Assembly: GCF_003324165.1 (NCBI RefSeq)
Contig: NW_025407844.1
Location: 602,073 to 666,072, forward strand
Direction of reading: 5' to 3'
DNA from: Naegleria lovaniensis
Lineage: Eukaryota > Heterolobosea > Eutetramitea > Acrasida > Naegleriidae
Length of the DNA stretch: 64,000 nucleotides
Under the pieces are notes generated by a model that was not told the origin of the DNA, searched no databases, and saw only the letters and a list, made by a program, of their open reading frames with translations. The position numbers and the translations under genes are program-made. Shown piece by piece: positions 1-64,000 of this stretch. How positions within the stretch are numbered: position 1 is the stretch's first letter; every line of letters starts with the position of its first letter.

Positions 1-545
1 GGTTGTTTTGGACGAGTCGAAGAGATTTGATTGGAGGACATGTTGATTCTATGATAAATTATTGTTATTGGTGAGTGTAAATGATGGTAGTGAATAAATT
101 TGGTTACCAAATTTCAAACTGAAGCAGCGGAGGTATTATTTCAAACAATGATGAAAATTAGTTGTAACGGTCTGATTCAAAATTCAATATATGATAACAA
201 ATTGTTTTCTATGGTTGTTTTCAATCTCCCAATACGAGCACTGTAGCGGACCGTTACGTAAAATTGAAAAGTCACTCGGAATGAGAGAGAAGGAAGGGTT
301 TTTTTCTACACCAAAATTTTGTTGAAGCACGAATTAGGCAGAACACCCTCTCTTGTGGAAGTGGGTACCTCTCTCTTGAAAATCATGAAGAATCCATACT
401 GTGAAGAAGAGCTTTCTAGTTGGCATTCGACGACTACACATGCGTTTAGCACACAGTTGTTAGCCACAACTGCTCTCAAATTTGTCACTGTCAAGACATG
501 CAGCATCATTCGCAATGAAATTTAAACTAGGTTTTATGAAATAGT
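1..545. other. No recognisable gene; AT-rich 5' flank of the window
   Basis: I see no ATG-initiated reading frame of convincing length here. Two overlapping open frames of about 68 codons (roughly 306-525, one per strand) start only at TTG and resemble nothing I know. The stretch may hold the 3' end or untranslated region of a gene lying upstream of the window, and the 3' UTR of the minus-strand gene that stops at 546. Confidence 0.4.
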
Positions 546-2918
546 TTACTTTTTCATACCAATATTGAGCTTATTGTACAGATAGGTTCCAACCAAATCC
601 TTCTTAGGCCTCTTAATTTGTTGTTGAGTGAAGGGCACAAGTTGTCGCTCTCCTTTCAATGCACTGCATGCAGCGAATAAGGTCCATGCAATTTCCATCA
701 GGAAATCTCTCTGGTCTTCACTCTGATGCACCGTACTGCATGACATAAAGTATTGAGCCACGAGATTATTCGTTTCAGGTCGGGTCTGAGATTTCTCCTC
801 AATACTCACTTCTTCGACAATGGTGCCACGACGGAGAGAATCTGAAGAGTTGTCCGAGTCGTCATCCAAGAAGGTGTCATTGGTTTGTAAGGTTTTTTCC
901 TTTCGAAGCTTTCCCAACACTTTCTGTGAGAGATTCTTCTTCTTCTTTTTATCTTCCATGGTGAGGGCTGAACCATCTGAATCGCCTCCATTGACACCAT
1001 TGGTAGTGTGGTGGCTATGACTACCACCCTGTTCGTCATCGTCAGCAGCGACCTTGGAACCCGATGAAACCTTCTCCTCATCCATATAAATAGCAAGTCC
1101 ATAGGGTTTCTTCTTCTTATCCTTGTTGGGCATAAATCGTGCACAGTCCATCATGGCCACAGCATGTAAGGGATACATTTTGATGTGTTTCTCGTCAATG
1201 TCTTTGGAGAATTTCATGGTGTAAAACTTAGAATCGGTCAAGACAAACACTCGTTCCTGTTTCAAACTCTTTCGATTGATTTTTGTGATCATCCAAGCTT
1301 TGATAATCTTTTCGGGAGTCGAGAACTTTTTGAATCGTAATTCTAATTGTTCCACACATTTTTCAATCATGATGGCTTGTTCCGAGTTGGGTTTCCAATA
1401 ACGAAGATCTTCATTTTGAAGCATTCGAAGCATTTTGGAAATGTCTCTCTTTTCCCAAATGTGTGGATGTAGGCACACTCGTCTCAATTGTTCAATTTTA
1501 TCCAAATCGGAATCGTTGGACATGACATCTCGATTCATGTTCGTCATGGAACTTGAAGCTCCAATCAAATCATCGTCATCCAAATGTTTCTCATCATAAA
1601 TATAGGACATTCTACGGAGTGGTTTGGGTTTAGTAATGACACCGCCACCACTACTACCAGCATTACTCATTTCATTTCCTCCTGGAGACATGGGTGAAGC
1701 ACTTGGTGATGTCATGAATGTTTGTCTCGATAATGCCGATCTCTGTTGAGAAGTTGGACTCGAGCTCAATACGACACTCGATCCTCGTGTCAATTGTGAA
1801 GAAGTGTGTGATAATGCACTGGATGATTTGGTTGCTGAAAGTTCGTTATTGGTGGAAGTTGGCGTTGTGGATGTCGTAGTAGTTACATGTGATTTCATAT
1901 TAAACATGGATTGAGAATTGAGAGCTTTTTTCGAAGATTTTTCTTCTTGCTCCAAAATTTGATGATGAGTCTCTAGTAATTCCTCAAAACTTTCATCAAT
2001 TTGTTCATAAAATGCATTGGAGCCGAGAATTTCTTGAGTGCTGGCATTGATCATGTAGAGGAGATGACCTTCTTGTTCATCGGAAAGTCCTACCATGGTC
2101 TCTTCTCCTTGTGTTGCTTCGGTTTCATCCGTTTTTGGTTCACCAGCAAAGAAGTCAATACCTATACGAGTTGTGTGACCAGTAGTGAGTGAAACGCAAG
2201 CACACAAGTTCATGATCCATCAATTCATCAAAATTAACATGTACAAAAGTTCATTATTGAGTTTGAAATAGCAAGTTCCAAACAGTTTCCGAAAATTAGT
2301 AATTGTTATTATTATTATATTCACATGTTCATCATTGGTTCCATTCATTCATAGAGTTTCATTCATTTAAATGAATTTCAAAGGTCCAGTAGTAGCCATT
2401 GTTGCGTCATGAAAATTGTGTGGGTTCGTGTGTGTATGTATAGAAATCATTAGCATTCATCGTTATTCATGTCTCTACTTACAAATCACATCCACTTGAT
2501 CATTAAAAATCGTTCTCTGTAATTTATCTTCGGAAATGAATCTCATGACTCCCTTTCTCATGTTCTCATAGAGCGAAGGCTCTTGCAACATTTGAATCGC
2601 ATTCTCAGCCACTGCCAATCCATGACAAGTGATCAATTCTCGAATACTTGTCCAATTCACTGTTAATTGGAGTGGAGGAAGTGTACCAGCAGAAACCGTT
2701 GTGGATGTAGAATTGGGTATTGAAATACCCGATGAAGAAGAATTGTTGGAAGAGTGATGATTCAAAGCACCTCCTCGATCACCTAATAATTGATTGAGTT
2801 TTTCTTGATAGGGCGTAAGAAAACGTTTCTGAATGATTTGTTCGGCCTGTGCCAGAATGGATTCATATTGTTGGGTGGACTGTGGTGATTGAGGGGTGGT
2901 GTTGGACGAGGATGGCAT
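546..2918 (-). CDS. hSac2-domain protein (two exons)
   Basis: Predicted protein of 683 aa. Exon 1 runs 2918-2483 and starts at an ATG (MPSSSNTTPQ). The donor GTAAGT follows at 2482-2477 and the acceptor TATAG ends at 2162. Exon 2 runs 2161-546. The phase is exact (436 + 1616 nt) and the junction reads QVDVIC/IDFFAGEP. Residues ~110-145 are helical. A Ser/Thr-rich linker follows, then a C-terminal region (from about IEKCVEQLELRFKKF) that resembles the hSac2/TPRG-type PH-like domain: a beta-rich stretch around RVFVLTDSKFYTMKF and a final helix around FLMEIAWTLFAACSALKGE. A Lys-rich and acidic disordered insert splits that domain. I see no CX5R phosphatase motif, so no lipid phosphatase activity is proposed. 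It is transcribed divergently from the AP-3 gene, with 340 bp between the starts. The family call is moderate; the exon structure is better supported. Confidence 0.6.
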
Positions 2919-3258
2919 TGGAGGTCGTGAATTGTTGTTTTTGAATTATTAGAGAAATTTTGCACTTTAGGTGGTGAGATGGGATGAAAGGATGGAACCC
3001 GAGAGCGAGTAGTTGTGAGAAAGTCTATGGTGTTGATGAGCTGGCGAGGAAATTTTTTTGCTGATTTGAGGATGTTTGATGAGTGACTTGCAGATCGTTT
3101 TGTAATCAAGATGGAATTGATTAAAATCTTGCTAATATGTTGTGAACCATGTGGATACCCTTTCATGTTGTTCTGGCCCGAATATAAAGTAACAGTTTGT
3201 TGCGCCCAGCAACGTATTAGAAGTTGTAAAAGCAAGATTTTTTCACAAGCATAAAAAA
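2919..3258. promoter_or_regulatory. Divergent intergenic region between hSac2-domain gene and AP-3 beta
   Basis: This 340 bp separates two divergent start codons (2918 minus, 3259 plus) and must hold both promoters. I see no distinctive motif. The open frame on the minus strand (to 3235) has no similarity I recognise and is left out. Confidence 0.4.
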
Positions 3259-6000
3259 ATGAGTTTAGGCGGAGACTCGAAATACTTCAAGGAGACGAAC
3301 ACCGGAAAGTTTGATGAAATTACCAAGCAATTGGACTCGAATAATTTCAGGGATAAATTGGTTGGTATGAAGAAGGTGATTGCTGTAAGTGTTGTGTTGG
3401 ATGGCAAAATTTTGTTGTTCATATAGTGCTGAATGATTGTCAAACAAATGAAATGATGGCAATTTCGGATATGGGAATATTGATGATGATGGTACAACAA
3501 CTTTGATTGTTTTTTTGATGATAATTTCCACAATGATGACGACATTCAACATCACGATTAATGAAATAACACTATGACTACCGTACCGACGATACCGACA
3601 ACAACAACAAAATATCTTCTCAACACAACAAATAACAACTAACAACATGGATCATTTCTTCTCTTGATCATCATACACCTCAATTTTTATCAATTTGATG
3701 ATTTTGTTCATATGATTCCTTCAAATAACAAAATACAGATGGCATCATCCGGAAAAGAAGTAGAACCTCTCTTCCCATACGTAGTCAAGAACGTAGTAAC
3801 CAAGAATGTTGAACTGAAAAAGTTGGTCTACATGTATCTCGTTCACTTTGCCGAACAAAAACAAGAAGAAGCCTTGCTCTCCATCAACAATTTCCAAAAG
3901 GATCTCGATGACAAGAATCAATTCTTGCGAGCATTGGCTTTGAGAGTCATGTCAAGCCTTAATGTACAAGACATTACCACTGTTATTTTGGTCGGAATCA
4001 AAAAATGTCTTCATGATATGAGTCCCTACGTGAGAAAAGCAGCTGCTTTAGGTATCATTAAAGTATTCAGACAAAATCCAGATGAACTCGGAGCAGAATG
4101 TGCTGATTTAATCGGAGAATTATTGAAGGATAACAATACTATGGTTTTGGGAGCCGCAGTTCACGCTTTCAATGAAGTCTGTCCAACCAACTACTCATTG
4201 ATTCACCCAGTATTCAGAAAACTGTGCCGATTCTTGGTTGATTGTGATGAATGGGGACAATGTTCAATTATGCAAATGTTGTTACGGTATGGACGTGCTC
4301 ATTTCCAATCTCCATTCAAGAGTGATGCATACAAGAAACGTGCTTTCTACGAAGATGACGATGACACAGAAGGAAATCATGACGGAAACCAAGAAATATT
4401 CGATGATGGGTTTGAACCAGGAGCAGAGATGGAACTTGATCAAGATCACAGATTATTATTGAAATCAACAGCTCCTTTATTGAAAACTAACAACAGCGCT
4501 GTTGTTTTAATGGTGGTCGATTTACATTTCTATTTGGCACCTAAACAAGAATTTGCTTTGAAATGTGTCGCCCCATTATTGAGAATTTTGAGATTTTATC
4601 GTGAGAATGCATACATTGGGTTAATGTCTGTCTCAACCATCGCAAGAGAACGACCAGAAATTTTTGCAAATCACCTGAAGGATTTCTTTATTTATTCAAC
4701 AGATCCAGCCTATGTAAAGAATCTCAAATTAGAGATTTTGTCACTTCTCGCCACTGATGAAACAGTTCACAGTATTCTGAAAGAATTCAGAACTTATGTC
4801 AAATTCCCCAACGAACAAGACTTTGTTAACAATACTGTTAGAGCCATGGGAAGAGTGGCATCAAGAATTCCTGAAGTTGTAGAATCATGTATTGGTACAT
4901 TGATGAATTTAATTACAAAGGGATCAGATACAATTGTGGCAGAATCCATTATTGTCATTCATCAACTCTTGCAACAAAATCCTGAAGATAACAAGAAAAT
5001 TATTTTGCAAATGGCCATTTTGTTGGATGATATCAAAATTCCAGTTGCCAGAGCAAGCATTGCCTACATGATTGGAGAATATATTGACTATCTTCCTTCA
5101 AAGGAGGGTATTGGCATTGGCGTTGCTGCTGATGCTCTACGTATTTTAGCCAAGGATTTTGTCAAGGAAGATGACTTGGTCAAATTGCAAGCTTTGAATT
5201 TGAGTACCAAATTGTATTTGAAGGTTGCCAATACCGCTGACGTTAAAAAGTCAGAGCAAATCAATTTATTGATTCAATATGTTTTGAACTTGGCTCGATA
5301 TGACCAGAGTTATGATGTTCGTGATCGTGCCAGATTTATGAGAAATATTTTATTCAATCCAAAAGGACTTGTATCTACTTTGCATGAAAAATCGGACGAT
5401 ATTTTCGGAGCCAACACCAAAACATCCATTTCACTTAACAGCAAGTTTGTTGAGGACCGTGCTAGATTTATTTTAGGTACATTGTCACACATTCTAAACC
5501 ATTCTACAGATGGCTATTTGCCTCTTCCTGATTTCCCACCAGAAACTCTCAACTACGAAGACAGAAATGTTTTGGCATCGACTGACGTGCAAGCTGATGT
5601 TGGTGCTATTGGAGAGACATCCTCAGATTTATTCTCTGGAGATATCGACGACTTTTATGGTGAAGAAGAGGAAGAAGAAGAAGAGGATGATGAATTGGAG
5701 GGAGATGCTGAATTTGAGGAAGAGGAAGAGGAAGAAGAGGAAGAGGATGATATTGACAACTTTTATGGCGAAGAAGAAGAAGAAGAGGAAGGTGAGGAAG
5801 AGGAAGGCGAAGAAGAAGAGGAAGAAGAAGAGGGTGAAGAAGAAGAAGACGAAGAAGAGGAAGAAGAAGAAGAGGAGGAAGAGGAGGAGGAAGAAGATGA
5901 TGAAGAAGAATTCATGAAGCCTTCATCGAGCTCCAAATCAGCTGTAAAAACACCAACAAGCGCCAAAAAGCCAACCACTACCACCTTTGATTTTTACTAG
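3259..6000 (+). CDS. AP3B: AP-3 adaptor complex, beta subunit (two exons)
   Basis: Predicted 795 aa. Exon 1 (3259-3384, 42 codons) encodes a short N-terminus containing DSKYFKETNTGKFDEITKQL. The intron is 3385-3738 (GTAAGT ... ATACAG). Exon 2 starts at 3739 in phase with MASSGKEVEPLFPYVVKNV. Exon 1 matches the conserved beta-adaptin start, so the upstream small exon is real. The adaptin trunk (HEAT/armadillo repeats) covers residues ~40-600; landmarks are LKKLVYMYLVHFAEQ, SPYVRKAAALGI and DEWGQCSIMQMLLRYGR, which fit beta-3 better than beta-1/2/4. The C-terminus (~5640-5910) is a very long Glu/Asp tract ending in a short Ser/Lys tail. It looks like the acidic hinge of beta-3, with no appendage (ear) domain. 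AP-3 sorts cargo from endosomes to lysosome-related compartments, and the beta subunit pairs with delta, mu and sigma. The next gene starts 125 bp downstream. Confidence 0.9.
5644..5910 (+). repeat. GAA/GAG low-complexity tract coding for poly-Glu
   Basis: Imperfect GAA/GAG triplet runs with occasional GAT encode the acidic tail of the AP-3 beta subunit. The opposite strand reads as a poly-Ser shadow frame and is not a gene. Such triplet tracts are prone to length variation. Confidence 0.85.
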
Positions 6001-6124
6001 TCTCGAGACAATTAAATAATATTTCACTTTTTGTGCTGACTCATCGTTTGACTTTTCACACAAATATTTGCCACAAGGGAAGGACGAGAGATTGGAAATC
6101 ATCAAAACCCACAACAACAAAAAA

Positions 6125-8401
6125 ATGCAAGCCTTGGATCGTCATCTTCTCGATTTACATACAGTACTCGAAGAAGGAGAAAAGTGCACAGCACTGTTAA
6201 ATCCAATTTCTATCGTTTCGGATATGAACGATTTTTGCAGTCGACTCTCCTCGGACGACATTGGTCTCTGCTCTAGTATTCTATTCCATGAAGAGAAGGG
6301 AATATTTGCCTATGTCAATCGATCACTCACTTTATATCCAAGTTCGATTGGAGGCAACAAGACGATGACTCTGAGTCGGAAAGCAATTTTCGACTTTTTA
6401 TTGAATTATATTAAAATTGCAAAAGAACGAATTTTAGAGCACGTTCTTGTGATCAAAAGGTGGTGTGTCAATGTCTTCCGACGAGAGAGTTCGAATCAAG
6501 TACGACTCGCAACCATTCCTCCTCTCATTAAATTATTAATTATTTTGATGGAGAATGATTCTCCATTATTGATATCAAAAAGTTCCTCTTCCTCCTCCGA
6601 ATCGGATGAAGCAGGTACGTCCTCAACGACCAATGATGACGCAACCAAGAATAACAATCAAATGGAGACAGATGAGAGGAATGAAAACTCTACTACTGGA
6701 GAATCATCAAGTGCTGTGGCTACTTTATCCAATCGATCTCCTGCAGAGTCCGATACAAGTCTCAATATTCGAGAAGTGTTCCAAGTCTATTTCAAAGAAT
6801 TCCAACGATTGGGCAATAATGGTAATCAAACATTGAAAGGAAGTATTTTACACTTATTAGGTGTGTTGTGTGAATATTTTCCTGGAGAGACACACATGTA
6901 TCAACAACAAATGTTGTCTCTTCTCATGAGTACACTACTCAATCAGTCAAAGAAGGCAAAACCAGAACCACAATTGATTGCTTCGACGTTTCGAGGTCTC
7001 TCCCATTTCTTGTCTCAATTTGGTGGTTCTGTAGAAGAAGGTTCGACCTATATCAAACCATTGTATCAACTCTTGTGCACAAGTCTGGAGCTTGTGAATG
7101 AAACTCGATACGACGTTCCAAAATCTGCATTGATTTTACTTGCGAAACATGCATTCCAATTTAAGGAATATCTCACAGTGGATGCAGAGAAAATGTTTGA
7201 TCGACTTTCAACATTATGTTCTCATCGAAATGACAAGGTACGAAAGAATGCATTCCCTGCACTTGAGAGTTTCCTAGCACAAATTTCATACGAGTTAATT
7301 CGTGATGGCGGAAGAAAACTTGAATCGAATTTGCGAACGTTTAAGAATCTCATGCAAAAATTCAAAGGTTTACTTTCACTAAATTTTTCTGATGTCTCTG
7401 TTCAATCGAGTACGGCTCCATCCATTAATCCAAACATCAACAAGTATTTCCTAAGTATTGCAATTAGAAGTTTTGGACAATTTGCTCTTCCAATGAAGAA
7501 ATTCTTGACACAAAACGACATGAAAATAATTCTAAGACAATTACTGAAATTGAGTGATCAATTACTTACAAGAAGTCAAGAGCAACTTGAAGAATCTGTT
7601 TCTCACATTCCATCTTTTTTATCTGCTTTTGCGAATATTATTCTTGAACTTGACATTGTTGATTCATGGATTATGGACTCGTTAGAGAAAATTTCAGGAA
7701 TTTTGTTTTTGGTTTACCCAAAGCAATATCTGTTCCCCAAGTATAAGTATGCTAATTATAGCGCATTTGTGAAATTATTGATTGCATTGTATATGAAAGA
7801 GAGAGCTCTTGGAAACTTTTTAGATCGAATTGTGTTTCAATGTATGACTTTGACAATTTCTAGTGTGACTTCTCTAGTGACCACCAATGATGTGAACACC
7901 AATACTAATTCAATGGCCTCCGACCAACCTCCATCCCTCTATGAAGAATACTTAGATTTATGGTACAATATTTTAAATCCAAAGAATATCAAACTAGGAG
8001 ATTGGAATTATCCATGGGTTGATTTAACACTATCCGAAGATCTTATTGAACATTTGCATTCCATTGTGTATGACAAATTGATCGAAGTGATTATGCAAAT
8101 GATATCCAAATTCGATCTCAGATGTACACATGCAAGTACCTTGTCGGGAGATGGCAGTACCTCTGGAAACTCAGTCACAACAGCTACAGGGCAGGTAGTT
8201 GATGAAGGAACTGCAATTCTTCAAGATGCACTCATCCCATCAAATGCTAAAGATATGGAGCTGTTCTTGAACTTGGTTGAATTTTCAAAAAGATTTTTGA
8301 AGAAGTGTAAACCAAAACACTTTTTAAGATGGAATTATCTGGCGTTCCCAACTCCCAGAAATAGTGTTACAATAGCATTTGGAAAGCACTTTATTTTTTA
8401 G
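6125..8401 (+). CDS. PRKDC: DNA-PKcs, N-terminal part, cut off by a transposon
   Basis: First 738 codons (6125-8338) of the DNA-dependent protein kinase catalytic subunit. After them the frame runs 20 codons into the transposon and stops at 8401. The start is the ATG at 6125 (MQALDRHLLDLHTVLEE); the longer open frame to 6068 begins only with TTG. The sequence is alpha-helical HEAT-type repeat. Landmarks shared with animal DNA-PKcs include YDVPKSALILLAKHAFQF, RKNAFPALESFLAQ, LSIAIRSFGQFALPMK and NLVEFSKRFL. A Ser/Asn/Thr-rich loop lies at ~6580-6740. DNA-PKcs is recruited by Ku to broken DNA ends in non-homologous end joining. The homologous sequence resumes at 12231. As written, this half alone would give a truncated repeat-only protein. 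Confidence 0.88.
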   Translation: MQALDRHLLDLHTVLEEGEKCTALLNPISIVSDMNDFCSRLSSDDIGLCSSILFHEEKGIFAYVNRSLTLYPSSIGGNKTMTLSRKAIFDFLLNYIKIAKERILEHVLVIKRWCVNVFRRESSNQVRLATIPPLIKLLIILMENDSPLLISKSSSSSSESDEAGTSSTTNDDATKNNNQMETDERNENSTTGESSSAVATLSNRSPAESDTSLNIREVFQVYFKEFQRLGNNGNQTLKGSILHLLGVLCEYFPGETHMYQQQMLSLLMSTLLNQSKKAKPEPQLIASTFRGLSHFLSQFGGSVEEGSTYIKPLYQLLCTSLELVNETRYDVPKSALILLAKHAFQFKEYLTVDAEKMFDRLSTLCSHRNDKVRKNAFPALESFLAQISYELIRDGGRKLESNLRTFKNLMQKFKGLLSLNFSDVSVQSSTAPSINPNINKYFLSIAIRSFGQFALPMKKFLTQNDMKIILRQLLKLSDQLLTRSQEQLEESVSHIPSFLSAFANIILELDIVDSWIMDSLEKISGILFLVYPKQYLFPKYKYANYSAFVKLLIALYMKERALGNFLDRIVFQCMTLTISSVTSLVTTNDVNTNTNSMASDQPPSLYEEYLDLWYNILNPKNIKLGDWNYPWVDLTLSEDLIEHLHSIVYDKLIEVIMQMISKFDLRCTHASTLSGDGSTSGNSVTTATGQVVDEGTAILQDALIPSNAKDMELFLNLVEFSKRFLKKCKPKHFLRWNYLAFPTPRNSVTIAFGKHFIF
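8331..8338 (+). repeat. Left target-site duplication GGAATTAT
   Basis: Eight bases, GGAATTAT, lie immediately before the left terminal inverted repeat. They are repeated exactly at 12223-12230 after the right end. They belong to the DNA-PKcs coding sequence (end of TGG, then AAT TAT). Confidence 0.93.
8339..8358 (+). repeat. Left terminal inverted repeat of the transposon
   Basis: It reads CTGGCGTTCCCAACTCCCAG. The reverse complement of the right end reads CTGGCGTTCCCAACTACCAC. Weaker similarity continues inward (GTGTTACAATAGC against GTGTAACATTCC). Confidence 0.92.
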
Positions 8402-8480
8402 AATCCTAACCATTTTAAAAAAGGTCGAGCAGGCTGTCGAAGTTTTGTTCTGGTGTTTGCTGGAGGTTTTTTCAATAAAA

Positions 8481-11400
8481 ATGTTAAAACATGAACGAAA
8501 CGCCTTTGTCGGTCTGTTGAGACCGGAATATCATGTTGCCATCAAAACAATGCTATTCGCAGTCCATCAATATATTAATGTCGAACATTTAATAGAAGAT
8601 ATTATTGATCAATGTGGATTTCATCGCAAGGATTTTAATACCATCCATCGCCATCTCGAACTATATTTCTCATACCTCATCACACACAACAAACGAGTCC
8701 CATTTGTTCTATACTGTTGCAAATTCCAGGTTGACAATTCAACAAAGATTGCACAATATGTTACTGATTGCATTGACCCGGACGAGGATAGTGCTATCTA
8801 TAACATTTACTCTGACCCAAAATTTCAAAATCAAAGACAAAATCAAGAGTTAACATCAGAATGGATCAACAAACTACATTTTCAAGGCTATTTGAAATTG
8901 AAAGAGTGTCATGACGAGCTGATGCGAATTCGTCAAAAACGTAAACACTCCAAAACAAGTACAGCTTGCGAAGACCCACCTCAAACCTCAACAACGTCAC
9001 AACGTTATTCTAGTTCAACCATCATGAAATTACTCGAACCAGAAAAAAATGTCGGCGTTATTGAATTACATAAAATCCTGGATCATGGTTTTGCTGAAGA
9101 CTACATCACGTTGTCATATTCAACAAAAGAACAAACAGCACCGTATTACATGCTGCAACAACTAATTAACAACAAATTTATTCCAACACACTCATCAATT
9201 GTAAATACCAAGTCCGACACCATCTCTCATAATTTTGTAGACCATGCTGATTTTAAATCACAAAATAACGATGATGATAGTTATTATTCGGAATGTGATA
9301 TATTTGATGAGGATATTCAAGAATTGAAAAAATTGTTTTTTCAGGTGTTAGGTAGTCGCAAATTAGTACCTCGAACTTTCTTTTTCACATATCTTCGTGA
9401 TGCTTTTTCACAATTAATTTGCAAAGACAGTAGAGGCCATAGATGGAGCCCATCTGTTCTTTGTTTTGCTCAAGATTTATTGGTTATCATGGGATACAAT
9501 GCGTATGAAGCATTGGCGAGAGGGTTGAAACGAGGACAAGAATTTGAACCCTCTTCTGAAAGATGTAACTTAGTCCTACCTTGTTCATCCACACTCGACC
9601 ATCATTTTCACACCGCATCATATGGAGAAGGGAATACTAAACTAGACAAAGATGACTTTGATAAGCTAGTAGAAAAAATGAAGGTTATTGAAAATCAAAA
9701 TTTTGGTCTTGTTCAAATTGATGCAGTAGATGTAACACCGCATTTAGGAATCAATACCAAGCTTGGGCTTGTATACGGTGCCAATGAAGGTCCATTGAAG
9801 ATTAGTGATTGTACTGCACTAGCTCAGAGTCCGAATTTTCCACCCAAGGGTTTTTTAGCTGAAAAAATTGTTCAAACTTTATATTGCAGTATTAACGGTG
9901 AAGTTCGAATTCCTGGAAACTTCAAAGTATGCACTACTGAAACTGAACAAACCATTAGAGACACGATTTCTGAATTTCGTGACACATATACTCGAAACAT
10001 CGTCTGTACTGTGTCAGATGCAGGGTCTGCTAATTACAAATATTTCACATCGAGCCCAAATGAACTACATCATTTTTGCTACAGTCACCATTGCAAAAAC
10101 ATGAGGAATGCAATTAATGGGAGACCAAAATTATATCCGGTTGCCACTAAAGTAGGTGCTCCAAACCTTCAAATTGCACGCCATTCCTCTGCTTGTATTT
10201 CTTCCAACGACAACGGAAACGGTTGCCATTTGATGAAAATTGTTATTCAAAGAACACAAGCGACCAACATACCACTTTCCTTCATAGTGAATGACAAAGA
10301 CACAATTTCATTTGAATGGAAAGAAAAAGAACCACGGAATTTTAACTCTGGAGGCATTTCTTTCTATCATAGCAGCAATGACAACGAATTAAGTGTTACG
10401 TTGTTGAGTGAAACCCTTCATACTAACATTGGTAAAGTGTGTGTGGCAAATTTTAGCAATCAAGACATAGCTGTCACCAAAATTTCTTGTTCTATTTTAC
10501 AACGATTTGAATTGAACACACTCGATGAAATATATAGACAACAACCTTTAGAGTGGTGTAAAATAGTTAAACGGAGCTCGTTTATCAAATATGATGATCA
10601 ATCTGAGGATGTATTACGTGATGTATGCAATTTACAGTTACTTGAAAAATTACGATTATTGAACGAGAGAACCAACTATCGATATTTAGGATTCTATAAG
10701 TACTTAAAAGCGATACATGATTTATTTCATGTTTACGATGACAAAAATCATGATGGAACATCTTCACACAATTTGCACGAAGTGTTGCAAGTTCTTAAGG
10801 AAAATTTGGACTATTTGAATGAGTGGGATACCGTTTTCCAAGACGTCATTATTTCCAATAAGAATAATAATTTTACATTATCCGGAACCCTCACAAAAAA
10901 CATCATTATCCATAACATCAAAACAATTCAGAAATTGATCAGAATTATTCCACAAGATGCAGTTTTTGATTTGTCTTTATTGGGAACACGTTCTCTTGAA
11001 GGATTTTTCGGAGAGTCACGTGATTATTCAAAAAGAACCACAGTATTGGACTATCATAGAAGTTACTCAAACATGAAAATCAAATTAGTGAAAAAAGAAT
11101 GTGTATATCTTTCATACAATAACGATAGAAAGAGGAAATATTGTGATGCCCCTAGTCAAATTAACCAACAAATTTTGATGAGAATGACTGAAAAACAATT
11201 TGTTGACTTTAATAATGAAAGAAAGCAAGCTAGAGAAAGCGTGACATCCATTTCTTATAGTTTTACAGATCAAGATTTAATTTGTGCGAAAGACTTACAA
11301 TTGCGATGTTTACAACATCGTGTCAACTCCATCCGTCAATCATACCATCAGTCAAGACATGACTATAGGGCCGGATTTGCCACCGATTTCATGGAGACAA

Positions 11401-11921
11401 GCATTTCCAATTACTACAACATTTCACTTCCTGTTTTCCATATTGAAACAAGTGAAGTTTTGCCAAACTTAACAGAACGACTTACATTAACCGACGACAT
11501 CAGTTTTACCATTATTCAAACACACGACTCATTAATTCATGCTCAAAATCATATTGCGGCATTTTTGCTTAAAAAGCCCGTAGAATTTGAAATTAAGACT
11601 AATCATATTTCTTTGAGCAATGCAACCGTAGAGGTTCGCAATTTCAATGAGAACAATGAAAATGCATCTCGACATTCTGAACCAATTAACTCATTTAAAA
11701 TATTTGTGGCACCAAATCAGACGGATCCATTCAAATTTAAATTAATTGGACAATTTTCATCAACAACCAGCACCAAGCTTTATCAAAAACAAATTGCTGT
11801 GATTGTTGGAAATTATCAGTTGTTGTCACCTCCTTTTTACGTATTTGCAAAGAAAACAAAAAACCTCGTTTCGTATTCCCAGCTGAGCCAGGTGGTGGCT
11901 TCGTCTCAAGACATGCAATAA
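8481..11921 (+). CDS. Transposase, P-element/THAP9-like RNase H fold (DDE)
   Basis: 1146 aa from the ATG at 8481; an open frame extends upstream to 8379 but without ATG. In order it shows a region around HRWSPSVLCFAQDLLVIMG followed by a CNLVLPCSSTL segment, as in P-type transposases; IDAVDVTPHLG (candidate first Asp, residue ~414); CTVSDAGSANYKYF (second Asp, ~513) followed by HHCKNMRNAI, like the H-L-x-K-x-x-RN signature; a ~325-residue insert; then LLGTRSLEGFFGESR (candidate Glu, ~840), like the P-type LE-x-FFG motif. A ~300-residue C-terminal extension of unknown function follows. I see no clear THAP zinc finger at the N-terminus. A possible polyadenylation signal AATAAA overlaps the stop. 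The triad is inferred from motif resemblance only. The frame is uninterrupted, so the element could be autonomous. Confidence 0.75.
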   Translation: MLKHERNAFVGLLRPEYHVAIKTMLFAVHQYINVEHLIEDIIDQCGFHRKDFNTIHRHLELYFSYLITHNKRVPFVLYCCKFQVDNSTKIAQYVTDCIDPDEDSAIYNIYSDPKFQNQRQNQELTSEWINKLHFQGYLKLKECHDELMRIRQKRKHSKTSTACEDPPQTSTTSQRYSSSTIMKLLEPEKNVGVIELHKILDHGFAEDYITLSYSTKEQTAPYYMLQQLINNKFIPTHSSIVNTKSDTISHNFVDHADFKSQNNDDDSYYSECDIFDEDIQELKKLFFQVLGSRKLVPRTFFFTYLRDAFSQLICKDSRGHRWSPSVLCFAQDLLVIMGYNAYEALARGLKRGQEFEPSSERCNLVLPCSSTLDHHFHTASYGEGNTKLDKDDFDKLVEKMKVIENQNFGLVQIDAVDVTPHLGINTKLGLVYGANEGPLKISDCTALAQSPNFPPKGFLAEKIVQTLYCSINGEVRIPGNFKVCTTETEQTIRDTISEFRDTYTRNIVCTVSDAGSANYKYFTSSPNELHHFCYSHHCKNMRNAINGRPKLYPVATKVGAPNLQIARHSSACISSNDNGNGCHLMKIVIQRTQATNIPLSFIVNDKDTISFEWKEKEPRNFNSGGISFYHSSNDNELSVTLLSETLHTNIGKVCVANFSNQDIAVTKISCSILQRFELNTLDEIYRQQPLEWCKIVKRSSFIKYDDQSEDVLRDVCNLQLLEKLRLLNERTNYRYLGFYKYLKAIHDLFHVYDDKNHDGTSSHNLHEVLQVLKENLDYLNEWDTVFQDVIISNKNNNFTLSGTLTKNIIIHNIKTIQKLIRIIPQDAVFDLSLLGTRSLEGFFGESRDYSKRTTVLDYHRSYSNMKIKLVKKECVYLSYNNDRKRKYCDAPSQINQQILMRMTEKQFVDFNNERKQARESVTSISYSFTDQDLICAKDLQLRCLQHRVNSIRQSYHQSRHDYRAGFATDFMETSISNYYNISLPVFHIETSEVLPNLTERLTLTDDISFTIIQTHDSLIHAQNHIAAFLLKKPVEFEIKTNHISLSNATVEVRNFNENNENASRHSEPINSFKIFVAPNQTDPFKFKLIGQFSSTTSTKLYQKQIAVIVGNYQLLSPPFYVFAKKTKNLVSYSQLSQVVASSQDMQ

Positions 11922-12073
11922 AATGTCAAGCATTTTTCATCACAAAAAAAGTTCGTCCAAAAATTGGAACACGTTTAAAATTGTTCACCTATTTATTTCT
12001 TCCGACCACAATTACACCGTATTTTTCTAATCACAACAACATACCTCAAGTCGTTTTATTATTCATTATAGCT

Positions 12074-12121
12074 CCAGCAGAAGCCTTTGTCCTTCAACAA
12101 AGACAAAGCAGCTTTTGCTGG
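12074..12121. repeat. Subterminal inverted repeat (stem-loop) inside the transposon
   Basis: The left arm CCAGCAGAAGCCTTTGTC and right arm GACAAAGCAGCTTTTGCTGG are nearly complementary around a loop of about ten bases. It lies about 100 bp inside the right TIR and 150 bp after the transposase stop. It could be a transposase-binding site or a 3'-end/RNA hairpin. Confidence 0.75.
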
Positions 12122-12202
12122 GCGAACAACAAAAAGCTAATGTAACAAAAACACTGAGACGTAGCCCGAATGAACCAAATAAAGGAATGTTACACCAGCG
12201 AA

Positions 12203-12222
12203 GTGGTAGTTGGGAACGCCAG
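12203..12222 (-). repeat. Right terminal inverted repeat of the transposon
   Basis: The plus strand reads GTGGTAGTTGGGAACGCCAG, the inverted copy of the left end with two mismatches in 20. It is followed directly by the second GGAATTAT. Confidence 0.92.
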
Positions 12223-12230
12223 GGAATTAT
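12223..12230 (+). repeat. Right target-site duplication GGAATTAT
   Basis: Exact copy of 8331-8338, directly after the right TIR. The DNA-PKcs coding sequence continues at 12231 with GTG TTC TCG. Confidence 0.93.
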
Positions 12231-15200
12231 GTGTTCTCGAAACTTGTTGTAGAAAAATCAATTCAATATCCATACATTAGCGGATTCTACAAAATGTTAT
12301 CAGTGGCCATGAAGATTAGTGACAAGTATGACTATTTTGAAAATATCAACGACAAGAGTACCATCATGAAGTCATCTTCCACAATTGTAAAACAAGAATC
12401 TCAATCACTATTGGCTGAGAATGCTGCCCAAATGACAGATGAAGAAGTTGAAGATGATGAAATTCTCATGAAGAAACTCTTCATTGTCGATTACAATACC
12501 AAAGTCATTTGCTATCAATTACTTTTGAAGTTTGTTAAAGATAACGTCATTCAACGATTGCATGAATTCAAAGGAGAATTACTCACTAGTTGCATCAAAT
12601 TTGTGCTTTCCATGCCTAAATCATTTATTGATCTCAAATATTGGGTGCATCCATTGCAGTTATCCTTCGAGTTGGGCCTAAGTTATTTACCTCTTGCAAA
12701 CATCGGTCTTGAAGCCATTGAATATTGGTTGAAAGTGTTGCCAAGATCTGAACTTGTTGAAAAGTGCTTCCCTAAAGTTTTACCAAAATTAGATCCCTAT
12801 CTGATGGTCAAGCACAACAACTCTATTGGTGTGAGCGGTGACGACAATGATGTAGATGCAGAGGTGTCCGACATTTCCAAACTGTTGAAAGGACAAACCA
12901 AAACTTCCATCAGAAAAACCAATGATAACACTACACAAGCTAAAAACAAGCTTTCTAGTTTTGACAAAACCCCACTCAAGAAAGTACAATTAGGTATCAT
13001 CCGATTACTAGGAAAAATTGGAGGAGACAATGCCAATATTTTGAACAAGGCCGAAAATTCACACGCCAATGACGATATCATTATTACATGGGACACGGAG
13101 CCACGTGTGAAATTCTCAATGCCATTCCGTGATGTGAAAATGGAACTTTTCTTTGATCCTGTTTTACCCAGAATTACGGAACTTGCTGAAAAATCTAGTG
13201 ATAGACAAACCAAGATTGCGGCATGTGAATTCTTGCACTCGATTGTACTTTATATGGTTGGTAAAAATGCATATAGCCCACAAGCAAGACAAAGGGCACA
13301 AGAAATTCAAATGAAGCAACAGGAAGAAGATGAAAAGCGCAAAAACAAGCAAGATTCATCAATCAATGATGAAGAATCTACTGTAGTAGTCTCAAGCGAC
13401 CCAACCCCTTATTACAAAATCTATGAAAAATTATTTCCAGTATTGTTGAGACTTTCAGTCGATACTGAACAAGTCACCAAACAATTATTTGAACCTTTAA
13501 TGTTCCAATTGGTCCACTGGCTTACTCAAAACATGCAATATGAAAATAAGGAGACCATGGCTTTATTGGACTCAATCATTGATTCCATGTCAAACACTAC
13601 GGATGGAGCTCTCAGAGATCAATGTGCTTTATTATTGAATGAATTCTTGAAGTGGTCAGTCAAGCACGATCGTGACAAGAAATACATTAATGTGAAATCA
13701 CTTTTCCAAAGGCTATACAGCAACATCCATCATCCAAATTTGTTCAAGAGATTGGGAGCTGTTATTGCTTTTAACAGCATGTACAAAAGCTTTAGAGAAG
13801 TAGACGCACTCGTTCAAAGACATGTGCTTGATTGGTTACACAATGTGATTATCAGTTTAAAAATTATTGACAATGATTCAGAAATTTTAGAAAATCAAAA
13901 AACATCTCATTCGAGCTCCAACAGCACTGGTATCATTGAAAAATCTATTCAATTAATTGGACATATCGAGAGAATTGTAGTTCAAAAATCATCTCTTCTT
14001 ATCAGTGAGATGGATCGTAGAATTCACACAACGCTTGCTGATTGTGTGGATTGGATTTTCATGCAATGTGGAAACGGCGAGAGAATTTGTCGTGAGCAAT
14101 GCATGAGATTATTCCCAACGTTGTGCATGTTATTGCCTGGATTTGATACAGATGATGGCCCACGAAGATGGATTCATGCAAAATTCAAATCTGACGAATC
14201 GAGCGTTCTTCGAGTGGTAGACGTTCCTTCTTCGTACATTCCAAGCTATGGAGGTTCAATTAAGGTCAAATCAGAGAAAGAAGAAAAGAAAGTGAATATT
14301 GCTCTCAGTACGACAGCAACAGCCAATGACATTTCTTATTTTGAAAAAGTAATGGTTTGGCTTCAAAAGTTAGAGGCCTCTTTTGATTGTCTTTATTGGT
14401 TATTTAATCACAAATTTTTGTATCCTCACCAATTGTTTAACTTGGAAAAGGAACATGATGAATTGAATCTCGAAAATAAGAGAGCATCTTCATCTGGAAG
14501 TAGAGCTACAAATTACAAAAAGAGGAAAACAACTGATGACAATGACATGCTCGATGATGATGGAGAAGTGAGAGTAATAGAGGATGAACAAGAACATGTG
14601 GCCTCGACTTCATGCTCGATCATTGGTCACATTTATAACTTTATTGAAAAATTTGCTCTCAAAAAGACGAGTGAGTCATTTATTTTGATCAGTTCTTCCG
14701 ACTCAGAAAAGTATATTCACAGAAAGACCTCTACATTATTCAAGTTACTGAACTTCTTTGGTTTGATGCTTGACAAGTATCCAAGCAGTTTATTATCACA
14801 AAAAGTCACAGAGAAGGAAAATATTTTGGAGAACACCAAATTCCTCACATTATTATTCCTTTGCATTTTAACACCATCCAAGCAAGGCTTTAACACGAAT
14901 CAAGAGGAAGTGCAAACTATGCTACCTCGATTAACACGAAAGATTCTAGAATCAATTGTCACATATTCAAAGCATACCGCTAATGGATCAGCAATTATTG
15001 CTAAATGCAAAAAGATTTTGAATGACATGTTGTCACAGCTTGTTGAAAAACATATTCATCAATTGGATTTCACAAAATCAGTCAAGTTGAATATGGATGA
15101 TTATACATTCATGTTTAGAGGAATAAGACTTTTGCACAAATTAGATTATTTAGATGACGATGCCTTACGACCTCATTACTCATCAAAAAATGAGTTTGGA

Positions 15201-18200
15201 AAGAAGATTTTAGACAAGTTATTTAATCAACATTTTGATCCTTTAATGGGACCAGTGAATGTTATTATTTGCAAAGAAATGCTTCAGATGTGCTTTGAGT
15301 TTTCCATTGATGTTGATCATTTGTTAGATATGGTCACAAACACCACAGCTTCCTCTTCAGCCGACAACATTTTATCGAAGAAGTTATCCCAAATTGATTC
15401 TTCATATCAAATTGCAGGTGACGAAGGTAGCAGCGCAGAACATCATTCCAAACAGCCTCACAGAGTGAAGCCAACCACGAAAGGGGCGCAATTTTACAAA
15501 ATATTCCACTCAGAAATTGACACGTACATTTCTGAACACTTGGATGTATTTTCCAAGGCACTCCTGACACGAATTGCAAACATTCCATCACTCAAAGATC
15601 AGCACGAGCTGAACCATCACTTTTTATTTGATGTAATTCTGAGCGTGAGTTTGAAATTTTTAAGACTTCCATCCTCGAAAAAAGATAAGAAGTCGATCTT
15701 TGTGCAGCATGTATTGGATTCTTTGAAACCAGTTCTTGAAAAATGTAAGAACACTACCGATGACGATTACAAAATCAAGACCATGTCACTCATTGAGAGA
15801 CTTTTCGCTTTGGATGCTACATTAATATTGCAGCATGCCATTTATCAAGAGGCTATTATTGAATTCCTTTTGACATGTCTCAAAATCAAGAGAGATGATT
15901 CTTCTAGAACTTCAGAGAGTGAATCACCATCCAATCTATTTGATTTGAAATTGAAAGCCATTCGTATTTTGCCAGTCATCTTTAAGAACTCTCTACTGTC
16001 GTCTGAAAAGGACGAAGTAAAAGAAAAGTTCAAAGGAGAACTTGCACCAATTCTTAATCAAATCAAGAAAATTGTGATTGATGATTTTCCATTGAATTAT
16101 GAAGAAATAGAAGTTGAGTCAAGCGAATACGATGATCATGTTTCATTACTTGAGGACTTACTTTTTGCTCTTCAAGGATCTGATTCTGTTGAAGTGTTGG
16201 AACAAATTTTGCCACTTTATCGATGGAAAAATCATCCAATTCAAGAACGAATGACACAATCATTGAAATCCTTATTTGGAAAATTCACAAATGAAAAGCT
16301 TTTGAAAGCAGCCAATAGTTGTTTAGAGACATTCTACAAGGAAAGTTTGCCAATCGATATTCGAAGACAAGTGATTCAGTGGGTTTGTCTCACATGCCTC
16401 ACACACATGCCTGAACGAGTGTTAATTCAATTCTTTGAGGACAATATTCAACGATTAATGAAATCGATCGCAAAACCAACGGCTCTAAGTGAAGAAAGTT
16501 CAAATCCCAATATTGATGAACTCGATACAGATTCTGTAAAAGCTCTCTTTGTCACGAGAACTTGCTGTTACAATTTACTGGAAGCCATGTATCGTTTATT
16601 GCCTGCTACTGCTGTCAAGGAATTTATCAACAACAAGTATTGTGAAAAAACAGCAAACAGCAGTCAGCTTACTGGTAAAGAATTGACAGAGAAAGTTATG
16701 AGATCGAGCTTTGCTGCACGTTCATGGAAACTCAACGATCAAGAATTCAAGTTGTTGGGTCACGACTTGTTACTCGATTTTAGAACAAGTGCTTTCAATG
16801 TGCTTGCTGGAGGTGTGAAATGTACACAAACTCAAGAAAAGTTTTATACTGGATTTCTCTTCAAAGAAAAAGAGGATGATTTGTGGGAAAATATTGTCAA
16901 TCTCGATTGCCATTATAACTTTGAAATTGAGACCAATTTTGCATTCCATCGAAAAGCAGTGGATGAATTACGAGTAGATTCTAATCAAAAGAAAATTGAA
17001 TCACACGCTGGCACTCACAGAAAACCAGGAGAGCTACAAATCGGTTATCTTTCGTCACAATATCTTTCTGACAGTTCATTGAGCTCTAGTTTGCCAATTG
17101 CTAGTAATTTCTTTATTCCTGGATCGAAATATGCAGAAGAGGCCATTTTGAACAATTCATCAGAAGAAGAAGCATCATCGAACAAGCCACAAGATGTAGG
17201 TTCTACCTCTTCCACGAGCAATGACAGCAACACCAACTCTACTTTGGAAATGGACGAAATTAATGCTAATCCTTGCATGTCTGCCGTGTTGAGAACGATC
17301 GATCACATGGTCTCTATTTTCAAATATCCTGGCGTTTCATCAGATGCTTCATCCGTAACGTCCACCACGACACAAACCATGCCTTCATGGATGGGTGAAA
17401 TGCACAAAAAGCTAAATAACGACTCTACACATAGAAATATCAAACTCTTCATTTGCAAGGTCATCATTAACAGACCCAATGTGTTTGAACCATTTGCCAA
17501 ACACTTCTTCGAACCTATTGTGAAACTAATTTTGAGAGAAGAAGAGGAACAAAAACAAAGTGAAGACGTCTCTACTAGAGGTATCAACTACTTTATCAGA
17601 GACTTGTTAATTTTATTGTTGAGATGGAAAGACGTGTCTCCACACAAATCAGCACTCACCAAAGATTTAGCTTCCAAATTACTCGCATTCATGTTTAAGA
17701 ATTGTGCTCATCAAAAGAAAGTGATTCTGAGATCCAATCTTGAATTGATTAAATTGATGGTTGAGAAATGGAGAGAGGCAATGACTATTAACAAAACTAT
17801 TATTCTAGGATGGCTATGTCATGACGAATCGAAATCGTCAGCAAAATTAGCGAGAACAACAGGACTTCAACTTTTGGGAATCATGATTGCGAATGATATT
17901 CCAATCTACATGACCGAGACAGATTCCAATTTAGGAGTGAATGAAGAACAATTCTATGAGAAGATTCTCGATAATTTAAGCTTCAAGAACAAGGACGTTT
18001 ATGAAGCAGCTGCAGAAATTAGCGGAATGATTTTGAAGAGTCTTTCAAATTCTAAAACACATTCAAATGATAGTGTGAAATTGTTTGAAAAATTACTTCT
18101 TGCAAGATGTTTGGGAATTCTACAGAAAATGCAATACGATCGATTCTTGAATTGTCTCTACAAGATTGGAATTCATGATACTGGATTTATTGACAATTTC

Positions 18201-21200
18201 TTGCCAACCAAGATTTTGGATATTTTACCAAATTTATATGGTGTTTATAAGAAGACAGCTCTTCAATTGATTTCATGGAGAGCTGAACATATTACTGATT
18301 TGTATACTTCTTTGAAGCCATTCATTCGTCAACATTTACAACACAAAGATGAACCTACTCAATTATTAACACTTCAAATTGTTTATCAACTCGTGAAAGC
18401 AATTCCAAAAGATGACGTCATGCACTTTATGGAAATTATTACTACACATATTAACACGAGTGATGCTCAAATGATTGCAACATTCTCTGAACCTTGCCGA
18501 GAAAAGTATTATGACATTTTAATTTGGTTATTCGATAACAGACCTACCGAATTTAGAAGTGATGAAATGATCCGAACTGAGTTGCTAAAGGCCATGAATG
18601 ATCCTTCCGAAGACATTCGAAAGAAAATGCTCATCTTTTGGGATCACGAATCTAGATTATCCAACGAAAGTTTACGTCGTTTGGAGCAATCATTTACTCT
18701 CTTATTTTCACAAAATTTAGGTGACAAGTGGCTTCAATTTTCCTCATACTTGATTCTTCAATTATTACATCGTTCACCTGATTTTTCTGATACCAACGCC
18801 ATCTTCTCAGAGAGTCTTTCCAATTGTGTCTTTAAAGAATACAAGATTGACACAAGTTGGCAACATAGAAGTTTACCACTAACGGCCACATCCATTGTTC
18901 TTGGATCTGGAGTATCGATAGGATCTAGTTCCAAGAAGGGACATGGAACTGTTCAAAGTTATGCATCTCTTCCTTATGAATCTCTTGCATTGGAAGATCC
19001 CTATGCCACTTTGTCACAATCTCAACAAGTTCCAGCAACTATTGGTGTTGGAATGGTCAAGGCCACTCAAACTCCTCAATTTACTCCAACACAATATGCA
19101 ACAGAGACGTTGAAAGATATTCTTTCAGCTCCAAGTATGAGTCAAACATCACTATTGTTCACACCGTTCAAGTCTGTGACCAGTAATAATGCTCAAGGAA
19201 ATAGTGCAGATACCACAGGTGGAAATTCTGCTACAGCTGCTGGAGGAGCTAGCGGGGCTACTTCCGAGTCATTCCAAGGTCCATACTTGAGAAGAAGATT
19301 TTTAAAGTTAAAGGAAAATACCATGACACAATATCAAGCACGTAGAGCTGTTCGATTGAAGAGAGAAAAAGAAGCTTGGGAAACTCGACAAAAAATTGCA
19401 AAGAAAAATAAGATTACCATGTACAGAAAGTACAGAACTGGAGAATTACCAGATATTCAAATTGCTTTAAAGGAGATTATTACTCCATTGCAAGCACTTT
19501 GTCTCTATGATGTGAATGTTTCCAAGCATTTGTTTGTTTCGGTATTCTCTTCTCTATATCCAAATATTGCACAAAAATTGGATGAAAAACAAGCTGAGAC
19601 ATTGAAGAATAATATTCACACGACCTTCAATCAAATGTTAAAACAATCTGGAGATAGCTCAGTATTGATGTCCGCGTTAATGACTTTATGTCTTGAAATT
19701 TTGGACCTTCAATCACCTAAATTTAACATTCTATCACCCAAACTTGTTCGATCTGTTAGTATGCAAAGTTTTAACGTTGAATTAGGAATCCTATTGTTGG
19801 AATCTTTAATTGAAAACAATGCTATTGATTCTGGAAATGACGAAGACATGATTGATCAAGATCGAGACATGAGAGCTTACATCGACGCATGGATCGAATT
19901 AGGTAAACTATACAAATCCATCGATGAAGAAGATGTGGTTCGATCCATTTTCGAGTATCACGTCGCTCAACAAGAAAATACCAAGAGAGCTCTTTCCGAA
20001 GAATTAGCTGGTCGGTACAATAGCGCACTGAAAATTTATGGACAGGGTCTACAAGATTGGGATGCTGGTTGGAAATCTCATGATACTCCACCATTAGAAG
20101 AAGAAGTAGTCTTTTGGCGAGAACAAAAATTAGAATGTCTTAAAAAGATGAACCAATGGGATACTGTATTACAAGAAGTTGTGTCTGATTTGAAACGAAT
20201 GACCAAATCTGAAAATATCACCAATGATGAATCATCACTGATACAAGAAAAGATTTGGCAAAGTGAAAATAGTGACAAGCTGCTTTCCCTATTTTTGGAT
20301 AGTAATTTGAAACTGAAAGAACGATGGAGCGCGTTACAACATTTCATTGAAGTTGCCATGAGTTCAAACACAAAGAGAGACATCTTGGAGAGCAAGTTCT
20401 GTGATCGCCTTTCATTCTTGTCACTCTTTATTCAACAATATGAAAAGGCCAAGTCCTACATTGTGGATAGTTACGCCGAATTTTTACAAAGTTGGAGCTC
20501 ATTGTCACCGCTCGCTAAAACTGGTCGTCATATTTATTTGCAAAAACTTCAACCTCTTGTAGAAATTGAAGAATTTATTGATTTGTGGCAATCTCAAATG
20601 AATATGAAACCAAAGAAGTTAATTCAATTGTTGCAAACATGGAAATCGAGATATCCAAGTTCATACATTGATGATATGAACACGTGGGACAATGTGGTCA
20701 CCAATCGAAATTTCATGTATGATTTAATTTCACAAAATTTGGAGAACTTTATTGAAAAAGATCAACCAAAACTTTCACTCAGTGGAAAGTCGTCTTCACT
20801 TCGACCTCTCACAAGCAGCTTGTTAGGTGACGACCCAACGACTACACTTCTTCTCTCAGCAGGATCTCTTTCACAACAAGACTATGTGGTTGGTGCTACC
20901 TCTACTGGTTCATCTATTTTGACAATGGACTCTGAATCTCTCTCAAAATCTATTGCAAGAGAGAAGGCCATCATGTATTTGACCGTCACAAAAGCCGCCA
21001 GAAAACAAAAGAACAATACTGTTGCTCAGAGTTATCTCAAAATTGCACAAGGATGCAGTAAGAATTTGTTGACTTCAGATTCTAACAGTAGTGATGCAAT
21101 CGCTTTTGATTTTGAATTTTTCAAATCTCTTGTGAAATTATTGAAGATTAAGGCAACAAGCAAAGGATCGACTACTGCTGACACTGTTTCTGTGTTTGAG

Positions 21201-24014
21201 AAACTTGTTCGATTTATCAAACAAAATGGAAACAAGTATGGAAACGAAGCAAACATACCAATCAAATACTTGTTGACCTACAAATTATTAGATGCAGATG
21301 CAAACGCTTCGTTTGCTTCTACTCTTCGAGAAATCAAAGTTCAAAACACAGATTTAGGATCTTCAGAAGACATTTTAAGATCTTCATTTGTTCGATTTAA
21401 AGAATCGATTGAATTGGTGAACAAACATATTGCACAAGTGTCTGATGATTCCAAGATCATCAAAGTCGATGACGACGTCGACTATGTGTCACATCCTCAA
21501 GCATCCAAGATTTATCTCAAGTTTGCACTATTTTGTGATAATCTTTTGAAGCAACGCTTGAATCAAACTGATGATGACGAAGATATTATTTTAACAAGAG
21601 ATCAACAACATAGTTCACTTCCTTCTAATGATCAATTAGCCAATTATATTGTTGAAAATCTCATGAACAGTATGAAATATTTCAACAAGGAAGCAAGAGA
21701 TCGATTCCCACGTTTATTAGAATTATTAGAAAAATATCCAACCACAAGAAGTGTCTTTTCCAAATTTGTACCTTCAACTTGTACGTTACAAATTCCAAGT
21801 TGGATGTTTATCACATGGATTTCACAATTATTGGCTCACCTAACAGGACCAGAGGGAGAATGTCTAGTTCCAATATTAATTTCCATTGCTGAAAACTATC
21901 CACAGTCCTTATATTATCCATTGAATATCAGTGCAGATGAAATTATTGATTCTTACGAAAAAGGAAATACCACTATTACTCGCAAAGTGTTGGAAGGTAT
22001 CAAAATTATGAGACAAAAAGTGAAAAACCCACTCATTGAAACATTTATTTATTCTCTCAAAAAGTTGAATTATCCAGAATTACGATTCAAAGCATTCATG
22101 GATGACATTAAGGAAATTATGAAATCAAAAAATTACAAGTCAGAAAATAGTCGAAAGAAAGATATCAAATCCAAATGGGAAGAATGCTATGATGATGTTT
22201 TTGATCCCAATGCTCCTCATATTGGCGTTTACAATGTAAGATTTGCCAAAAATTGGGCTCCAGCCATCAAGAAGGACTTTGGAGGACGTGACGGTGAAAA
22301 ATTGTTAAAAATGGATGAAAAGACGTTTGAAAGTTCCTATTTATCAAAATTCAAAAAGATGAAAGAAACGAAAGGAGCTTTACAACATGGCAAGACGAAA
22401 CTTGAATACTTTTCTAAATGGATGCTTGATTTCCATCAATCGTCATCTTCATTGAATATGAATCATTCAATGTCCTCCTCTTCGGATTCTTCTCATCAAC
22501 ATTTCATTGAACTACCTGGACAATATATTGATAACATTGGAAAGGCAGCTTCTTCCTTAATGTTAGGAACATTATCCATGAATACGAACTATCCCAATAT
22601 GCAACCACCAAATTTGGACGATCATGTAAGAATTATTAGTTTCGATCCAACGTTGTTGACCATGTCTTCGATGAGAAAACCCAAACGTTTAAAGATTCAT
22701 GGTTCAGACGAAAAGGATTATGCATTCCTTGTGAAAGGAGGAGAAGATTTACGTCAAGATCAAAGAATTCAACAACTTTTCCATGTCATGAATAATATTT
22801 TAGATCAAGATGCTAATTGTAAACAACGAGAATTATCCATTCGAATGTATAAGGTCATTCCAATGAGCACCGAAGTTGGAATTATTGAATGGGTCGATAA
22901 TACCATGCCATTAAAGGCAATTATTGAAGAACAATTGAATAAGGAATCTGGAACCAAAGATCAAGAAGTATTGAAACACATTTCTTCAACCATTCATTTG
23001 AAAATGATGGAAAAATTAGCAGGAAATCATCCCGAATTGAATTTATATCAAAAATATATTTTATCTTATCAGAAAGCAAATCAAGATAGTTTAACACAAG
23101 TCATGGATGAGCAATACAAGACGATTAATCCAGATTTATTGAGAAATGGATTGAGATCATTGGCAATTTCTAATGAAGCTTACTTCACGATTAGAAATCG
23201 ATTTGCCAAGTCACTTGCCACTTTCTCTATTTGTTCATACATTTTAGGAATTGGAGATCGTCACTTGGAAAACTTCCTTGTGGATTATTCGAGTGGATCT
23301 TTGATTGGAATTGACTTTGGACATGCCTTTGGAAGTGCTACTGAAATTTTGCCAGTTCCTGAACTCGTTCCTTTCCGATTGACACGTCAATTGTTGGCTG
23401 TGTTTTCACCCATTTCGACGACTTTGGATGATTTTTCAAATGAAAATGTTGGAACAGGTCTTTTGTTTGAAAGTATGGTTCATTGCATGCGAGCATTACA
23501 TAATCATAGACATATTTTGTTAAATACCATGGATGTATTTATTAAGGAGCCACTTGTTGATTGGTTGAAGAATGCAAAGAAAAATCCACAATTTTATCAG
23601 AGTATGATGATGCAAGAAGGTGGTACTAGTAGCACGACTAGTTATGGATTGAGTGACAATGCATTGAGTGGTGGTTCGTCATCATCCTCGGCAGCTGTTT
23701 CACAGACTGAAAGCAATAGTGAAGTCTCTCTCATGAAATGGTATCCACAACGGAAAGTGGAATTGGCCAAAATGAAATTGGAATTGGCAAATCCAAAAGT
23801 TATTTTCAAGAGCGATGTTCAGGCCAATCCTTGCATTAAGAAGGGAATTAAATATGTCGAGAGAGCCATTGAGGGAGATGCCGAGATTAATAAGAGAGCC
23901 AAGGTTGGAGAAGTGTGCTCGAGTGTGAAAGAACAAGTCGAATGTTTGATCGATATGGCTACCGATGTCAAGATCTTGGGAAGAACCTATATTGGTTGGG
24001 CAGCTCAATTTTAA
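12231..24014 (+). CDS. PRKDC: DNA-PKcs, remainder: HEAT repeats, FAT, PI3K-like kinase, FATC
   Basis: 3927 codons continuing the same protein; the rejoined host protein would be 4665 aa, somewhat longer than the animal enzyme. The first coding ATG after the insertion is at 12294. Helical repeats and the DNA-PKcs-specific central region are followed by a FAT region (~19.4-21.9 kb) and a kinase domain from ~22.6 kb. The kinase signatures are intact: the ATP lysine in AFLVKGGEDLRQDQR (22734), the catalytic GIGDRHLENF (Asp at 23256) and IDFGHAFGSA (Asp at 23313). FATC is the final ~30 residues, ending LGRTYIGWAAQF. The intact DRH and DFG rule out TRRAP/Tra1, the pseudokinase I considered first. 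VPELVPFRLTRQ and FIKEPLVDW are DNA-PKcs hallmarks. There are no introns. Because a transposon lies upstream, this allele probably cannot make full-length protein unless the element is absent from the other allele or excises. Confidence 0.92.
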   Translation: MFSKLVVEKSIQYPYISGFYKMLSVAMKISDKYDYFENINDKSTIMKSSSTIVKQESQSLLAENAAQMTDEEVEDDEILMKKLFIVDYNTKVICYQLLLKFVKDNVIQRLHEFKGELLTSCIKFVLSMPKSFIDLKYWVHPLQLSFELGLSYLPLANIGLEAIEYWLKVLPRSELVEKCFPKVLPKLDPYLMVKHNNSIGVSGDDNDVDAEVSDISKLLKGQTKTSIRKTNDNTTQAKNKLSSFDKTPLKKVQLGIIRLLGKIGGDNANILNKAENSHANDDIIITWDTEPRVKFSMPFRDVKMELFFDPVLPRITELAEKSSDRQTKIAACEFLHSIVLYMVGKNAYSPQARQRAQEIQMKQQEEDEKRKNKQDSSINDEESTVVVSSDPTPYYKIYEKLFPVLLRLSVDTEQVTKQLFEPLMFQLVHWLTQNMQYENKETMALLDSIIDSMSNTTDGALRDQCALLLNEFLKWSVKHDRDKKYINVKSLFQRLYSNIHHPNLFKRLGAVIAFNSMYKSFREVDALVQRHVLDWLHNVIISLKIIDNDSEILENQKTSHSSSNSTGIIEKSIQLIGHIERIVVQKSSLLISEMDRRIHTTLADCVDWIFMQCGNGERICREQCMRLFPTLCMLLPGFDTDDGPRRWIHAKFKSDESSVLRVVDVPSSYIPSYGGSIKVKSEKEEKKVNIALSTTATANDISYFEKVMVWLQKLEASFDCLYWLFNHKFLYPHQLFNLEKEHDELNLENKRASSSGSRATNYKKRKTTDDNDMLDDDGEVRVIEDEQEHVASTSCSIIGHIYNFIEKFALKKTSESFILISSSDSEKYIHRKTSTLFKLLNFFGLMLDKYPSSLLSQKVTEKENILENTKFLTLLFLCILTPSKQGFNTNQEEVQTMLPRLTRKILESIVTYSKHTANGSAIIAKCKKILNDMLSQLVEKHIHQLDFTKSVKLNMDDYTFMFRGIRLLHKLDYLDDDALRPHYSSKNEFGKKILDKLFNQHFDPLMGPVNVIICKEMLQMCFEFSIDVDHLLDMVTNTTASSSADNILSKKLSQIDSSYQIAGDEGSSAEHHSKQPHRVKPTTKGAQFYKIFHSEIDTYISEHLDVFSKALLTRIANIPSLKDQHELNHHFLFDVILSVSLKFLRLPSSKKDKKSIFVQHVLDSLKPVLEKCKNTTDDDYKIKTMSLIERLFALDATLILQHAIYQEAIIEFLLTCLKIKRDDSSRTSESESPSNLFDLKLKAIRILPVIFKNSLLSSEKDEVKEKFKGELAPILNQIKKIVIDDFPLNYEEIEVESSEYDDHVSLLEDLLFALQGSDSVEVLEQILPLYRWKNHPIQERMTQSLKSLFGKFTNEKLLKAANSCLETFYKESLPIDIRRQVIQWVCLTCLTHMPERVLIQFFEDNIQRLMKSIAKPTALSEESSNPNIDELDTDSVKALFVTRTCCYNLLEAMYRLLPATAVKEFINNKYCEKTANSSQLTGKELTEKVMRSSFAARSWKLNDQEFKLLGHDLLLDFRTSAFNVLAGGVKCTQTQEKFYTGFLFKEKEDDLWENIVNLDCHYNFEIETNFAFHRKAVDELRVDSNQKKIESHAGTHRKPGELQIGYLSSQYLSDSSLSSSLPIASNFFIPGSKYAEEAILNNSSEEEASSNKPQDVGSTSSTSNDSNTNSTLEMDEINANPCMSAVLRTIDHMVSIFKYPGVSSDASSVTSTTTQTMPSWMGEMHKKLNNDSTHRNIKLFICKVIINRPNVFEPFAKHFFEPIVKLILREEEEQKQSEDVSTRGINYFIRDLLILLLRWKDVSPHKSALTKDLASKLLAFMFKNCAHQKKVILRSNLELIKLMVEKWREAMTINKTIILGWLCHDESKSSAKLARTTGLQLLGIMIANDIPIYMTETDSNLGVNEEQFYEKILDNLSFKNKDVYEAAAEISGMILKSLSNSKTHSNDSVKLFEKLLLARCLGILQKMQYDRFLNCLYKIGIHDTGFIDNFLPTKILDILPNLYGVYKKTALQLISWRAEHITDLYTSLKPFIRQHLQHKDEPTQLLTLQIVYQLVKAIPKDDVMHFMEIITTHINTSDAQMIATFSEPCREKYYDILIWLFDNRPTEFRSDEMIRTELLKAMNDPSEDIRKKMLIFWDHESRLSNESLRRLEQSFTLLFSQNLGDKWLQFSSYLILQLLHRSPDFSDTNAIFSESLSNCVFKEYKIDTSWQHRSLPLTATSIVLGSGVSIGSSSKKGHGTVQSYASLPYESLALEDPYATLSQSQQVPATIGVGMVKATQTPQFTPTQYATETLKDILSAPSMSQTSLLFTPFKSVTSNNAQGNSADTTGGNSATAAGGASGATSESFQGPYLRRRFLKLKENTMTQYQARRAVRLKREKEAWETRQKIAKKNKITMYRKYRTGELPDIQIALKEIITPLQALCLYDVNVSKHLFVSVFSSLYPNIAQKLDEKQAETLKNNIHTTFNQMLKQSGDSSVLMSALMTLCLEILDLQSPKFNILSPKLVRSVSMQSFNVELGILLLESLIENNAIDSGNDEDMIDQDRDMRAYIDAWIELGKLYKSIDEEDVVRSIFEYHVAQQENTKRALSEELAGRYNSALKIYGQGLQDWDAGWKSHDTPPLEEEVVFWREQKLECLKKMNQWDTVLQEVVSDLKRMTKSENITNDESSLIQEKIWQSENSDKLLSLFLDSNLKLKERWSALQHFIEVAMSSNTKRDILESKFCDRLSFLSLFIQQYEKAKSYIVDSYAEFLQSWSSLSPLAKTGRHIYLQKLQPLVEIEEFIDLWQSQMNMKPKKLIQLLQTWKSRYPSSYIDDMNTWDNVVTNRNFMYDLISQNLENFIEKDQPKLSLSGKSSSLRPLTSSLLGDDPTTTLLLSAGSLSQQDYVVGATSTGSSILTMDSESLSKSIAREKAIMYLTVTKAARKQKNNTVAQSYLKIAQGCSKNLLTSDSNSSDAIAFDFEFFKSLVKLLKIKATSKGSTTADTVSVFEKLVRFIKQNGNKYGNEANIPIKYLLTYKLLDADANASFASTLREIKVQNTDLGSSEDILRSSFVRFKESIELVNKHIAQVSDDSKIIKVDDDVDYVSHPQASKIYLKFALFCDNLLKQRLNQTDDDEDIILTRDQQHSSLPSNDQLANYIVENLMNSMKYFNKEARDRFPRLLELLEKYPTTRSVFSKFVPSTCTLQIPSWMFITWISQLLAHLTGPEGECLVPILISIAENYPQSLYYPLNISADEIIDSYEKGNTTITRKVLEGIKIMRQKVKNPLIETFIYSLKKLNYPELRFKAFMDDIKEIMKSKNYKSENSRKKDIKSKWEECYDDVFDPNAPHIGVYNVRFAKNWAPAIKKDFGGRDGEKLLKMDEKTFESSYLSKFKKMKETKGALQHGKTKLEYFSKWMLDFHQSSSSLNMNHSMSSSSDSSHQHFIELPGQYIDNIGKAASSLMLGTLSMNTNYPNMQPPNLDDHVRIISFDPTLLTMSSMRKPKRLKIHGSDEKDYAFLVKGGEDLRQDQRIQQLFHVMNNILDQDANCKQRELSIRMYKVIPMSTEVGIIEWVDNTMPLKAIIEEQLNKESGTKDQEVLKHISSTIHLKMMEKLAGNHPELNLYQKYILSYQKANQDSLTQVMDEQYKTINPDLLRNGLRSLAISNEAYFTIRNRFAKSLATFSICSYILGIGDRHLENFLVDYSSGSLIGIDFGHAFGSATEILPVPELVPFRLTRQLLAVFSPISTTLDDFSNENVGTGLLFESMVHCMRALHNHRHILLNTMDVFIKEPLVDWLKNAKKNPQFYQSMMMQEGGTSSTTSYGLSDNALSGGSSSSSAAVSQTESNSEVSLMKWYPQRKVELAKMKLELANPKVIFKSDVQANPCIKKGIKYVERAIEGDAEINKRAKVGEVCSSVKEQVECLIDMATDVKILGRTYIGWAAQF

Positions 24015-24080
24015 TTCTTGAAAGATCATTCTTGTGTACTTTTTATACATGCTAATGATGGATGATCACTATTAAAATGT

Positions 24081-27000
24081 TTACATTGAATCAGCCTCAC
24101 CAATCATCATATCTTCGTTGGTGGCGCTACTGGACTTAGTTCTAATGATGGTGTCGCTTTCGCTGACTAATTGGTTGGCGTTGATAGGAAGAGGGTTTTT
24201 GTGATGTCGATCGAAGAGTAAATATGTCTGTGTAATTCCCTTTCCCTTGACTTCAAAGCAAAACTCGAGTGTCAATATGAATAACAAACAGATAAAAGTA
24301 CTCACCTTCTATACGCCGTTCTTCAAATTCAAAGCCCAAATCATAAACTCGCTCATAGGTGGACCTTGAACATTGTACTCTTCCAGGTTTACTGTGATGA
24401 TAAGGGAAGTTAATTAATGGTATTAATGGTTATTAAGCAACTACCTACCTTGTAGACTCCTAAAAATTATGTGTGACATTAAAATAAACATCACCAAAGA
24501 ATACTTACCATTCTACTAGCAACATTAATGGTATCTCCCCACATATCTAAAAAAAATTGTCAGCATTTCTGCACAACACTCTGCAACCACTTACCATAAG
24601 CAAACTTCTTAGTTCCAATTACACCTCCTACCACAGGTCCTGTATTGATTCCAATACGAATATTAAGGTAGTTTGGATTGTTCGTGGTGTCTTGTGCAAA
24701 AACATGGTTATGGTTGTAATCATGAACAACAGTGAATACGTCTATGGCAAAACGCAGCACTCGTTCAGGATGGTCTGAAGTGGAGTTGTTATGAATACCT
24801 CCAACACAAAAGTAGGCGTCACCACTTATTGAATAAAAAGATGGTGTAAAATCAGTCAAACGAACATAACAAAACTTACATTGTTTTGATTTTTTCTAAA
24901 TGATACTTGTCAGTGAGAGCATCAAAGCCTGCACAAATTAATAAGTGTGAAAAATATCCATAGGTTAGGATTCATCAACAAAGAACTGATATATACATAC
25001 CATTGACAATAGTATTTAGCATCTTTACCAAATCTGTTGCATTGAGTACAGAGCTCATGCTGGTGAAACCGACCCTAAGAAAAAGTATTCGTGTTGATCT
25101 GTGTTTAACTGTCAGTTGAAACTACTTACATATCACTGAAAAAACATGAAACATCATTGAACTTTTCTGCGATAAATGTCTCACCACTCTTCAAGCGATT
25201 ACCGACAGCTTCTGGAAGAATGTTCAGCAAGAGAGAATCTGACTTTTTCTTTTCTTCCTCCAAGAGCATGTTTTGCTTCTTTTCAGGAGTAATATCCTTT
25301 ATGAAGCACACCACTACAGTTTCATTACCCATATTGCTCGCAAATACGTTGATTTTTGCTGGGAATTTGGTTTGATTCTTTCTAATACAATCTAATTCCA
25401 ATGACTCTCCAGCTGCGTTGTTATTGTTTGTTTGACTAGAAATTAACACAGAGTCAATAACCTTTTTAAGCTTGACATGGCTAGATTCATCGAAAAGAGT
25501 ATATATGGACAAACCAAATACATCACTCTTCTTGTATCCAAAGGATCGTTCTGCAGATGGATTGAAAATTGTAACTTCAGCTTGAGAGTTACAAAGAACG
25601 GCTCCGTCCTATAAGGTATGAAAAAATTGGAACATGGTGTTTTTGACAATGCTTCATACAGTACCAAATAACAACTACGTACCACAGCTGCGTTCAAAAT
25701 ACTTCTAACATGGGAATCCTCGTTAACCATAAGATCTGCACTTCTACGTTTTCTCACCTTTAAAATGTCTGTAACTCTTCCAGGTAAAGTCTTAAATAGC
25801 ACAAAATTCTTTAGCTCTTCATTTTCCTCCAATACTTCATGTGAAAAATAGTTCAACATCATTCTTAAATGGCGGTATTCTTCCCAGAAAGAGCCCATTG
25901 ATTTTGCAGTGAAATATATTGCAAGTATCAGGGTAATAAAACCGACTAATGCAAAAACAATTGTAATTGCAATGGACGGAGAGGATGTAAATCCAGAGTA
26001 TAAATCGACCATACGTTCAATTTTGTGAGATATTAAATCAATGTCATCATATAGTTTGGTGAGCCAATCGTAAATAATTAAGCTTGTGAATTTGTCAGAA
26101 TTATAATAAACATCCTCATTAAACTTTGCCGAAGAGCTTGTAACGCTAGTAATAAGATCATCTACGCCAGTACAATCCGTTGAGTTTGAAGAATTACCAG
26201 AATTGCCACACGTTCCCATGATCAAATCATCAATTTCAGGATACTTTCCAAGAAGTTTGAAGTAATTATTTTCTGCTGTTCCAAACAGTAATGAATACCA
26301 TGATACTTGAATTAAGCCTGCAAGATCCTTATGATCAGTATGGAATTTGCTTAATTCTCGATCAGATGTAAGTCTCTTATCGCTCAAGTAAAAATTTTCG
26401 GTAAAATTTGGAGATTTAAAAACAAAAATTTCACCCAGGCGAAGACCTATTCTTTGTGCTGTCATCATTGCATTAACACTGAATTGAATATTCTGAATAG
26501 CTAAAGATGAACTATCAGAGTTGATGACTGTCTCAACAAAGAAGAGAGTAACACAAATAGCAGTGATTGATATCATCGTAATTACCAATATAGATATCGC
26601 GTTAGAGGGTTTGAAAATCATGGCTACAATGCCTTCAGCACCAATTTGAACGTCTTCATCTACCTTACTTTCCAACTTGTGATAAATCTTTCCTACTTTA
26701 TCCTTGGAAAGATGTTTGCCCATTAATCTGACAGAATCAGTAATGGTTGTGAGGTTATACCTAGTAAATGCAATAACTGAGAATGCGCAGAAAATGTATA
26801 GCGCCGTGCTTGCAACGTAGTAGCCAAGAAATATCGTTCTAAAAGTGGAAGACTTTTCCTTATTTCTACTCAAGTATTCAGAACAAAACTTTTCATATGA
26901 AGCTGAAAAGTTAATTCTGTTCATGTAAAGAAACATAAAGTTGTAGTCGGTTACCGAGTTTTTGAATTCTGCATCACTATAGCGTAAAAAACTGTTACAT

Positions 27001-29738
27001 GATTTGATAAGAGACTTGGTAATTTCAGCAATTGTAGAATTTCTAGTTGTTGAATAGCCAGTGTAAGTGGCTTCTGTTGCGTTGGAATACAGAAGGATTG
27101 GCTCAGTAACGAATCTAGAGCTTCTCGTATAGTCTGCCCTTACATTTTCAGAAAATGATGAAGTTGACATACTCAAAGTATATAGGTTTTGCAATTTTGT
27201 GCATTCTTCTTTTAGGTTTTGTCTGTTAGAAATATCCCACAGAGGTACCTTTCCAACAATTTCGTCGTGTATTTGTTTGTAACGAACGTATCTCAATAAG
27301 CCCAATGGCGATGAAGAAGGTAAACAAACATCGTTTGACATGTGAATATCTTCAGTTACACCTGTAGAAAAAACGAGGCCGAGTATTAAGCCTACCGCTA
27401 AGCACACTAACGAGCCAACTGCAAAAATGACAAATGTGACACATTGAGGTTTGTTATACATTGATGATCTTAATGCTGTCCTGAACAGAAATTCCTTCTT
27501 TTGTTGTGCGGTTGCAGCATTTTCTTCTACACCCTCGAATTTTTCATTTTCATAGTCCAAGTCGTCCATTCGGCTAACTGAAAAACCTTGTTTTTGAGTG
27601 TCAACCTTCTCGAAATATCCTCGGTTGTCATCGTCCTCTGGTTGACCGCCATACATGCTGGTAGTTGAAGGATTAATAGGCACAGGTACAACTCTATTAA
27701 TATGCGTAGTGGTTGGGTACTTGGATTTTGTCAAGGTCTTTTGAAGCTGGTGTCTTCTGTTAATTGCTTCTTCTTCTTCAATAATATTTGCCTCTTGATA
27801 CATTTCTTGTGCTTTCTCTGGATCAAATTTATAATCTTCAATAAATCGTGCGTATGACCTGATAACTGTTTTCTCGTTACTGTAATTAGAAAGCAGAATA
27901 TCATATGTACTTTGGCAAGATGATACGAGGTTTGATATCTTTCTGTTAATATTCTCAATTTTAACAATATCAAGTGATTCATTGACCATTTCCTTCCAAA
28001 AAGCCTTGTGTAATAGTAAAATAAGTTCTTGCTTTTTCTCTAGTATAGATATAATATTCTTAATTTCCATAATATTCTTTCCAGATAAATCTTCTCCACT
28101 CAAAAACTCAATCTCTTTGGTTCTTTGGGTAACCACGAACTTTTTCATCATGTTTTTCTTCAGCTTGACCACTTTTCTCAGAATACCTCCTGCCAATATT
28201 ACACTAGTAAAGTTGGGCAAGTAATAAGCAACCACGATTGCAGAGGTTACTAAAATATCAACGTTATTGGCGCTCTTTTGAGATGACACTCCTTTAATGA
28301 GAGAAAGTGAAATGTCAACATCGGAGACTGGTGCTTCATTGGAAATGCTTTGTTTTCCAGACTTCATTGAAAACTTGAGAAATAAATTAAAATTTCGTAG
28401 TTTTCCTTCTTTCTCAAATTTTTGATAAATATTGGAAGCTTCTCTCTCGATTGGGGTTTTTGTTGCTGCTAGCTGACTCAACTCAAATGAGCTTTTTAGA
28501 ACATTGATGATAGAGCTTCGAATGGAATTGTACAAGATGCCAATATAAATCTCTGAGGCTACAATTCCAATAACGAAAGCAATGACAATAAGTCCCAAAG
28601 TTAGCCCCATCATACCAAGTCCAAATTCCCAATCCTTATTGTTGGTTGCGACGAGTGCACTAACCAAAAATCCAATGGAGCCACCGACTCTTGCAGTTAA
28701 AAAACCAAAAAATATCGAGTTTTCAATCTTTCTGAAAAAAGGGAGAACATATAAATGATATACAAGGAAGAGTAAACTCAATGCCAGATAAATGACAGGT
28801 TTAACAACAGGATACGTGGAAGGAATTGCTGAGACCAATATGATGTATAGGCATTGTGTAATAAGGAAAGGATAATAGTAAAAAACAAAATCAGTGGAAA
28901 ATACATTCTTACTGCTAGGGTTGTCTTCGGTCATGGAAACTGCTGAAATAAAGAGTATTACTAGTAGCACAATAAGGAAAATGGCAGACAATGCTATGAG
29001 AACAGAGTTTAAAGCTCCATAACAAGCAACAGTAGGGTGACGAGCAAGTACTTGTACTGGTCTTTCCGACCCAGGTAGCAAGATGGAAGATGCATAATTG
29101 CAATCAAAGAAGGCTCCAATCACATAACAAAAAATGAAACTAGTAATGGTGACAAAACCATGAATAACTCGAAGTGCAAGCTTTAGCCGCTTCCAATGCT
29201 TATTTGCTAACAAGCTTGCTCTATATCCTATTGCCAGTATCACAATGTATGCAGTCAAAATAGCTATATAGACAAAGAAAATAGCAATGATAGCTTCATA
29301 TGATACCAGGCTCAGGGAAAGCGTAACTGGATAGTTGAGAGCACGAAACACCCATGTTGAATACTCTCCCCATTGATATTCTCTCTCAGCTAGCGCTGGA
29401 AGAAAGAGCATGGTCCATATCCAGTACAAGTTCACGAACAAATTGTAAACAAATCCATACCAATTGGTAGCGTGAATCTTGGTCTTGACTTGGATGCTTA
29501 GGAGGAAATTGGTGGCTGATTCTTCAATAGAGTTCCACAATGTTGCTCCTTCGTCGAGTAATGAGGCTGCACCTGTAGCTGTTAGAGATGTTTGCTGATC
29601 AGCGGAGAGAACAGAAGCTGCCCTACCAGCGGCTGCAATACCATTTGCAAAATTTTGAGATTGTGAGGAGTGTATTTGAGGGGTATCGTCTACCTCCACT
29701 GAGCAGCTTCCGTTACTTGCAATGGAATGAGTGGTCAT
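24081..29738 (-). CDS. Multi-pass membrane adenylate cyclase with PAS domain (nine exons)
   Basis: 1730 aa in nine exons: 29738-25683, 25608-25130, 25074-25001, 24928-24880, 24824-24595, 24546-24509, 24459-24449 (11 nt), 24391-24306, 24250-24081. Every junction has GT..AG and the phases sum exactly. The first ~1350 residues hold two membrane blocks: about ten hydrophobic segments near residues 90-430, then TMs around the segments at 27.4 kb, 26.8 kb, 26.55 kb and 25.95 kb. A PAS domain follows (ILNAAV/DGAVLCNSQAEVTIFNPSAERSFGY). The class III cyclase domain has both metal Asp residues (CFFSDMVGFT and KTIGDAYFCV), the adenine-specifying Lys (LEKIKTIGD) and Asp (FAYDMWGDT), and the Asn/Arg pair (INVASRM), so ATP is the likely substrate. 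Large cyclase families with PAS domains are typical of Naegleria. The ligand is unknown. Confidence 0.85.
24449..24459 (-). other. 11-nt exon of the adenylate cyclase
   Basis: The minus strand reads GAGTCTACAAG, preceded by TTTTTAG and followed by GTAGGTAG. Including it gives the conserved cyclase stretch RMESTSKPGRVQCS; skipping it breaks phase and loses EST. Confidence 0.85.
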
Positions 29739-30776
29739 GTCAATTAATTGGAGGTGAGATAGTGATATTGCGTTTAGAGAGGTTATGTTCGTTTTTCAAT
29801 GATAGATTTGTAAGTTCAATAGCAGAGGTTATGAGTATAGTTTTTTCTATTCCTTAGGGTTATTAGTGTATGAACATCAATTAAGACAGTCTTGTTCTTT
29901 GTAAATATATATGAAAATACAGTACGACTATATGATGAATCAATGAATAAATCGTGATGATGAGAAGCGGTAAAAATAATTTCCCGTTTGCACACTCTGA
30001 GGCTGATGATGATGGTGAGGTAGAGGGAGGATACGATCACACACGCGAGGGAGGAATTGTTAAGGTTTTTTTGTGAGTGAGCCTCTCGATGTGAGCCTTT
30101 ACTTAACCGCCAAACGAAATGTTCTCTACCACCACCTTCCTTTTTGAACAAGGCAACTACGGAAGTGTTCTTTTTCATTGTTCAGGCTGAATCGCGAAAC
30201 AGAAATTTCCTTTTACAAACTCAGCGAAGTGTGTTAATCAAAGAAAACAAAGTTCCATAACAAAAGAGAGGCAAATCGACGCGAGAATAATTTTGAATGA
30301 AATGAAAATAATTATAATAATAATTTTGCGGTAACGATAGGATCATATCTCATGGTCAGATGATCATGCTCGTTACTACACCATCATGTGTACACATGTA
30401 ATTTAATTCCATCTTTCAGGTTGCTTGATGTTCCACACCATAGTACTGAGAACGAGTGCAACAAAAATTTTTTTGTTTGTGTCAAGTGACTTTCAACAGA
30501 TGGGCGAATTATCTTTTGTGTATCACAAATTGGTGTATTGTAATGTTCAAACAATACAATGATTTTCACTGAGCTGATATCTCTGGAATATACAGAGATT
30601 TATTGATACGACCGCAATCAGAGAGTGATACAAAACCGTTTATTTTGTCTCATTTGGAAACGAGGCTCGAATAAAATACAGCACCCAAACGAGAACCTTG
30701 AACAAAAAAAACGCTCTCGGTAACGACCACCAACGTTCACCATCATCGTCCGTGGGAGCTCACCAATTCAGCAGCA
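29739..30776. other. Divergent intergenic region, no supported gene
   Basis: About 1 kb between the starts of the cyclase (minus) and the potassium transporter (plus). It should contain both promoters and 5' UTRs. A 120-codon minus-strand frame with ATG (30178-29816) exists, but its composition is unlike a protein and I recognise nothing in it. No RNA gene is evident. Confidence 0.5.
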
Positions 30777-33431
30777 ATGAACAACGAAGCTCCAACAACG
30801 ACACTGGAGGTTGAAAATAACACCCAACAACAAGCAACGAACGAAAGTATTGTACTTCCCGATGATCAAGTAAAATCATCCGAACTTCAGGTAACAACAG
30901 ACATCTCATCATCACAAGCACCACCTCCTCATGCCATCGCAACAATTACTACTACCACCTCTTCAAACAAAGATAACGTAGAAACACCCTGTTCATTATC
31001 AACACCAACAACTAAACGGGTAAACTTTTCTGAAGAACCTTTCCCAAATTCTTCTCAACACCAACAACAACAACAAATACAGGCAAACGGAAACAGCCAA
31101 CATCATAATCATGTTGAAACCCATAAACCCACAACAGCCACAGTAGCTACTAGGAATAAGCAAATTAATTTGGATGAAATTGTCGACGATAACACTCACG
31201 AAAAGGAGAACAAGCGAGAACGATTTGCCTCGGTGATGGACCAATGTTTTAACTTTTTGTGCGCATTTGGTTGCAAGAGAGGCCAAAGAGATTTAGAGAC
31301 GGGATCAATGAAATCACGAGGACCTTGGCTCTATAGAAATTATGCACCTATTCATATCTTTTATATTATATTTTGTGGATTCTTTTTCGGAACGATTTTC
31401 TACATTTTGGAATTATCAAATCCTAAAACTAACATTCCGTACATTGATGCATTGGTCATGAGCTTTGCCAGTGTATGTCTGTCTGGATTCTTAACTCAAC
31501 CCATCACCAATATCACAGTCTCATCTCAGGTATGCCTGTTTTTCGCAATTGTCAGTGGAGGACTGACGCTCACTTGTCTCCCTATAACGTTACTGAAAAT
31601 TCGACGCTGTCGTCTGCGAATGTTTGCATTGAGAGAAGCCGAACTTATCAAACGACAATTGGAAAAAGAACAACAACAAGAAGGAACCATGGTCGAATTG
31701 CGAGAAGTTAGCAATTCCCAAGAGCTAATCTCATTAGAAGATTCAACAACAAACGAAAAACCACTACCGCGCAGTAATTCAATACCTCTGCCACCACCAA
31801 TCAAACCACTCACTTTGTGGGAAAATATTAAGGATATTTTTGTTCCCAATGGAGATCCTTTCCCTCTCACAGACGTTGAATGCTCTGCCATGTGTTGGGT
31901 GACCGTGGTCACAGCAATCTTGGTGTTGGTAATTGTTGCAATAGGCTTTTTTATTCTTGGAGGCGTTTTTGCAACCTACTACAATGAAGATAAGTACATG
32001 CACGGAAAAGATCCCTTCTGGCTTGGACTCTTTATTGCTGTGAGTGCCTTCAATAATTGTGGCCTTACCTTACTTGATGAAAATTTGAGCAATTTTGTTC
32101 ATGATTGGTCCATATGCTTCACTGTTGGAGTTTTGGTCATGCTTGGAAACGTATTGTTCCCTCTCATTCTTCGATACATTCTCGTACTCATCTACAAATG
32201 TTCCACAAAGAGAAAGGTGGTTTTCAAGTACATTCTCGAAAAACATCACCATCTGTCTCCATATGTGTTCCCTGGACTTCAAACCACCATCTATGGCGTT
32301 GTTACATTGCTATTGTTAGTATTTGGTATTGTAGTAACACTTGCAAGTGACTGGAACAGCCCAAGATTGGTGGGCCAATCTATTTCTACGAGAGTTTTGG
32401 TTGCATTTTTCCATCCCATGAGTTCTCGAACAGGAGGCTTTAACAGCGTTGATTTGTTCACACTGTCGTACCCCACCTTGGTAGCGTATGCTCTCATGAT
32501 GCGTATCAAACCTCAAATGGCTTGCAGCTTGCGAGAAAACGCATACAAGATTGTTGACATGGTTCGATATTTGAATGAAGAAGAAAAATCCGTGGTCGAA
32601 ACAGCCACACTTTCTACTTTCAACCCAAAACTAGCCCCAATGGGAAAAATCAAATCTACTCACTCAATTGTTAGCAGTGATATTGATGTTGGAACAGTGA
32701 AGGAATTAGGAAAAGTTGAGGATGGAAAGAGTTTAATTTCTGCTGTTGATCAAAAGGATGAAGTCATTTATATCAAATTGCAAAAGGAACCTTCAGAAGA
32801 AGAACAAAAAGCTATGGAGGAATTGGAAGAAGAAGAGAAAAGTGTCTATGGATATTCTCTGTCAACCATGAAGCCCTATCTAAGATCTTCGAGTTATTCA
32901 TCAGTGGTACCTCCACTTGACAAGGCTACTCTTCCACAAGTTCCATTTCCTGTCAAGTCTAGAAGATTTGCAAAAAAGCTCTGGAATTTGCTGGTTAAAT
33001 GCGTAAAAGATTTTTGGTTTTATTTGACAACCATGCTCTCAACAAACAACATGTGGATGATTATTATCATTTTTGCAATTTCTATAGCTGAGAATGACAA
33101 ATTGAAGAATGATCCAGCACACTATTCACTATTTTACATTCTATTTGAAGTCATTAGTGCTTTTGCAAATTCTGGGCTCACCGTAGGTATGGAAGGATCT
33201 GCATTGGCATATTGCGCATTTTGGACATCATTCTCCAAAGTAATGATTTGCATTGTCATGATTATGGGAAGACATCGTGGTTTTTATGGAACCATGATTG
33301 ACATGGAAGAAGAGTCCTATGTTCAAGACTTTTCAAAACAGAGCGAGTTTTTAGAACGAAGAGAAATTCTCAAACAGTACAAACGAAAGCTCAAAAAATT
33401 GAGGAAAATGAAGGCCAAGCTCGAACAATAA
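30777..33431 (+). CDS. Trk/HKT-type potassium transporter
   Basis: 884 aa, single exon, ATG at 30777. A ~170-residue Gln/Thr/Ser-rich cytosolic N-terminus precedes the membrane core. The Trk fold is four M1-P-M2 units. The four pore loops are visible: SVCLSGFLT, SAFNNCGLTLLDENL, MSSRTGGFNSVD and ISAFANSGLTVGMEG. Each keeps a filter glycine, which in HKT/Trk proteins goes with K+ selectivity. Long charged cytosolic loops lie between units 1 and 2 (~residues 275-350) and 3 and 4 (~580-730), longer than in plant HKTs and more like fungal Trk. The C-terminus is a basic helix (KQYKRKLKKLRKMKAK). Likely role: plasma-membrane K+ (or Na+) uptake. Ion selectivity is inferred from the filter only. Confidence 0.87.
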   Translation: MNNEAPTTTLEVENNTQQQATNESIVLPDDQVKSSELQVTTDISSSQAPPPHAIATITTTTSSNKDNVETPCSLSTPTTKRVNFSEEPFPNSSQHQQQQQIQANGNSQHHNHVETHKPTTATVATRNKQINLDEIVDDNTHEKENKRERFASVMDQCFNFLCAFGCKRGQRDLETGSMKSRGPWLYRNYAPIHIFYIIFCGFFFGTIFYILELSNPKTNIPYIDALVMSFASVCLSGFLTQPITNITVSSQVCLFFAIVSGGLTLTCLPITLLKIRRCRLRMFALREAELIKRQLEKEQQQEGTMVELREVSNSQELISLEDSTTNEKPLPRSNSIPLPPPIKPLTLWENIKDIFVPNGDPFPLTDVECSAMCWVTVVTAILVLVIVAIGFFILGGVFATYYNEDKYMHGKDPFWLGLFIAVSAFNNCGLTLLDENLSNFVHDWSICFTVGVLVMLGNVLFPLILRYILVLIYKCSTKRKVVFKYILEKHHHLSPYVFPGLQTTIYGVVTLLLLVFGIVVTLASDWNSPRLVGQSISTRVLVAFFHPMSSRTGGFNSVDLFTLSYPTLVAYALMMRIKPQMACSLRENAYKIVDMVRYLNEEEKSVVETATLSTFNPKLAPMGKIKSTHSIVSSDIDVGTVKELGKVEDGKSLISAVDQKDEVIYIKLQKEPSEEEQKAMEELEEEEKSVYGYSLSTMKPYLRSSSYSSVVPPLDKATLPQVPFPVKSRRFAKKLWNLLVKCVKDFWFYLTTMLSTNNMWMIIIIFAISIAENDKLKNDPAHYSLFYILFEVISAFANSGLTVGMEGSALAYCAFWTSFSKVMICIVMIMGRHRGFYGTMIDMEEESYVQDFSKQSEFLERREILKQYKRKLKKLRKMKAKLEQ

Positions 33432-33671
33432 AGCTGGCTCACTTGAAAACTGTAAACACGTGACGCTATACAACTTGTGTCTTCAACAACGAATCCATAC
33501 TTTAAACGTTTGACGAGTTTTTGAAATTTTTTGACGAGCGCTAATTCATGTTTCCAATGTCAGCTTTCAAGTTCACATTTCCACCTTAACAACGACCGAA
33601 TGTAGAGTTGAAACTGATTGATTTTTCATCATTTCTAGCTTGTTCCAAGTCCTTATTCTCGTGCATTGATT

Positions 33672-35535
33672 ATGAGAGTTTTTCACCATCTCCCAAATTT
33701 TCGGTTTTTCATTATTGAAAAAAAACATTTCATGAGACTTTTTAAAACACGAGAATCTAGACAGGGTGCACCCTCATCCTCAAACCATACCAGCAACCAA
33801 CAACATGCTCCAGTTGAAATTTCATCTCCAACAGATTTTCAACAATGTATTCACATCAGTGCTGATCCTCAACAAGATGTGCTGAAAGGAGTACCTTCTT
33901 CATGGAAATCCATATTGGGAGAAGACAATGCAAATGTTGAATATGTCGAGTATGAGGAAGGCACGCCTTTAACCACTTCTGCATCCATGGATACACGAAC
34001 GAATAATGAGAGAATTCTTGACCACAAGAATGAGATCATTCCTCAAGGTTTTGTCATTTCCAGACCCTTTGAATTTAAACATAATATTCATGTGGATTAC
34101 AATAGTGAGGTATGTATTATGATTCTGTTCATGTGACTGAAATGTTTAAATAACTGTAACAACTACACCATCTTTATGGATGTGAATATAACGTGAAATA
34201 ATGATCGCCATATGACGAGAAGACTGGTTTTACAGGTCTTCCTCACGAGTGGGAATTGATACTTCGTTCGAGTTCTCTCACGAAAATTGAAACTTGTCAA
34301 CATCCAGAGGAAGTGTTAGAAATTTTAAATTTAGCTGGTAAGGATATGATGAATGGAGTTTCTCTTAAATTCTTTCACTTACTGTATATATTGTATATAC
34401 AATCGATCTAAATGGTTATGGAATTGGAATTTTTACGCTTTAATCAGCCAATGATTTTCAACGTCCTGAGGAAACGAAACAATTAGAAATTGTTTCTAAA
34501 AAAAAGTTAACACTTGCAGATTACGTTTCACAGGAAGATCCTTCGAAATTATTCTCAAATTTGGTCGAATTGGATCGAGGTTCAACAGCGGTCGTGTATC
34601 GAGCTGTTCATAAAAAATCTGGAATGAAAGTAGCGATTAAGGTGATGAATATGGCGACATTTACAAAATTGGAAAAGTTGGAAAATGAAATTGCCGTGAT
34701 GCAAACATGTCAACATGAAAACATTGTAAAATATGTCGGGTCTTACATTCGTGATCAACAGTTGTGGATTGTCATGGAACTCATGAGTGGAGGTAAACTG
34801 ACAGATGTCATTTTAGAAAAAGGTCGGTTTACGGAACCACAAATTGCTCTTGTTTGCTGTCAAGTATTGAAATCGTTGAAATTCCTTCATGACCATCAAT
34901 TGATTCATCGTGACATCAAGTCAGATAATATTTTACTGGGAGAGAATGGACAAGTGAAATTGGGAGACTTTGGTTTTTGTGCTGAAATAACTCCTCAAGG
35001 AGGAACTGGAAGAAATGGATCGAGAAATTCCGTCGTTGGAACTCCTTATTGGATGGCAGTAAGTATGATATGGTTCGTGGCTCAAAAATTGTTGAATCCT
35101 TTTGCAATATTTCGGATTTTTGTGTAAACCCTAATTAGCCTGTAAGTACTTGTCAATTCGTTGGGTGTATTCATGATGAAAATTATGAACCAACAGGAAG
35201 TTATTCGTGGAGTGAACTATGATTCCAAAGTGGATATATGGTCACTGGGAATTATGGCATTGGAAATGGCTGAAGGAGAACCTCCACTCATGGACCTTCC
35301 CATGTTGCGAGCCATGTTTATCATTGCTACTCAACCACCACCCACGTTGAAAGAACCACAACAATGGAGCGGCGTGTTTAAGGATTTTTTAGCATGTTGT
35401 TTGAAAAAGAATGCACAACAACGAGCAAGTGTGGACGATTTGTTGGAACATCCATTCGTAATGAATGTCTTGAAAGAAGAAGGCAGTTGTGGTGACGGAA
35501 TGAAATTTCTTGTCGAGTGGAGGAATAAAAAGTAA
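33672..35535 (+). CDS. PAK-type Ser/Thr kinase with CRIB domain (five exons, one of 3 nt)
   Basis: 501 aa. Exons: 33672-34109, 34223-34337, 34448-35058, 35139-35141, 35197-35535. The start may instead be the ATG at 33732 (MRLFKTRES). The CRIB motif spans the first junction: ISRPFEFKHNIHVDYNSE / TGFTGLPHEW, using an AAG acceptor at 34222. The kinase domain has VAIKVMN, the catalytic HRDIKSDNILL, DFGFCAEIT and GTPYWMA-P-EVIRG. The Gly-rich loop is unusual: DRGSTAVVYRA keeps only the second of three glycines. The Pro of the APE motif comes only from a CCT exon flanked by TTAG and GTAAGT; joining 35058 directly to 35197 keeps frame but drops that Pro. PAKs are activated by GTP-bound Rac/Cdc42 and control actin and motility. 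The protein is short, with no SH3-binding N-terminus that I can see. Confidence 0.88.
35139..35141 (+). other. Probable 3-nt exon (CCT) in the PAK gene
   Basis: The context is ...CTAATTAG CCT GTAAGTACTT... The flanking introns are 80 bp (35059-35138) and 55 bp (35142-35196). It supplies the Pro of WMAPEV, invariant in active kinases. Confidence 0.75.
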
Positions 35536-35622
35536 TTTCACAGATTCATGGAATACTCCTGACCTTGTCATGAGTTTTAGTATTACAATTTTCTCGATCA
35601 CCAATGTACAATGGTTTTGAAA

Positions 35623-37044
35623 TTACACTACTGAAGTCTTAATGAAAATGTCGCTCAATATTACAGCATAATCTTTTTCTTTTGCCAATTTCATAAAATT
35701 CATGGCAAGGAATTCATTTTCCAAAGGTTTGAAGAATGAAAAAAGCGAACAAAGACCCCTGAACCCATGAAGTTCCATGAATGAAGTCCAAACTTCTTCA
35801 ACGGTCATTGCGTTGATTGAGCTGTTGTTGTTGATTGATACCGTTTTGTTGGAGCCACTATTCGATCGGTTCAAGGTATTGTTAAATTCATATCCAAAGA
35901 CTTCTTCAAGAATGGTTTGAGCGAACTTGATGCTTGGATGTGACTCGTGTCGTTGTTCAATTTCAATTCGCATGCCAGGTGAATAATTTTTGAATGCTAC
36001 ACTTTCATAGTATGATGGAAAGGTACACTTGAAAATCACTTCATCATTAAATAATATTTCACTTGTGTGGATATATATTGAATTCACATATATGTTTGTG
36101 CTGTTTGAGCTGTTGCTATATCTTTCATTGGTCAATAAAGAGTTCTTCTCAGTTGCTTGTTCAATATATTCCAACTTTTGTCCGTTATATTCCAAAATAA
36201 CTCGATACGGACCTTCAACTCTTTTCGTTTGTTTTGACTTGATTAAAGATTGTTGTTCCCATGACATGGCCACTTTCAATGATTTTAAATTCATGTTTCT
36301 TGTGCTGTCATAGGTCGTAAATTCCACATCATACATTCCACTTAAATTTTGAGTACAATTCATTCCAAAATGTGATGAAATTTGTTGAGCTATATATTCA
36401 CGTCGGTGCATGATCAGATCATAATGAAAATATCCAAAAACTCTAAAATAATCCATCAAACAATTCCATGCTGATCGTTCTGACAATATGAATTGATCAA
36501 GTCCAATCTCGGAAATTATCCTTCTCAATAGATGAGGAGATACTGTACTACATTTTGTCATGTAGTTGTTGGCCGTTAACGTCAATGAGATTGGTTCATT
36601 TTCAGTATTTTCAATATTCTTTTCTTCCTGATGTAAAGGAGTGGACAATGATTCAATCATCAGAGATACTTGATGAATTTCAACAGCTGGTGGAGCAATA
36701 TCGTTGAAATCCATATTTGAGTGAACCACAAACACCAACGAACGAGATTCAAAACGATATTCATACGTTCCGCATGTATAATTGTAGGGATAATAGAAAT
36801 TGGAAGCAGTCATTGAAACTTTTCGTACCAATACCTCCCGATTTCGTTGTAATGACGTGAGAGGTGCCGAGTCTGGATCAGTATAGGGATCAATGTTATT
36901 TTGAATGATGATTACTTGTTCCTTCTTGCTACTTTTATCGGAAGAGGATGATTCATTCTTATTGTTGTCGTCCGACGATCGTGAGGAGGTAGGGTTGTTG
37001 TGGTTGTGGTTGTTGGAGAACAGCTTTCGAAGGGAGTTTAACAT
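35623..37044 (-). CDS. Protein of unknown function, 473 aa
   Basis: Single exon, ATG at 37044, stop at 35623. The N-terminal ~50 residues are Asn/Ser/Lys-rich and probably disordered. The rest is globular, with an aromatic segment near residue 85 (FYYPYNYTCGTYEYRFESR) and a beta-rich pattern (SLVFVVHSNMDF, YRVILEYNGQKLEY). I recognise no family and see no signal peptide or membrane segment. It is convergent with the PAK gene: the stop codons are 87 bp apart. Confidence 0.7.
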   Translation of the reverse strand: MLNSLRKLFSNNHNHNNPTSSRSSDDNNKNESSSSDKSSKKEQVIIIQNNIDPYTDPDSAPLTSLQRNREVLVRKVSMTASNFYYPYNYTCGTYEYRFESRSLVFVVHSNMDFNDIAPPAVEIHQVSLMIESLSTPLHQEEKNIENTENEPISLTLTANNYMTKCSTVSPHLLRRIISEIGLDQFILSERSAWNCLMDYFRVFGYFHYDLIMHRREYIAQQISSHFGMNCTQNLSGMYDVEFTTYDSTRNMNLKSLKVAMSWEQQSLIKSKQTKRVEGPYRVILEYNGQKLEYIEQATEKNSLLTNERYSNSSNSTNIYVNSIYIHTSEILFNDEVIFKCTFPSYYESVAFKNYSPGMRIEIEQRHESHPSIKFAQTILEEVFGYEFNNTLNRSNSGSNKTVSINNNSSINAMTVEEVWTSFMELHGFRGLCSLFSFFKPLENEFLAMNFMKLAKEKDYAVILSDIFIKTSVV

Positions 37045-37280
37045 TTTTTTGCAACGCGTTTGTTTAAAAAACTATTTTGGAACTGTTTGAGGTCTAGGAA
37101 ACGGGTGTTCATGACACGAAATGAATTGTTGGTGTTAGAGCAACCAGGCATTGCCAACGGTTGTTTGGACTCTTGACCACGTCGAAATGAACGTGTTGTG
37201 AGACTAAGTGAGACTAAGGCTTTTCAACATTTTATCGCTAACTGGTAAGGGTTATTCATGTCGTCGGAGTTTGAAGGACA

Positions 37281-37332
37281 AGAGCCGGTCACAAAAATTC
37301 GATGAAAGAGCCGGTCACAAAAATTCGATGAA
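37281..37332. repeat. Two tandem 26-bp copies next to tRNA-Leu
   Basis: AGAGCCGGTCACAAAAATTCGATGAA occurs at 37281-37306 and 37307-37332, and its first eight bases recur as the 3' end of the tRNA (37333-37340). Each copy carries an A5 run, i.e. a T5 polymerase III terminator on the tRNA strand. It looks like slippage or recombination duplicating the 3' end and terminator of the tRNA. Confidence 0.85.
37319..37323 (-). terminator. Pol III terminator of tRNA-Leu
   Basis: T5 on the minus strand, six bases after the 3' end of the tRNA. A second T5 in the duplicated copy (37293-37297) would back it up. Confidence 0.7.
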
Positions 37333-37409
37333 AGAGCCGGGAGTCGAACCCGGGAGGCGCGAACCACCAGAACCTGAATCTGGCACCATAACCACTCGGT
37401 CACTCTTCC
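37330..37409 (-). tRNA. trnL-CAG: tRNA-Leu(CAG)
   Basis: 80 nt on the minus strand. The acceptor stem GGAAGAG pairs with CTCTTTC (one G-U pair). The anticodon arm is CCAGA-TTCAGGT-TCTGG with anticodon CAG. A long variable arm (TGGTTCGCGCC) makes it a type II tRNA, as expected for Leu. The T arm is CCGGG-TTCGACT-CCCGG. There is no intron and no encoded CCA. Confidence 0.93.
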
Positions 37410-37415
37410 TACAAG

Positions 37416-37589
37416 GTAGGGATCGACCAACATGTAATTGACTGTTTGGTCGAAGCCATTCTCAAAAATCCCATATACCAAGTGATGAATAGATCCTCCA
37501 ATGGAAACCTGACAAGTCTATTTTGCATCGAGTACATTGGACAGAATCCATTCATCGCACTGTACATGCGCGTTTCCAAACTTTTTTGA
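37416..37589 (+). pseudogene. Possible 3' coding remnant beside tRNA-Leu
   Basis: An open frame of 57 codons plus stop without a Met at its start. It contains VIDCLVEAILKNPIYQVM and ends NPFIALYMRVSKLF. The composition looks like real helical protein. Just on the other side of the tRNA a short frame begins ATGTCGTCGGAGTTT (37258). This may be a small gene broken by the tRNA or the leftover last exon of a lost gene. I cannot identify it. Confidence 0.25.
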
Positions 37590-37671
37590 CATCCCATATA
37601 AAATGATCAAGTGCCGGTATCGATCATTTTATTAGAGGAGGTTGGTAAAGTCTTTTAACTTGCAAACGAGC

Positions 37672-40600
37672 TTAATGTGTTTCATCTTTACTGTGAGAGT
37701 ATTTCACTGCAGTGTCTTGATCATCTTCATGAATTTCCAGTCCAAAATTAACATCATCATTCCTTGTACTCGAATTCGACGAGTTTGTTGTACTTTCACC
37801 AATAATTGTTGTCTCCATGACATGACATGGTTGTCCTTCATCTTGTTGAGCCAAAACATTTGCAATAAATTTCATCAAGGTAGTGTCAGGAAATTTGATC
37901 CACATGTCACGTATCAGGCAAACTCTGCCACCAACAGAACCATATTCACAACAAGCACTCCACAAGACAAATCGTTGAATCAGAATGGATTTTTCCTCTT
38001 CCGATAATGTCGCACTATTCTTTAACGTTTGTTCAATCGAAGCTTGGAAATCATATTTTGCCAATTGTGACACATTCATTAATGAAGGAGATTTCAATGG
38101 AGATTCCTCTCCAGTAATTCCACTCACTGCATGTGTAGTAGTAGTACACGATAACGGAGTTGCTACGGAACCAATTTTTGCCACTGCCACATGATTTCTT
38201 CCATGCATTTCATAGTTCTCAATAAATCTCGATCGAGGATCATTCACTTCCTTGACCCAATAAATGGCATGCTTTCCAGTTAAACCTTTCAAGAAAACCT
38301 CTTCAACAAGTTCAAAAACCACTTGTCCTGATGCCACTAATTGCTTCAATGAGGGTGTAGGTGTCACGATTGGGTGGTCATCCACTCCATGTGCAGCAAC
38401 CGAATGTTCATCTTCATGACTTGACGAGAACAATGTGAAGTGTACATGCTTGACCATCGTCGACGTTGCTGTTGTCGAAATGTTTGTATCATGGAATGAA
38501 TCATATTGGATCACTTGATCCTTAATATATTGCATTGTCTCTTCACTGATATAAATTCTTCCTCCTCTCTCACACACTTTGGACACTCGACTTGCCTTAT
38601 TGACCGTCGTTCCGAAATAATCAAATCGTCGAGTGGTTGTATCATATTGTGCTTGAATGTCACTTCCAAAATGAATTCCAATTTTCACACGAGGACCATG
38701 ATACACGACATGATCGTTCCAAACCACTTTTCGAAGGTCAGGAAATGCCAACATGTCACTTGTCCATTCACACTCGAGAAGCTCTTTCTGAATGGACAAG
38801 CAACAAGCCACAGCATCCAGAGGACATTGAAATGCAATCATGAAAGAATCCAAATGAGTTTTCACTTCATATCCTCGAAATTTCTTGATATTGCGTCTCA
38901 TAACTCGATTATGTATGGTCATGACTTTTTTCATGGTTTCAGTGGCCAATGTCCACAATAATGCTGCATTTTGAATACTTGTAAAAACAATACATATAGG
39001 AGGTGTTTTTGGAGCAAGTCGATTCTCAAGTCTTCGAGTGGAAGATCTTCGCTGAATGCTGCATCCAATGAGTATGGTTGCAAGAGCAATGATTGAAATT
39101 CCAATCGATGCTGCCAAAACAGCCATTCCAATAGAAAGTGGAAGATCTTGTTGAGGACGAGAAGGCGACGATTCTCGAATCCATGACATCCACAATTCAG
39201 TATTATTCTTGAGCCATTTACATGCAGCCTCTCGCGGTTGCATTTGATGGTAGAAAATGTCACCCATGATTTGTAATTGATCTGAACTTTGATATTTGAA
39301 ATTTCTCAAAAACAATTGTGCCCGTGCAGAAAGTTTTGACACAGCGTCACTAATCAACTTGTTAAGTGTCGTTGGTGGATAATCACAATCGACTAGGCTT
39401 CTCTCAATATTCGATAATTTCCGACAATCTTCAGAATAGGCAGGTAGAAAAACTCGTTGAGGAGGATTTTCAGAACCAAAGATTTGATGAGGTGTCCAAA
39501 ACACGACCACGATAGGTTTTTTCTCAAGTTGAGCCTTTTCCAGCGTGTCAATAAGATATTGTTCCGTGTTGTTTTCAGGAGGATATTCCACTTGTAAATT
39601 CAATTTTAAATTTCGAACAATTTGTTGATCGACCATGGACCAAGTCCTCGATCCTGTAATTAAACGATATTTTGGAGTGGTTCTGAAATATCGATAGGAT
39701 CGAATAAATTCTTGATTGTTGTTGTCATTGAGTGCTGATGGATCATGTGTCATGAAATGAGGAATGTACCATCCGACTCTTCCAAGAGGACCAAGTTCTC
39801 CAATGTCTGAAATGAATTTACCATTTTGAACATGGGCTCTAAATGTGTGACATGATAAATATTAATGAATCCAAAAAAATAGTAGTTGAAATAATATTTT
39901 CAAAATAGCCATTGTTACCATGGGTGCGAATTTTTGAAACAACAACACCTACTTGTAATCTTCATATCGATTAATTTTCCAAAATTCTAAAATGGCCAAC
40001 GCCGTTTCATTTCCCTTGTTATTAATTAAAAACACTCCGTCCATGACTGGAAGTAACAATAACTGCACACAAACTCCCAATTGTTCTTCGAGAATGATTT
40101 TTGCCACTTCGACATTGACTTGAGAGGAAAGCCAATTATTATAAATTAATGTTATTCGATTATTTGAATCACACTTCCATGGTGTGTCCGTCATGGAAAA
40201 GCACAAAGATCGAGGAGCTGTTGAATCCTTCGTATTCGTTGGATTGCTTGTTGCTGATGATATTAGGGAATTGCTGTCGAATGGATTCGGATGAACATGG
40301 TCTTGTGCCGAACATGTAATCCGCAGCAAAACACTTGTAACAACGACACAAATTGTTATGAGAATATTTCGAATCGGAGAGGTTCTGAACGGCAGCCGCA
40401 GCAACATCTTTTGGCTCTTTTTTGACTTTTTCAACCAAATCATGTGTGAAATTTGGAAAAAATTATAGTAATTGTTGGTCAGTAGAATGGCTTGTTTTGC
40501 TTGAAGGGATAGTTTTTTGTAAACTTGTTCCAATTCGTTTTGGTAATAGTCAGAAGGTTCTTGCAATTCACATTCAAAATCTGAAATGAAAGTTGGCGGC

Positions 40601-41142
40601 ATTTGAAAAGTTAAACATTCTTCTGAACGACAAATCTCAGATTCAACATATTCACCGTCACTATCTTGATCATCGTTGTCAAAGTCTTGTTCTGTAAATG
40701 AGTTGAAACTTTGAAACATTGGAAAATAAAACACGGTTCTGAAAATGGAATACCAATACTGTGGATCATTTTCAGACGCAACAAATTCATTCTCATCATT
40801 ACTTGTTTGAGACTCTAATTCTACCTTAAAAAGTGGACACTTTTCGTTCCATTTAAACAAGTCGTTCATCAGCAAAGTGGAACAATAATTTTTCCACAAA
40901 ATGTTACTAAAGGCCAATTGATTCCATTGCTTACACACAGCACAACATGGATACAGAATCGATTGCGGAGATAGGAAGCGGAATATTGAAAACAATTCAT
41001 CGTTGCTGAACTGTCGTGTATGAGTTTTTTGCTCGGAAGACTGTTTGATCTTTTTCGAAGGTTTGTTGCTCTTGATCGAATGATGACCGTCAAATGTAGT
41101 TCTCTTGGTTGATGAAGAATTGAATGTGGTCCTTGTTCTCAT
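37672..41142 (-). CDS. F-box / betaine-binding-like receptor / nucleotide cyclase fusion (two exons)
   Basis: 1118 aa. Exon 1 is 41142-39953 and exon 2 is 39838-37672 (donor GTAGGT, acceptor TTTAG, 114-bp intron, exact phase). Order: an F-box at residues ~43-90 (FSNDELFSIFRFLS ... CCAVCKQWNQL ... LWKNYC), a spacer, TM1 (ILITICVVVTSVLL), then an OpuAC-type substrate-binding fold running across the intron (ITLIYNNWLSSQVNVEVAKI ... KPIVVVFWTPHQIF ... AACKWLKNNTELWMSW), TM2 (LPLSIGMAVLAASIGISIIA) and a class III cyclase domain. The cyclase keeps Lys and Asp for adenine (VKTHLDSF, RFDYFG) and the VNKASR motif. The first metal Asp is replaced: VFTSIQNAALL instead of the usual D-I pattern. It may therefore be weak, inactive or need a partner. 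A ~200-residue tail follows. OpuAC-type domains bind quaternary amines in bacteria; the ligand here is unknown. Confidence 0.8.
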
Positions 41143-41242
41143 TTTTTTCTCTTGTATATCAAACTGACAGATTGAAGGGACTTGCCGTTTGTTTAAAAAA
41201 AGTTCGAGTGATCGAGAGAACTCGAGTTTGAGAGGATGCGCT

Positions 41243-44200
41243 TCACAAGCGTAAAATTTTATTGCATAAATTCATTTTCATACTCGAGGATCGTCTGCTC
41301 GCTGCCAATTCCTTTTCAAAGCTTGCGAATTTGTAACAAGATTTGTTTTCACATTGAGGTCCATAATATCCTTCTTTGCATTCACACTTGTCAGGAGCGA
41401 CACAAACTCCATTTCCATTACAGGCATCATGTGGAAACTTCCCAAAACATGTTGCTACTCGAACGGAACAATTGGCACCAAAAAAACCTTCTTGACAAAC
41501 ACAAGTGTCCAACGTGGTGCAATTTCCAGCTCCTGAACAAACATTTGAATCGTTTCGCCAAATTCCAAAACATTTAAATTCACCACAATCAATTCCAGAA
41601 ATATTGACATGTTTACAACGACAGGTGTCAGGTGCCACACAAAATCCAGAAGAGTTACAAACAGCGTCATCAGTAGAATTCTTTGAAAAGCATGACCACG
41701 CTTTAGCCACTGCGACGATGGCATGATTTAAACCAGTACCAATCGCATAAGGAATTCCATCGGTATTTTTTGAAGAAATTGTTAAAGTTGGAGTAATGGC
41801 TTCTCGAATTTCAAGTGTTGCACTCATTTCAAACCAGGCATTGCTTCCATTTCCATAAATGTTTCCTTTTCGTGTTAGTAAATGAACGTTTTGAACTCCA
41901 TCATACATATGCTCGTTTCCTCTATGTACAGAAATGTCAATTACTGAGTCAGTAGGGTCTGGTAATTCCAATTTTTTGGAAGTTCCATCTTTGAAAACTA
42001 TTGCATCACCATCCTCAGAAAGCAAAACTGCGAAATAATAACCAACCACCTTAATAATTCGTTTTGAATCAATAATTCCACCTTTCAACGGAACGAAATA
42101 AGGAATTTGTACAATACTGGGATTATTCACTAGTCTCAACCCATCGTTGGAGCCAGATCCGTAAACTTTACCAGAAGAAGTCACGATAAAGGATACTTCA
42201 TCACAAGCTTCAATATCTATAATCGATTCACCTTCTTGTAAAAATGTAGTGTTAATGATTGTAAATTGTGAAACTGGGCTAATTTCAGAGGCTAAATTTC
42301 CTCGATAATTACTTCCAGCTCCAATCAAAGATCCATTATTCAACAAAATGAGAGAGAAGCTCACACCTGCTGAAATCTGTGTTGCTCTTCTCTCCTCGAG
42401 TGGTATTTCTTGTAATAATGGGATAGGAGTTTGAGTTTGGGAAGAAAAGCCTAATTGATTGTTGTAATTTTCACCCCAACCAATCACTGTTCCATTCGAA
42501 GTGAGAGCTAGTGCATGTGTTTGCTTGTAACTAATGTCAATCATTCTGTCTGAGAGGTTGAAAAACGGAATTTGATCATCGGAAGGTTCTTTGACAGGTG
42601 CTGTTGCTGCTAAATTGAGACTATTTTGGCATTGACCCCAAACATGTAGCGTGGATTGTGTCTTGTTTGGTTTTGTAATGAGGGCATAGTTACAATCAAA
42701 TCCTCCCTGAATAATGATGTTAGATAGCTGTTGTTTGTCCTCAGGTTCAGAACTATTGATAAATGGCTTGAATGGCGTTGGTGGATTCCTAGACAATGGC
42801 TGTGGAAACTGTAAATGATAATAATCATCAAAACCCATCCTTTTGCCTGCCAATTCACACCCCACACATAAACTTCATTATTTTCCAAAACTGCAATTCC
42901 TCCCTCTCTCAACAATTTGAAGGTTGTTACATTGCTCGGTAATGGAACCAAAGCAATTTGCTCACTCACCAGCGTTCCACGAGTTGGAATTGATCCAAAT
43001 GAATAAATATTTCCTCCAATTAAACATGCAGTAGCTCCAACTGAAACACTACATTCCTTTACAATGAAAGAATCCATTGGAGAGTTTTCTATTACTTTTT
43101 CATAGAAATATTCTGTCATGTTCCAAGGTGAAATTTGCATGCCGAGACCATTACTGGTTTGAGCATCGACATCGCTTCCCCATGTGAAAATTTGACCATT
43201 TTCACTCCATGCTACGACATGCAACGCAATGGCATCAGCTTTTACAATTCGACCTGTTAGTTCATAATTGAATGGAACTAATTGAGGAAATGGGACAATA
43301 CAGGTCACACAAGTTTCAACCATGTTCAATCCAAGAGCTCCTTCTTCATTACTTCCCCATGTAAAGACATGTCCTGTGGAATTAATGGCAAGAGCCATCG
43401 AAGAAGAATGATCCTCATTGATAAAACTTCCTGTCGTGATGAACGTAATATTTCTTAAAGAAGGAATGATCATTGGAGTTTCTGCGAGTTCTACCTCGAA
43501 GGAATGTCCTCGAATTCCCGAATTGTTGTAACCCCAAGTGAATACAAATCCTTCACTGGTCAAGGCGAAATATGTTTCTTTTCCAAAAGCTCCAGTTTCT
43601 TCAATTTGAATAATATTTACTGGGATTTCCAATGACGTATCGGGATGAATCATGGTGGAAGGAAATGCTAATTGTACCCATTTTCTCGTGTAAATTTCAT
43701 GTCGAAATACCTTTCCATCATTGGTCAAAGCAAGACAATCAAACCAGCAAGTGAGTTGTACAATTTTTAAATCTCGCAATGGATTGGTTGATAATAAATC
43801 AGCAGTACTAAATGTATAAATTGGAGCCATCGGAGAGATAGCAATCGGTGGTTGATCAAAAAAGCCTTTTCTCCATCACATGTTTTTGAAATATTTTTTA
43901 GTTAAAATCAATTTTAAATGATATTTTGCAAATTAAATTTTCAATTCCAAAATTCCATGACTCACCTAATTGACTATTAATTGTGAATTTACCAAACATC
44001 ATTCCACAACAAAAACCTACTTATTTCCATTATCTCCACATCCATAGATGGTTTCATTGACAAAATTTCCATTCTCTCCATTCACATAATGTACTAAAAT
44101 CATTTTAAATGAAAATCCATCCGCGACTTGCACTAACGAAGAGTTCACATTCGACAAACCCAAAGCTGGATGATAATACGAGGAATAAGAATTTGTGAAA

Positions 44201-44439
44201 GCAGCCTGTTCCAATCGTTTACTTCTAACGGGAAGCTCTGAACTCATCATGTAGGGATAACCACATTTGTGGTCCACATTGTTACCCCACACGAGAATTT
44301 GTGAAGTTGGATAAAAGTGTTGTTCTTGTTGAGAAGCAACAAATTCGAAAGAAAAGTAAACACATAGAAGAGAGGATAGGAAGATGAGAAGCGAGCTGCA
44401 ACGATGATAACTGCAGTTTGTGGGTGCTGGCCGCGTCAT
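41243..44439 (-). CDS. Secreted RCC1-repeat / EGF-like protein (two exons, one-base frame break)
   Basis: About 1015 aa if one missing base is restored. Exon 1 is 44439-44021: ATG at 44439, with signal peptide core LLIFLSSLLCVYFSF. Exon 2 is 43870-41243 (donor GTAGGT, acceptor GATGGAG). RCC1-type repeats with G-x-N/D and W-G motifs fill most of it (ILVWGNNVDHKCG, FTWGYNNSGIRG, VFTWGSNEEGALG, VIGWGENYNNQLG, LIGAGSNYRGNL). Three EGF-like modules close the protein (C-x-C patterns near CVAPDTCRCKH, CTTLDTCVCQEGFFGANC, CVAPDKCECKEGYYGPQC). The frame changes at 42838-42845: VYVWGVNWQAKG continues as MGFDDYYHLQFPQPL one frame over, in the middle of an RCC1 repeat. A 26-nt GT..AG stretch there would cut away repeat sequence and is less likely. 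Possible roles are cell-surface or matrix adhesion. Confidence 0.75.
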
Positions 44440-44699
44440 TGACAAGTGGCACTTTGGAAAGACAATTTTTTTGATGCTAATCTTCGCCTCGCTTTGTCGC
44501 AATCCGTGATTTTATTGCCAAAATGAGAAAAGAAATCAATTTCAAAAGTATTAGTGTTATACCAAACTTCATGTCAAAAGACCCACGATGTTAATTTCTT
44601 AACCTTGTGTTATATGTGCTGTCATTTTATTACATTTTAACATCAATGAGAAGTTGATCCTAATTGGTCTCAGGAATTATTACACACCAAGTTCTTTTC

Positions 44700-45356
44700 T
44701 CACTTGTTGAGCACAAATGAAATGATATTATCTACAACCATTTCCACGGGTCCTTCATTGTCCACACTCACCAATGTTGCATTTGGAAACTTGTATGGAT
44801 CGAATGGCATCATATCCAAACAATCAAATTGACTCTGTATCAATGATGGATTCATATAATGACCCGTTCGTTCTTGCATTCGTTGTGAAATAACATCCTT
44901 ATTGGTTGTTAAATGAACAAAATACCATTTCAATGATTGTTGTTGGGGGAGAATATTCATATTTTCATTGGTTATCAAGGGTTGATCTAAAACATCTTCC
45001 TCACGTTCACACAAATATTGATCACCAGCAATGAGTAATTCTCTGTATTGATGTTTCAACGCGGAACATGTGACAAGGATGAATTTCCGATTAAAATGTT
45101 TGATTTCATTCATGATTTGAAGATGAATGGCCAATAACCATGGTTTCCGATCATTATCAGTGAGAGGAATACCATTCTTCATCTTTTCAATATTACTCAC
45201 GGAATGAAATAAATCGCCTTCGATGAATGCATAATCGTTGGATGAGAGGCCAGTGGTAGTTGAATTTGAATTTAGATATTCAATGATTTTCGAGGCGATG
45301 GTGGATTTTCCACATCCACAAACACCACATAACACAAGGACTTTGGTTGTGACTGG
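44700..45356 (-). CDS. Gluconokinase (5' exon not found)
   Basis: About 211 residues from the P-loop region to the stop at 44700. Signatures: P-loop LCGVCGCGKST, GDLFHSVSNIEKM, NGIPLTDNDRKPWL, TCSALKHQYRELL, ERTGHYMNPSLIQSQFDCLD. These fit the GntK/IdnK family, which phosphorylates D-gluconate to 6-phosphogluconate for the pentose-phosphate pathway. There is no in-frame ATG between the upstream stop and the P-loop. A strong pyrimidine tract ending CCACCAG (45357) directly before TC ACA ACC AAA GTC CTT looks like a splice acceptor, so a short first exon probably lies upstream, possibly beyond the tRNA-Val on the opposite strand. The alternative is a non-ATG start at 45335. An insert (LCEREEDVLDQPLITNENM) lengthens the usual fold. 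Confidence 0.82.
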   Translation of the reverse strand, partial: PVTTKVLVLCGVCGCGKSTIASKIIEYLNSNSTTTGLSSNDYAFIEGDLFHSVSNIEKMKNGIPLTDNDRKPWLLAIHLQIMNEIKHFNRKFILVTCSALKHQYRELLIAGDQYLCEREEDVLDQPLITNENMNILPQQQSLKWYFVHLTTNKDVISQRMQERTGHYMNPSLIQSQFDCLDMMPFDPYKFPNATLVSVDNEGPVEMVVDNIISFVLNK

Positions 45357-45455
45357 TGGTAGGGTGGAAGAAGGTATGGATGAGGAGGATGATAATTAAG
45401 GGTGTTCTTGCAAGAATTGCGAAGAAATAACAGATAGGTTTCAATCCTTATGTAA

Positions 45456-45529
45456 GCAACGGTAGATCAGTTGGTTAGATCGTAAGCCTAACACGCTTAA
45501 GGTCATGGGTTCGATTCCCGTTCGTTGTA
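45456..45529 (+). tRNA. trnV-AAC: tRNA-Val(AAC)
   Basis: 74 nt. The acceptor stem GCAACGG pairs with TCGTTGT (two G-U pairs). The D arm is GATC-AGTTGGTTA-GATC. The anticodon arm is TAAGC-CTAACAC-GCTTA with anticodon AAC, and the T arm is ATGGG-TTCGATT-CCCGT. No intron; discriminator A. Confidence 0.93.
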
Positions 45530-45532
45530 AAC

Positions 45533-45538
45533 TTTTTT
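45533..45538 (+). terminator. Pol III terminator of tRNA-Val
   Basis: T6 run four bases after the tRNA 3' end. Confidence 0.8.
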
Positions 45539-45704
45539 GCTGTAGTTGGGATATGAGAGAGGCCCAGAACATGAACGAAACCCACTAACCTCAGCTTAGG
45601 GTAGAAGCTGTAGTTTTAATCTGCCCCTTGTCACTCTTAATTACGTAAGGTGTTTGTTAATTTTGTAATCAAAATTTGTCCCATTATTATTCAATTTTAG
45701 AAAT

Positions 45705-48700
45705 TTACTTCATCTTTGACAAGAATTTCTTATTCAGCAAGTGAATGGTCATGTTCACATCCAAAACAACTCCTTCAATCTTAATGGTTGACACACCCTT
45801 TTCACGTTTATCCAACAATTCATCCAACTTCAATTTCAATGTTGTAATGGTCACACCAGCCAGCGTTGGTGTCACTAAAAACACACCAGGTTCAGATTCA
45901 TTCATGGAGATGGTGAATTTAACAGCCTTCTTTTGCAACGAGTTCACTGAACCACCATCTTGAATTTCTTGAATGACCTTGTACTTTTCTGTCAACTTCT
46001 TGTACGAGAATTTGTAAGTCTTGCTCTTGGCATTCTTGGAAGATTCTTGTTTCTTTTCTTGCTTCTTGAAATAATTTCGAAGTGTTTGTTGAACATATTC
46101 ATCCAAGCTTGCATCCTTTTCAGTCAAGAAAGTATAATAAGATTTCAAGCTATTCAAACTTTCCTTCAATCTCTCAATTTCTTTTTGTTGCTTCTTTTGA
46201 AGTTCTTCACGATTTTGAATTTCCTTGGTAATGTCAATCAATAATTTACGATAATTATTCTCCTTGGAGATGATTTGATATTCTTCCAATTTTGGAAGAG
46301 CACGACTAATATCATCAATCTTCTTCTTCACAATCGATGCAGTAGCTTCTGTTTCCTTATTCTTGGCCAATTCTTCAGCATAGATGGCAGATTTTTGAAT
46401 GGTATCGTCAACACTTTCACCCAATTGTTGTGGAGTGATATATTTGAGAAGAGTTCGAAGATTTTCCTTAGTGAGTTCATATAATTGTTCTGGTGTCACA
46501 TCCAACCATGAGTCATCATTGTCATCAGCTGATTTTTCATCATTGGATGGTGGGACAAGTAGAAGAGTAATCTCTTCATTCTTTCCAGTATCGACTTGTT
46601 CTGGAATCTTATCCTTGAACTTGGTGAGTAAATCACTCAATGGATCAGGAGTGTTTTGTTCTTGTGAAATAATTCTCTTGGCAAACTTGACCAATAAATT
46701 ATGTGTGAGAGCAATTTCATTAATAGTGATGGTAATACTTGGTGATTTCTTTTGTGTCAATTCAGCGTATTGATTAACACCAAGGAATTCTTCAGGTTCA
46801 ACAATTTGTAAGCTAGGAATGAGGAATTTTTCAACGAATGGTCCAGTATTGTTATGAACCCATTCATTCATCATGACCATGTGATGATCGACATGAGGTT
46901 CAAATTCTCTGAAAGTGGTAATTCTCATCAAGACTTTGGAAATGTGACCCAAGTTGTTTCTCATCACTGCTGAAATCTTCTTCTTGGTCAAGTTGAAACC
47001 ATCAGGTGCACAGAGAGGAGGGTTCAAATAACGGAAGAAGAGAATGTATGAAATAACTTGATTAATCTTCTTTTCATCAGTATTTGGATGTTTCTTGAGT
47101 AAGAGTGCTCTCAATTGTCGGCAAACAAATCTCAAACCATAAGGTAACTCGGCAATGTTATCATAGATACTTGTAAGAATTTGTTCGCAAATTTGGATCA
47201 TCTTTTGCTTTCTCATGTTAATGACATTACGAACAGTTTCATTGGTTTCCATGGCTTTCTCATAAGTCATTTCTTTAAAGTCAATGGTTGACTTGATACC
47301 AGTTTCAACTTCGGATTGAGAAACCATTTCACGAAGCAATGTGATAGGATTCAAATCTAAGTTGAGGTCCTTCTCTTCAATAATTGGATCAAGAATCTTA
47401 TCATAGAGGACCTTTTGTAAGAAAGTCTTTCCAGAAATTCTTTCGTGACAATAGTTGATCAATAATTTGATCAAAATTGGGTTACCTGACAAGAAGCTGT
47501 CAAGATTAGAGTTTTGAACTTCCAACAATAGAGCCTCATTGAACAAGTTCAAAATCAAGTATTCTTCACGAGGGTTGAAAGCATAACCGTACAAAGTCAA
47601 AGTGACAGTGTTCAAGAATTGGTCAAGCTCAGATGGAGGAACAAGGAAAATGCATTTGGCCAAATATTTTGGATTAGTTTGAAGTAAATAGAACAAATTT
47701 CCATAAAGATTAATATTTTCCTTAATCATGGCATCGGCAGCTGAAGTAGAGAGACCATCGAGTCCATTATTAAGTTGCATAGTTCTTCTACGTTGGAAAT
47801 ATCCAATAATACCTCCCTTTTGATTCATCAACTCTTCGGCATGATACTTATTTTCAGCGAGCAATGAAATCTTTCTCTCCTTTTCACGAACACCGGAACC
47901 AACTCGGGTATTTTCTCTCAACTGTCTCACAAGTTCTTGTCTCAAAGCTTGAATTTGTTCAACCAAATTGTCAGTCTTTTGTTCCACACGGAATGCATTC
48001 AAGAGAGCAGAAAGTAAATCATGGTCAAGAATGGTTTCAACATTGCTTGCATCTTCAATGTTTGGTGGAGAAATGAATAAACCAGCATCCAAAATATCAT
48101 TTCCTTGAACGAGTTCACCATTGATTCTGATTTGGAATCGATTCTTACCAGATGCTTTTGCCACATATCGAACTGTATAGGTACCATCTTGATTGTCAAC
48201 AATTTCAGTTGCTGGAGTTTCAATTTTACGAGCATCATTGATCACTGTTACTTCCACTTGATCACCTCCTTGACGTCTTAAATTCTTGAATGAATCTCTC
48301 ATTCTCATGACAAAGAATGCTTCCTTTCCTTGAACTCCATTGGTGACACCAGTTCCTGAGAAGAGAACATTTTGAGCATCAGTTTTAGCAGCATCTGTCA
48401 CAACCACTTCTTGAGGGAATGCTTTTACAGGTTGAGCAAATGTATAACGTTCTGCAAGATTTTGATCATCGGATGTGGTGACTTTTGACTTGTCAACGTA
48501 CACAACTTCCATAATGTAGTTTTGTGCAGTTGTGACAGTGTAGACAACTTCAAAAAGTCCCTTTCCTTGAACAAACTTGGTTGAGGCAGCATGACAAACC
48601 TTGGCATCACCTCTTGGACTAATTGGAGATGAAACAGATTCAGTCTTTGGTGTCAACTTTACCAAAAATTCATCATTCTCTGCAATTTCTCTTGCATTTC

Positions 48701-51168
48701 CATATCGATCACGTGCTTCAACAATCAAGTGCATTTCACGACCAGCATGGAATTTCTTGAAAGTATCTGTGAATGCATCTGGATTTTCAGAAGATTCTTC
48801 AGTTTTCATGTCCATTTTGTTGAGATTTGGAACAATGATCGTCTTGGAAGCATTTTCTGCCTTTGCAAAGCTTTGAATCACAACACATTGACTTGCATCA
48901 GTAACTCCTGCATCACGAACAATGACAGTATGAGCACCTCCAACTGTTAACAGTGTTTGTTTTGGCTTTGGAGCTTCTTCAGAAGATTCGGCAGCAGTGG
49001 ATGTTGAAGTTTCACTTCCTTGAGCAACTCTACATTGCAATGAATATTCACCACTCTTGATCAATTTAGTTTCAACAAGATACAATCCATGATGACCAGT
49101 ATGTGAAACAAATTTGAGCAATGTCGAGTGAAGTTTTGATTCTAATTGTTGAGCGTCACCAGATTGTAATTGAGCGAGACCGAGAAGTGCGGTCAATTCT
49201 GAATCTGAATCAATGGTTGGTAATTTAACAATTGTTGAATCGTAAGCTTCTGATTCAGTTTCAGTCTTAAAGGTTTCAATTTGTTTAGCAACCTTAGCAG
49301 TTCTAGGAGTCATTAATAAATTATCTGCTGATTCTGCAGGTGACTCTCTAGCTCCTTCCAAACAAGCAATGACGTGGAATTGTTCAGAAATGAGGGGAGG
49401 CAAAGGAATTTCTGAATCAACTTCACGAACATTTCCAAACTCGTCACGTGCTTGAATTAAGAAACGAATCACGTCACCGGCTTTTCTTTCTAATTTAACA
49501 GTATTGGATTTTTGAGAAACAATTCTGTCAGTTTCAACAGCATTCTCATCTACCAAATGATGTAAATTGGTGGTCAAACCAATGAACACACAGTTATCAG
49601 GATCACTCTTTCCTGAATCATGTACAGTAATTTTAGTACTGTCACGAATTTGTGTTAAAACGATGGTTTCTCCTGCATTTGGTCCAGGTCGAGAAATTTC
49701 CAATGTATAATTACCAGCCTTCTCAACCTTAAAAAGCAATTGATAATATCCATCACGAGTATCAACAACTTTTGCCTCAACTACATTCTCAGGAGTTTGA
49801 GAAATGAGTTTGGCAGAGAATGGTTCACCTCCAGCTCCTCTATTTCCGTATAAATCTCTGCTCTCTAAAATCAAATCTTCAATGGCTTGACCTGCACGAT
49901 ACGATCTTTGATTGTTTGAAGCGTGTTGAGAAGATGGTTTGAGAACACTCTTGGTTGGATCGGAAATTGGATTTGCGGTCACTTTCACATTCCAGACTCC
50001 ATCGGAACTGTTCTTATTGGTTAGCAAACCAGCAACATCACCCAATTCTTCATCGTACAATGAAATGGTCATGACATATTCATCAGCAACTTGAGGAGTA
50101 TACTTGACGGTGAAAGTTCCATCTCCATTGTTTAAAACTTGAGCATGAATTGTGGTTGACGATGATTTGAGTTCAACCACAAATGTGTCCGTACAATACT
50201 TCAATGGTTTTCCATCAGAATCGAAAGCGTGAATTGTGAATTTGTTTTCCACACCACACACAGCACGAGTCAAACTGTCTCCACTCACTTGACACATTTC
50301 AGGATCAGACAAACCAGTAACATAGGCTCGAATATTATCCGATCTCAAATCAGAGGACAAATCTTCACTAAATGTTCCATCATCATCTCCTTCAATCAAG
50401 GATTGATCGAATTTGATACCAGAATTTTCTAAATCATCGAGCATCTTCTTGGTTCGTTCCAAATCTTCTCTAGAAACGTTGAGAGATTTGAGTCTTTCCA
50501 TTTTGATGGCAAGACCGTGTTGGAAAAGATACAATGAAAGAGAGTGAAGACAATGGACAACTTTGTAGACATTCTTGAGTTCCCACAAATCGGTAACCTC
50601 TATGGTTGTGTGAAGCAAGCCATGTGGATGATTCAAGAGAGATTCGTTGTAGAGATTGACAAGTGTTAATGTCAGTTCGTGGAGTTATGGTAAAAAACGT
50701 TTTCATGATGATTCGTGATGACACACGTGATAAAATTAGAAGATGCCAAACCCCAAGTCAAAATCATCAGTAATAATAATTATGAGTATGAGTCATTATT
50801 ATCATTAGAAACCATTGAAGTAACAATCGATTGAACAACATACCAAACAAATAAATTTCTCTAAACCCAGTCGATTTACAAGCATTCAAAAATTGAGTAA
50901 TATTATCCACCAAGCTAAACTCTAATTTGATGGTATTCTGATTTGGTTTGTTAATCTTCTTGACTTGTGAAGGAGCAAAGATCTTGGCTAACTTGGCCAA
51001 AGCAACACCATCTCTTAACATTTCACCGAAATAGGCAATGGTAGAACCTTGACCGAAACGTTCTTGAATCATTTCTTCGATCCAACGTTTGGCTTCTTCT
51101 GAACGGAGAAGAAATTCGTAGGCTCTTCTCTCTGCAATGGAGAGATCCATTTTCGTTTGATTGGACAT
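45705..51168 (-). CDS. IQGAP-like protein: CH domain, filamin repeats, RasGAP-related domain (two exons)
   Basis: 1739 aa. Exon 1 is 51168-50844 and exon 2 is 50599-45705 (donor GTATGT, acceptor CATAG, exact phase, junction GFREIYLF/EVTDLWELKNVYKV). Order: a calponin-homology domain (~20-145); five filamin/ABP280-type Ig repeats (~210-890), seen by recurring DGTFTVKYTP, DGYYQLLFKVEKAG, GLYLVETKLIKSG and DGTYTVRYVAKASG strands each followed by a VxVxDAGxTD linker; a GAP-related domain (~1000-1330) with the IQGAP-like SGNPILIKLL and FFRYLNPPLCAPDGF; then a coiled coil and the RasGAP C-terminal domain at the end. The arginine-finger position is Ser (FLSGNP), as IQGAPs have Thr, so it probably binds GTP-loaded Rac/Cdc42 rather than stimulating hydrolysis. 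No IQ motifs are visible; filamin repeats stand in their place. Likely an actin scaffold for motility or cytokinesis. Confidence 0.88.
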
Positions 51169-51706
51169 TCTTGTTTATGTGGTTAGTAGAAGCAAGTAAT
51201 ATTATGATGATGATGATGATGACGTTATTAAATACTTTCTTAAAAAGGTAAAGGGATATGTGATCAGAGAAGGAGGATAATATGAGGACAACAACACAGG
51301 CAATCTCTCTCGTGTTGTTGATGCTGTTGTCAGTGGTGCAATGATGATGCTTTGAACAACCACGTGGTGAGTTCTCTTAGATTTTTTTTTGTGTTAAAAA
51401 AGACAAGTGAAGGGAACAGGTTCAAAATGAAACCGAAAGGTGATGGGGTGAGTGATTGATGAATGCCAAAAGACGACATCAAGAGTCATTAAGACAATAT
51501 GGTAACAGTGGATGAGCTAGTGAATGAATTCAAAGAGCTGTGGCCTGCAATTCGATTAGAACCATCAGAAACAACTTTCTTTAGAAATAAACATGTTGTT
51601 GTTGTCGTTTTGAATTTTAAAACTAAAAAATTAAATTAAATGAAACGGAACAACGAATTGAAGCTTTTGAAACGGAAAATTGGGATTCATCTCTCACAAC
51701 AACAAA
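51169..51706. other. Divergent intergenic region with a short (ATG)n tract
   Basis: Lies between the IQGAP-like start (51168, minus) and the ATG at 51707 (plus). It contains a short ATG-triplet microsatellite near 51203-51222. No gene or RNA is seen. Confidence 0.5.
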
Positions 51707-53269
51707 ATGAATTCTCCATCATCAACAACAACACAGGAAGCAAGTGGTATGAGTCTTGTACTGAACAAGATATTTCCTCATCATGCTCAAATTTTGTTGA
51801 AAAACGGAGTGCTTTTCTATGATGATGATTGGAATTTAATGCAGCAGCAACCATCGTCATCATCATTGAATAACCATCAACCTCCTCCTCGTTATTGCAT
51901 TGCCTATCTGTCTCCGAATAATTTCAATTTGAAATTATTCTGCCAATCCAACCTCTTGAGAAGTAATGAATCATCAAATAATATCAACAACGCCGACTCA
52001 TCGTGGTTTGATCAGATGATGAAACAAATTGAGCAATCCAAAGAATCTTTGGAAGAGTACTATCAATACTTGTCAGAATTTGAAATTAAAACCTTTTTAA
52101 AGATGAACGATAGGAATGTTTATGAGAGATGGTCACAATATGCCAATGCAATCCACCTAAACCAAGACGCACCAAACGATAATTCTCCATCTTTCTTTGT
52201 TCTTCACTTGCAGGTATATGACGACTCCACCAGAAGCTATGATCCTGCCTCATTGATCGGAATGTGTATCAAGAGCGTCCTGTTGAATGGAAAGCCTGAA
52301 AACATTGGATTTGATGGATCAGGATGGTTACACAAGAAATATAGAGGAAATATTTTGATGAAAGGCTCTTTATGGTATCTTCATTTACTGATTCATCGAC
52401 AAATGGGTGTTCGATTTTCGTATGGACATGTTTTTGAAGGAAATGTAAAATCATTCAAATCTATCATTAAGAGTGGAATGATTCCCACAAAATTGAGCCT
52501 TTCGTATATTGGAATTACATTGAATGAGCTTGTTGCAGAACGGAATAATTCAATAGTAAGAGAAGCAGCATGGAATGGAACCACATGTGAACAAACATTT
52601 CAAAAAGTTGAGACGTATAGAGAATATGAAGATTTGATGAAATCAGTGTTTCATAACCATGGATTATTGTTGAAGAATTTGAAATCGTATTTCGATAATC
52701 AATACTTTTTGGGATGTTTTCAAAACAAGTATTTAACGTTTCAACTGTGGAAAGGCCAATACTCCAAGGACATGAAAAGCGGACAGGTTATGCCTACATT
52801 TTTGGTATTCAACGTGAAATGTATGTCGTCCTGCAGTGCGTCAAGTCTGATGGAGCATTTTGACAACATGGTGCACCAGCTTTCAACAATTATTCCTCAA
52901 TTATTGACTTCAACCGCTGAGTCACATTATTCTTCAGCGTTCGTTGTTTTTGCTACTGCAGGAGGGCAGTTTTTAGAATATTTACTGACTCACTATTCGA
53001 AAGCTAGCTCCATTTCATCTGCAAGATTGAGATATGTGTTGCAAGATATAGATTTATTTTTTCAACATACCAAAGGGTTGCGTTCAAATAACGATCAAGA
53101 AATTCAGGATTTTTTCACCAAGAAGACACATAGCGATCCTTCTTCGCTGTTTATTGATATCAGGGATTGTGCAAGCAAGCCATTGATATGGCTGCCAAAA
53201 TGGAGTGAAGATCCACGCAGGCTCATGTTAAATGAAATTGATAACACGTCACGTGTATCGTGCTTGTAA
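51707..53269 (+). CDS. Unknown protein, 520 aa, possibly GNAT-like in the middle
   Basis: Single exon with ATG at 51707 (MNSPSSTTTQ); the longer open frame to 51680 lacks ATG. A Gln/Ser/Pro-rich stretch lies near residue 45. The middle region (~190-270) has WLHKKYRGNILMKGSLWYLHLL followed by EGNVKSFKSIIKSGM. This order (R-G-N near an acyl-CoA loop, then N-x-x-S followed by a K-x-G-type motif) faintly resembles GNAT N-acetyltransferases. The rest is not recognised. There is no signal peptide or TM. The stop is 18 bp from the stop of the convergent kinase gene. Confidence 0.7.
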   Translation: MNSPSSTTTQEASGMSLVLNKIFPHHAQILLKNGVLFYDDDWNLMQQQPSSSSLNNHQPPPRYCIAYLSPNNFNLKLFCQSNLLRSNESSNNINNADSSWFDQMMKQIEQSKESLEEYYQYLSEFEIKTFLKMNDRNVYERWSQYANAIHLNQDAPNDNSPSFFVLHLQVYDDSTRSYDPASLIGMCIKSVLLNGKPENIGFDGSGWLHKKYRGNILMKGSLWYLHLLIHRQMGVRFSYGHVFEGNVKSFKSIIKSGMIPTKLSLSYIGITLNELVAERNNSIVREAAWNGTTCEQTFQKVETYREYEDLMKSVFHNHGLLLKNLKSYFDNQYFLGCFQNKYLTFQLWKGQYSKDMKSGQVMPTFLVFNVKCMSSCSASSLMEHFDNMVHQLSTIIPQLLTSTAESHYSSAFVVFATAGGQFLEYLLTHYSKASSISSARLRYVLQDIDLFFQHTKGLRSNNDQEIQDFFTKKTHSDPSSLFIDIRDCASKPLIWLPKWSEDPRRLMLNEIDNTSRVSCL

Positions 53270-53287
53270 ACCACGGACTTTACTGGT

Positions 53288-56200
53288 TTAGTTTTTTTTC
53301 GGATCATGGATTTTTGTAAGAATGTTTTGAACTGATATTCTTTGGCTTGCCCTTAGACGTAGCATCTCGGAAACTAATTTCATTAACCCTGCTGAATAAC
53401 GTCTTTCTGATTTTTGTGCCAATAGTCTCACGAATGACATTGCTGGATTTTCTTCCTTATTTAGTTCCTGCATGAGCACACCTAGAGTTGTGCGTTCGTC
53501 CAAGGTCATCAACTGGTACAATGTTGCACCCAAAGCGAAAACATCTATTGCAGAAGAAAACTTGTCTTGTTCGTTGGCCAGCAATTCGGGAGCCATAAAT
53601 TCTGCAGTTCCTACTTTGTCTGTGTTATTGGTAAGATTATTGATGGATTTAACTAGTCCAAAGTCAGCTAACGCGATAATAATTTCTTGTTTCTCAGCTT
53701 CATATTCTTTCACAAGAATATTCATGGGTTTAACATCTCTGCATGCGACGTGTTGGGCATTTAAGGAATTCAATTTCAAACTACAACACTTACCTATGCA
53801 ACACTTTTCTATCCTCATGCAAATATTTGAGAGCCAAACATGCCTGTTCAATAATTTGGGTTAATATTTTCTCAGGTACCACGATTTTCCGTTCTATGAA
53901 CTCCTGTTTCAAACTCCCTTTCAATAATTCCATCTCAATGCAAATGGTGTCAACTCCAACTGGAAAGGCATAATACGTAGGAACAATATGTGGATGTGTC
54001 AGTTTTGCCATAGTCATCACTTCATCAATAGCAGAATTCAAGTCAGATGTCTTGGAAACCTTTAGTGCAATGTTTTTCTTGGACCTGTGATCGAACACTT
54101 TGTAAACCATACCTTGGCCTCCCTCGCCAAGTTGCTCAACGTTTGAATAGCGTTTGCTTAACTGAATGTGAACATCCGCATCTATCCATCCAAATGAAAC
54201 TTGTCGTACGGAACTTGCTGTGGTATATTTTGTGACAAATTGATATGACATGGAGTTGAATCTGGTATCCATAGCATCCTCTTTGAGTTGTTTCCTGATA
54301 CTCTCCACTGAAATTCTTTGTTTAGAATCGAAGCAAAGCATTGAAGCCACTAGTTGCACAAAATCATTGCTATAGCCGAACGGTGAGGTGTTTTTGAGAA
54401 TAAATTCTTTCATATTGCTTGTTTCTATGGATTTCATTCCCATTCTTGTGTCGGTATCGAGGGACATTAATTGATATAACGTCACCCCAAGGGCAAAGAC
54501 ATCGCTTGCAGATGAAAACAGCTTGTGATTCAAAACCTCTGGAGCTTTGTACTGCTCCGTTTCAATAGCTGTGTCGTTCAAAACTGTGGCCAATCCAAAA
54601 TCACACAAGGCAACTTTAATCTTTTGTCCCTCTATTTGTTTCACAAAAATTGTGGACAAATTGATGTCACTATATGTTCAGAATGATACATCCAAAAAGT
54701 CAACGAATTATTATCAATCATTACTTACACAACTCCACATTGTGTGTCCAACGTGTATAAGTAAATCAAAGCTTCACAAATTTGAATAGCAATCTGTTTT
54801 AACAAATGCTCTCTAGGCTCGTTTCTCTACAAATTCTGAGAACAAACTGCCCTTCACTTCTTCCATTTCAATACATAACGTCAACAATACTCCAGGCTTA
54901 AAAACAGAATATATTTTGGAAAGATTTGGATGTCTATACTTGTTCTTAATTCTCCTTGCTTGTAAAAATACTGGATTAAGCACCGCATGGTCATTAATAG
55001 CAAGTAATAGAATAGACTTTCTCGAGTAACTATTTCTTTTATCTTCTACGCTCAATAGCTGTCCAGTACGTGTTGTGAAAATTGGTTGTAAATTATCATA
55101 TTTCAACAATAAATGTTGCAATACAACCTCTTCATCGGTTGCAACAAATGAAGTATTGTTACTACCTTCCAAATATCGAACCACAGGTTTAAGTGGTTGT
55201 GGCTGATTCACTCTTTGATTGGTCAACTTTGAAAACCTTTCTAAGGTTTCATTCACAGAGAGACGATCGTTTGGATCTAAAAGTAACATAAAATCAATTA
55301 AAGTGAGCAACGTTTCTGAATACTTGGTACCGTATCTATTTCGAATGAAATTTGTGGTAGTAGATGTGACATTGAATACCTTGTCATGAAGAATGAGTTG
55401 ACATAAAATTACTCCAAGAATGAAAATATTTCCACGATTTGTATATTCACTATTCTGCTCATTCGCAGCGTATTCTGGTGGAATGTATGAGTGACCAGTG
55501 CCTGATACAAAACTACAAACCACATCTGAGAGAGTAACGTTAATGGTTTGCGTCTGTGCATCAAAATTTCTCACCAGAATATTCTCAGGTTTAAGATTAC
55601 TAAAATTGGTTAAGGAAATAAAGTATTTAAAAAATCCATGTGTACATTAATGTACTTACATGTGTACCATGTCTACTGCATCCAAGTAGCTCAATGCTGA
55701 ACACACTTGATATCCAATTTGAAGAATCAAATTTTCACTAATGTCCACATTTGTCTCCGGTGACAATAATTGAGAGAATAAATTTCCTTGCAATAACTCC
55801 ATTTCAATACAAATTATTCTTCTTGTAGAGTTGACCTTAAACACATCATAAACATTTACAATGTTGGGGTGAGAAAGTTGATTCATCATTAACATTTGTT
55901 TCACAAAATATTTTTGATTGGTTTCGTTCAACAGGGCATGCAATTTGAGTGCCACTTTTTCTATTCCCATTGAAAGCTGTATATATGGTTCCCAATCGAT
56001 TGTTAGACAAGTGACATATATTGAGATTTCCAAATGGAGAACTCTCAATAGATAATGACGACAACTCTTCATCATTCGTGCTGAAGTATTTCATCTTTAA
56101 AAATTGTTCAGCGCTCAGCTCATAATTATTAATTTTTTCCAACAAGACATCATCATGAGTGAGTGCGGACGACATTGTTGCTGTCTTTCTTATTTGATGA

Positions 56201-56523
56201 TGATTCTTCTGATAATTTTTGATCAAATCACAAATTAACAATGCATAATTTTTGTCAAGGTCAAAGTCACGCAATTGAGAGGAGCAAGCTTTCAACAATT
56301 GAACGCCATTGACGTTTTTGGACCAAAGTTCTGTTTAATGAAAATATAAAACTCGCTCGGTTATGATCAAATAAATTGACTTACCACAGACAATCTGTTC
56401 TTCTGGAAAGTGATTGGAGAGAAGGAAGTGAGCCACATCGCTTTCACTCCAGCGTTCAATGTTTGGTGAGAGATTGGTTGTGGTGGACAACATGAGAATT
56501 TTTTTCAAGATGTCTCTTGTCAT
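53288..56523 (-). CDS. SAM domain plus three tandem protein kinase domains (five exons, two frame breaks)
   Basis: About 1001 aa if two extra bases are ignored. Exons: 56523-56385, 56330-55660, 55599-54729, 54669-53794, 53738-53288. SAM: WSESDVAHFLLSNHFPEEQIV / ELWSKNVNGVQLLKACSSQL. Kinase 1 has VALKLHA, but HRD reads HIN (VHINLKPENIL) and DFG reads DVV, so it is a pseudokinase. Kinase 2 lacks a clear ATP lysine and reads VVDINLSTIF at the catalytic loop while keeping DFGLA. Kinase 3 looks active: LGEGGQGMVYKV, IALKVSK, HRDVKPMNIL (split by an intron), DFGLVKS, MAPELL. Two one-base surpluses shift frame: at T5 55956-55960 (four give NRKVALKLH) and at 54822-54824 (two give VENEPREHLLKQ). With both corrected the phases sum exactly. 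It is either a sequencing-error-affected gene or a recent pseudogene. Confidence 0.75.
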
Positions 56524-56562
56524 GTGATCTTTTTTAATTTTAAAAACAAATTTTTCAAAAAA
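56524..56562. promoter_or_regulatory. 39-bp head-to-head spacer between two SAM-domain genes
   Basis: The minus-strand ATG ends at 56523 and the plus-strand ATG starts at 56563. The spacer is almost pure A/T (T6 and A7 runs). Both genes must start transcription inside or across each other's 5' ends. Confidence 0.7.
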
Positions 56563-58458
56563 ATGTTTGGCAAGTCACTCGGTGTTTCTTCCTCTCATCT
56601 GGTTGGTGGTGTCAACCTCTCCGAAATTCCTCTAGAATTCTGGAACAATGAAAACGTGGTTCAATTTCTCAAACAATCCAACTTTGATGATTCCGTCATT
56701 CAACGTAAGTCATTCGTTTTTCTGTTCAGATGTGACGATGATTAATGAATGTCCATAGTCTTTCAAACTCAACAATTTGATGGCATTGCTCTCATGAATA
56801 TCAGCGTTGAAATTTTGGTTCAACTAGGAGTACGGAGAGGAGTTGCCATTTCCATTGCGAATCGGGTGAAGGAAATTAAACAACAAGAACAAAAAAAGAA
56901 GGAACAAGAAAATAACAATGGAATGGTCACAAATGCTACCAGTTCATCATCATCACCAATATCAAACCCATCATCATCAGGAGGCGGTGAGGTTTGTAAA
57001 GACCCAGCCACGAAAAACCATACGGAGGATTTAACAGAAGAAGATATGAATGAAATGAGAGAAATGGGACAAGATATGCATCAAGGTAATCTCGATTCTA
57101 CATGGTCTGGATCTTCGAGTAATGAATTAAGTAGCTCATTGGGAAAGGCGTCGTATATTAATGTTGCTGAATGTTCTCCATGGAATGTCAATAATTTTTC
57201 CTCCGAGCAACACAAGTGTAAGTATTGTGTGTGAATTTTTAATTCATTCATTTTGTTATTCCGATATATATAACACTGTGCATGATTTTATGTGTAACTC
57301 CAACCGGCATAATGGATAGATCGTGAATTTTGTATGAAAAAACTTGGAGTGGTCATGAAAGATTATGGGCCTGCAGTCGCTGAAACAGTATGCCAGAATT
57401 TGATATTTCATGAGAGATTTTTGTACAAATTTTTAAATCCACAGCGTTTACCTCAATACCAATCATCTGGAGTGAACAAACCAAAAGAATCATATTTAAA
57501 GGTAAAATTAGTTGTTACAGAATTGAGTGAGGCTTCAGCTCACAGATTAATTCGTAGATTTGGGAGTGTGCTTGGATACACAAAGGGTACCGCTTATGGA
57601 ATGGTAAGTCTTGAATTAATGTTTGTGTTGAAATAGTGCTGATGTTGGCATGTCATGTTTCATTATTTGCTTGATGAACAGTTCCATACAGCATTAATTA
57701 TTGGACCGTGGTATTTGGAATGGGGAGATTCTTCCATAGCAGTTGTTAGAAAACGTTCTTCTTCCAAAGCTGTTTTCACTCTTGATGTAGATACTATTAG
57801 AGGTTCAGAAGTAAATATTAAGCTTGTTGAACTAGCAAAAGTTTGTGCAGAGTGGAATCGAACGCAAACATATCATAGAGATACATGTAATTGTCAATAT
57901 TTTACGGAAACAGTTATTGAACGACTTGGCTTGAAACCTGCATTCGATAAAAAAGTTGAAGGACCTATTAAGACCTATCTCGACAAGCTCAAAAAACATG
58001 GAGTGTGTGACTTGGCTTTTCATGTTGACAAGAATTTGAAAAACAAATTATTAACAACTAACATAGATCAAAAAATAACAGACAGTGACATGTATCATTT
58101 AATTTCAGAAATGAGAGAAAAGATTTCAAAATCGAGTACTATTGAATTCAAGACACACAAAGATTTGGATAAATTTGTCAAAGCAGTGGTTCATGTACTT
58201 CCATTATTCACAAGCACTCCAGATTACCTATTTTTGAAAGGATTTGATAGAGCTTTCTGGCTTAGAAAAGAAGCTACCAATCACAACCCAGAGATTTGTT
58301 TACCTTTACTGTCATCAAGTAATGGATGTTTGTGTCCTTTCAATCCCCAACAAAACGTGTTAATAGATGACGTACACATGACTGTATGTGGAAAGGATTA
58401 TGTCCTCGAAGAAAATTGTGTTTTGCGCTTGCCATCATTTAGGACTGACAACATGTAA
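56563..58458 (+). CDS. SAM domain plus LRAT/NlpC-like domain (four exons)
   Basis: 553 aa. Exons: 56563-56704, 56759-57217, 57320-57603, 57682-58458, all GT..AG with exact phase. The N-terminal SAM (IPLEFWNNENVVQFLKQSNFDD / FDGIALMNISVEILVQLGV) resembles that of the divergent neighbour. A Ser/Gln-rich linker follows, then a C-terminal domain with GMFHTALIIGPWYLEWGDSS and, ~75 residues on, CNCQYFTETVIERLGL. A His near a beta strand and a later N-C-x-x-F motif recall LRAT/NlpC-P60 permuted papain-like enzymes (HRAS-LS type NCEHF). If so, His of FHTAL and the Cys of NCQYF are the candidate catalytic pair and the reaction is thiol acyl transfer or hydrolysis. The last ~190 residues are unrecognised. 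The domain call is inference. Confidence 0.75.
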
Positions 58459-58704
58459 TATATAACAAATTCAACGATGCATTTATAATTGTGATTCGTG
58501 TTATACAATTAGACAAATATCAATTTCAGACATAAGTTTGATTTTCAATTCCGCTTTAGTAGTCAAATATTTTCATAGTAAACAAAGATAGATCAGCGCT
58601 TTTCTCCATGGAATTGTTATTATTCGTTTTCTTATGTTGATGACACATTCACTAGCGGCTATCGCAGGGTTTTCACATCTTCATCGTGATTGTCAACATT
58701 TCAT

Positions 58705-59133
58705 TCAACGATAATCCATACGTAGTAAGGATTGAGATAAGTGAGAGCAGGCCATATTGAATTGAGTGCTCTTTCTCATCTCCGTAATACGTTGATATAG
58801 GTTGTAAAAGGCTGAAACGTTTGTTAATTGGTGTTCTTGTTCGATTCTTCTTTTCAGTACCTCCAGACGAAAAAGCATTTTACGAATACGTATTCTGTTT
58901 GAGGCAATGGTTTTAAGGTGTTTTAAAACTTTCAGAGTCTTTCTTTGCGCGTGCTTCTTGAATGTTTGTTGACTGGTGTCAACAGAAGTTGGAAGCCTCA
59001 CATGTTCGCGACTTTCCAACATTTTCTTGTATAACAGTCTTGATTGTGTAAATAGCCTCTGAAAACTATAGGACATTTCAAAGAATGAATTTCCAAAAGT
59101 AACATCCTCGATCACATCACACACCGATTCCAC
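58705..59133 (-). CDS. Hypothetical helical protein, about 142 aa, start unclear
   Basis: Open frame ending at 58705, rich in Arg/Lys/Leu (TLKVLKHLKTIASNRIRIRK, LEVLKRRIEQEHQL) and likely coiled coil. The upstream end begins with GTG; the first in-frame ATG is at 59076 (MSYSFQRL). An upstream exon is possible. I recognise no family. It is the last plausible gene before the subtelomere. Confidence 0.35.
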   Translation of the reverse strand: MESVCDVIEDVTFGNSFFEMSYSFQRLFTQSRLLYKKMLESREHVRLPTSVDTSQQTFKKHAQRKTLKVLKHLKTIASNRIRIRKMLFRLEVLKRRIEQEHQLTNVSAFYNLYQRITEMRKSTQFNMACSHLSQSLLRMDYR

Positions 59134-59136
59134 ATT

Positions 59137-60434
59137 CTTATGGTTAAAAACAATTTCTTCATGTGGTTAATAGTAAAGATCTCACACGTTGAAAGTTCTT
59201 TTCTCCTTAACTTAAAGGCATTGTATGTATGGACAAATGTCCAGTTGAAATTCCTCTTAAAAACAATAACGTCGACGAATGGCCACCATCACTGAAAGTT
59301 TTTGACATCCCTTACCCAATACTGGCGTGTTGTAAAGCTTATCCTCGTTGTTAAAATGAATTGGCGAATCTTACTTTTTGAAATAGCAACACCTGATCTC
59401 CCTCATTGCTTTATTTACAGTTTTTAGACCCTTTCTGGGAGGTTTTTTAACATCAGATCCTTGTGCTGTATCTTGGGCTGAAGGAAGAATAGATGTTTTT
59501 GCAAGAGGTGCTGATAACCCTTTGTGGCACAAAGCTATGATGGAAGATGGAACTTGGAATCCATCCCAAATCATACCTACCATTCGTTGCTTTGATTCAG
59601 GAGATCTAACTACAAACTTAGCCCCACCTTTCCTCACCTAGAAGCGAGGATGTTTCTTCATTGAGAAGGAATGGATGAGAGAAGTGGAGAGACTCTTGTG
59701 TACGAAAGACTGCTGACTGATACTTTTTCGAGTAAGGTTTCAAGTAGTTCTACAAGGGATTGATGTTGTGTTTTGGAGGCAGTGGATTTCCGTGCGAGTA
59801 AAGCAGACAGCGTTTCAAAATCCCAAGTACGATTCATTTCAAAAGGTTTTATTACCTCCACATAGGAATGATAGGAAGTGTCCCTGGAACAGTCTTCTTG
59901 GTGGCATCATTATCTCTTTTCAGAAAGATAATGAAATTGAGCGACGAAGAATTCTTAAGATACAAGGATGGTTTTAACTCATTCAAATTGGACGGAGATG
60001 TCAAATCAAGGCTTATATATGATAAATAAATACAAAGCATGAATGTTGGCGCATATTTCCAGAGATTCTTCCAAAGTTTTGTTAAAATTCTTTGGGTTTG
60101 GCTCCACCTACTCTTTTTTTTGAGCCATTTTAACGACTTTACTATCAAAAAAAAATTTTGATTTCAATAAGTCCTGTCCACGGTCCGAAGTTAACTGGTG
60201 AGGACGAGATATACTCAAATCCTAGGCTAATTTTCATTTGCTTTCTAATGGTGTTGAAATTTCTAAGAGATGTGAAGTGGTTGTTGAGTTATTTCACTCT
60301 GAATTTTGAAGGTAAATTGGCCCAAAAAAAACTTTAATGTTGTAAATGAAGAGAGGATGATTATTTATTATCGGAGTGGTGTTTCAAACTGTAAAACCAG
60401 AGAGATGCATGACATTGGAACACAAGGTTTTTGA
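59137..60434. other. Subtelomeric region with ORF fragments
   Basis: Three minus-strand open frames (60148-59852, 59861-59658, 59637-59371) follow each other in different frames. They may be pieces of one decayed gene. The first has a hydrophobic stretch (YAPTFMLCIYLSYISLDL). The third reads like real protein (GAKFVVRSPESKQRMVGMIW) but has no ATG. I cannot name a family or join them with confidence. Confidence 0.3.
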
Positions 60435-60654
60435 GGATAGGTGCCCAGCTTGACTTTGAATCTTAATTTTTCGACATGCTTAATCATTGGATTTTTAATT
60501 TTTATGAAATCGTCGGGGATGGAGGTATATCTATGTGTTGATATGACTTTCATCCATTAATTATGGGTAATTATTGAACTGTATTCGCTTAAAGTAGACC
60601 TTTCGTGCATGGTCGGGTTTTTCGTCATCTTTGATGTTGAGCTTGATCCAAGCA
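60435..60654 (+). repeat. 220-bp direct repeat, copy 1
   Basis: Starts GGATAGGTGCCCAGCT and ends GATCCAAGCA. Copy 2 lies 322 bp downstream and is nearly identical (one difference noticed, AGCTTGAC against AGCTCGAC). Confidence 0.9.
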
Positions 60655-60756
60655 TTTCATTGTTTCGATAATGTAAACAACAAGAGTTTGGAATTAATTG
60701 GAGGAAAACTAATGGGTTTGTAACTCGCCAAACATCCATCCTTTGGAAAAGGGTTT

Positions 60757-60976
60757 GGATAGGTGCCCAGCTCGACTTTGAATCTTAATTTTTCGACATG
60801 CTTAATCATTGGATTTTTAATTTTTATGAAATCGTCGGGGATGGAGGTATATCTATGTGTTGATATGACTTTCATCCATTAATTATGGGTAATTATTGAA
60901 CTGTATTCGCTTAAAGTAGACCTTTCGTGCATGGTCGGGTTTTTCGTCATCTTTGATGTTGAGCTTGATCCAAGCA
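60757..60976 (+). repeat. 220-bp direct repeat, copy 2
   Basis: Near-identical to 60435-60654 in the same orientation. The ~102 bp between the copies is not duplicated. Short open frames in both copies are probably not genes. Confidence 0.9.
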
Positions 60977-63514
60977 CATCATTCGATTGATTTTGAAGAG
61001 TAGTACAATCGTGCTAGCGACATCAATGAATAGTGAGCTAAGTTGGTTGAGTAGTTCAACAAATGGTGACAGGTGTCAAATTTTTGATAGAATTTAAGCG
61101 AGACCTTTTTTGTAGATCTCACGAAAATAATGGGGGTCATGATAGAGCATTCGATCAGGTTTAGGGTAGTTTTCGAGAAAATCAAGTTTGAAGGAGTTTA
61201 ATTGAGTTCAAAAATGACATGAAAATTTTTCAAAAAAAAATTAAAAAAAAATGAAGCCAAAACTCCCTGCATTTTTGAGGTGATCCTCATCAAGATCGGG
61301 TCATGTTTCCATTCATCATCATGTCATATTTATATTGATCACATCAAATGTGAACATCATGATCAACATTTATGAGGAATATTTTGTGTGTATGAATACA
61401 CATGGAAATGATAATCATCAAATAGTACTGGTTGGAATTGTAGTGAACTGCTCCCGTTGGATGTGATGATCATGGAATGAATCTGATGATCGGAATGTCG
61501 TTACAGTGATCAGAAACCATAGAATTGATCGTTGATTCAGTTCAAAGTGATGGTCATTTCATGACTTTGTGTGATGTGAAGTGTGATGGTGGCTCTATGG
61601 TAGAGGTGAAAAGTACGATCGAGACAAGTACTTCACAGAACTTCATGAAATTGATATGGATGGATGTTCTGATCATTCAAACAACAAATCATCAGTTTTA
61701 TTCATTGACATGATTGTTTCATTGAATGGGAGCACTTCGCTTTTCTCGGAAAACATCATTTCTTGAGGAAGGGTACAACTCTCCTCTCTTGCTCATGTCA
61801 TTCATTCTATCATCATGACACGTTATGATCATCATTGTAGAAGTGTTTCATGTGATTATGAATGGTTGAAAGTGATCATGATGAATTGTTGTTGGTATGT
61901 ATTGTTGTATGATTGAATGATCATTTTATAACAATTGATTGATTAAGTTTTTCGATAAACCGATGATTGAAATGTTGTATAATACATTGTGGAGAGTATT
62001 TCTATGACTATTGATGATGGATATGATCATTATTGGTGGAGTATCATGATGAATGTTGTAGAGGTGTGATACCATATCCTTCCAAGAGTGATTGTGTCAT
62101 GAACAATACACATCAACATGTTCATCATGATGAGTATGACACATCCATGTTGATTGTACTCACTGAATCATCAATTTATGGAAGTGGTGTCTCACTCTTT
62201 CAATTCATTTTTCTTTTTCACATGATGTTACGATACTGAATAATTTCAAGAATATCACAGTGACTTTATATGATAGTATATAGTGTGATATTGTTATTTT
62301 GAAATTTGTGGAATTTATGTATATGAGTTGATTTTGTTATGAGGCACATGAGCTGTGTTGAAAATGATTATTAATTAATTTTTGAAGATTTGTCAGGATA
62401 GTGATGCAGATAGTTTTTTATGGTAGATGAGATGGTGTACAACACATTGACATTAATTGTTGTACTTGTTCATGTCTAGAATGTATTGTTGTTGAGCACC
62501 TGAGAAGATTTTGTCATGAAGTGCATTACAATGTGAGACATGGTTTTTTCCTAGAGTTGTTGCAATCACCCATGTGTTGATCTTGTTCCATTGTGTTATT
62601 ATTGATTGTGTGGAGTGATGTGATTCATTGTGTGATGGAAGGATTCTGTCAGGTCATGTTTGACACTTTTTCGTGGAGAGCCTGTGTTGATATATGATGG
62701 CTGCATTGAAAATAAAGAATTAATTCATTGATTTTCATGATCAGTACATGTGAAATGTGTGGTGTATGTGGTTGGTAGGCGTCAATGTTCATGTCATCTT
62801 GATTTTGAATTTTGTCTGGATTTACTGACCCTATACTTCCGCATTTAGAATATATCCAAAAAAATACTGTTGTGATTGATCAGTGTTGTTTGGTGTTGTG
62901 ATGACGGGATCATGATTGAAATAATTTGTAGTGATTGTAGATGTGTCCTTCAACCGTATTGGATACGTCTACCACGATCGTTGCTGTAACCAAACGGATG
63001 AGCGTTCAAAGTTGTTCATGAAGAGTGATGAGATGAAACATGGTTGTTTGAATGTTCATTCAAGTTGATAAACATGCTTGCCATGATGGTGTGGTCACGT
63101 GATAGTGATTGTGTTGATCCATCTGTTGTGTGTGTTGAGTAATGTTTCAGTCATTACAATAAATTTTGATGTTGTGGTGGATGACATCTTTGTGTTGAAC
63201 GTTTAATATTCTTTCATGATCATGAAGTGCTCATGTCATAGTGTGAGTCCTATCATTTTGAAGTGTTGCGTATTGTTGTGTGCTTGGTGTGATATGAAAC
63301 TTTGAAAAAATTGTGACATTTTCTTTATATGTTGTGATGATGTTCACTACTCTTTGTGAAATTGATAAAACATGTTTATCATGTATATGACAACATACCT
63401 ATGAAGTATTATTGAATGTGTATTGATAATTGTTGAGATAATTGATAAATGTTGACTTTGGAGTGTTTGGAAAAATTGTGGTCTTAGTCTCTTTACATGG
63501 GTTTGATACAATTC
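60977..63514. other. Gene-free, T/G-biased subtelomeric DNA rich in TGATCA-type words
   Basis: About 2.5 kb with no convincing reading frame. From ~61.3 kb on, the plus strand is strongly enriched in T and G and in short words built from ATGATCAT, TGTTG and GTGATG. Longest frames are ~60-70 codons and look random. No tRNA or known repeat family is recognised. Confidence 0.6.
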
Positions 63515-64000
63515 TGGGTTTGGGTTTGGGTTTGGGTTTGGGTTTGGGTTTGGGTTTGGGTTTGGGTTTGGGTTTGGGTTTGGGTTTGGTTTGGGTTTGG
63601 TTTGGGTTTGGGTTTGGGTTTGGGTTTGGGTTTGGGTTTGGGTTTGGGTTTGGGTTTGGGTTTGGGTTTGGGTTTGGGTTTGGGTTTGGGTTTGGGTTTG
63701 GGTTTGGTTTGGGTTTGGGTTTGGGTTTGGGTTTGGGTTTGGTTTGGGTTTGGGTTTGGGTTTGGGTTTGGGTTTGGGTTTGGGTTTGGGTTTGGGTTTG
63801 GGTTTGGGTTTGGGTTTGGGTTTGGGTTTGGGTTTGGGTTTGGGTTTGGGTTTGGGTTTGGGTTTGGGTTTGGTTTGGGTTTGGGTTTGGGTTTGGGTTT
63901 GGGTTTGGGTTTGGGTTTGGGTTTGGGTTTGGGTTTGGGTTTGGGTTTGGGTTTGGGTTTGGGTTTGGGTTTGGGTTTGGGTTTGGGTTTGGGTTTGGGT
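63515..64000 (+). repeat. Telomere: (TTTGGG)n to the window end
   Basis: About 486 bp of tandem TTTGGG/GGGTTT, with the G-rich strand 5'->3' toward the end of the window, as at a right chromosome end. At least five units are TTTGG with a G missing (near 63586, 63596, 63703, 63738, 63869). The array continues to the last base, so the true end may lie beyond the window. Confidence 0.96.

Follow-up and report, generated by a model that had tools for sequence, protein, structure and literature searches.

The described systems closest to the element discussed here are the transposons of the P and hAT superfamilies. It is established that P elements gain copies through sister-templated repair of the breaks left by their excision, and hAT elements have ends that begin with CA and duplications with a preference for nTnnnnAn. 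For Naegleria, no such element is described in the titles or the starts of the abstracts of the open-access papers searched, and the available parts of two genome papers (PMC6125883, PMC9928731) give repeat totals and describe no live transposon. The gene concerned here encodes DNA-PKcs, a conserved end-joining kinase which, according to the accessible sections of PMC3408717, has been lost in yeast and in Drosophila.

In the window, that is the whole stretch of 64,000 nucleotides that was analysed (C23:602073-666072), the DNA-PKcs gene is interrupted by an intact 3.9-kb element. We read it as an autonomous cut-and-paste DNA transposon that has multiplied very recently and sits in one of two DNA-PKcs alleles, with a probability of roughly 0.88. 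Together with its identical copies and the many element-free sites, this makes it a candidate for an endogenous active transposon, and a possible tool for insertion mutagenesis, in a Naegleria that is probably not a pathogen, and the insertion would be a natural heterozygote for the kinase.

The insertion in DNA-PKcs and the element-free contig

The element and the parts of the gene around it are the following (positions in the window).

6068..8338, + strand: 5' part of the DNA-PKcs frame (DNA-PKcs_N), cut after codon 757
8331..8338, no strand: left target-site duplication GGAATTAT, found once where C73 lacks the element
8339..12222, + strand: whole DNA transposon, 3,884 bp, one of 17 identical full-length copies found
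8339..8358, + strand: left terminal inverted repeat, 18/20 identical to the right one
8481..11921, + strand: single-ORF putative DDE transposase, 1,146 aa, with visually assigned motifs and no match to a Pfam family at E<=0.001
12203..12222, - strand: right terminal inverted repeat, 18/20 identical to the left one
12223..12230, no strand: right target-site duplication, a perfect 8-bp match to the left copy
12231..24014, + strand: remainder of the DNA-PKcs frame (end of DNA-PKcs_N, CC1-2, CC3, CC5, FAT, kinase, FATC)

For the inverted repeats, the 20 bases at the left end were compared with the reverse complement of the 20 at the right end, and GGAATTAT lies directly on either side of the element as a perfect 8-bp duplication. 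The longest open frame runs from 8379 to 11921, is free of stops, gives 1,146 residues from its first ATG (8481) and has the same orientation as the DNA-PKcs gene. An earlier, sequence-only reading had described the 18/20 repeats, the exact duplication and the uninterrupted frame, and all of these were confirmed when they were measured again. The element that it reported is present, but its extent has to be corrected, as 8339-12230 comprises the element and one 8-bp duplication, and the element proper ends at 12222.

The Pfam domains of the flanks confirm that the insertion is inside DNA-PKcs, as had been claimed. The frame upstream matches PF20500 (E=2e-83), the frame downstream matches CC5 (1.2e-121), CC1-2, CC3, PI3/4 kinase, DNA-PKcs_N, FAT and FATC, and DNA-PKcs_N is found on both sides of the insertion. 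Removing 8339-12230 in silico gives a single open frame of 4,684 codons, from 6068 to 24014, in agreement with the claim that the deletion restores the frame. With the element in place after codon 757, the frame stops after 777 codons and lacks the kinase, and the interrupted allele should accordingly be predicted to yield a truncated protein without a kinase domain. That the structure arose by chance can be set aside, since the 3,884 bases occur 17 times in identical form and the assembly also has the locus without the element.

It is conceivable that the element is tolerated and spliced out as an intron. No GT is found in the bases at the left junction, the element does end in AG, and 17 GT-AG pairs (donors 8290-8499, acceptors 12100-12399) leave an open frame above 4,000 codons. 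None of these 17 pairs restores the original frame of 4,684 codons, however, and by simple reasoning the frame would survive in about one in three pairs picked at random. We consider splicing of the element to be extremely unlikely.

Both 4-kb flanks were used as queries, and the one other full match common to them is contig C73 (55,145 bp); the left flank also has short matches of 73-97% elsewhere in the genome. On C73 the flanks abut, with a single GGAATTAT and no element, and the identity is 99.9% over 4.3 kb to the left flank and 99.4% over 12.3 kb to the right flank. The comparison covers about 27 of the 55 kb, and about 5 kb of the compared part mostly does not align with the window. C73:38500-55145 corresponds to window 24545-3991, C73:18000-20237 matches window 37.6-39.9 kb, and the far end of the contig, C73:1-3000, matches window 53,456-56,452. 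There is also a structural haplotype difference, with window 37280-37642 on one side and C73:20238-25500 on the other, where more than 5 kb of C73 is mostly non-aligning apart from two short pieces at 82-88% identity to the window.

When the element is left out, window 3991-14501 has no SNPs compared to C73 over 6.6 kb, and the differences are single-base indels, three of them less than 400 bases from the end of the contig and one at 14159. This tract adjoins one of 0.57% divergence, window 14502-24545, which has 57 mismatches and, within the gene, in-frame 3- and 6-bp indels. At the rate of the neighbouring tract the clean 6.6 kb should hold about 38 SNPs, and none was observed. The mismatches and in-frame indels beyond 14.5 kb suggest that C73 is most simply the second haplotype; in principle, the contig could instead be a segment that has been duplicated. 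Naegleria is, in the portion of PMC9928731 at hand, mainly a heterozygous diploid with tracts of loss of heterozygosity, and the SNP-free tract is probably such a loss, or a gene conversion, predating the insertion. As one homologue carries the insert and there are nevertheless no SNPs in 6.6 kb, the insertion appears to be younger than this identity, and most simply the homologues became identical around the site first and the insertion followed.

The sequence-only reading had held that the element knocks out the gene responsible for repairing the sites of its own excision, or else that it marks a heterozygous or still segregating allele. The first claim may hold for one allele, which is interrupted, but the second allele is element-free, although the C73 frame is broken by one base. 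The fallback gains support from C73 with its single GGAATTAT, and the assembly thus supports an insertion that is heterozygous, or segregating in the culture; heterozygosity of each cell and a mixed culture may both fit. The one-base difference, at 14159, lies in a short run of C inside DNA-PKcs and breaks the C73 frame as assembled. Either a sequencing error or a genuine frameshift may be behind it, and in the latter case the assembly would be without any intact DNA-PKcs allele. The element-free allele probably supplies the function.

The same contig bears on the question, raised beforehand, of a chimeric assembly at 8338/8339. Chimeric joins at this element are apparently common in the assembly (see below), and one of them could have placed the element in DNA-PKcs. 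Here, however, one gene and one locus supply both flanks, C73 has them directly adjoining, and the two copies of the duplication match perfectly, which a chimera of two insertions would not give. At the level of the assembly we therefore attach next to no weight to such a join.

Copies across the genome and their targets

The genome searched amounts to 30.69 Mb in 97 contigs. It holds 24 matches to the element. Of these, 17 are complete from end to end and share one identical sequence of 3,884 bases. Nine of them have perfect 8-bp duplications and one a 7-bp duplication, and the remaining seven have flanks from different loci. Inverted ends with a duplication of fixed length (8 or 7 bp) are thus found at 10 of the 17 full copies, and pre-insertion sites with a single target are found on C73 and among the flanks of the mixed copies, both of which are general features of transposons with terminal inverted repeats (TIRs). 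Counted from the copies and the half-sites, there are at least 24 insertion sites in total. The copies on C94 and C92 are interrupted by contig ends, and the copy on C25 lacks the last element base and part of the duplication. In this copy (C25:246328-250210) the right junction is about 3 bases short, across the element end and the duplication.

The absence of differences among the 17 copies places the burst within roughly 45,000 to 450,000 generations, assuming 1e-9 to 1e-10 mutations per base and generation and a simultaneous radiation of the copies; polishing of the assembly may make repeat copies appear more alike than they really are, and a few differences could be hidden. These data support that the transposon multiplied very recently, and it may still be active. 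That the insertion is recent, as the sequence-only reading had it, agrees with the 17 identical copies and with the absence of SNPs between the homologues around the site. A decayed relative, C13:507705-508295, consists of four short pieces of 76-96% identity and is the only such relative that the genome search listed. Its presence suggests that the transposon family probably predates the present burst.

The seven copies with mixed flanks (on C22, C83, C93, C88, C85, C70 and C48) join two loci exactly at the ends of the element. Thirteen of their 14 flanks also occur element-free elsewhere, 11 by an exact 20-base match at the junction and two, on C37 and C38, by alignment with 98% and 89% identity, which are perhaps paralogues. 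The fourteenth flank is a repeat, and the count of 13 rests on the others. Eight element-free places (C49, two on C2, C12:559k, C27, C36, C3 and C48:144k) are 98.4-100% identical over 250 bp, and each is the only element-free match among the matches listed. Two insertion sites could be reassembled from their halves. The site on C37, with halves on C22 and C88, has a 7-bp duplication. The other, with halves on C48 and C93, lies within a copy of a different transposon and has an 8-bp duplication.

The likeliest explanation of the mixed joins is that the assembly, a partly collapsed diploid, was joined wrongly at a repeat that is long and identical between copies. This reading is based on three observations: four of the mixed copies (C83, C85, C88 and C93) lie 1-3 kb from one end of contigs whose length is 18-22 kb, the contigs C26, C92 and C94 each have a terminus within a copy or adjoining one, and the loci also exist intact. 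The same observations speak against the seven copies being real translocations, formed by ectopic recombination between identical copies. Such recombination would fit with joins exactly at the element ends in seven of 17 full copies, and it is the way in which Galileo generated inversions in Drosophila (PMC4168063, in the part available), but we find it unlikely here. Mis-joining being the preferred reading, it is a warning that contigs of this assembly are probably wrongly joined at this repeat.

Ten copies with proper duplications were searched for element-free alleles, and an allele-like one was found for the site in the window only. The candidates on C86 and C52 (for the copy at C32:163k) and C26:4286 (for the copy on C26) are repeats of 92-98% and were rejected. 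For the remaining seven copies no element-free allele was found, which is weakly informative in a collapsed assembly.

The target motif was tested on 18 sites with 8-bp duplications at 16 offsets. At the second and the third base beyond the duplication, G is in excess on its left side and C on its right side, with 20/36 cases at each offset as compared to 6.7 expected (P=8e-7 each), and these offsets are the strongest two of the 16. The preferred target is a palindromic span of 14 bp, to which the site in DNA-PKcs is a poor fit. Counting open frames of no fewer than 100 codons (with 240 bp taken on each side), 8/20 sites are inside one, as compared to 1,576/2,000 random positions in the window (P=0.0002), which is a hint that there are fewer insertions in coding frames, with a single gene-rich region as the baseline. 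DNA-PKcs, one of several genes hit, accounts for one of the sites, which number at least 24, and none of the tests made sets it apart. It was probably hit by chance, with no special relation between the transposon and the repair kinase.

Two other loci were observed during this work. The copy at C9:447111-450994 lies within a long open frame that matches RICTOR_N, and a gene for a TORC2 subunit thus also appears to be hit; an element-free allele of this RICTOR-like site was searched for and none was found. At C12:636400-640200 there is a transposon of a second family, TE2, of about 3.4 kb, with inverted ends of 163-174 bp (94% alike) and an ORF of 1,038 aa. This ORF has a weak match to the P-type RNase H PF21787 (E=0.003) and a weak C-terminal match to an exonuclease (E=0.004), both below the curated cut-off; it would be unusual for a transposase to be linked to an exonuclease. 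The genome search with PF21787 placed TE2 at 15 places or more, 12 of them with the full 1,038-aa frame open. Both families are multi-copy with a single long ORF, but their proteins have no significant similarity, and of the two it is TE2 that has the PF21787 and exonuclease matches. The focal element has inserted into one of the TE2 copies.

Transposition and repair

The mechanism that we propose is that the putative DDE transposase cuts at the inverted ends, and that the element would be inserted with a stagger of 8 bp, sometimes 7 bp, preferably into a loosely palindromic 14-bp site with G to the left and C to the right. The copy number would rise when the breaks left by excision are repaired from a sister that carries the element.

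One copy looks like an aborted templated repair, as a single case. At C38:404191-407770, element bases 1-3,580 are followed by the last 35 bp of the copy's own left flank. The join is at a shared ATGCAA, a microhomology of 6 bp, and the other sequence beyond the repeat was taken as the right flank. It is conceivable that one broken end copied the element while the other copied the element-free homologue, and that the two were joined by the microhomology. The junction may also be an assembly or read error.

Excision footprints were searched for with 14 bases of the inverted end and up to 1 mismatch. With the 14 bases exact there was no footprint, all 38 of the 38 hits belonging to known copies, and for this reason excision is not claimed. 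Four hits had one mismatch, the relic on C13, the right end of the C25 copy, and two unexplained ones on C6 and at C37:308k; a control pattern also gave 4.

The idea of a transposon hitting the gene for its own repair is a reasonable one by analogy, since Sleeping Beauty transposition is reported to require Ku70 and DNA-PKcs through repair of the excision site (available sections of PMC7827188), and the evidence favours the heterozygous or segregating insertion instead. A more specific form of the idea is that the insertion is a true loss-of-function allele, and that a lower dosage of DNA-PKcs shifts repair towards templated or microhomology-mediated products like that on C38. The structure on C38 is what would be expected from copying the element and then an element-free homologue, and both alleles may be lost as the DNA-PKcs frame on C73 is broken by one base. 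The Sleeping Beauty requirement points the same way, and so does the programmed excision of Paramecium, which needs DNA-PKcs according to RNAi cited as unpublished or in preparation in the part of PMC3408717 that is available. On the other hand, there is one such copy among at least 24 sites, with no baseline for its frequency, and an element-free DNA-PKcs allele exists. Furthermore, Drosophila, which is without DNA-PKcs (PMC3408717), repairs P-element excisions (PMC7776569), as far as the accessible text of these papers goes. A reduced dosage might matter, yet altered repair of this kind seems to us quite improbable, more so than the translocations discussed above.

A wider picture can be put forward tentatively, as a possible rather than a probable one: an active autonomous transposon from a lineage without a described transposase profile, in the middle of an expansion in a Naegleria culture, with one DNA-PKcs allele newly interrupted and with new copies and element-free sites coexisting throughout the genome. 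If this were true, the insertion, aborted repair of the C38 type and the effect of losing a kinase of non-homologous end joining (NHEJ) on transposon dynamics could be traced in one strain.

Comparison with the P and hAT superfamilies

The single ORF is a putative DDE transposase, as judged from the anatomy of the element and from motifs found by eye. The candidate catalytic residues are D414 or D417, D513 and E840, with C533-x2-H536 after the second D. The core would be expected to have an RNase H fold, with an insertion domain between D513 and E840. We take two stretches to be P-like, one that resembles HxxKNxRN and follows the second D, the other LExFFG, located at the E, whereas the C(2)H about 20 residues past the second D and the long stretch from there to the E are presumably Hermes-like.

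Profile searches pointed to neither superfamily. The whole ORF had no Pfam family at E<=0.001, with weak unrelated matches at 0.012-0.14, and three parts of it searched separately gave no superfamily. Sequence searches of the PDB with the whole ORF and two parts gave best E values of 1.8 and 0.29 and no hit, respectively. A scan of viral and prokaryote contigs for close relatives gave 2 and 24 pattern matches, none of which was confirmed. A THAP domain was not matched at E<=1 in the Pfam search of the whole ORF or at E<=10 in the N-terminal 298 aa, the HMMER filters being such that most weak matches are dropped. Genome searches with PF21787 and PF21789 at E<=10 gave 15 and 6 places, none of them in a copy of the element among the matches listed, and no hAT family, whether dimerisation or RNase H domain, was among the Pfam matches at E<=1.

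The 8-bp and occasionally 7-bp duplications of the element are like those of the P superfamily (P element, 1360/hoppel, Galileo, THAP9), and the 8-bp ones are also like those of hAT elements (hobo, Hermes, Ac). The preferred target does not separate the two. The P element has a palindromic motif of 14 bp, reaching up to 3 bp beyond the duplication, and hobo likewise has a palindromic 14-bp motif (both in the available part of PMC3276498), so that duplications of 7-8 bp with a palindromic target motif of 14-15 bp, found here as in P elements, are non-specific. The P superfamily was first favoured because of the motif, and the choice was left open once C(2)H and the outcome of the profile searches were taken into account.

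There are differences from both superfamilies. Unlike the P superfamily, the element has no match to a THAP or P-type RNase H profile, and the D(2)H expected after the second D of a P transposase is replaced by C533-x2-H536 in our placement by eye. Unlike hAT elements, it has no hAT match in Pfam and its ends begin with CTGGCG. The pattern nTnnnnAn occurs in 3/18 duplications, with about 1.8 expected from the base frequencies, which speaks clearly neither for nor against hAT. Galileo has D(2)H where the element has C(2)H, and the spacing from the second D to the E is 327 in the element as compared to 227 in Galileo (both for Galileo from the accessible part of PMC4168063) and 228 in P (PMC7776569, likewise in part). 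P and hAT both fit the duplications and the palindromic target, the profiles match neither, and we leave this TIR transposon family, with its 8-bp duplications, unclassified.
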